From contig VXMJ01000047.1 of assembly GCA_009841145.1 (NCBI GenBank), positions 1 through 33,524 on the forward strand: a stretch of DNA of 33,524 nucleotides. The letters are read 5' to 3'. Of this stretch, positions 1-33,524 are shown one piece after another. Below the pieces are notes generated by a model. It made no database searches. It had not been told where the DNA came from and saw only the letters and a program-made list of their open reading frames with translations. Within the stretch, counting starts at the first letter, position 1; the number at the start of each line of letters is the position of its first letter. Source of the DNA: Caldilineaceae bacterium SB0661_bin_34. GTDB taxonomy: Bacteria > Chloroflexota > Anaerolineae > Caldilineales > Caldilineaceae. Both the position numbers and the translations under genes were made by a program.

Positions 1-89
1 TCCCTGCCCAACCATCCACATGTCAAGTAACGAAAGTATAATGGATTGGTATAAGGCGAAGCAATATCCCTGAGTATCCGACCAACGCC

Positions 90-1019
90 TTGCGGGAAGC
101 GATCACGAATGCCGTTATGCACCGCGACTGGTTCATTGACGGAGCCAACGTCTTTGTCGAGATCTACACCGACCGTATCGAAGTGGTGAGCCCCGGCAGC
201 CTGCCACAAGGCTTGCAGCTCACCGATCTTGGCAGCCGAAGCATTCGACGCAACGCGCTGATCGCCGACCTGCTCCATCACATCGACTTTATAGAGAAGG
301 CGGGAACCGGCATCCGACGCATCCGGAACGAGGTGCGGGCACAGGGAAGCCCGGAGCCCAAATTTGAAGCCAACGGTTTCTTCACTGTCACATTCCGGCC
401 CAACCCTGAAGTGCGGGCCAGTGGGGATGTCCGCTCGATGCACGACGCAACTACGGAAGACACCATGGAAGTCACCACGGAAGCGACCATGGAAGTCACG
501 AAGGCGGCTCGCCTGCTGCAAGCAATCACCAGCGAAATGGGCGCAATGACCAGGCAAGAGCTTCAAAGCTTGCTTGGGTTGAAGAACGACGAGTACTTTC
601 GCAAGGCCTACCTCCTGCCCGCCCTGCGGGCCGGGCTGATTGAGATGACCATCCCGGACAAACCCCGCAGTCAAAACCAGCGCTATCGCCCGACCCCGGA
701 AGGACGAGATAGTACAGATGGCCGTTCGGTATACGACGCCACCATGGAAGTCACCACGGAAGCGACCATGGAAGTCACGAAGGCGGCTCGCCTGCTGCAA
801 GCAATCACCAGCGAAATGGGCGCAATGACCAGGCAAGAGCTTCAAAGCTTGCTTGGGTTGAAGAACGACGAGTACTTTCGCAAGGCCTACCTCCTGCCCG
901 CCCTGCGGGCCGGGCTGATTGAGATGACCATCCCGGACAAACCCCGCAGTCAAAACCAGCGCTATCGCCCGACCCCGGAAGGACGAGATGTTTTGAGGCG
1001 AACCTCGGAATCGCAATGA
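90..1019 (+). CDS. 5'-truncated ATP-binding / winged-helix protein with duplicated C-terminal domain
   Basis: The first ~110 residues match the C-terminal half of the GHKL-like ATP-binding module (HATPase_c_4) of AlbA_2/RecG-like transcriptional regulators: an alanine-rich 'REAITNAVMHRDW' helix and a 'EKAGTGIRRI' glycine motif are visible. The N-terminal AlbA_2 domain that should precede it is absent. The frame is open only from base 42, just after a TAA at 39-41, and the likeliest start is TTG at 90, which lies inside the conserved domain and has no clear ribosome binding site. The C-terminal part is a Fic-like winged-helix domain (key motif 'AGLIEMTIPDKPRSQNQRY') present twice in tandem. 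Probably a decayed or rearranged gene; a functional short product cannot be excluded. Confidence 0.6.
   Translation: MREAITNAVMHRDWFIDGANVFVEIYTDRIEVVSPGSLPQGLQLTDLGSRSIRRNALIADLLHHIDFIEKAGTGIRRIRNEVRAQGSPEPKFEANGFFTVTFRPNPEVRASGDVRSMHDATTEDTMEVTTEATMEVTKAARLLQAITSEMGAMTRQELQSLLGLKNDEYFRKAYLLPALRAGLIEMTIPDKPRSQNQRYRPTPEGRDSTDGRSVYDATMEVTTEATMEVTKAARLLQAITSEMGAMTRQELQSLLGLKNDEYFRKAYLLPALRAGLIEMTIPDKPRSQNQRYRPTPEGRDVLRRTSESQ
461..710 (+). repeat. 250-bp direct repeat, copy 1
   Basis: Base-for-base identical by eye to 740-989, with a period of 279 bp (93 codons), so the reading frame is kept. It encodes a Met/Thr/Glu-rich linker and the Fic-like winged-helix domain. Upstream of the exact repeat the similarity continues imperfectly (425-460 against 716-739), with 12 extra bases in copy 1. 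Confidence 0.95.
740..989 (+). repeat. 250-bp direct repeat, copy 2
   Basis: Second copy of the repeat at 461-710. The absence of any substitution, including at third codon positions, points to a very recent duplication or to ongoing gene conversion. Confidence 0.95.
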
Positions 1020-1200
1020 GTGGCAAAGCGAAAGATCTATCCAAACCCGATCCGACACCAAAGTAGTCGGCACAACGGACGGTAGCGAGCATACGCACCC
1101 CACCCGCCGTCCGCCCCTGCACAAGGCATGCCTCCTTCTGGCTCCCCTTCTCTACATTGCAGGAACTAACTCGCTGGCGCTGGTCCGCCAAGGGCAACAG

Positions 1201-2223
1201 TCAACTCCCCGAACCGTCCCCAAACACCCGTTGCAGCAGTCGGCGGGCCGCTGCGTGCGGCTCCTGCTCCCGAACAACCACAGCCTCCACCGCGTCTTCC
1301 CATCCGGCCACCTCGAGCATGGCCCGGCGCCGGGCCTGCCAACCCTGATCCACAAGCAGGTTCAGCAAACGCGCCGCGCGTCGGCGTTCCACATCCCCCC
1401 GGACTCCGGACGCACACAGCCAGTCGCGATGTTCGGCGATTCGGGCCTGCAACTCATCGATACCGGTGCCGGCCAGGGCATCCGTCAGCAGGATCGGCTG
1501 TACCCATCCCCGCTCGGTGTCGTTGGCTTGTCCGTGGAAGGCATGCGGAGCCAGGCCGGTCTCCATGCCCAAGGCCAGTGTCTGCCGAATCCGGGCTGCC
1601 GTCTGCGCACTGTTCGGACGATCGGCCTTGTTCACCACGACGATGTCGCTGACTTCCAGCATGCCGGCCTTGAGGGCCTGCACGTGGTCCCCCAGGCCCG
1701 GGGCTTCCACCTGTACCGTCGTGTCGGCCAAGTAGCGCACCTCGGTCTCCCCTTGGCCCGCGCCCACTGTCTCAATCAGAATCGGATCGTAGCCCGCCGC
1801 ATCGAGGACCAGAGCCAGGTCCCAACAGGCCAAGCTGAGTCCGCCGGCCGTGCCGCGGGTCGCCACGCTGCGCACAAACACGTTGTCCGCCAGTGAAACA
1901 TCCGTCATCCGAATCCGATCCCCAAGCAGGGCACCGCCCGAGACAACGCTGGTTGGATCCACCGACAGTACAGCCACGCGTTGGACAGTGCCATATTGTT
2001 CGACCAGCCTGCCAATCAGTGTGGACTTGCCCGCGCCGGGCGGTCCAGAGATCCCCACCAACTGGGCCCGTCCCGCATGGGGCAGCAGGACTCCCAGCAG
2101 CGTCTCGAAACCGTCCGCCCGTCGCTCCACCCAAGTCAGGACACGCGCCAGCGAACGCATGTCGCCGTCCCGCAGGCGCTCCGCCAAGTGTTCCGGGCTC
2201 ATCGGCCCGGCCGGGGCCGTCAT
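1201..2223 (-). CDS. meaB: Methylmalonyl-CoA mutase-associated GTPase MeaB
   Basis: G3E-family GTPase chaperone that protects and reloads the adenosylcobalamin-dependent methylmalonyl-CoA mutase in the cytoplasm. Visible motifs are the P-loop GPPGAGKST (residues 60-68), the SVDPTS segment near 88-92, GDRIRM (101-106), the conserved ETVGAGQGE (151-159) and the base-specificity motif NKAD (198-201). At 340 residues it is close to the usual length. I chose the ATG at 2223 because it overlaps the stop of the upstream B12-binding gene as ATGA, a translational coupling shared with the two junctions before it; a start 10 codons upstream is possible but would intrude further into the neighbour. It is the last gene of the recN-rsmD-cinA-mcmB-meaB series. 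The catalytic mutase subunit is not in this window. Confidence 0.93.
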
Positions 2224-2627
2224 TCGTCGCGGCCCAGCGCCGCCAGGATCCAATCCGCCGTTTCTCCGATGGTGGTACCGGGCCCGAAAATCTCGGCCAC
2301 CCCTGCGGCCCGCATGGCGGGCCGGTCCGCCTCCGGAATGATGCCCCCCAGCAACACCGGCACATCCGCCTGGCCCTGTTCCCGCAACAGATTGATCACC
2401 CTGGGCACAAGGGTATTGTGGGCACCGCTCAGGATGGAGATGGCCAGCAGGTCCACATCTTCCTGAAGGGCAGCCCGTGCCACCATCGCGGGGGTCTGCC
2501 GGATACCCGTGTAGATAACCTCGAACCCCCGGTCCCGCAAGCCTCTGGCAATAACCTTGGCCCCCCGATCATGGCCGTCCAAACCCAGCTTGGCCACCAG
2601 GATGCGGAAGGGGGGCGACCCACTCAT
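2220..2627 (-). CDS. mcmB: Cobalamin-binding (small) subunit of methylmalonyl-CoA mutase-type enzyme
   Basis: A 135-residue protein made of the B12-binding Rossmann domain alone. The DxHxxG motif DGHDRG is at residues 17-22, where His19 would be the lower axial ligand of cobalt; the 'SILSGAH' loop and a 'LLGGIIP' strand follow, as in the C-terminal part of methylmalonyl-CoA mutase. In many bacteria and archaea this domain is a separate subunit that pairs with a catalytic subunit encoded elsewhere. The start at 2627 is supported by GGAGG eight bases upstream and by an ATGA overlap with the stop of cinA. It lies immediately before meaB, the dedicated GTPase chaperone, which strongly supports the mutase assignment over other B12 enzymes; isobutyryl-CoA mutase small subunit is the main alternative. 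Confidence 0.9.
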
Positions 2628-3145
2628 TTGGCACCCCTCCGGCTGGCCGCCCAGGCAGCCAGCATCGTCAGTGCCTCCCGGGCACTGAGTTCCTTGTTGC
2701 CCCTGCGATCGGAGGGCCACACCTTGCGCCGTCCCTCCTCGCATCCATCCGCTCCGGACAGGTGCAGGTGCACTAGGCCCACCGGCTTGTCCGGTGTTCC
2801 CCCGCCGGGACCCGCCACGCCCGTGATGGCCACCGCGACATCCACTTCGTACAGTTCCCTGGCACCGGCAGCCATGGCCGCCGCCACTTCGGCACTAACG
2901 GCACCCTTGGCCTCCAGCAATCCGGCATCGACACCCAGGACCTTTTCCTTGGCCTCGTAGCTGTAGGTGACAGCAGCTCCCATAAAACTGGCGGAGCTGC
3001 CCGCGATCTCCGTCAGGAGATGACCGACCAGACCGCCCGTGCAGCTTTCCGCCGTGGCACAGGTCAGGCCCTGCACACCGTAGGCTGTGACGACCCGGGC
3101 GGCCAGTGCAACCAGTTCCTCGGTCCTGTCTTCGCTGTGTTCCAT
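2624..3145 (-). CDS. pncC: CinA C-terminal domain protein (nicotinamide-nucleotide amidohydrolase)
   Basis: Stand-alone CinA/PncC domain of 173 residues. Members deamidate nicotinamide mononucleotide to nicotinic acid mononucleotide in the pyridine nucleotide salvage cycle. The signature segments are present: TAESCTGG (31-38), the [17 protein letters not shown] loop (about 107-123), and the conserved 'VTYSYEAK' segment near 59-66. The N-terminal MoCF-like domain of full-length CinA is lacking, as in PncC. The start at 3145 overlaps the rsmD stop as ATGA; a start 13 codons upstream exists but lies inside rsmD. Its place between an rRNA methylase and a mutase subunit gives no functional link, so the grouping probably reflects co-expression only. 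Confidence 0.9.
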
Positions 3146-3723
3146 CAGGTGTCCCCCGTAGCCGGGCGCGGCCGGTAATAGCACAACATCACGCGTCCAT
3201 AGCGGCGCTGATCAAACCGTTCCAGGCGTTCCAGGGCCAACTCTCGGTCCTCCCCCGGATCGATTTGGACCACCGCCAAGCCGTCCGCGGTCAGGACACC
3301 CGCGGTTCGGTCCACCAAGGCCAGGGCGGCGCTCCACATGTCCTTGAACTGCGGCGGGGCGATGAACACGAAGTCCCAAGCCTCGCCGATCCCCCCGGCG
3401 GCTGCGGCCTCGAGATAGGCAAAGCTGTCCTGGCGGATGATCTCCATACGCTCCAGGAAGCCACAGGCGGCGCCATTGGCCCGAATCGTGGCGACGGCGC
3501 GGGTGCCGCGGTCCACGAAAGTCGCATGCCGGGCTCCGCGGCTGAGTGCCTCGAGGCCGACCGAGCCGGTGCCGCCGAACAAGTCCAGGACCCGACGACC
3601 CGGTATCCAGTCGTGCAGCTTTCCGAAGAGGGCCTCCCGCGCCCGGTCCGTGATCGGGCGCGTGCCTTCGCCCGGCACGTCCTTGAGTCTGCGACCGCGG
3701 GCCTCGCCGGCAATGATGCGCAT
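3145..3723 (-). CDS. rsmD: 16S rRNA (guanine966-N2)-methyltransferase RsmD
   Basis: Class I SAM-dependent methylase of 192 residues that acts on G966 of 16S rRNA during 30S assembly. The N-terminal [12 protein letters not shown], the [13 protein letters not shown] segment (21-33) and the SAM-binding [16 protein letters not shown] (45-60) are typical. The catalytic motif IV, DPPY in most homologues, reads APPQ at 122-125, a variant I associate with Chloroflexota RsmD proteins. The reading frame stays open far upstream, but the ATG at 3723 starts exactly at the conserved N terminus and only 5 bases after the recN stop. It overlaps the next gene, cinA/pncC, by ATGA. The usual partner coaD does not follow. 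Confidence 0.92.
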
Positions 3724-3728
3724 CCCCG

Positions 3729-5504
3729 CTACGACCCGTTGACGGAGAACAGATCGCGCTGCCCGTTGTCGGACCGAACAGGCACTTCGGGTGCGATCCC
3801 CATCAACGCATGGGCCTGTCCCAGAATCTCCGCCACCGATTGGCGTCCGGATGCCGTGAACGTGCCCTGCATCGCGGCCAATTCCCCCAGCCGGTCGGCC
3901 GGTCCCAGCATCTGGACCTCGGTGAGGGTGCGTTCGACGCCCCCTTCCCTGTGAATGGCCTTGCGCACCCCGAAGTGGGCATCGCCGAAGGCGGCCAGCT
4001 GCGGCAGGTGCGTGACGCACAGGACCTGATGGCCGGATCCGTCGCTATCGTCGAAGCCCTGGGGATGGGCCAGCTGCCAAAGCTTGCTGCCCACCACCAG
4101 CCCCATGCGGCCGCCAATGCCCTGATCGATTTCATCGAAGACCAGCGTGGGCGCTCCGTCCACCGCGGCCAGCGCGCACTTGAGGGCCAGCATCAGCCGG
4201 GAGGTTTCGCCGCCCGATGCCACTTCCACCAACGGCTTGACCGGTTCCCCGGGATTGGTGCCGACCAGAAACGACACCACGTCGATACCGGTGCGATCCA
4301 GGCGCACCCGACTGCCGTCCGGCAGGGGCAGACCGTCTGCCGCCTCTTCCTGTTCCAGCAGCACGTCAAACCGCGGCTCCTTGGCGAACAGATACGCCAG
4401 TTCCTCCTCGGTATGCCGGGCCAGGGCCCTCCCGGCCGCCTGCCGCGCCTCGCTCAACGCCTGGCAGGCAACGGCCAGGGCCTGCAGGAGTTCCGCCTCC
4501 TCGGCTTCCAGCCGCTCCGTCAGTCCATCCTGATCCTCCAGGCCGGCCAGTTCCGCGGTCGCCTTGGCACCCCATTCGATGACTTCCTCCACCGTCGGTC
4601 CGTACTTGCGCTGCAACTGGTCCAGGTGCGCCAAGCGCTCTTCGACCTCGGCCAGCCTCTGGGGATTGACCTCCACCAAATCGAGATAGCGCCCCAGACT
4701 CCGCCCCGCGTCGCTGCACAGTTCCATGGCTTCCCGCAGGTTCGCCGCCAGTTCGGCCTGGGAGGCATCCGCCGCCGCCAGGCGGTCGAGGGCCACCTGC
4801 ACCTGTCCCAGCTGGGACAGGAGGTCGGGGATTTCCTGGTCGCCTTCCTCAAGGCGCATGCGGGCCTCCGCGGCCAGGGTGCGCAGGCTTTCGGCGTCGG
4901 CCAGGCGGCACTGTTCGGTCTCCAGCGACTCAACCTCGCCTGGAACCAACCCGGCCGCCTCAATCTCTCCGATCTGGAACTGCAGCATGTCGATCCGCTG
5001 CATCACGGTCCGGGCATCCATGCGCGAACTCGCCAGCCGGCGCCGAACCTCCTGCAGGCGATCATGCATCCCGGCCACCGTCTCCCGCTCCGGTGCCAGA
5101 TCGCCGTAGCGATCCAGCATGTCCACATGCGCATCGGGATTTAGGAGGCGCAAGTGGTCCGTCTGTCCGTGGATTTCGATCTGCTCCTGCATCACGGCCC
5201 GCAGCCGCTCGCGGGTTACCACCTCGCCGTCAAGCCGACAGACACTGCGGCCGGAGTTGCGCACCATGCGTTCCAGAACATGGGTGGCGCCGGCCGTGTC
5301 CACGGTGGCGGTGACGCTGGCCTCGGTCTCGCCGGCCCGGATCAACGAAGCGGATGCCTTCCCGCCCAGCAACAGATCGAGGGAGTCCAGAATGATGGAC
5401 TTTCCGGCCCCGGTTTCGCCGGTCAGGATGTTGAGGCCCGGGGCAAACTCCAGCACCAGGTCATTGATGATGGCCAGGTTGCGGATGTGCAGGGAGCGAA
5501 GCAC
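3729..5504 (-). CDS. recN: DNA repair protein RecN
   Basis: SMC-like ATPase that organises broken DNA ends for RecA-dependent double-strand break repair. A Walker A motif GETGAGKS (29-36) follows the 'RNLAIINDL' N terminus. A long Gln/Glu/Ala-rich coiled coil fills the middle. The ABC signature SGGETSRLMLALK, Walker B TLVFDEIDQGIGG and the 'QVLCVTHLPQLAAFGDAHF' His-loop lie in the last third. I place the start at the GTG at 5504, exactly before LRSLHIRN, giving 591 residues, slightly long for the family. An upstream TTG at 5573 is possible, and neither has a convincing ribosome binding site. It heads the five-gene minus-strand operon and is divergent from tatA. Confidence 0.93.
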   Translation of the reverse strand: MLRSLHIRNLAIINDLVLEFAPGLNILTGETGAGKSIILDSLDLLLGGKASASLIRAGETEASVTATVDTAGATHVLERMVRNSGRSVCRLDGEVVTRERLRAVMQEQIEIHGQTDHLRLLNPDAHVDMLDRYGDLAPERETVAGMHDRLQEVRRRLASSRMDARTVMQRIDMLQFQIGEIEAAGLVPGEVESLETEQCRLADAESLRTLAAEARMRLEEGDQEIPDLLSQLGQVQVALDRLAAADASQAELAANLREAMELCSDAGRSLGRYLDLVEVNPQRLAEVEERLAHLDQLQRKYGPTVEEVIEWGAKATAELAGLEDQDGLTERLEAEEAELLQALAVACQALSEARQAAGRALARHTEEELAYLFAKEPRFDVLLEQEEAADGLPLPDGSRVRLDRTGIDVVSFLVGTNPGEPVKPLVEVASGGETSRLMLALKCALAAVDGAPTLVFDEIDQGIGGRMGLVVGSKLWQLAHPQGFDDSDGSGHQVLCVTHLPQLAAFGDAHFGVRKAIHREGGVERTLTEVQMLGPADRLGELAAMQGTFTASGRQSVAEILGQAHALMGIAPEVPVRSDNGQRDLFSVNGS

Positions 5505-5652
5505 TGTGCCGGCGCAGAAAGGTGGACACGGTTCGGAGGCGACCGCCGATGCGGGCGGTGGCCGGACCGTCAAGGGCCCGGATCAAAGGGGAGTCTACAG
5601 GAATTCGCGGCGGTGGCGGCGTACGGTCCTGGCACCTGCCGGGCGGACTCCT

Positions 5653-5681
5653 TTGCAGTGCCCGGTCCAAACCCCTATAAT
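5653..5681 (+). promoter_or_regulatory. Sigma70-type promoter for tatA-secG
   Basis: TTGCAG (5653-5658), a 17-base spacer and a perfect TATAAT (5676-5681). Transcription should begin near 5688, giving a leader of about 40 bases before tatA. It is one of the best promoter matches in the window. Confidence 0.8.
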
Positions 5682-5728
5682 GGCGCGCTGACTCAGAGTG
5701 CATCCGTTCGACCGGCGGCGAGGCCAAC

Positions 5729-5974
5729 ATGCCCAATCTAGGACCCTTGGAACTGGGAATCATCCTGGTGATTGTGATCATGATCTTTGGTGTTGGTCGG
5801 CTGCCCGAAGTGGGCGGTGCGGTCGGCAAGACCATCAGGGAATTCCGACGCAACATGGGGAATTCCGACGACAAGAAGGAAGCGAACCTGTTGGAGGACG
5901 ACGAGGACAACTTCGAAGACGACGTGGACGGCGAAGTCACCCGCGAAGAGAAGGCCAGTTCCTCCTCCGCCTGA
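5729..5974 (+). CDS. tatA: Sec-independent protein translocase subunit TatA
   Basis: An 81-residue TatA/Hcf106-type protein. It has one N-terminal membrane helix (about 8-22), the hinge FGVGRLPEVG (20-29), a short amphipathic helix with KTIREFRRN, and a strongly acidic C-terminal tail (about 45-75). TatA oligomers form the pore through which folded twin-arginine substrates cross the cytoplasmic membrane. No TatC lies in the window. The ATG at 5729 follows a modest GCGAGG-like site. It is followed after 44 bases by secG, so components of both general secretion routes appear to share one promoter. Confidence 0.93.
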   Translation: MPNLGPLELGIILVIVIMIFGVGRLPEVGGAVGKTIREFRRNMGNSDDKKEANLLEDDEDNFEDDVDGEVTREEKASSSSA

Positions 5975-6018
5975 CGCACGGCCCGGTCCGCATCCGAATA
6001 CTGTCCTGAGGTTCCATC

Positions 6019-6252
6019 GTGGTACTGCTTGACTTCATGCTGGTGGCGATTGTCGTGCTGGCCATCGCCTTGGTCGCCATTATCCTGGTTCAGGCTCAGG
6101 ATGCCGGGCTGGGCAGCATGTTCGGCGGGGATTCCTCCATCTACCGCACACGGCGGGGCCTGGAAAAGGTGGTCTTCAACGTGACCATCGCCCTGGCCAC
6201 CAGCTTCATGCTGTTGAGTCTTCTTACGGTCATTCTGCAGAACCGCCTTTAG
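6019..6252 (+). CDS. secG: Preprotein translocase subunit SecG
   Basis: A 77-residue protein with two membrane helices (about 5-25 and 52-73) flanking the conserved cytoplasmic loop: VQAQDAGLGSMFGG, then the S-x-x-YRTRRGLEK segment. SecG joins SecY and SecE and stimulates SecA-driven export. The start is a GTG at 6019, supported by TGAGG at 6007-6011. It is probably transcribed with tatA and with the solute-binding protein gene that follows after a short GC-rich hairpin. Confidence 0.93.
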   Translation: MVLLDFMLVAIVVLAIALVAIILVQAQDAGLGSMFGGDSSIYRTRRGLEKVVFNVTIALATSFMLLSLLTVILQNRL

Positions 6253-6258
6253 ATTTCC

Positions 6259-6277
6259 GGACCGGTACGGCCGGTCC
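6259..6277 (+). other. GC-rich stem-loop between secG and the binding-protein gene
   Basis: GGACCGG, a 5-base loop and CCGGTCC give a perfect 7-bp stem directly after the secG stop. No T-run follows, so it is more likely a partial terminator or an mRNA-processing or stability element than a full terminator. Confidence 0.45.
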
Positions 6278-6288
6278 CGACCCGAGCC

Positions 6289-7977
6289 ATGCAAGAACCG
6301 CTCGCCGGGCCTGCGGTGCGGGGCTGGATCACCGCCGTGATCCTGGGCGGCTTCCTTGTGCTGACCGCCACGTTTGGCCGACAGGCGGCGGACGCGTCCA
6401 CGGCCATCCTGCCCAACTATGGCGGCGTGTACCGGGAAGGCGTCGTAGGGACGCCCCTGCACCTGAATCCCGTCCTGTGCAGCGTCAATGCAATAGACCG
6501 GACGGTATGCCGACAACTGTTCCGGGGGCTGATGACGTTCGACTCCCAGGGGGCCGTGGTGCCGGATCTGGCCGTGGCGCACGAGGTGTCGGAGGACGGC
6601 CTGGTCCATACCCTGCGCATGCGTCCGGACGTGTTCTGGCACGACGGCCTCAGGGTCACCGCCCAGGATGCGGTCTACACCTTTGAGGTGCTGAGCGACC
6701 CGGACTTCCCCGGGGATCCCTCCCTCGCCAATGCCGCCCGTCTGGCCTCCGTCAGGGCCACCGATTCATTTACGGTCCAGTTCCGCCTGGAGCAGCCGTT
6801 TACTCCCTTCCTGAATCTGTTGACGGTGGGGCTGCTGCCCTTCCACATCCACTCCAACGTCGCGGTGGTCGACATGATGGAGTACGTGGATCAACTGCCG
6901 GTGGTGGGCAATGGCCCCATGCAACTGGATCGCACGGGGGACGACTTCCTGCGCCTGGTGCCCAGCCGGTCTCAGGACGAGGCCGTGCCGTACATTCCGA
7001 TCCTGGAATTCCGATACCACGCAAGCACGGCGAACCTATTTCAGGCCTTCCTCGACGGACAGCTGGAAGGACTGTCGGCCGGAGTGACCGAAAACCTTGA
7101 GCTGTTGCCCAACAGACAGGAGCTGCAGGTGTTTGCCTCCGCCCAGCCCAGTCTGGTCATGGTGCTGTTCAACCTGCGCTCCGAGACCGTGCCCGCGCTG
7201 GCCGAACTGCAGGTCAGAAAGGCGCTTCTGCATGCCATCAACCGCGAAGTGGTGGTCAATTCGACCGATTTGGCCTGGGGAACGCCAGCCGATTCACCAA
7301 TCCCGGCCGACCACTGGGCCTACAAGGAAGGCCTAACGCAATATCCATACGATCCGGTGCTGGCCCTGGAGATGTTTGGCGATTCGGGCTGGCGCGACCG
7401 CGACTTGGACGGGATGCTCGACAGGGACGGAATTCCGTTGACCCTGTCGCTCGCGGTGAGCGACGACAGGGCCTTGCGCGCCTACGCCGAAACCATCGCC
7501 GCGTACTGGCGCGACTTGGGAATTGGTGTGGACCTGGTCGTGTTGCCCTTTGCCCGTCTGTTGACGGAGCAATTGGACAACCACAGCTTCGATGCAGCCC
7601 TGGTGCAGGTTTCCGGGCTGGAAGGCGACCCCGATCCCTTCCGGTTCTGGCACAGTTCGCAGACAGCTCCCGGCCAACTGAACTACGGCGGTTGGTCAAA
7701 CCCCTACGCGGACGGTCTGATGGAACGTTCCCGCATTGAACTGGATACCGAGGAGCGACATTACCTCCTCCATCGCTTTCAGGATGTCTTCCTGGCCGAC
7801 CTGCCGGCCCTGCCCATCAGTTCGCCGGTCTACGCCTACGGCGTACATGGACGCGTCCGCAACGTCCAGGTCGGCCAGCTCAACAGTCCGGCGGAGCGAT
7901 TGGACACCTTTGCGAACTGGTTCATCGCGACCACGCGCGTGACGATCTCGGGAGATGTGGCCGGCTTCCCGCGCTGA
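6289..7977 (+). CDS. Exported family-5 solute-binding protein (oligopeptide/nickel type)
   Basis: A 562-residue SBP_bac_5 protein. An N-terminal hydrophobic segment (about 12-28) ends near a small-residue site and acts as a signal peptide or anchor; no lipobox cysteine is seen. The family hallmarks follow: 'GGVYREGVVGTPLHLNPVL', 'LVHTLRMRPDVFWHDG' and 'VTAQDAVYTFEVL' in the N-terminal lobe, then 'VRKALLHAINREVVV' and a 'DSGWRDRDLDGMLDRDG' segment, a Dpp-type feature around a calcium-like Asp loop. Such proteins capture peptides or other bulky solutes for an ABC importer. No permease or ATPase gene is adjacent, so it is an orphan and its ligand is unknown. Its position downstream of secG recurs, as I recall, in Chloroflexota. 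Confidence 0.85.
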   Translation: MQEPLAGPAVRGWITAVILGGFLVLTATFGRQAADASTAILPNYGGVYREGVVGTPLHLNPVLCSVNAIDRTVCRQLFRGLMTFDSQGAVVPDLAVAHEVSEDGLVHTLRMRPDVFWHDGLRVTAQDAVYTFEVLSDPDFPGDPSLANAARLASVRATDSFTVQFRLEQPFTPFLNLLTVGLLPFHIHSNVAVVDMMEYVDQLPVVGNGPMQLDRTGDDFLRLVPSRSQDEAVPYIPILEFRYHASTANLFQAFLDGQLEGLSAGVTENLELLPNRQELQVFASAQPSLVMVLFNLRSETVPALAELQVRKALLHAINREVVVNSTDLAWGTPADSPIPADHWAYKEGLTQYPYDPVLALEMFGDSGWRDRDLDGMLDRDGIPLTLSLAVSDDRALRAYAETIAAYWRDLGIGVDLVVLPFARLLTEQLDNHSFDAALVQVSGLEGDPDPFRFWHSSQTAPGQLNYGGWSNPYADGLMERSRIELDTEERHYLLHRFQDVFLADLPALPISSPVYAYGVHGRVRNVQVGQLNSPAERLDTFANWFIATTRVTISGDVAGFPR

Positions 7978-8021
7978 CCGGCGCCGGGTACGGGACTCAG
8001 CCCCGGCACCCGTGTCTGCGC

Positions 8022-8027
8022 TACAAT
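8022..8027 (+). promoter_or_regulatory. Possible -10 element of the SH3b lipoprotein gene
   Basis: TACAAT about 80 bases upstream of the start codon, with no recognisable -35 box at the usual distance. The same TACAATGACA context recurs at 33099. Weak evidence. Confidence 0.3.
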
Positions 8028-8106
8028 GACACCTGTGCAGCATTCGGCAAGCATGTGCTTTACAGCCGTTTCCCAATCCGCCCCGACAAGGCCCAGGAGA
8101 ACTCCG

Positions 8107-8502
8107 ATGTCCATCCATTCGCGTCTGGCTCTGGCAGCCATTCTGACCGTGCTGATCGGTGTGTTGGCAGCCTGCGGCCCAACCGGGATCATCATTCCGG
8201 AGCGTCCGCCGGAAGAGGGGATGATGGCCGACATGGACAAGGAAATGGATGCAGACATGTCCATGTCTGAAGAAGGGATGGACGACGGCATGATGGGTTG
8301 CACCGTCACCGTGATCGACGACGGTACGCGCTACCGGCGCGGCCCAAGCAGGGATGAAGGCGCGCTGGGCATGCTGGCTGCCGGCACAACCCTCAAACGG
8401 GTCGGGGTGTCCGCATCGGCGGACGGCGTATGGTTCGAAGTGGAGTACGCAGAAGGCCGGACCGCCTTCGTCCACAACTCCGTCGTGAACTCGAGCTGCT
8501 AG
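8107..8502 (+). CDS. Met/Asp-rich lipoprotein with bacterial SH3 domain
   Basis: A 131-residue precursor. Residues 8-22 form a lipoprotein signal peptide ending in the lipobox LAAC, with Cys23 as the predicted lipidated residue. A linker (about 38-64) is extraordinarily rich in Met, Asp and Glu, with repeated M-x-x-M and DMD patterns. A C-terminal SH3b-like domain follows (about 65-131: 'TRYRRGPSRDEGALG', 'GTTLKRVGVSADGVW'-type strands). SH3b domains usually bind peptidoglycan or proteins at the cell surface. The start at 8107 is set by AGGAGA ten bases upstream. It is convergent with the DM13 gene, whose linker is also Met- and acid-rich. The specific function is unknown; a metal-binding role for the linker is a guess. 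Confidence 0.72.
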   Translation: MSIHSRLALAAILTVLIGVLAACGPTGIIIPERPPEEGMMADMDKEMDADMSMSEEGMDDGMMGCTVTVIDDGTRYRRGPSRDEGALGMLAAGTTLKRVGVSASADGVWFEVEYAEGRTAFVHNSVVNSSC

Positions 8503-8577
8503 GGACAGGCCATTCGTTCCGTAGACGCACAAGGGCAGTTCCGTTCCGGCAAAATCCGGACCGAAACACAATCGCAG

Positions 8578-8605
8578 GGAAGGCGCACTGAAGTGCGCCT
8601 TCCTT
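8578..8605. terminator. Stem-loop terminator between convergent genes
   Basis: GGAAGGCGCACT (8578-8589) and its exact complement (8592-8603) form a 12-bp inverted repeat around a 2-base centre, effectively an 11-bp stem with a TGAA loop. A short TT-GTCC tail follows on the plus strand and CCTG-rich sequence on the other. The position between the converging lipoprotein and DM13 genes suits a bidirectional terminator. Confidence 0.7.
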
Positions 8606-8809
8606 GTCCTGCAGGGATTCAAAAATAAACGTTGGGCAACAGGTTCCTCTGCCAAACACAGGGCAGGGCTTTTGCGGGACATGCCCTTCCGCTTGATCTC
8701 AATGCCGGGTACACGGCGGCGGGAGGTTCAAGGTCAATGGGCCCCGGTCGGCAACATCCGGCGGGACGGGAATCCGGGCACACACCAGGCGGCGAGGCCG
8801 GCTGTCTGC

Positions 8810-9493
8810 CTACATGAGATTGGCCACACTGAACACCACCTTGAACGGCCGGCACCAGATCACCACCGACTTGATCGCCGACAGATCCACTTCGGCCGGA
8901 ATTTCGTAGTTCTGGTTGCCAACGTTGCCCTTGAGAATGCCTAGGTCAACGTAGTCCCCCACATCGCCGAACGTGGTCGCTTCCGTTCCGGTCGTCAACA
9001 GCACGTGCAGTTCAGGTCCGTTGGTGGACTTGAAGTCCTCCAGGCGCAGGACGCGGGACCCATCCGACAGCTGGTAGATGGCCGCCGTGCCCTCGGCGGC
9101 GTGAATTGGGTCGATGCGGCCGAACTCGCCCATGCCCAGAAGCATGTTTTCCGGAACCATTTCCGGCATCGGCTCCTCCGCAACCTCGGCGTCCGGCATC
9201 AGGACGGCCTCCGTCGTTTCCTTGACCATGGCCGGTTCGATGGCCTCGTCCTCTGCCATCGCCATGAGACCGTCCTTCATCTCGTCCGGCAGGGAGTTGT
9301 AGGCGGCCTTCTGTTCCTCGGTCATGTCGTCGAACGGAAACGCCTCGTCCACCACGTCGGTTTGGAAGAACGTCCACGGCTCGAATATGGCCGCGCCTCC
9401 TGCCAGAATTACTACGCCAAGAACGATGACGACATAGACAAGAGTACGGGACATGACTGTGCGCCTGAGTTTGTTGACAGCGTTCGTCGACAT
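8810..9493 (-). CDS. Membrane-anchored DM13 domain protein
   Basis: A 227-residue protein with an N-terminal membrane helix (about 17-37), an acidic, Met-rich extracytoplasmic linker (about 45-118) and a C-terminal DM13 domain (about 120-227). DM13 features are 'GTAAIYQLSDGSRVLRLEDF', 'NGPELHVLLTT', 'VDLGILKGNVGNQNYEIP' and a conserved cysteine in 'VVIWCRPFKVVFSVANL' (Cys214). DM13 domains have been proposed to act in extracellular electron transfer or redox chemistry through that cysteine. The ATG at 9493 has GCAGG seven bases upstream; Met14 at 9454 is an alternative directly before the helix. It is transcribed towards the SH3b lipoprotein gene, and the two may serve the same envelope process. 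Confidence 0.85.
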   Translation of the reverse strand: MSTNAVNKLRRTVMSRTLVYVVIVLGVVILAGGAAIFEPWTFFQTDVVDEAFPFDDMTEEQKAAYNSLPDEMKDGLMAMAEDEAIEPAMVKETTEAVLMPDAEVAEEPMPEMVPENMLLGMGEFGRIDPIHAAEGTAAIYQLSDGSRVLRLEDFKSTNGPELHVLLTTGTEATTFGDVGDYVDLGILKGNVGNQNYEIPAEVDLSAIKSVVIWCRPFKVVFSVANLM

Positions 9494-9527
9494 TATGGTA
9501 CCTGCCGCGACCGCGGAAACCCGGATG

Positions 9528-9557
9528 TTGACAGTTTTGCGACATCGCCATTAACAT
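9528..9557 (+). promoter_or_regulatory. Promoter of tRNA-Leu
   Basis: TTGACA (9528-9533), an 18-base spacer and TAACAT (9552-9557). The predicted start falls a few bases upstream of the mature tRNA 5' end at 9575. It may also serve the FtsB-like gene downstream. Confidence 0.6.
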
Positions 9558-9574
9558 TCCCCTTCGCAGGTTGC

Positions 9575-9659
9575 GCCGCAGTGGCGGAATTTGGCAGACG
9601 CGCTACATTCAGGATGTAGTGAGCTTACGCTCATGGGGGTTCAAGTCCCTCCTGCGGCA
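9575..9659 (+). tRNA. tRNA-Leu (anticodon CAG)
   Basis: An 85-nt class II tRNA. The 7-bp acceptor GCCGCAG/CTGCGGC is perfect and the discriminator is A at 9659. The anticodon stem CTACA/TGTAG encloses loop TTCAGGA, with CAG at 9610-9612. A long variable arm (GAGC-TTAC-GCTC) and a TTCAAGT T-loop are present. CCA is not encoded. It reads CUG codons, which suits this G+C-rich genome. Confidence 0.97.
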
Positions 9660-9763
9660 CCTGCACCCCCCGGCTTTCCCTCCGCGGCGGCGTGGTACGA
9701 TTCGTGCCGTCGCCCGCCGCCACTGTTTTCTCCTGCTTTGTTTCCGTCGGCCGGGCGGTTCGC

Positions 9764-10192
9764 ATGTCTGCCACACTTCCGGAGCCGGTCCCGCGCAAGC
9801 GCCACTCCGTCCGCAACCAGATTTTCCTGGCGATCCTGTTCGGGTTGCTGATCGCCTTCAGCGCCACCTATGTCCAGTTGATGCTGCAACGGGCCGAGGT
9901 GAGGGCCGAACTGGACCGGACCTCCAGCAAGTATGCCGAAGCCACGCAACGGGGCCTGCGGCTAGCCCAGCAGCTGGAATACGTGAAGACCGATGCCTAC
10001 CGTGAAACCGTGGCGCGGGACAAGCTGGGGCTGTCGCGGCCCGGCGATCAGGTGATGGCGGTCATCCTGCCGCGCGGCTACAGCCACACCGGAAGCGGCC
10101 TGCTCCCCCAGACCCAGGAAACATCGGTTCTGGACCTGCCCATCTGGGAACAGTGGTTGGCTCTCTTCAACATCGAAATCGATCTGTCCTGA
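9764..10192 (+). CDS. FtsB/DivIC-like septum formation initiator
   Basis: A 142-residue bitopic protein. A short basic N terminus is followed by one membrane helix (about 18-38), a coiled coil (about 39-72) and the conserved block VKTDAYRETVARDKLGLSRPGD (about 74-95). That block is typical of FtsB/DivIC proteins, which link FtsL and FtsQ/DivIB in the divisome. The C-terminal tail ends with 'WEQWLALFNI', a feature I associate with Chloroflexota members. Met at 9764 gives the best match to family length; the frame is open further upstream to 9692. No strong ribosome binding site is seen. It lies between tRNA genes and may be co-transcribed with tRNA-Leu. Confidence 0.82.
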   Translation: MSATLPEPVPRKRHSVRNQIFLAILFGLLIAFSATYVQLMLQRAEVRAELDRTSSKYAEATQRGLRLAQQLEYVKTDAYRETVARDKLGLSRPGDQVMAVILPRGYSHTGSGLLPQTQETSVLDLPIWEQWLALFNIEIDLS

Positions 10193-10299
10193 ACCGGGCG
10201 ACACGTTGTCCCGACAGCCCGCCGGCTCGGAGGAACCATCGTCGATTGCAGCCCCGGACCCAAACCATGGAACGCGACTCGGCCCGCGGCAGACCGCTG

Positions 10300-10329
10300 T
10301 TGACATCGAACCGAGGCCGTTGATACAAT
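10300..10329 (+). promoter_or_regulatory. Promoter of initiator tRNA
   Basis: Consensus TTGACA (10300-10305), an 18-base spacer and TACAAT (10324-10329), the latter preceded by TGA as an extended -10. The start is predicted near 10336, about 10 bases upstream of the tRNA. Confidence 0.8.
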
Positions 10330-10345
10330 CCCCGTCCAGTTTTGA

Positions 10346-10417
<72 letters not shown>

Positions 10418-10426
10418 CTGTCTTGC

Positions 10427-10455
10427 CGCCGACACTGTCCTGTCGGCGTCATTTT
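10427..10455 (+). terminator. Stem-loop terminator after tRNA-fMet
   Basis: CGCCGACA (10427-10434), a 6-base loop and TGTCGGCG (10441-10448) form a perfect 8-bp stem, followed by TCATTTT. It sits 10 bases after the tRNA and 4 bases before the next tRNA, so read-through is likely partial. Confidence 0.6.
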
Positions 10456-10459
10456 GCCC

Positions 10460-10533
<74 letters not shown>

Positions 10534-10566
10534 CTCATGCCGACCGCAGCTCGCGGCAAGACAGGC

Positions 10567-10602
10567 AAGGACAACACCGTTCCGGTGTTGTCCTTCGTTT
10601 TT
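10567..10602 (+). terminator. Rho-independent terminator of the tRNA cluster
   Basis: AAGGACAACACCG (10567-10579), a TTC loop and an exact 13-base complement (10583-10595), followed by CG and TTTTT (10598-10602). This is a textbook intrinsic terminator closing the tRNA unit before the convergent enolase-superfamily gene. Confidence 0.93.
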
Positions 10603-10693
10603 GGGGAGGCGAGCCGGGCCGTCTCCACCCGTTTCCGCAGCAGTCCCGCGCCATCGGCAATCCTGTCAACCATCTCCAGTCCAAGCCCCGAGA

Positions 10694-11857
10694 CTACACG
10701 GCGTGGACCGTGCCGTGCTCGTGGATGAAATCCCAGTTCAGGTCGTAGCCCAGACCGGGTCGGGTCGGCACGGTGACGTATCCCTCGTCGTCCATGGGAT
10801 CCCCGATCGAATTCAGGTAGGGCGGCACCACCTCGTAGTCGAGGCCCGGGGCCAGCAGGCCCCGTTCGTACCAGCCGCAGGTGTCCTCGCTGCTGGCCCC
10901 CAGCAGGGCCAGGTTGCCGTGGCCGCTCATGTGCACCTCGCAACGGACGCCGAAGCCCTCGCAGATGGCGATCATCTTGTGGCCGCCGGTGATGCCACCC
11001 CGCAGCACGTCGATCCGGCTCATGTCCGAGGCGCCGCGCTTGATCCAGTCGGCCCGCGTGTAGATGGAGCCGTGGGCGATTTCCGGACTTAGAATGGGAA
11101 TGGACAGTTCCCGGCTCAGCTTCTCGTAGTTGGAGACCTGGAACTCGTTCATGGGGTGCTCGTACCAGTAGAAGTCCAGTTCCTCCAGTACCCGGCCCAC
11201 CTTGACCGCCTCCTCGTAGCTGCGGTAGGTGCCCCAGGGATCGAAGCTGAGCACCATGTCCGGCCCCACCGCCTCGCGCACCAGGCGACAGGCCGCGATG
11301 TCCCAATCGATGTGGGACGGCCGTCCCGGGTCCGGTTCACCCGTCGCGGGGTTCCAGAAGTAGTAGGGGTGGATCTTGTAGTGCCGATAGCCGCGGGCCT
11401 GGCACTCCACGGCATGCGACGCGTAGGTCTCGGGCGCTCCGATGTTGGGGAACGTACTGCCGTAGGCCGGCACCTTGTCGCGGCAGCCGCCCAGCAGTTT
11501 GTGCACCGGCACTCCAAACGTCCGTCCCTGCAGGTCCCAGAGCGCGCAGTCCACGGCGCTGAGGATTTCCTCGGGGGTGTTGGACACCCACATCCAGTGC
11601 CAGATGCGTTCCCGGTCGAACGGGTCCTGCCCGACGATCAGCGAGCGGATGCGTCCCAGCATCATGTCGATGTCGTCCGGCCCCAGGCCGTTGCGGTCGC
11701 CGTGCCCCTTGCCGCCGAGGTAGTAGCCCTCGGCCCCTTCATCCGTGTGGATGCGCATCAGGGTCTGGGTCGTGGGTGCATCCGGCACCATCTGCCCTAA
11801 CTGGAAGGCCGACTCCGTCACTTCAAAGGAGATGATCTGCAGGTCGGTGATCTTCAT
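10694..11857 (-). CDS. Mandelate racemase / muconate lactonizing enzyme family protein (enolase superfamily)
   Basis: A 387-residue two-domain enzyme: an N-terminal capping domain (1-130) and a beta/alpha barrel. The Mg-binding carboxylates are visible at the family spacing: Asp206 (SFDPWG), Glu233 (YEHP) and Glu259 (SPEIAHG). A KIH motif at 161-163 and the Asp283/His309 pair (RIDVLRGG, EVHMSGHG) place it with the mandelate racemase subgroup, which removes a proton alpha to a carboxylate. Most such proteins are sugar-acid dehydratases. ATG 11857 is preceded by GAGCGAGG. It is divergent from the PhyH gene. It could supply the dehydratase step missing from the arabinose cluster at 22.9-27.2 kb, but the substrate cannot be read from sequence. 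Confidence 0.88.
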   Translation of the reverse strand: MKITDLQIISFEVTESAFQLGQMVPDAPTTQTLMRIHTDEGAEGYYLGGKGHGDRNGLGPDDIDMMLGRIRSLIVGQDPFDRERIWHWMWVSNTPEEILSAVDCALWDLQGRTFGVPVHKLLGGCRDKVPAYGSTFPNIGAPETYASHAVECQARGYRHYKIHPYYFWNPATGEPDPGRPSHIDWDIAACRLVREAVGPDMVLSFDPWGTYRSYEEAVKVGRVLEELDFYWYEHPMNEFQVSNYEKLSRELSIPILSPEIAHGSIYTRADWIKRGASDMSRIDVLRGGITGGHKMIAICEGFGVRCEVHMSGHGNLALLGASSEDTCGWYERGLLAPGLDYEVVPPYLNSIGDPMDDEGYVTVPTRPGLGYDLNWDFIHEHGTVHAV

Positions 11858-11961
11858 TGGTTGCCTCGCTCCATGCTGCGGATTGGGAAGCTGAATCCTA
11901 CCCGTGCCGCCCGCAGTCCGGGAACAACTCCGGAGCGGCCGTTCAGGCCAATGTTGACCGG

Positions 11962-11970
11962 TGCTATATT
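11962..11970 (+). promoter_or_regulatory. Extended -10 promoter for the PhyH gene
   Basis: TGC immediately precedes TATATT (11965-11970), an extended -10 element about 90 bases upstream of the PhyH start. No good -35 box is seen. Confidence 0.45.
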
Positions 11971-12061
11971 CGGGCTTGCGGGAGGAGACGGGTTGGCGGT
12001 CACCCGGCATCCTCTCCACCCGCCCTCCCATTCAGTCCCAACTTCGTGCAGGACAACCGGC

Positions 12062-12901
12062 ATGCAGGATTTCAACCCGGCAGAACTGGACCACTTCAGG
12101 GAACACGGCTACGTCGTCATCGAGAACGCGGTGGAGGCCATCGGCCTGGACCAAATCCGCGCGGCTTATGAGGAAATCCAGGCGGAGACCGCGCCCGCTT
12201 GGCAGGCCATGGTGGAGTCCGGCGTCATCAAGGGCGGATACGGCCACGGGCCCAATGCCCACACCATGAACAACATCCACAACCACCACGACCTGTGGCT
12301 GGACCTAGCCATGAACCCGCGCATCACGCCGCTGCTCAAGCAGATCACGGGTCCGGATGTCCAAACCATGGAAATGGTCTGCCATTGCCACCATGCCGGC
12401 ACCCAGGCCCACACCGGCTGGCACCGGGACTGGCCGGCCTGGACCCATCCCCAGTACACCCTCAAGACCAAGGCCTTCTACTTCCTGGACGACCAGACCG
12501 AGGACATGGGCTGCTTCTCGCTGGTTCCGGGTTCCCACCACCTGCCGGACGGCCCCCCGCGCGACCGGTACACCGGCAACACCCTGGAGGACATGCCGGG
12601 CCTGAAGAAAATCACGGGTCCCGCCGGAAGCGTGATCGTCTGGAACGTGCTCTGCTGGCACACGGGCCTAGCCAACACGAGCCCGCGCGACCGACGCATC
12701 GTCATCTACGGCTACCAGCCGTTCTGGGTCAAGAAATGGGGCCATGAACCGCCGCCGGAACGAATTGTCAGCTGGGCGAACACGCCGGCGCGCCGCCAGT
12801 TCATGGGGGTTCACGCGATGGAGGGAAGGGCCTCCTGGGATCGCAAGGACGTACCCTATCTGCCGGAACAGCTGGAGCGGCTGAAGACCATCCGCTTCTA
12901 A
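12062..12901 (+). CDS. Phytanoyl-CoA dioxygenase (PhyH) family protein
   Basis: A 279-residue Fe(II)/2-oxoglutarate-dependent oxygenase fold. The facial triad is visible as HRD at 121-123 and His200 in 'VLCWHTGLANTS', with an Arg about 9-11 residues later (209-212) for 2-oxoglutarate. The N terminus 'DHFREHGYVVIENAV' and 'CFSLVPGSHH' are family hallmarks. PhyH proteins hydroxylate many substrates, and this one cannot be assigned to phytanoyl-CoA. The start at 12062 has AGGACA about 8 bases upstream. A small CACCGG-CTT-CCGGTG hairpin begins one base after the stop. The gene is divergent from the enolase-superfamily gene, suggesting shared control and perhaps one pathway. Confidence 0.88.
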   Translation: MQDFNPAELDHFREHGYVVIENAVEAIGLDQIRAAYEEIQAETAPAWQAMVESGVIKGGYGHGPNAHTMNNIHNHHDLWLDLAMNPRITPLLKQITGPDVQTMEMVCHCHHAGTQAHTGWHRDWPAWTHPQYTLKTKAFYFLDDQTEDMGCFSLVPGSHHLPDGPPRDRYTGNTLEDMPGLKKITGPAGSVIVWNVLCWHTGLANTSPRDRRIVIYGYQPFWVKKWGHEPPPERIVSWANTPARRQFMGVHAMEGRASWDRKDVPYLPEQLERLKTIRF

Positions 12902-13128
12902 ACACCGGCTTCCGGTGGCCCGCATGGGGGAGTGCCGGACCATCATGAACGGTACCCGAAACTCCGTACTGTACCGGACTCCGGCCATCGGGTGTCCGCG
13001 GTGGTGTCATCCCTCCCACTCCACAGCCACAAACATCGGCCGTGCCGCTTATCACCTTGATACCACCTTGGCAGGATAGGCCTGTCCATGTGTATTCGAG
13101 TTTCACCGCAATTGGCAGGAGGTCAACC

Positions 13129-14508
13129 ATGAAAGCCTTTGTCGGATTTTTGGGACGTGAACGCCGACGCTCCTTGTGGGTAATTCTTTTCCTGGCCCTG
13201 GGCCTGTTGTTGTTCCGAACCACAGCGGTTTATGCGGCCCCTGACGATGAAACAGTCTTTGTGCTCAACACATTTGCCTTCCTTATTTGGGGGGCCTTGG
13301 TCATGTGGATGTCGGCCGGCTTCACCATGCTGGAGGCAGGTTCGGTACGCACCAAGAATGCCTCAATGATCTGTCTGAAGAATATCGGCCTTTATTCGAT
13401 TGCGGGGCTGGCCTACTACCTGATTGGCTACAACCTCATGTATGTGGATGTACAGTCGGTCATCGGCCAATTCGGCTTCCTGTATGGACCCACGGCCGAG
13501 GATCTGGCCTTGATGGCCGGCCAGGCGGAATCCACCGCAGCCGTGGTCGCGGGCGGCTATTCCACCCTGTCGGACTGGTTCTTCCAGATGGTCTTTGTGG
13601 CCACGGCCGCGTCGATCGTGTCCGGCGCGCTGGCCGAGAGGGTCAAAATGTGGGCCTTCTTCCTCTTCGTCCTGGTGCTGACCGCCATCATCTACCCCAT
13701 CGTGGGCGCGTGGACCTGGGGTGGCGGCTGGCTGAGCGCCCTGGGCTTCCAGGACTTCGCCGGCTCAACCGTGGTGCACAGTACCGGTGGCTGGGCGGCA
13801 CTGGCGGGCATTCTCGTGGTAGGGCCCCGGTTGGGCAGGTTTCGCCGGGATGGTTCTGTCAAACCGCTACCCCCATCCAACATCCTTGTCGTGACCCTGG
13901 GGGTCTTCATTCTTTGGTTTGGATGGCTCGGTTTCAACGGCGGATCCCAGTTGGCACTGGGCAGCGCCTTGGATGCGGTGGCCATGAGTCAGGTGATTGT
14001 CAATACCAATCTGGCGGCGGCAGCCGGTGTGATCGCGGCCATTCTGGTGTCGCGGCCCATCCTCGGACGAATGGATCTCTTTGCCGGATTGAACGGAGCC
14101 ATTGCCGGACTGGTAGCCATTACCGCGGGACCCGACATCGTGGAACCCTATTGGGCCATCATCATCGGTATCATCGGCGCCGTCCTGTGTACGGCCAGCA
14201 TCAAGTTGCTGGAAATCCTCAAGGTGGACGATGTCGTGGGCGCCGTGCCGGCGCATCTGGGTGCCGGTATCTGGGGCACGCTGGCCACAAGCATCGCGGC
14301 GGGCGCCAATCTGGGCGTGCAATTGATTGGTGTATTGGCTGTTGGCGCATTCGTGTTTGTGCTGTCCTGGCTGCTGTGGACGCTGCTGGACAAGCTCATG
14401 GGCGCCAGGGTGTCCCGGACAGTAGAACAACTGGGTCAGGATGTCGGCGAATTGGGTATCGAGGCCTATCCCGAATTTGTCCTCATGCCGGAAGATTTCG
14501 ACGAATAG
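13129..14508 (+). CDS. amt: Ammonium transporter, Amt/Mep/Rh family
   Basis: A 459-residue membrane protein with a cleavable signal-like N terminus (about 15-37) and about 11 membrane helices. It conducts ammonium across the cytoplasmic membrane for nitrogen assimilation. The signature DFAGSTVVHSTGGWAALAG (209-227) carries Asp209 and His217, and VDDVVGAVPAHLGAG contains His376. The two histidines correspond to the twin-His pair lining the pore (H168/H318 of E. coli AmtB), and the Asp-His spacing of 8 is the same. ATG 13129 is set by a strong AGGAGGT site. No glnK/PII gene follows, which is unusual for amt. An inverted TATCA-CCT-TGATA motif at 13050-13062 upstream could be a regulator site. 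Confidence 0.95.
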   Translation: MKAFVGFLGRERRRSLWVILFLALGLLLFRTTAVYAAPDDETVFVLNTFAFLIWGALVMWMSAGFTMLEAGSVRTKNASMICLKNIGLYSIAGLAYYLIGYNLMYVDVQSVIGQFGFLYGPTAEDLALMAGQAESTAAVVAGGYSTLSDWFFQMVFVATAASIVSGALAERVKMWAFFLFVLVLTAIIYPIVGAWTWGGGWLSALGFQDFAGSTVVHSTGGWAALAGILVVGPRLGRFRRDGSVKPLPPSNILVVTLGVFILWFGWLGFNGGSQLALGSALDAVAMSQVIVNTNLAAAAGVIAAILVSRPILGRMDLFAGLNGAIAGLVAITAGPDIVEPYWAIIIGIIGAVLCTASIKLLEILKVDDVVGAVPAHLGAGIWGTLATSIAAGANLGVQLIGVLAVGAFVFVLSWLLWTLLDKLMGARVSRTVEQLGQDVGELGIEAYPEFVLMPEDFDE

Positions 14509-14741
14509 GAGGGCACGACATCCCGCGCACACGCCTGGAAGCAAACCTGGAAACCAGCTGCCAGCATCCATGACTTCGGAACGTAAACTCCTTCCCACGA
14601 CAGCGCGAGCGGTCCCCATGTGACAGATGCGAATCCGGAACCGGCGTTAACCACAGTTTGGTCGGCACCCGGTCCGCGGCACAACGGCCCCTGTAGCCGG
14701 CCACTTCGGTGGTAACGTTCCATTGCCGAGCCCCCGGCGTG

Positions 14742-15875
14742 TTACTCGGCATCCAGGCTGAACAGTTCCTCCGTGTTCATCAGTGTGGTAAGGATCACGG
14801 GTTCATCCTCGGTGACCAGCGCCAAGTCCTCCAGGTGATACAGGAATCCTTGTGAATCCTTGACTGCAGGCTCGATGTCGATCACCATCCCGGGGAGGAG
14901 CTCGGCTTCGTTGCGGGCGTGCAGGATGGGATGCTCGTGCAGTCCGATGCCCAGGCTGTGCCCAATGGCCTGGCTGGTTAGGGTCAGATCCCGGTCTGCC
15001 AGAGCCTGTTGCGCGCGGAGGTATATTTCGCCGGCCTTGGTCCCGGGGCGCAAGGCTGCGATGGTTTCGCGCTCGCATTCCCGCAGGCGCCGATACACCG
15101 AACGCTGTTCGGCCGAGGCGGAGCCCACCACGGCTGTACGGGCCACATCCGACTGATAGCCATCGAACACCCCGCCCACGTCCACGCGCAGGATTTCCCC
15201 GGCAAGCAGTTGCTTGGCACTCGGTGATGGATGATTGAACGCCGTATTGGCTCCCGCCGCCAACGTGAGCCAGAGCGATTCGGCTCCCTGGCGCAGGACG
15301 TGCGCGGACAGGCGGTCCGCCATTTCCTTTTCCGTATGCCCCGCCTTGGTCTGACGAAACGTGTCAAGGATCGCCTGCTCCGTGTCCAGCCCGGCCTGGG
15401 TTAGGCGAGCCACTTCCGCATCTGTCTTGACAGCCCGCGCCGTATCGAAAACCGGATCTCCGTCAAGCAGAACCGACGCAGGCAGGAGACCGGCCAGCTC
15501 CTCGACATAGGTACTGGCCAGGAAACGCTTCTCAATGCCGATGCGGGCCGTCGCACCGTAGCGCCCGCGAATGAATTGGGCCAACGCCTGCATGGGCGAT
15601 TCCCGATGCTCCAGGTAGATCTCCAGATCCGTGATCCAGGATTCCTCCCGCAGCTGGGCTTCCTCGCTGTAACAGGCCATGATGCCGGGTTCCCGATCCC
15701 GTGCCAGCAGCGCGAAACAGAGTCGTTCTGGAATGATCCGCTGCGAGAGGAGCCAGGCATCGGTGACATAGAAAAAATTCTCCAGGGAAGTGGCCACCAA
15801 CACATCCAAGGCGGCCGCTTCCATGCCTGCATGGAGGCCCTGCAAGTTGATGCGGGAAGGAATTGGATGGGCCAA
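14742..15875 (-). CDS. M24 family metallopeptidase (Xaa-Pro aminopeptidase-like)
   Basis: A 377-residue protein with a creatinase-type N-terminal domain (1-150) and a pita-bread catalytic domain. The five dinuclear metal ligands are all present: Asp232 and Asp243 (VDVGGVFDGYQSD), His306 (GHSLGIGLHEHP), Glu335 (DIEPAV) and Glu349 (YHLEDLALV). This argues for a metal-dependent aminopeptidase or dipeptidase rather than creatinase, which lacks the metal site. The start is a TTG at 15875 with AGGAG about 8 bases upstream. It is the last gene of the minus-strand transporter and enzyme series, 114 bases after the flavoprotein, and probably finishes peptide breakdown. It has no signal peptide, so it is cytoplasmic. 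Confidence 0.9.
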   Translation of the reverse strand: MAHPIPSRINLQGLHAGMEAAALDVLVATSLENFFYVTDAWLLSQRIIPERLCFALLARDREPGIMACYSEEAQLREESWITDLEIYLEHRESPMQALAQFIRGRYGATARIGIEKRFLASTYVEELAGLLPASVLLDGDPVFDTARAVKTDAEVARLTQAGLDTEQAILDTFRQTKAGHTEKEMADRLSAHVLRQGAESLWLTLAAGANTAFNHPSPSAKQLLAGEILRVDVGGVFDGYQSDVARTAVVGSASAEQRSVYRRLRECERETIAALRPGTKAGEIYLRAQQALADRDLTLTSQAIGHSLGIGLHEHPILHARNEAELLPGMVIDIEPAVKDSQGFLYHLEDLALVTEDEPVILTTLMNTEELFSLDAE

Positions 15876-15989
15876 GGGTGAACTCCTAGATGATGAGGAC
15901 CGTCGAATGCACGGCTGTGCGGCTACGGGTGACGGAATGCGCCGGCCCTTCCGGTGTTCATCGGGCGCGGGAGAACGGGCTGCTGTCCC

Positions 15990-17144
15990 TTAGTTCTTCA
16001 GGGTGAGGTTCCGCTCCGGCTGCAGGCCCAGGGCGCGAATGTCTAGACCCGGTGTTTCCCCAAGCGCCAGCTGGACCAGCAACTCGCCGAGCAGAGGCGT
16101 GAACTTGAAGCCATGGCCGGAGAGACCGGCTCCAATGATGACGTTGGGAACTTCGGGATGCCTGTCGATAATGAAGTCGTCATCGGGCGTATTGGTATAG
16201 AGACAGGTCTCGGTGTGGACGTGTTGCCATCCGCGATTTGGAAAAAGAGCCTCCACCCAATCCTGCAGTCTTGCTTTCGTTTCCGCATCCGGGCTGCGAT
16301 CCACCTCGTTGGGGTCGGTGAAGTCCCCCCAGTTGTCATCGGCCACGTTCAATATGCCGCGCCACACCGGAAAGCCGTAGTAGTTCAGGTCGTAGTCGGT
16401 GTACACCGGCACCTGGTCCGGGTGCAGATCCGCGACATCGGAACTGCGGAAGTGGAACTTCTGTTGCCGCGTAACCTTGAGAGCCAGTTGCAGGTCCGGA
16501 AGCAGCGAGGCGGTCCAGGAGCCTCCGGTGCAGATCAGGCGCCGGCACAGAATCCGGTGGTCAGGGGTGGTGATTTCCAAGCGGCCGTCCCGCGGATTCA
16601 ACCCGGTCACCGTTTGTTCCTCCCAGGCATCCGCGCCAGCCTTGCGAGCCTCGGCAACAAGGATGGACAAGGCATAAGTGGGTTCCAGGAAGCCTGCCCT
16701 GGGGACCCAGCATGCAACTGAGCCCGCCGGCAGCTGCATCATGGGGAACTGCCGGGCCACTTGGTCCCGGGTCAGCACGTCATGATCTTCCCGTGATTCC
16801 TGAAGGGCCTTTAGGCTTTCCTGAAACTTTGCATTGTCAGGCTGTGCAATGACCAGTTGCCCGCAAAGACGCAGCAGCGGCGTCTGGGTTCTCCGTTCCA
16901 ATTCCTGCCATTGGGCCTGAGCCGTCCGGGCCATTTGGACATAGAGCGGGTTGGTATAGAAGGGTCGGAACACGCGACTGGGGCCATGCGTGCTGCCCCG
17001 GTCATGGCCCAGCCGAAACTGTTCGATTCCCAGCGCCGGAACCCCTCGCAGGGCCAAGTGATACAGCGCCGCGCTGCCCATGGCCCCCAGGCCCAGAACC
17101 ACGGTGTCGGTTTCATGTAAGGCCATGGGCATTGCTCTCGGCAT
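15990..17144 (-). CDS. FAD-dependent amine oxidase, monomeric sarcosine oxidase / N-methyl amino acid oxidase type
   Basis: A DAO-fold flavoprotein of 384 residues. The N-terminal dinucleotide site is GLGAMG (18-23) followed by 'GIEQFRLGHDRGSTHG', as in MSOX and SolA. The C-terminal block TCLYTNTPDDDFIIDRHP contains Cys314, in the position of the cysteine that holds FAD covalently in monomeric sarcosine oxidase, and 'GAGLSGHGFKFTPLLGELL' follows. Such enzymes oxidise N-methyl or other secondary amino acids, giving formaldehyde and H2O2. Three consecutive ATG codons lie next to GGAG; I chose the third (17144), which has the best spacing. It lies between the zinc hydrolase and the M24 peptidase genes. 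The true substrate (sarcosine, N-methyl-Trp, pipecolate, proline-like) is open. Confidence 0.87.
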   Translation of the reverse strand: MPRAMPMALHETDTVVLGLGAMGSAALYHLALRGVPALGIEQFRLGHDRGSTHGPSRVFRPFYTNPLYVQMARTAQAQWQELERRTQTPLLRLCGQLVIAQPDNAKFQESLKALQESREDHDVLTRDQVARQFPMMQLPAGSVACWVPRAGFLEPTYALSILVAEARKAGADAWEEQTVTGLNPRDGRLEITTPDHRILCRRLICTGGSWTASLLPDLQLALKVTRQQKFHFRSSDVADLHPDQVPVYTDYDLNYYGFPVWRGILNVADDNWGDFTDPNEVDRSPDAETKARLQDWVEALFPNRGWQHVHTETCLYTNTPDDDFIIDRHPEVPNVIIGAGLSGHGFKFTPLLGELLVQLALGETPGLDIRALGLQPERNLTLKN

Positions 17145-17247
17145 CATCATCTCCGTGTCCGCGTCAGCTCGTCCAACCTTGGGAGGCAAGGGTCCCAAGA
17201 TCCCACAGTCCAGCGGACTGCGGCTTTGAGACGTGCAAGTACAGCTT

Positions 17248-17266
17248 ATGTCATATGTCTTATGTC
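17248..17266. repeat. Three ATGTC units at 7-bp spacing
   Basis: ATGTC occurs at 17248, 17255 and 17262 in an A/T-rich patch that crosses the stop codon of the zinc hydrolase gene (17260-17262). It could be slippage or a small protein-binding site. Confidence 0.6.
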
Positions 17267-18267
17267 TTCATCTTCAGTACATAGATCAGGCACTCGCCCA
17301 TCAGGACCTTGGGAATAGTCCGCAGAAACATCACCCGTCCGGACTCCACGGCCGGTATCTCCGCCAGAACAGTTCCGTCGGGATGGCGCACCTCGCCCAG
17401 AATATCCCCCTCGGAGACGACATCCCAGAGTTCCACCGCGGGCACGAAGAGCCCCGAGTAGGGACTGGGGTAGTTCACCTGCAAGTGGCCTGCCTCCTCC
17501 CCCAGCGTCTGCAGGCTGAACTCGGGTTCAGCGGTGGGAAAGTCGCCTTCCACAATGCCCAGGAACGCCAGGATGTTACGAATGCCCTGCACTGCGTAGG
17601 TGCGCTGGGCGGAGCGCAGCCTGCCTTCGCCGCGATTCTCCACGTAAATGGCGGGTACCCCCTTGATGCGGGCCGCGGACAGAGTGCGTCCCGGCAGGGC
17701 CTCCGTGCCCCAGACAAAGTCGAACCCGAAAGCGATGGCGGCCTCGTGCAGGCGTTCCCCGGCCGGGCCGCCCTGCACCTGATAGCCGGCCAGTTCCTTG
17801 CAGGCGTACAGGTTGCCGCCGGCATGCATCTCGAGCAGGAAGTCGGCTTGGACCACCAGATGCTCCTGAAAGATATGCGCAATGCGTTCCGTGGGGGAAC
17901 CCTGGGCAGCACCGGGGAAGATGCGGGCCAGATTCAGATGGTCCCAGCCCCCTTCCCGGGTGCCATGGGCAAAGGCGGGTCCATTCACCATGGGAATGCC
18001 AAAGAACGTGCCGCGCATGTCGGCCGTGTCCAATTCCGCGAAGACATCCTGTATGGCCACCGGACCTTCGTATTCGTCTCCATGCACCAACCCCGTCACC
18101 ATGCAGACGGGCCCCGGGTTATCGCCGCGGGCGAGCAGGACGGGACAATAGAGCGGTTCGCCCGAGGGCAGGGTGTTCAGGATCAAGTGCAGGCGGGTCT
18201 TGGTTCCCTCCGCAAAGTCGGCAACCCTGAAATCGGAATAAAGAATGGGCTGGGCTTCCGTTAACAT
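17260..18267 (-). CDS. Succinylglutamate desuccinylase / aspartoacylase family zinc hydrolase
   Basis: A 335-residue M14-like (AstE/AspA) enzyme. The zinc ligands are His62 and Glu65 in 'GLVHGDEYEG' and His148 in 'LLEMHAGGN'; 'DHLNLARIFPG' (109-119) is a family signature. The last ~90 residues form a beta-rich lobe typical of these proteins. Relatives remove acyl groups from N-acyl amino acids or act as carboxypeptidases. ATG 18267 has a strong GGAGGT six bases upstream. It lies 69 bases downstream of dppC and is expected to process the transporter's substrate in the cytoplasm, since no signal peptide is present. Confidence 0.87.
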   Translation of the reverse strand: MLTEAQPILYSDFRVADFAEGTKTRLHLILNTLPSGEPLYCPVLLARGDNPGPVCMVTGLVHGDEYEGPVAIQDVFAELDTADMRGTFFGIPMVNGPAFAHGTREGGWDHLNLARIFPGAAQGSPTERIAHIFQEHLVVQADFLLEMHAGGNLYACKELAGYQVQGGPAGERLHEAAIAFGFDFVWGTEALPGRTLSAARIKGVPAIYVENRGEGRLRSAQRTYAVQGIRNILAFLGIVEGDFPTAEPEFSLQTLGEEAGHLQVNYPSPYSGLFVPAVELWDVVSEGDILGEVRHPDGTVLAEIPAVESGRVMFLRTIPKVLMGECLIYVLKMKT

Positions 18268-18336
18268 CGGTTTACCTCCGTGTGGCGATGATTCGGCCAG
18301 GCGTGTGCGGCGGTGTCGGGGGCTGCGGCCCGGGTC

Positions 18337-19272
18337 CTACAGATTGTTTCCTTGGTTCGCCATGGTGGGATCAAGTACATCGCGCAAGGCATCCGCCAGG
18401 CTGTTGAGGCCAAGAATCAGGGATGTGATGAACAGGCCCGGAAAGAATCCGTACCACCAGGCACGACGCAGATGGCCGCGCCCGCTCAGCAGCATGGCTC
18501 CCCACGAGGCGTCGGGCGGTTGCGTGCCCAACCCGAGGAAGCTGAGGGCTGCTTCCACCAGGATGGCGAACGCCACGGCCAGCGTGAGCTGTACGAGGAG
18601 GGGGGCCAGCGAGTTGGGCAGCACGGTGCGGAAGATGATGCGACGGGCAGTGGCTCCGACCGCCTGAGCCGCCAGCACGAAGTCCATTTCCTTCTGCACA
18701 AGAATGCTGGCCCGGGCCAGACGGGCAAATCCCGGCAGTCCCACGATGGCGACGGCGATCATGGCATTGACCGAACCCGGTCCCAGCACGGCCACGATGG
18801 TCAGAGCCAACAGGAGCGCTGGGAACGCCAGCAGCGTATCGATGCACCGCATGATAACCGCATCGAGCCCGCGTCCCGCGTAACCACTGACAAGCCCCAA
18901 GGGCACTCCCAGAACGGCGGCGGTGAGGGCCGCAACCGTTCCGGCCAGCAGGGATATGCGTCCCGCGTGCAGGGTGCGCGTATAGATGTCGCGTCCAAAT
19001 TCGTCCGTGCCGAAGAAATGGACCGCGCTGGGCGGCAGAAACTGGTTGCCTTTGCTGATGGCCAGGGGATCGTGGGTGGAGAGGAGGGGGGCCGCCACGG
19101 AGATGAAGAACATGGCCAGAACCACCACCAGGCCCACCACTCCTCCCCGATGCCGAAGGAACCGATGCCACAATCGGGACTGCGCGGGCTGCTCCGGCAA
19201 GTCCCAAGGCTGAACGGCCTCATCGCCGCGGGTTGCGCGGTCCTTGGCGGTCTCACTCGACGACATGGTCAT
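18337..19272 (-). CDS. ABC transporter permease, DppC type
   Basis: A 311-residue inner-membrane permease of the peptide/nickel (Dpp/Opp) class. An N-terminal cytoplasmic stretch is followed by a first helix (GGVVGLVVVLAMFFISVAAP) and the OppC-type 'HFFGTDEFGRDIYTRTLHAGRISL' segment. About five more helices follow, then the EAA coupling loop 'AAQAVGATARRIIFRTVLPN' that docks with the ATPase, and a final 'ASWGAMLLSGRG' loop. The start is uncertain: ATG 19272 is chosen, ATG 19266 and TTG 19305 are alternatives, and none has a good ribosome binding site. It follows dppB after about 40 bases and forms a heterodimer with it. Confidence 0.9.
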   Translation of the reverse strand: MTMSSSETAKDRATRGDEAVQPWDLPEQPAQSRLWHRFLRHRGGVVGLVVVLAMFFISVAAPLLSTHDPLAISKGNQFLPPSAVHFFGTDEFGRDIYTRTLHAGRISLLAGTVAALTAAVLGVPLGLVSGYAGRGLDAVIMRCIDTLLAFPALLLALTIVAVLGPGSVNAMIAVAIVGLPGFARLARASILVQKEMDFVLAAQAVGATARRIIFRTVLPNSLAPLLVQLTLAVAFAILVEAALSFLGLGTQPPDASWGAMLLSGRGHLRRAWWYGFFPGLFITSLILGLNSLADALRDVLDPTMANQGNNL

Positions 19273-19314
19273 GGACGAAGGGTATGGCAGGTCCTGCCCC
19301 CGCAAGAAACCGGA

Positions 19315-20259
19315 TCACTGATAGCGAATCCGCGGGTCAAGAAAGCCGTAGGTCAGATCCGTAATCAGTGTCACGCAGACGAATGTGGTCACGATAAACA
19401 GGACGGTGCCCTGCAGGACCGGATAGTCCCGTGTCCCTATCGCCTGCAGCATGAGTCGGCCCAGACCGGGCCAGTCGAAGATGGACTCGGTGACGACGGC
19501 CCCGCCCAGGAACGCACCCAGCTGCAGACCCAAAATGGTCACAACGGGAATTAGCGCATTCTTCAATACATGGCGCGTCAGGACGCCGGTTTCCGCCAAA
19601 CCCTTGGCGCGCGCCGTACGCACGTAATCCATCTCCATCACTTCCAGCATGGAGCTCTTGAGGAAGCGGGTCAGCACCGTGGCGGAATAGAAGCCGAGCG
19701 TTAGGGAAGGCAGGATCATCAGGCGCAGCGCCAGTCCCGGCTTCTGGCTGAATGCCACTTGACCGGAAGGTGGCAGCCACTTGAGTTGCAGGGAAAATAC
19801 CAGCACCAGCAAAATGCCCAGCCAGAAAGTAGGAATGGCCTGTCCCAGGGCAACCACCAGCGATGTCAGGCGCTCAAACCAGCCGCCTCGCCGGACTGAC
19901 GACAGGATGCCCAGCGGCAGGGATATGCAGAGGGCAACCAGCAATCCGCCGGCCGTCAGCTGCAAGGTGGCCAGGAATTTCCGCGTAATCAAGTCGAAGA
20001 CGGGGTATCCATTCAGGATGGAAACGCCCAGATCTCCTCGCACGATCTGCCCCAGCCAGATCGCATACTGCACATGGATGGGCTTGTCCAGCCCAAGGCG
20101 GGCACGGGCGGCCACGATCTGCTCCGGCAACGCGTCGGGTCCGGCGATCAACATGGCCGGATCGCCGGGAATGAAGCGAACCAAGCCGAATACCAGGATG
20201 GAACTCAGAAAGAGCACCGGCAGCGTTTGCACCAGCCGCCGCAAGGCGTAAACGACCAC
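19315..20259 (-). CDS. ABC transporter permease, DppB type
   Basis: A 314-residue permease with six predicted membrane helices. It starts with the typical 'YALRRLVQTLPVLFLSSILVF' helix and 'RFIPGDPA' motif, contains the periplasmic 'LGLDKPIHVQYAIWLGQIV' segment, and has the EAA loop 'TARAKGLAETGVLTRHVLKN' for ATPase docking. It ends with 'LTDLTYGFLDPRIRY'-type sequence, as usual for DppB/OppB. The start is GTG 20259 without a clear ribosome binding site. It is separated from the binding-protein gene by a 187-base spacer containing two strong hairpins. No ATP-binding subunit lies nearby, so ATPases must be shared or encoded elsewhere. Confidence 0.92.
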   Translation of the reverse strand: MVVYALRRLVQTLPVLFLSSILVFGLVRFIPGDPAMLIAGPDALPEQIVAARARLGLDKPIHVQYAIWLGQIVRGDLGVSILNGYPVFDLITRKFLATLQLTAGGLLVALCISLPLGILSSVRRGGWFERLTSLVVALGQAIPTFWLGILLVLVFSLQLKWLPPSGQVAFSQKPGLALRLMILPSLTLGFYSATVLTRFLKSSMLEVMEMDYVRTARAKGLAETGVLTRHVLKNALIPVVTILGLQLGAFLGGAVVTESIFDWPGLGRLMLQAIGTRDYPVLQGTVLFIVTTFVCVTLITDLTYGFLDPRIRYQ

Positions 20260-20332
20260 GGGAAATCACAAACGGACGGGATGCCCGGAACCGATGCGGT
20301 CCTCGACCCGCGAGGCCGGTGCGGCACGGACA

Positions 20333-20368
20333 TCCGAGGCTCCGCTCCTCACGGAGTAGAGCCTCGGA
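20333..20368 (-). other. Intercistronic stem-loop B (binding protein / permease spacer)
   Basis: TCCGAGGCTC (20333-20342) pairs exactly with GAGCCTCGGA (20359-20368), and an inner CTCC/GGAG stem closes on a TCAC loop. No T-run follows on the transcribed strand, so an mRNA-stabilising or attenuating role fits better than a simple terminator. Confidence 0.75.
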
Positions 20369-20381
20369 CTTGCTCTCGATT

Positions 20382-20414
20382 GGGCGGGCAGCGCCTTGAG
20401 GCACCAGCCCGCCC
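20382..20414 (-). other. Intercistronic stem-loop A, just after the binding-protein gene
   Basis: GGGCGGGC (20382-20389) pairs with GCCCGCCC (20407-20414), enclosing an inner GCC-TTGA-GGC hairpin. It begins about 33 bases after the binding-protein stop codon. It could protect the upstream mRNA from 3' degradation and lower permease expression, as is known for the malE-malF spacer. Confidence 0.7.
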
Positions 20415-20446
20415 GAAAGCGGGATCTGCGCGGAAGAACCGGAGTT

Positions 20447-22081
20447 CTACTCAACCCAAGTATTGCCCGCAATCAGCTCGTCGTTGACAGTCCAATCCAA
20501 GCCGTGGACATTGGCCTGGCGGGCGAACAGCGTGTACTTCCAGGAGATCGGAATGTCGATGCATGAGTCCAGCATGATCTCGCCGACTTGCCGGAAGGCA
20601 TCCCGCCGTGTTTCGCGATCAAAGGTGGAACCGGCAATCGCCAGCTGCTCCACATAGCCCTCCGGGAAATCACCATGCGGGAAGATGGGGCTGGAGCGGG
20701 GACGGAACGGGCTGTTGTCGAACAGCCCCATGGGATCCAAATGCTGCCTGCCCACAAACGTGACGTCGAGGTCGAACACCGCGCTGCCGTTGGTCTCGGG
20801 GGTGCCGAGGTGCCGCGGGCCATAGGTGGCACTGTCCAGCGGTTCCACATCAATTTCCACCCCGATCGTGGCCATGTCGGCTTCCAGGATGGTGCCGATG
20901 TCCGTGGTCTCCGGGAACGCCTGAATCGTAATCGTGTTCAGGACCAGCTTGACGCCGTCCTTGTCCCGGACTCCGTCACCGTCGGTGTCCACCCAGCCGG
21001 CCTCGTCCAGCAAGGCGGCCGCGGCATCCAGATCGAAGCTGTAGTGATCGGCCAGCTCCTCGAAGTAGGCCACCGAGTAATCGGGGAACGGAACCACCGT
21101 GGCCCCGCCCACACCAAACAGGGCCTGATCCACGATGGCATCCCGGTCAATGGACCAGCACACCGCCTGTCGCACCCGCTTGTCGCTGAGCGCTCCCTCC
21201 GGCTGATCCGGGTCCGGGGGATTCACCGTGATGGAATAGAGCAAACCGCCCTGTCCGAATTCGACGGCGATGCCGGCATCCAACAGACGCTGGTAGTCCT
21301 TGGGCGGAATCGCGATGGCGGCATCGATGATCCCGGTCTCCAGAGCCGTGACCAGGGCTTCCAGGTCATCGAAGGGCTTGAAGGAAACCTCGTCCAGGTA
21401 GGGACGACCTTCTTCCCAGTAGTCTTCGTTGCGGGTAAAGGTCAGGACATCGCCCGGGATCCACTCCTTGAGCTTGAAGGGGCCCGTGCCGATGCAGGAA
21501 TTGGCCAAGGAATCGAAGGACTCCGGCGCCATGATGCGCATCACGTTCAGGATGTCGAACATGTTGGGCGTCGGCGCGGCGAAATCGATCGTGACGCTGT
21601 GATCCCCGTTGGCCGTGGCTCCCGTCACCGTCTGCACCATGCCGTGCACGTTGGAACCCGTGTCCGGAACCAGGGCCCGGTCGATGTTTTGGACTACGTC
21701 GTCCGCCACGAAGGCCCGGCCGTTGTGCCAGACCACGTCGTCGCGCAGCGTCAAGGTGACGGATGTGCCCTCCGCGTTGGTCTCCCAGGCCGTGGCCAGG
21801 CGCGGCATGATGTTCAGTCGCTTGTCGTAGAGAATCAAGCTGTCATAGCACTGATTCTGCATGGGATAACTGACGAAGCCGAGCGAGAACGCGTCGAAGT
21901 TGATGATGTCGTCCGTCGTGCCCACCACCAGGGTGCCGCCGGTCTGGGGGCCCTCCTCCATGTCACTGGCCATCTCCTCGGCCGGAGGAGCAGGGGCACA
22001 AGCAACGCTGGCGACGGCCAAGGCCAGCAGGAGAGCCGCCAACAGGCCGATTCGCAATGGACTCAGGTGTTTATAAGCCAT
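20447..22081 (-). CDS. Solute-binding lipoprotein of peptide-type ABC importer (SBP family 5)
   Basis: A 544-residue SBP_bac_5 lipoprotein. Residues 10-27 form the signal peptide and Cys28 (SVAC) is the predicted lipidation site, followed by an Ala/Pro/Glu-rich linker to about 47. The mature protein shows 'GGTLVVGTTDDIINFDAF', 'VTLTLRDDVVWHNGRAF', 'IGTGPFKLKEWIPGDVLTF' and 'RVRQAVCWSIDRDAIVD', plus a 'DTDGDGVRDKDG' acidic loop, all typical of Dpp/Opp binding proteins. It captures the substrate outside the membrane for DppB/DppC. ATG 22081 is preceded by GAGGTGA. As first gene of the series it has its own promoter at 22221 and a structured leader. The ligand is unknown; the downstream enzymes suggest an N-substituted peptide or amino acid derivative. 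Confidence 0.92.
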   Translation of the reverse strand: MAYKHLSPLRIGLLAALLLALAVASVACAPAPPAEEMASDMEEGPQTGGTLVVGTTDDIINFDAFSLGFVSYPMQNQCYDSLILYDKRLNIMPRLATAWETNAEGTSVTLTLRDDVVWHNGRAFVADDVVQNIDRALVPDTGSNVHGMVQTVTGATANGDHSVTIDFAAPTPNMFDILNVMRIMAPESFDSLANSCIGTGPFKLKEWIPGDVLTFTRNEDYWEEGRPYLDEVSFKPFDDLEALVTALETGIIDAAIAIPPKDYQRLLDAGIAVEFGQGGLLYSITVNPPDPDQPEGALSDKRVRQAVCWSIDRDAIVDQALFGVGGATVVPFPDYSVAYFEELADHYSFDLDAAAALLDEAGWVDTDGDGVRDKDGVKLVLNTITIQAFPETTDIGTILEADMATIGVEIDVEPLDSATYGPRHLGTPETNGSAVFDLDVTFVGRQHLDPMGLFDNSPFRPRSSPIFPHGDFPEGYVEQLAIAGSTFDRETRRDAFRQVGEIMLDSCIDIPISWKYTLFARQANVHGLDWTVNDELIAGNTWVE

Positions 22082-22157
22082 GGTTCATTCACCTCGCCGA
22101 AGTACTGGAATTGATTCGATCGAAGCAGCATTCCTCTTCGCTGCACGATACCCCTGC

Positions 22158-22183
22158 GCTGCGGTCCACCGACGAACCGCAGC
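22158..22183 (-). other. Leader hairpin of the binding-protein mRNA
   Basis: GCTGCGGT and ACCGCAGC form a perfect 8-bp stem with a 10-base loop, lying between the predicted transcription start (near 22214) and the start codon at 22081. Confidence 0.5.
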
Positions 22184-22220
22184 CATGGGGGCAGACCAGT
22201 TGGGTTTTCGGCAGGGGTCG

Positions 22221-22229
22221 ATTGTATCA
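22221..22229 (-). promoter_or_regulatory. Extended -10 promoter for the transporter and enzyme series
   Basis: Read on the minus strand: TGA followed by TACAAT, the same TGATACAAT seen at the initiator tRNA promoter. No good -35 box is visible, as is usual for extended -10 promoters. The leader would be about 130 bases. Confidence 0.55.
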
Positions 22230-22889
22230 GTGCGCGTCGCGCGCCCGACGCGGGGCCGGAGAGCTGCCAAGGCGCACAGTACCGGAAGTCCGCCTGCGGC
22301 CCAGGGAATCTCATTCCAATAGGGGCGGCACCTGCGGAAAGCGGCAGGACCTCCATGCCGTAGGGACGCATGGAGACTGCTCACCGCACGGGCTGGTACC
22401 CGCCGGAGCCCTGTTGGGGAACAGTGATCAGCCACTGACAGACCACCGAGTGCCGAAGTCGCGGGTGGAAACCACGCCGACTGCAGTTCGCATGAACCGA
22501 GGAAGTCTGTCGCGACACCGGAACCGGGCTGGTTCCAGCATTGCAGGCCTTGGGACAACGGCCCCGCCGCACCTGTCGTCAGTTGACGTTGCGGTGACCG
22601 AAGCGACCGGTTGCGCGGTCGCGCCCGATCAGGAACTCGGGCGGTGAAATTGGGGCTTGAAGTTCCGCGACGACGGATTGCGAAACGGTCCTATCCGCAC
22701 CTGTGGGATTCGGCATGTGCACAGGGGGCTCCGATGGCACGGATTCGGCACAAGTCGTTGCCCCGCGCTTGGTCTTCACCATGCATGCTCCAACCAAGCC
22801 ACAGAAAGACCGTCATACCAATTGGCGTAAGGCCAATGTACTGAATCCAACACGCCAATCGGATGCCCGCCAGAGAGCATGCCGGGTTC
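22230..22889. other. 660-base region without a recognised gene
   Basis: Short open frames exist on both strands, but none resembles a known family or has a good start site. The clearest structure is an inverted repeat CTCCATGC/GCATGGAG (22351-22358 and 22368-22375, 9-base loop), next to a smaller CCTGC/GCAGG one. It lies upstream of the transporter promoter and downstream of the aldolase gene, so it may hold regulator sites or decayed sequence. Confidence 0.5.
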
Positions 22890-23645
22890 TCAGCCCGGGA
22901 TTGCAGTGTCCCTGTTGACCTTGACAAACTCCCTTCCGGCCGACAGCAGCATCTCCGCCTGGTCCGTCTCGACAAAGTAATCCCAGGACATGCGCTTGCC
23001 GGCAGCCCGCGTGCGCGCCTCGATGTCGGCATGCACCCGAGCCACCTCCGGGTGATCCGCACCCTCGCCGGGCAAGCCAAGCGAATAGGCCAAGTCAAAG
23101 GCCCCATAGGCAATGCCGTCCAGACCTTCGACCGCCAGGATGTCATCCAGATTCTCATAGCCGGTCTTGGACTCGACCTGGACCAGAACCAGCATGTTCT
23201 CGTTGGCGAACTCAGCGAAACCGCGGCGGTTGCCGTAGCCCGCCTCCAACAACCCATCGTCGTTGAACTCCGTGCCGCGTCCTCCCCCCCAGGACCGATG
23301 GCCAAGGGGGCCGAAGTAGCAGGCGTTCACCAACGCTTGTGCCTGTTCCCCGGTCTCGATGTGGGGCGCCATGATGCCCTGAAGCCCCCGGTCCAGCCAG
23401 CGGTTGATCTCGTCCGCACTGTGGTTGGGCACCCGGGCCTTGACCGTCAGGCCGTGGGCATGGGCGACCGACACGATCCGGTCCACCTCGACCGGACTGT
23501 ACGCACCGTGCTCGCCGTCCAGGCTCACGCAGTCGAAGCCGGACAGGGCGGCCAGTTCAATCCAGAACGGCTCGGCCGATGCCAGCCGGACGGACAAAGC
23601 CTTGCGGCCTTCCCGATTGCACTTGAAGATCGTGTTCTCAAACAT
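22890..23645 (-). CDS. HpcH/HpaI family aldolase
   Basis: A 251-residue class II pyruvate aldolase. The active-site residues line up with those of E. coli HpcH: Asp43 and His46 (LDGEHG), Arg71 (ARVPN), Glu158 (QVESKTG) and Asp184 (GAFDL). The last two bind the divalent metal that holds the pyruvate enolate. Members cleave 2-keto-3-deoxy sugar acids or 4-hydroxy-2-oxo acids to pyruvate and an aldehyde. Two adjacent ATG codons follow GAGGAGG; the second (23645) has workable spacing, whereas the first is only one base away. It lies 19 bases downstream of the GH127 gene, which favours a sugar-acid substrate such as 2-keto-3-deoxy-arabonate. Confidence 0.88.
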   Translation of the reverse strand: MFENTIFKCNREGRKALSVRLASAEPFWIELAALSGFDCVSLDGEHGAYSPVEVDRIVSVAHAHGLTVKARVPNHSADEINRWLDRGLQGIMAPHIETGEQAQALVNACYFGPLGHRSWGGGRGTEFNDDGLLEAGYGNRRGFAEFANENMLVLVQVESKTGYENLDDILAVEGLDGIAYGAFDLAYSLGLPGEGADHPEVARVHADIEARTRAAGKRMSWDYFVETDQAEMLLSAGREFVKVNRDTAIPG

Positions 23646-23664
23646 CATGCCTCCTCAGTAGACC

Positions 23665-25545
23665 TCAGGCAACGCCGCAGGGAATCCAGACTTCCATGGC
23701 TCCGGGACCCCGATTGGCCCAGGCATAGTACGGAACCGCCACCAAGGTGCGTTCCCGGCTCGATTCAGGCAGGGGCCAGGTTTGATACAGGGAATCGGAC
23801 CAAGTCTCCGGCTCGGCAGCCCAGCCGCGGGCCGTGACCTTGTGGACACCATCCAGCAGACTGGCCTCAAACATGTCATCCAGCGGAGCTTGGGGATCGA
23901 TGCACAGGTCCCCCGACCGTTCCATGCCTTCGTTGTCCACCGCCTCGAGGCAGTACACCAGCGGCCCCCGTTCAATAACCACTGCACCGCGGGCGGCATC
24001 GACGCGGGGATTGGCCACGGTCAGGCGGGGCGACATGTCGAGCTGCAGGGTGAGCCGATCGCCGGCCTGCCACACACGCCGAAGGACGCGGTATCCCGTC
24101 CTGCCCTCCGACGACCCGGCTTCGTCCCAGTTCCCGTCCACGCGAGCCCGGCCGCGCGACCACCCAGGCTCGCGCAAGCCGATATCGAACTCGTCCCCCG
24201 ACGCCTCCAACACCGTGACCACAATCTCCCCGTCGTGGGGGTATCCGGTCTCCACCCGCAGGCGGCAGCGGCCGAAATCCCCGGCACATGTGAACTCGCC
24301 GTCCACGTACTGATGCAGTTGCACCCCTCGGCTGTTGGTGGTCAGGCCGTAGTGGGCAATCAGTTCCACCAACCGCATCAGGTTGGGAGGACAGCAGGCG
24401 CATTCGTACCAGGAAGGCCGCTCGATGCCACCGGGACTGGACAGCGGGTTCTCATAGAAGTAACGGGACCCGTCCAGGGACACGCCGGACAGGACACTGT
24501 TGTACAGCGAACGCTCCAGCATGTCCGCATACTTCGACTCGCCGGTGGCCAGGAGCAGACGCCAGTTCCACATCACGTTGGCGATCGCGGCACAGGTCTC
24601 GCAGTACGTGGTGTCGTTGGGCAGTTCATAGGCCTCTCCGAACGCTTCGCCGAAGTGGCGCGCGCCGGCACCGCCGGTCACATGCAGTTTGCGGGTCGCC
24701 AGGTCCCGCCAAAGCCGGTCCAGGGCTGCCCAAAGGCCCTCGTTCCCGGTCTCCAGATATATGTCCGTCATGCCCGAGGTCAGGTAGAGCTGCCGGACGG
24801 CATGCCCTTCCAGCTCCTCCGCGTCGTACACCGACACCCGGTCCTGGTAGTACCCGTCGCTGAACATCTTGGGGCCAATCAGCGAGCCCTGGCCGCGGCG
24901 TCCCAGGAAGAACAGGGCCAGTTGGGCATAGCGGGTCTCGCAGGTCTCGCGGGCCAGTTCGACCAGGGCCAGTTCGATCTCCGGGTGTCCCGGCGGGCCG
25001 TCGTGACGGCCGGGTCCGAACTCCCGATCGATGAGATCCGCAAACTTGATGGCGATGTCGAGCAGGCTCCGGTCTCCGGTGCCCCGGTGGTAGGCAATCG
25101 CCGCCTCGAACAGGTGGCCGGCGCAGTAGAGTTCGTGCCCGTGCGCCAGCTCGAGCCACTTCAGGTCGGGCTTCAACACCTGGTAGTAGGAATTCAGGTA
25201 CCCGTCGGGCTCCTGGGTCCGGGCCAACAGCCCGATGGCATATTCAGCCTTGGCCTGCAAACCCGCGTCGGGTTCGTTGGCCAGGGCACAGCCCACGGCC
25301 TCGAGCCACTTGTAGATGTCCGAGTCCAAGAACAGGGGCTCGCGGTAGGAGCCCTCGCCCTCGCCAATCGCCAGCTTCAGGTTGTTGAAGTTGCCCGAGG
25401 CCTCAAGCTTCTCGAAGGCATGGTTCAGACTCGACTTGCGATTGACGGACTGTCTCTGCGACCAGAATCCGCCGACCACCTTGGCGTCCGTCAACGCCAA
25501 CGTGCGGTATTCCGTGAACTCGCTGGCCGATGTATCTACGTGCAC
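23665..25545 (-). CDS. GH127 family glycoside hydrolase (beta-L-arabinofuranosidase, former DUF1680)
   Basis: A 626-residue enzyme with an (alpha/alpha)6 barrel and C-terminal beta domains. The diagnostic zinc/cysteine site of GH127 is present: Glu316 and Cys318 in YCETCAA, and Cys384-Cys385 in ECACCPPN, matching E338, C340, C417 and C418 of the Bifidobacterium enzyme HypBA1, in which a cysteine is the nucleophile. No signal peptide is seen, so it probably acts on imported oligosaccharides. The start is GTG 25545, six bases after a GGGGG stretch. It lies between the semialdehyde dehydrogenase and aldolase genes and so would feed released L-arabinose, or a related sugar, into the following steps. 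Confidence 0.88.
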   Translation of the reverse strand: MHVDTSASEFTEYRTLALTDAKVVGGFWSQRQSVNRKSSLNHAFEKLEASGNFNNLKLAIGEGEGSYREPLFLDSDIYKWLEAVGCALANEPDAGLQAKAEYAIGLLARTQEPDGYLNSYYQVLKPDLKWLELAHGHELYCAGHLFEAAIAYHRGTGDRSLLDIAIKFADLIDREFGPGRHDGPPGHPEIELALVELARETCETRYAQLALFFLGRRGQGSLIGPKMFSDGYYQDRVSVYDAEELEGHAVRQLYLTSGMTDIYLETGNEGLWAALDRLWRDLATRKLHVTGGAGARHFGEAFGEAYELPNDTTYCETCAAIANVMWNWRLLLATGESKYADMLERSLYNSVLSGVSLDGSRYFYENPLSSPGGIERPSWYECACCPPNLMRLVELIAHYGLTTNSRGVQLHQYVDGEFTCAGDFGRCRLRVETGYPHDGEIVVTVLEASGDEFDIGLREPGWSRGRARVDGNWDEAGSSEGRTGYRVLRRVWQAGDRLTLQLDMSPRLTVANPRVDAARGAVVIERGPLVYCLEAVDNEGMERSGDLCIDPQAPLDDMFEASLLDGVHKVTARGWAAEPETWSDSLYQTWPLPESSRERTLVAVPYYAWANRGPGAMEVWIPCGVA

Positions 25546-25652
25546 AGGATGCCCCCGTCAATATGTTGGTGAATTGCCCTTGGCCGACACGCGGGCCGGT
25601 TTCTTCAGTTCCTTGCGCGAAGCTATCTTTGCCCGATAAGCACGCAACCCGT

Positions 25653-27227
25653 TCAGTCCCTGGTCCACTGGCCGTCAACCAACCGCCACATGCCGGTTGG
25701 ATTCCCGTCCCGAAGTTCCGGCGGCAGCCGATGGGGTCTCACTTCGTCGTAGCAGTGGAGCGCGGCGAACCGGGACAGGGAAGCCGGAATGCCAACCGCC
25801 GTGAAGCCCGGATGCCCCGTGGCCGGGAAGGGACCACCATGGTTCATCGAGGGCACGACCGCCACACCGGTCGGCATCTTGTCATTCAGCAGACGTCCCA
25901 CGCGCGATCGCAGTTCGGCAGCCACCGTATCGTAGGCTTCGTCGTCCTCGCCGTCGCCGTGGCTGTAGATGCAACCGGTCAGGTTGCCTTCCATGGATCC
26001 GGCAATGGCGGCCATCTGATCCTGGTCGTCGGCCAGAACCAGCAGGCTTACGGTGCCAAAGGCCTCCGTCTGCATCACATCCGGATCCTGCAGGAACTCC
26101 GCGCCCGAGACGGTCAACAGCGTGTTCTCAAAGGCGTATCCCTGCACTTCGGCCTGACTGCCGCCGGTCACCAGTTCGGCCCCGGCATCGGTCAGGGTGG
26201 CCACGGACGCGGCAATGTCGCCCGGTCCCCCGGCACCCAGCAGTACCTGGGGCGCGCCCTCGTCGAACAGTCTGGAAGCCTCCCTGATGAACTCCCGGCC
26301 CGTCTCATCGTCCTGGAGAATGACCAGACCGGGATTGGTGCAGAACTGGCCGGCTCCCATGGCGCACGAAGTGTAGAACTCCGCCGCCAGTTCCGCACCC
26401 CGCTCGCGCAGGGCCCCCGGCAGGAGGAAGACCGGATTGACGCTGGACATTTCCAGGTAGATGGGCTTGCCGGCCTGGTCCGCAGCCGCCTTGAGTTGCA
26501 GGCCCGCGGCCTTGCTGCCGGTAAAGCCCGTGGCGCCGATGTCCGGATGCGAGACCAACAGGGCCCCGACGTCGCGCGGGGTTCGGTACAGGAGCTGCAC
26601 CATGGCGGACGGCAGACCCAGGGCCTGCAGGATCTTCAGGGCGATGTCCGCGATCAGCCGGGTGGTACCGGGGTGTCCGGTGTTGGCCTTGGCAATCACC
26701 GGATTGCCGGCCGCGATCGCCGCGGCGAAGTCGCCGCCGGAGGCGGAATTGAAGGCAAACGGGAAGTTGTTGGGGCCGAATACCACCACCGGTGCATCCA
26801 ACGGACCCAGAATCGACCGAATGTTCGACCCGGTGTCAATCGTTGCGCGCCGCCATGAACCGTCCCGTGCCGCGGCCGCGGCCTGCCTCAATTGATCCGT
26901 GGTGCGGGGCAGCTCAATCGAATTGAGCCGCGGTTCCGCCGGCAGGCCGGTTTCGGCATGGGCCATCTCCACCAGCGGTCCGGACTGTTCCTCCATGCCA
27001 TCCGCCAGGGCATCGAGGAAGTCGGCTATCCGGCCGACCGGGATGTTGCGCAGTTCCCGCGCCGCGGCCTTGCCGGCCGCGATGGCATCCTCCACGTCCC
27101 ATCGGCCGGTAACCGGAAACACCTGGGGCAGAAGCTGCCGGGTGGAGGGATTTTCGTTCTGCAGGGTACCTTGTGGGTCGCGCGGGGCGCGCCATTCGCC
27201 GGCAATCAGGACAGGTTCAACAGTCAT
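25653..27227 (-). CDS. Aldehyde dehydrogenase, alpha-ketoglutarate semialdehyde (2,5-dioxovalerate) type
   Basis: A 524-residue NAD(P)-dependent dehydrogenase. Catalytic Cys296 (GQFCTNPG), Glu259 (YLEMSSVNP), Asn154 (GPNNFPF) and Lys180 are in place, with FTGS at 235-238 for the cofactor. The variant motifs 'GPNNFPFAFN' and 'QFCTNPGL' are those of 2,5-dioxovalerate dehydrogenases, the last step of the Weimberg-type pentose and hexarate pathways yielding 2-oxoglutarate. ATG 27227 has GGAG ten bases upstream. It is followed after 107 bases by the GH127 gene. An aldolase and a semialdehyde dehydrogenase in one cluster would allow either the Dahms or the Weimberg outcome. Confidence 0.88.
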   Translation of the reverse strand: MTVEPVLIAGEWRAPRDPQGTLQNENPSTRQLLPQVFPVTGRWDVEDAIAAGKAAARELRNIPVGRIADFLDALADGMEEQSGPLVEMAHAETGLPAEPRLNSIELPRTTDQLRQAAAAARDGSWRRATIDTGSNIRSILGPLDAPVVVFGPNNFPFAFNSASGGDFAAAIAAGNPVIAKANTGHPGTTRLIADIALKILQALGLPSAMVQLLYRTPRDVGALLVSHPDIGATGFTGSKAAGLQLKAAADQAGKPIYLEMSSVNPVFLLPGALRERGAELAAEFYTSCAMGAGQFCTNPGLVILQDDETGREFIREASRLFDEGAPQVLLGAGGPGDIAASVATLTDAGAELVTGGSQAEVQGYAFENTLLTVSGAEFLQDPDVMQTEAFGTVSLLVLADDQDQMAAIAGSMEGNLTGCIYSHGDGEDDEAYDTVAAELRSRVGRLLNDKMPTGVAVVPSMNHGGPFPATGHPGFTAVGIPASLSRFAALHCYDEVRPHRLPPELRDGNPTGMWRLVDGQWTRD

Positions 27228-27311
27228 CGCCGGTTGGCTCCTTGCACTTGCAGGTTGCAGTCGTACCCGTTCCCCTGCCGGTGGCCATGAGGCCTGCCGC
27301 CCGGTTCCGGG

Positions 27312-27566
27312 TCAAATCCGCCTCAGGGTGCGGTACACAATCTTGACAAATCCGAGCACTTCGACGCCCAGAGTGATGAGATCACCGGCCTTGAGCGGTG
27401 CACCTTCGCCGCCTTCCTGTTCTGCTTCGGCCTTGACCTCGCCTGCGTACCAGGCCAGCAGGGCACCGAGCAGGGCTCCCGCGCCAATGCCGGCCAACAG
27501 GCGCAGGCGGCCCTGGGAGTCCCTGGCCCGTTCCTCCGCCAGTTCAGTGGGATCGGAATCGCTCAT
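27312..27566 (-). CDS. Small hypothetical membrane protein
   Basis: 84 residues: a charged N terminus, one glycine/alanine-rich membrane helix (about 22-41), a Glu-rich middle and a second hydrophobic stretch (about 60-78) ending in 'YRTLRRI'. No family is recognised. The ATG at 27566 directly abuts the stop codon of the upstream gene (TGA-ATG), which argues for real, coupled translation. Together they look like a two-gene unit of unknown envelope function. Confidence 0.6.
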   Translation of the reverse strand: MSDSDPTELAEERARDSQGRLRLLAGIGAGALLGALLAWYAGEVKAEAEQEGGEGAPLKAGDLITLGVEVLGFVKIVYRTLRRI

Positions 27567-27854
27567 TCAACGCTTGGGGAATAGGGAGGCCACCACGCGG
27601 CGGGCCCGTGCCGCCTCGGCCTCGGCCTGAACAACCGGTTCCACAATCCGCCTACCGGCCTTGTCCACGAACTCGGCTGCGGTGTTGACATGGCGTCCAC
27701 CGGCCGCCAACCCCTGTTCACTCCATGTGCCGGTCAGTTTCACCAACTGCTTGGTGTAGTGCAGGGCCGCCAGCATCAGACCGAAGGTGATGAGCAGGTT
27801 GACGGCGATCACAATCAGCGCGATGACGCCGGCAATCGCCAAGAAAAAGTCCAC
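27567..27854 (-). CDS. Small hypothetical membrane protein (DUF948-like layout)
   Basis: 95 residues: one long N-terminal membrane helix (about 4-32) followed by a hydrophilic helical tail rich in Ala, Glu and Arg. The arrangement resembles DUF948-type proteins, but I cannot confirm the family. The start is GTG 27854, without a clear ribosome binding site. It is tightly coupled to the downstream small gene. Confidence 0.6.
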   Translation of the reverse strand: MDFFLAIAGVIALIVIAVNLLITFGLMLAALHYTKQLVKLTGTWSEQGLAAGGRHVNTAAEFVDKAGRRIVEPVVQAEAEAARARRVVASLFPKR

Positions 27855-27987
27855 GGGGGATGAGGCAGTCGGAAAGGCAAGAACAGGATTCTAGCACCGC
27901 GACCCCGGACCAGCCGTGGGAAACCGGGTCGGGTCATTGCCGGCATACCGTAGAGGGGCGATGGTGTCGCGACAGAAGCCGTTCCGC

Positions 27988-28279
27988 CTACTTGCCAGGC
28001 TCCGTGCGGCTGTTTTGCCGCAGGCGGGGGAGCCTTCCCACGGCCTGATCCCGCATCAAGTCGGCGATCGCGGGGAAGCAGTCGGAGGCCGCGCCGTCCA
28101 ATTGCTGCGCGAACCGTGCCGCCTCGTCGTCGCTCCAGAATTCAGCAACAAACTGCACGAGGATCCTCTTTTCGCCCCGTGCTTCGCCGAGTTTCAAGCC
28201 CCGTGCCTCGCCTTCCTTTTCCTTGGCCGCAATGATGTTGCCGAATGTGTTCATGATCACCTCCGCCTCTTCAATGTAG
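27988..28279. repeat. Diverged direct repeat, copy A (partner at 28406-28685)
   Basis: 292 bases corresponding to 280 bases at 28406-28685, estimated by eye at roughly 85% identity. The length difference is one 12-base in-frame insertion in copy A. The repeat begins at the stop codons and weak similarity may extend beyond them. Confidence 0.85.
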
Positions 28280-28296
28280 GAAGTGCTGCGCAACAT
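27988..28296 (-). pseudogene. Duplicated 3' fragment of the adjacent Rpn-family gene
   Basis: The 102-residue frame is a diverged copy of the last ~95 residues of the neighbouring gene at 28406-29443. The two stop codons are exactly 418 bases apart, and similarity runs from the stop through the 'YIEEAEVIMNTFGNIIAAKEKEGEARG' region, ending near 28279. The copy carries an in-frame 12-base insertion (GLKL) inside the EARG repeat. The nuclease domain is absent. It keeps an open frame and its own ATG, so a small product is conceivable, but a remnant of a tandem duplication or partial deletion is likelier. Confidence 0.75.
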
Positions 28297-28405
28297 ACCA
28301 AGCGGCTATGGAAAGTCACCAAATGGAACGCCGAATCCGCCACATGGCCGACTGGACAGGACCTGGCCGGAAGAGGTGCAGGGCTTCTGACCCGGATCGG
28401 ACCCT

Positions 28406-28685
28406 CTACTTGTCGGGACCGGCACGGCCGTTTTCCCGCAGGCGGGGGAGCTGTCCTCCGGCCTGGTTTCGCATCAGGTCGGCGATCGTGGGGAATTGGC
28501 TGGGGTCCGCACTGTCCAGTTGCTGCGCGAACCGGGCCGCCTCGTCGTCGCCCCAGAATTCAGCAACGAACTGCACGAGGATCCTCTTTTCGCCCCGTGC
28601 TTCGCCCCGTGCCTCACCTTCCTTTTCCTTGGCCGCAATGATGTTGCCGAATGTGTTCATGACTATCTCCGCCTCTTCAATGTAG
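28406..28685. repeat. Diverged direct repeat, copy B
   Basis: Partner of 27988-28279; forms the 3' end of the intact Rpn-family gene. Confidence 0.85.
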
Positions 28686-29443
28686 ATGATTTTACGCAAC
28701 TCGCGGCGCAGGTCGGGTTGGTCCCGGAGCAGGTCGTCGAACGCCGCCTTGAACCAGGCCCCGTAGGCCTCGCGCAGGGTTGCGGACAACCGCAGGACCC
28801 CGGGGATGATCCATTCCCGCAGCAACGGCAGAATCTGCTCCGCGGCCTCGTTCGCACCCCGCCGGATGGCGGCCTGGATGCGCGCCAGGGCGACAATGCC
28901 GGTCACCAGGCTCTGCGGAGGGAGCGGATAGTCGGCGACCGGAAACACAGGCACCGCATAGTCGTGAATGTCCAGGAGGGGACCCGCCCGAAAGCCGTAG
29001 CCGTGGGAACCGGGCCTGGATTGCACGGGCTGTCGCCAAGAGCCGAAGTGCCGCAGGCCGGTGCTGATCACCAAGCCGAACACCTCCAATCCCGGTTGGC
29101 GTTGCAGCAGCCCGTCGGCGTACCCGAACATGCGTCGGGTCATGCGGGAGTCGCGACGCGACTGGAACTCCAGGTGCAGGAGGACGCGGTTCCCGTCTTC
29201 GCCTTTGCGCGCCAGAGTCCAGACGATGTCCCGATGCGCCTCCTCGTGGTGCGGCGGACTGGTCGCGTCGGCGGTCACGGTGGAGGCGCTGACCAGTTCC
29301 AGGGGTTCGAAGCCCTGCAGATCGGGGAACAGATCGGCGGCATGGAAGTCGAGTAGGTCCCGCACCACGTCCCTTTCGGCGAAGAGAGACTTCAGTGTCC
29401 GGTCGTAGGAAAATGGATTCCCTGTCGATTGGGGTGGGGACAA
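28406..29443 (-). CDS. Rpn-family recombination-promoting nuclease / transposase_31-like protein
   Basis: A 345-residue PD-(D/E)XK protein. The N-terminal 'SYDRTLKSLFAERDVVRDLL' with Asp14, then Asp72 (RDIVWTL) and Glu92-x-Gln94 (LHLEFQSRRD) form the expected active site, and 'RRMFGYADGL' follows. The C terminus has the 'NIIAAKEKEGEARGEARG' repeat stretch common in these genes. Members cut DNA and promote RecA-independent recombination, and often occur in many paralogous copies. The start is TTG 29443, with GGGAGG six to seven bases upstream. A partial copy of its 3' end lies just downstream (27988-28296). Confidence 0.82.
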   Translation of the reverse strand: MSPPQSTGNPFSYDRTLKSLFAERDVVRDLLDFHAADLFPDLQGFEPLELVSASTVTADATSPPHHEEAHRDIVWTLARKGEDGNRVLLHLEFQSRRDSRMTRRMFGYADGLLQRQPGLEVFGLVISTGLRHFGSWRQPVQSRPGSHGYGFRAGPLLDIHDYAVPVFPVADYPLPPQSLVTGIVALARIQAAIRRGANEAAEQILPLLREWIIPGVLRLSATLREAYGAWFKAAFDDLLRDQPDLRRELRKIIYIEEAEIVMNTFGNIIAAKEKEGEARGEARGEKRILVQFVAEFWGDDEAARFAQQLDSADPSQFPTIADLMRNQAGGQLPRLRENGRAGPDK

Positions 29444-29803
29444 TGCGAACCTCCCGCTGTGGCGGCAGCTGTTCCAACAGTCCTGAACGCACTCAAGCCC
29501 GGTGGTGCATCAGTTTGAAGGACAGTACGCCACCCGACGAAAAGCGAAGTTGGCAGATGCCTATTTTCCTGCCGACCAGCGACATGCACAGCAATCGCGA
29601 GCCGCCCGGTGGCGGTACATCGGCACTGGGGACCGTGGTGTCTGTCCGATCAAGGATCCGCTTGCAGTCCTTCGGTTCCGGGGCCACCAGGCACTTCCAG
29701 AAGGTGGGCCCTGTTCACGGCCCATCACACTTTCCGCTTGCCGAAGGCAAGCCGTCGGGCAGGCAAGGATCTGCCTGCCCGGCAGCAGCGATCACGGGAA
29801 GTC
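29444..29803. other. 360-base spacer between clpC and the Rpn-family gene
   Basis: No convincing gene. The part next to clpC holds the hairpins listed separately. The rest contains the Rpn gene's ribosome binding site and no clear promoter. Confidence 0.6.
29737..29783 (-). terminator. Tandem hairpins after clpC
   Basis: The larger stem, 29754-29765 against 29772-29783 (core GGGCAGGCA/TGCCTGCCC), starts about 20 bases after the clpC stop. A perfect CTTGCC-GAA-GGCAAG hairpin lies beyond it at 29737-29751. A T-run is lacking, so termination may be weak or Rho-assisted. Confidence 0.55.
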
Positions 29804-32290
29804 CTACACCTGTTCCGCGCCTGCGGCCGCCGCAAACAGTTCAACCGCATCCGCCTTCTGCGCCTCGAAACGCAGCTTGTAGTTGCCCTCGGCCTCGGGA
29901 TCGTGGTCGATCACGACATGGTCCCCGGCACTGAACATACCCGTCAGCAGGCCCTTGCTCAACTCGTTTTCGACCGACTTCTGGAGCACGCGGCGCAGCG
30001 GTCGCGCCCCGTAGGCGGGGTCGAAGCCAATTTCGGCCAGATACCCCACGGCAGCCTCCGTCAGTTCCGCCGACAGGCCGATCTCGTTGGCCCGGTGAAC
30101 CAGGTCGGACATGAGGATGTGCACGATCTGCTTGATGTCGTCCATGTCCAGGCCGCGGAAGACGATGACTTCGTCGATCCGGTTCAGGAACTCCGGCTGG
30201 AACATGCGCTTCAGCTGGCTGCTGTACTCGCCCTTGACCTCTTCCTCGTTGAGCACCGGCGTGGCAAACCCCACCTTGCCCTTGCTGATCACGTCCGCAC
30301 CCAGGTTGCTGGTCATAATGATGATCGAACTGCGGAAGTCCACGCGGCGGCCCTGGCCGTCCGTCAGGTGGCCGTCGTCCATGATTTGCAGCAGGCTGTT
30401 CCACACGTCCGGGTGGGCCTTCTCGATTTCATCGAAGAGGATGGTGCGGTAGGGGCGGCGGCGAACCTGCTCGGTCAGCTGTCCGGCCTGGTCGTAGCCG
30501 ACGTATCCGGGCGGGGCGCCGAACAGGCGGCTGATGGAGTGCCGCTCCGTGTACTCGCTCATGTCCACGCGGATCAGGGCGTCCTCGTCGTCGAACATCT
30601 GCACTGCCAGTTCGCGGGCCAGTTCGGACTTGCCAACGCCGGTCGGTCCCAGGAACAGGAACACGCCGATGGGCCGGCGCGGGTCGTTGAGGCCGCTGCG
30701 CGCCCGGCGCAGGGAGTCGGCCACGGCCCCGATCGCCTCTTCCTGGCCGACGATCCGCTTGCGAATCTCGGCTTCCAGGTTCAGCAGCCGTTCCGTCTCG
30801 CTTTCCATCAGGTTGCGCACCGGAATCCCGGTCCAGGCCTGGACCACCTCGGCGATGTCGGATTCCTCCACCACCTCGTCCAGTTCGGCTTCCTTGCGCC
30901 AGGCCGCGTAGCGTTCGTTGTAGTCCGCCTCGAGGCGTGAACGCGCAATCTTGTGATCCGCGGCCGCTTCGTAGTTGCGTTCGCTCCAGGCCTTTTCCTC
31001 CAAGTTCAGGAGTTTGTCAATGTCCGCCTTGGCCTTCTTGAGTTCGTTGGGCTGCAGGTGCAGGGCCACCCGCAGCTTGGCTGCCGCCTCGTCGATCAGG
31101 TCGATGGCCTTGTCCGGCAACTGGCGATCCTGGATGTAGCGCTGGCTCAGCTTCACCGCCGCCTCAAGCGAGTCGTCCGTGTACTGTATGCCGTGATGAT
31201 CGGCATACCGGTCGCGCACGCCGTGCAGAATCTCCACGGCTTCCTCGTAGTTGGGTTCGTCCACGAACACGGAGGCGAACCGGCGCTCCAGGGCACTGTC
31301 CTTCTCAATGTTCTCCCGGTACTCGTCCAGGGTGGTGGCACCGATGAACTGGAGTTCACCGCGCGCCAAGGGTGGCTTCAGCATGTTGCTGGCGTCCAGC
31401 GAGCCGGCCGCATTGCCTGCGCCCACCACCGTGTGCAATTCGTCGATGAACAGGATGATTTCACCCTTGCTTTCAATGACCTCGTCCAGGGAGCCCTTCA
31501 GCCGCTCCTCGAACTCACCGCGGAAGCGCGTGCCGGCCACCATGGAACCCAGATCCAGGGACATGACCCGCTTGTCGAGAAGTGGTTCGGGCACATCGCG
31601 GTTCACAATGGCCTGGGCCAACCCCTCCACAATGGCGGTCTTGCCCACGCCGGCCTCGCCAATCAGCACCGGATTGTTCTTGGTCCGGCGCGAGAGGATT
31701 TGCAACACCCGCAGGATTTCCTGATCCCGTCCGATCACCGGATCGGTCTTGCCTTCCTCCGCCAGCTGGGTCAGGTCGGTGCTGTACTGGGAGAGAAACT
31801 TGAACTTGCTGCGGGGGACTGCCCCACTCTCAACGTCCGCCTCTTCGGCCTCCTGGGCCTCATCCAGGCGCGCCTTGCTGGCTCCGGCCCGGGTGAGGAT
31901 GGCGGCCGCCTCACTTTGGCCGACATGCACGATGGCCTGAAGGAAATGGGCCGTTGTGACCTCGCCGTCGCCGCCCAGCTCCTTGGCCTTGGTAAGCACC
32001 CTCTGGAGCTGCGGGGTCAACTGCAGCTGCAATTGACTGGCACCCCCGAAGGAGCCAAAGGTGCCCTTGGCCCGGCGTTCCAGCGAGATCTCGACCTCGT
32101 TGGCCAACTGCCGCGCGTCCAGTTCCATGCGTTTCAGCAGGCGCAGGGCCGACGTATCCGATTGTGAAAGAAGGGCCAACAGCAGATGCTCCGCATCCAC
32201 CTGCACATGCTTGTATCGCGGCAGCAGTTCAATCGCGGCCCGGGCCGCGTCCTGTGCGTTTTGGCTGAAGGCCTGGAAGTTCATGCTCAT
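29804..32290 (-). CDS. clpC: ATP-dependent Clp protease ATPase subunit ClpC
   Basis: An 828-residue Hsp100 unfoldase. It has two Clp_N repeats (1-145), a first AAA+ module with Walker A GEAGVGKT (211-218) and Walker B FIDE (281-284), a short middle domain (about 415-470), and a second AAA+ module with GPTGVGKS (548-555) and FDEIEK (619-624), followed by the D2-small domain. The middle domain is too short for the ClpB disaggregase, and a VGF loop at 673-675 is the type that docks onto ClpP. It unfolds regulatory and damaged proteins for degradation. ATG 32290 has AGGTAA seven bases upstream; Met3 is an alternative. No ctsR or mcsAB genes adjoin, and no CIRCE-like operator was seen. Confidence 0.93.
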
Positions 32291-32556
32291 CTGAAGTTAC
32301 CTATGCGACTTGGCTCGTCTGGCTCTGTGTGTGGTGTCGGTAAAAATCTCGACGGACGTACTGCAACCCATTCCCTGTTCGGTGCAAAAAGCAAGTTCGC
32401 GGACCGAGTTGTCTGGCGTGACGGCACTTTAAGGAAATCTCCTTTGCCTGAACGGTGCAGTGTTTGTTTTTGGGGACACTTCCCTCTTTGGCCTGGCCGG
32501 CAACGTCCGCCTATCCGAAAGGCAAGGGGAGTGTATACAAGGGCCGCTGATGGCAA

Positions 32557-32615
32557 GGAGGGACAACCACGGCTCTAACCCAGTTCCAACATCATCCTTC
32601 GGGGGTTGTCCCTCC
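32557..32615. repeat. Palindrome with 12-bp perfect arms
   Basis: GGAGGGACAACC (32557-32568) and its exact complement (32604-32615) flank 35 bases. Arms of the GGGACAACC type resemble dispersed palindromic elements I recall from Chloroflexota and other environmental genomes, so it may be a REP- or MITE-like unit. No gene end lies beside it to make it a terminator. Confidence 0.75.
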
Positions 32616-32683
32616 ACTCCAAGCATCCGATTCCTTGACGTGCAGGGCACGCACATGCGGCACCTTGCAGCTACGGGCTTAAG

Positions 32684-32707
32684 GTCTCCAGGGCAGTCTC
32701 CAGGGCA
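32684..32707. repeat. Tandem 12-mer, two exact copies
   Basis: GTCTCCAGGGCA is repeated head to tail at 32684-32695 and 32696-32707, likely a replication-slippage product. Confidence 0.85.
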
Positions 32708-33098
32708 ATGTCCCGGGAATTGTGAGCATGAACCACATCACGAAACTCGTTTCGGACATGGCCGCAGCCGTCAAGCCGGACACCCTGACCTCGGCCTGGC
32801 AGAAGGCCCAATGGGTGCCCACTTCGATGATGCCCCGGATGTACTGCTGGATGCCGATGCCGGGCTTAACTCATACCGTCCGGAGACGCCCAAGCCTGAG
32901 TTGATTGTTCCAAGCTTTTTGGGTTGCGGAATAGCGCCAGGAGCCGGGGCAGAGGTTCGCTTACCTGATTGATGCCTCAAGGGATGCAGCCCGTCTCAAC
33001 GAACCATCACCAAGCAGGATCCACAGGGGTAGTAGCTGTTCGCTGCAACCTGCCATTTACTGGCACTTCCGGTTACTGTCTGCGATGCCGCATGTGTG

Positions 33099-33104
33099 TA
33101 CAAT
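33099..33104 (+). promoter_or_regulatory. Possible -10 element for the TnpB-type gene
   Basis: TACAAT about 30 bases before the start codon, with no convincing -35 box. A small TGCCA-TTTAC-TGGCA hairpin lies upstream at 33051-33065 and might belong to the element's left end. Confidence 0.35.
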
Positions 33105-33131
33105 GACAAAGGCAGCCGGGAGCACCGACCG

Positions 33132-33524
33132 ATGCCAAATTCTGACACATCCCACCTGAAGGGGCTGGTCAAGTCCCACCGCGTCGCCTTGTCCCCCACG
33201 GACCGGCAGGCTTCGTTGATGCTGGAGCATGCGGGCTGGGCGCGGGTGGCGGCCAACTGGGCGCGCGGCCGGTTCCAGCTGGCCTGGTTCGGCGAAACGG
33301 ACGAACGCAATGCCGACGCGTGGTATGCCCATGTGGATGTGAACCCGGACGGCGGCCAGTGGCTGTCGGACATGGACCTGCGCAAGGATTTCAACGCGGT
33401 CAAGGCGGACCTGTTCGAGTGGTCCGGCGGACTGTCCCAGTACGTCGCCAAGAACGCCGTCATTCACATGGGGCGCGGACTGGACGCCTGGGGCGAGTAC
33501 TGCAAGGAGCGGAAGCACGGCAAG
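33132..33524 (+). CDS. tnpB: TnpB-type (IS605 OrfB / IS1341) RNA-guided nuclease, 5' part, runs off the window
   Basis: An open frame of 131 codons from ATG 33132 (GGGAG nine bases upstream) to the window edge. It matches the N-terminal helix-turn-helix and REC-like part of TnpB: basic 'LVKSHRVALSPTDRQASLML' (11-30), the 'HAGWARVAANWARGRF' helix (33-48), 'DLRKDFNAVKADLFEW' (82-97) and 'SQYVAKNAVIHMGRGLDAWGEY' (102-123). The family's usual length is about 350-450 residues, so the RuvC nuclease domain and the guide-RNA-encoding right end lie outside. No tnpA transposase gene precedes it here, suggesting a solo IS1341-type element. Its codon usage resembles that of its neighbours. Confidence 0.82.
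   Translation, partial: MPNSDTSHLKGLVKSHRVALSPTDRQASLMLEHAGWARVAANWARGRFQLAWFGETDERNADAWYAHVDVNPDGGQWLSDMDLRKDFNAVKADLFEWSGGLSQYVAKNAVIHMGRGLDAWGEYCKERKHGK

Follow-up and report, generated by a model that had tools for sequence, protein, structure and literature searches.

A genus-restricted importer and amide-processing gene block in a Caldilineaceae-like Chloroflexota, with a sarcosine-oxidase-fold enzyme carrying asparagine at the oxygen-activating lysine position

We characterized a block of six same-strand genes that combines a peptide-type importer with a zinc deacylase, an M24 metallopeptidase and a flavoenzyme of the sarcosine oxidase fold. The flavoenzyme has asparagine at the position where monomeric sarcosine oxidase (MSOX) has its oxygen-activating lysine. 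In our tentative reading, held with slightly less than even confidence, the block is a catabolic cassette specific to this genus, with a small peptide-like amide as its substrate, and the flavoenzyme would work mainly as a dehydrogenase or slow oxidase. This reading builds on what was observed of gene content, gene order, conservation within the genus, purifying selection and residue states. The window analysed here is the whole stretch of 33,524 nucleotides. It forms contig C7 of a Caldilineaceae-like Chloroflexota MAG of 4.34 Mb and 98% completeness, whose genus is probably sponge-associated.

Architecture of the gene block

An earlier note on this DNA had reported six same-strand genes at 14742-22081. 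All six open reading frames were confirmed at these coordinates on the minus strand, and the family label given to each was upheld by Pfam/NCBIfam-type domain and model matches. The features are as follows.

22082..22432, minus strand: conserved region 5' of the SBP gene, probable promoter/leader, where synteny with G400 and L007 ends
20447..22081, minus strand: family-5 solute-binding (SBP5) lipoprotein (SBP_bac_5, E 4.6e-75)
19315..20259, minus strand: OppB-type permease (BPD_transp_1 and its N-terminal domain)
18337..19305, minus strand: OppC-type permease (BPD_transp_1 and OppC_N)
17260..18267, minus strand: AstE/AspA-family zinc N-deacylase, DoeB-like (AstE_AspA_cat, E 1.5e-19)
15990..17198, minus strand: MSOX/MTOX-family FAD amine oxidase or dehydrogenase (DAO, E 8.5e-49)
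16347..16349, minus strand: codon AAC, Asn284 of the flavoenzyme, aligned with MSOX Lys265
16203..16205, minus strand: codon TGT, Cys332 of the flavoenzyme, aligned with the covalent-FAD Cys315 of MSOX
14742..15875, minus strand: M24 metallopeptidase, prolidase/aminopeptidase P-like (Peptidase_M24, E 1.8e-40, and Creatinase_N)

In the direction of transcription, the genes follow one another as SBP5, OppB, OppC, deacylase, DAO and M24, with intergenic gaps of 187, 9, 69, 61 and 114 bp. A consensus scan for promoters and terminators found sites no commoner than in shuffled sequence.

Conservation within the genus and limits of the block

Close orthologues of the deacylase (96-98% identity) are confined, among 46 genomes of the order, to the four genomes of the window genus. 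The scan of genome contigs for related loci returned four loci with deacylases 96-98% identical, and its patterns reach close relatives only. In the genus genome G400, the six genes are intact and in identical order, at 88-97% protein identity. G402 has all six genes on two contigs, whereas G401 has five: one IS605/TnpB-type element separates its deacylase and DAO genes, and another follows DAO; no M24 orthologue was found in the G401 assembly at E<=1e-45. The two elements lie at 11592-12777 and 14141-15484 of locus L041 with DAO between them, and the first is seemingly split over frames. Because G401 tolerates an insertion element inside the block and no M24 gene was found there, the six genes are not all indispensable together. 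Conservation of the block as a unit, a check suggested in the earlier note, is borne out by G400 and limited by the interruption in G401 and the contig break in G402. Among the order genomes examined, the complete block is confined to the window genus. Plasmid-collection searches gave many relatives for each enzyme among the best 60 records per query, and the six-gene block was absent from 13 annotated regions of these records among the matches listed.

Across the genus, dN/dS ranges from 0.05 to 0.21 for the six block genes, indicating purifying selection. The DAO and M24 genes evolve faster than the remaining four, and the DAO values, 0.19-0.21, are the highest in the block, which is compatible with a changing or relaxed function. 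Since the gene order is intact in G400 and dN/dS is low across the genus, the grouping of the six genes goes beyond chance adjacency. These data also bear on a looser arrangement, in which the importer and deacylase genes form a four-gene unit while DAO and M24 are a second, adjoining unit with unrelated substrates. We consider this unlikely: the six genes are intact and on the same strand in both the window genome (G000) and G400, the deacylase-DAO gap is only 61 bp, and relatives of DAO and of M24 independently adjoin SBP5 importers. The looser arrangement draws its support from G401 and G402, where the interruption or break falls precisely at the deacylase-DAO junction, from the faster evolution of DAO and M24, and from loci L044 and L098, where a deacylase and importer occur without DAO or M24.

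Homology to G400 and to locus L007 stops at ~22432, a point 351 bp upstream of the start of the SBP gene, and this marks one edge of the block. Further upstream, at 22890-27227 on the minus strand, genes for an HpcH/HpaI aldolase, a GH127 beta-L-arabinofuranosidase and an aldehyde dehydrogenase lie in a row; the G400 homology ends before these genes, and the block is therefore independent of them. Downstream, synteny with G400 extends to ~8716. A MAG labelled Acidobacteria carries a related fragment, at 96-97% identity, that may be misbinned.

The flavoenzyme and the oxygen-activating lysine

The DAO gene product scores 313 bits against the NCBIfam model of N-methyl-L-tryptophan oxidase, over the cut-off of 257. 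Among solved structures, it matches sarcosine oxidase 7exs (E 7.5e-57), with an alignment that spans the length of the flavoenzyme, and N-methyltryptophan oxidase 2uzz (E 2.1e-35). The TTG listed as its start probably lies too far upstream, and an ATG at 17126 is the likelier start. The enzyme shares with MSOX/MTOX the fold family, the covalent-FAD cysteine (Cys332, MSOX C315), which is kept in all four genus genomes, and the carboxylate-binding arginine and lysine (Arg78 and Lys365, MSOX Arg52 and Lys348). The equivalent of MSOX R49 is also kept. However, the position of MSOX Lys265 is occupied by Asn284, with asparagine in 4/4 genus genomes and lysine in 24/24 homologues outside the genus (comparison sets of 14 and 10). 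The alignment at this position is unambiguous, reading LNVADD in the window and LKVADD in the nearest relatives. A further difference from MSOX/MTOX, aspartate at the position of His269, is shared with the g226 relatives described below.

Lys265 of monomeric sarcosine oxidase is the published site of oxygen activation, and the K265M substitution lowers oxidase activity (PMC7312611); the residue also has a role in the oxygen path/proton relay of this enzyme (PMC5459902). The earlier note had suggested that the gene set could release H2O2. Because the oxygen-activating lysine is asparagine in the whole genus, this suggestion is now doubtful, and H2O2 release probably plays no major part here. 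The predicted loss of oxygen reactivity would hinge on a single residue, and another residue could compensate. The replacement of lysine by asparagine in an enzyme of this fold parallels, in nature, a mutation known from laboratory work and gives a clear prediction on oxygen reactivity.

Formaldehyde, the other product that had been proposed, would be released only from an N-methyl substrate. Our search for formaldehyde oxidation genes elsewhere in the genome, a check suggested in the earlier note, covered two models, of which formate-tetrahydrofolate ligase (FTHFS) had no match and class III formaldehyde dehydrogenase none over the cut-off. These results, together with the asparagine shared across the genus, count against a true N-methyl amino acid oxidase that would act on an N-methylated peptide and yield formaldehyde and H2O2. 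We regard such an activity as improbable, even though the protein exceeds the N-methyl-L-tryptophan oxidase cut-off and retains the carboxylate and FAD-linking residues of the active site.

The deacylase and the M24 peptidase

Both hydrolases have complete catalytic sites. In the deacylase, the zinc ligands H62, E65 and H148 (HxxE...H site) are present, as are R115, at the substrate-binding position of the NxxR motif, and E210, which aligns with the general base; orthologues likewise keep the zinc site. In the M24 protein, all five metal ligands are found (D232, D243, H306, E335 and E349), and the five-ligand site is also complete in the G400 and G402 orthologues. The metal ligands and two conserved histidines are shared with prolidase/aminopeptidase P (M24B, e.g. 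PepQ), and the nearest solved structure is the proline dipeptidase 5cdl; the protein is nevertheless distant from solved members and aligns with them over part of its length only. Another locus of the same genome (L161, positions 9072-15556 of contig C67) runs OppB, SBP5, an M24 paralogue, SBP5 and OppC; this paralogue is without several metal ligands.

Together, the M24-fold protein and the AstE/AspA-family deacylase recall DoeA/DoeB (EutD/EutE) of ectoine degradation and raise the possibility of an ectoine-like catabolism, in which M24 would be a DoeA-type ring hydrolase and the deacylase would be DoeB, acting on a cyclic compatible solute. DoeB is the only NCBIfam match of the deacylase, the DoeB structures 6twl/6twm are among the solved structures nearest to it, doeA and doeB are adjacent in known clusters, and locus L044 pairs a deacylase with an aminotransferase, as DoeB is paired with DoeD. 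However, the deacylase, at 111.5 bits, stays far under the DoeB cut-off of 402.7, and the M24 protein 24.2 bits against a cut-off of 613 for the DoeA equivalog. Furthermore, two annotated DoeA proteins have none of the five metal ligands (0/5) that are all present in the window M24 (5/5), a review reports ectoine consumers in Proteobacteria only (PMC5924519), the importer is not of the EhuABCD type, and the third enzyme is a different one. Residues, scores and importer type therefore disfavour ectoine catabolism, and we judge it very unlikely.

A creatine or guanidino module, in which M24 would be a creatinase that frees sarcosine or an analogue for oxidation by the MSOX-like enzyme, is also highly improbable. 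Creatinase is a metal-free enzyme of the M24 fold that feeds sarcosine oxidase in an established pathway, and the nearest M24 relatives, in locus L205, adjoin a creatininase-family gene. In contrast to the metal-free creatinase, the window M24 has its dinuclear metal site complete. Proline dipeptidases are the solved proteins nearest to it, and no creatininase is encoded within the block. The complete metal site and the prolidase-like relatives thus disfavour this module.

The importer

The SBP has a signal peptide with a lipobox-like ...VASVACAP, and its nearest solved structure by sequence is the oligopeptide-binding protein AppA (1xoc, E 2e-38). The best NCBIfam match of the OppB-type permease is Opp2B, at 331 bits and under the cut-off of 350, and the OppC-type permease, listed with a TTG start, may truly begin at a downstream ATG, e.g. 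MTMSSS. The SBP_bac_5 lipoprotein and the OppB- and OppC-type permeases resemble the Dpp/Opp/App family-5 peptide importers. However, the block differs from them in being without DppD/DppF ATPases, and the permeases and the SBP all score under the specific NCBIfam equivalog cut-offs. The ligands of SBP5 proteins also include, among others, nickel chelates, glycans and opines, and peptide uptake is for this reason a class-level guess.

No ABC ATPase gene lies within the six-gene block. The genome has 33 oligo_HPY matches (32 full and one fragment), none of them on contig C7, and at least a dozen of its SBP5 genes have no oligo_HPY ATPase nearby by coordinate comparison. As so many SBP5 genes stand apart from an ATPase, the coordinates make shared ATPases plausible, and it is plausible that the block importer uses ATPases encoded elsewhere in the genome. 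A second SBP_bac_5 gene of the window, at 6289-7977 on the plus strand, has no adjoining Opp permease gene. For the SBP and DAO proteins, AlphaFold models built from shallow alignments had a mean pLDDT of 33, too poor to use.

Related gene sets

The enzymes of the block also occur in other settings. In the Caldilineaceae genus g226, loci L120 and L122, read gene by gene, have the cluster BKACE-DAO-M19 dipeptidase-OppB-permease-like-SBP5. This cassette resembles the block in its importer type, in a DAO relative at 43-45% identity and in the presence of a peptidase, but it differs in having M19 in place of M24, no AstE/AspA deacylase, and a DAO that keeps the oxygen lysine. A third g226 locus, L121, has BKACE and DAO with other neighbours, and the g226 DAO relatives are 40-45% identical to the window flavoenzyme overall. 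For M24, locus L205, from another family, reads M24-SBP5-OppB-OppC-AstE/AspA-like-creatininase-M24-M24, locus L206 reads M24-SBP5-OppB-RidA-M24-M24, and the g47 genomes read (L204, L207) have M24 alone. For the deacylase, locus L036 has SBP5-OppB-OppC-deacylase divergent from deacylase-deacylase-M24, locus L044 has a deacylase relative with SBP5-OppB-OppC and a class IV aminotransferase, and Azospirillum has deacylase-SBP-permeases-ATPases-D-aminoacylase. For the majority of the remaining deacylase relatives in the order, the stretch read contains no importer of this kind.

Scattering of the enzymes among relatives, which the earlier note had named as a point against a joint function, was found in part: relatives of each enzyme sit in other gene sets, yet an importer of the SBP5/OppBC type recurs as their neighbour. 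Because the parts recur beside this importer type in differing mixtures elsewhere in the phylum, sequence comparison lends support to the block being one version of a modular class of uptake-and-catabolism cassettes rather than one fixed pathway. SBP5 importers and amide-processing enzymes without an assigned substrate are very numerous in Chloroflexota. The comparison reveals a reusable pattern in which deacylases, peptidases and amine-processing enzymes are exchanged around one type of importer, so that gene context can narrow their substrates.

Proposed function

The import and dismantling of a peptide-like compound, as first suggested, remains plausible, given that the catalytic residues of the hydrolases are complete and the binding residues of the oxidase are kept; the release of H2O2 as originally stated is not supported. 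For the amide-catabolizing cassette that we prefer, we infer the substrate, the order of steps and the electron acceptor as follows. The SBP5 lipoprotein and the OppB/OppC permeases would import the compound, powered by the ATPases encoded elsewhere, and the AstE/AspA zinc enzyme would strip its N-acyl cap in the cytoplasm. As its prolidase/aminopeptidase P relatives suggest, M24 may then cleave an Xaa-imino bond, i.e. one to proline or to an N-alkyl amino acid. The flavoenzyme, judging from its fold and its carboxylate and FAD-linking residues, would oxidise the freed secondary amino acid at the C-N bond to an imine, which would be hydrolysed. The flavin would be reoxidised mainly by an acceptor other than O2, as befits a dehydrogenase or slow oxidase; another acceptor is expected because the oxygen-activating lysine is asparagine. 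A bolder version is doubtful: that the block is a dedicated pathway of a sponge-associated genus for an N-acylated, imino-containing natural product or peptide from the dissolved organic matter of the host, with a sarcosine-oxidase fold turned into a native dehydrogenase through loss of the lysine.

Other features of the window

At 93-1016 on the plus strand, an ORF combines a RecG-type HATPase domain with two matched Fic-like C-terminal stretches, apparently from an internal duplication. A YhgA-like putative transposase ORF, just under the Pfam cut-off, lies at 28406-29443 on the minus strand, and the C-terminal sequence of a neighbouring short ORF (27988-28296, minus strand) is similar to it. 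At the contig end, 33096-33524 on the plus strand may be the start of a TnpB-like gene, by a weak match.
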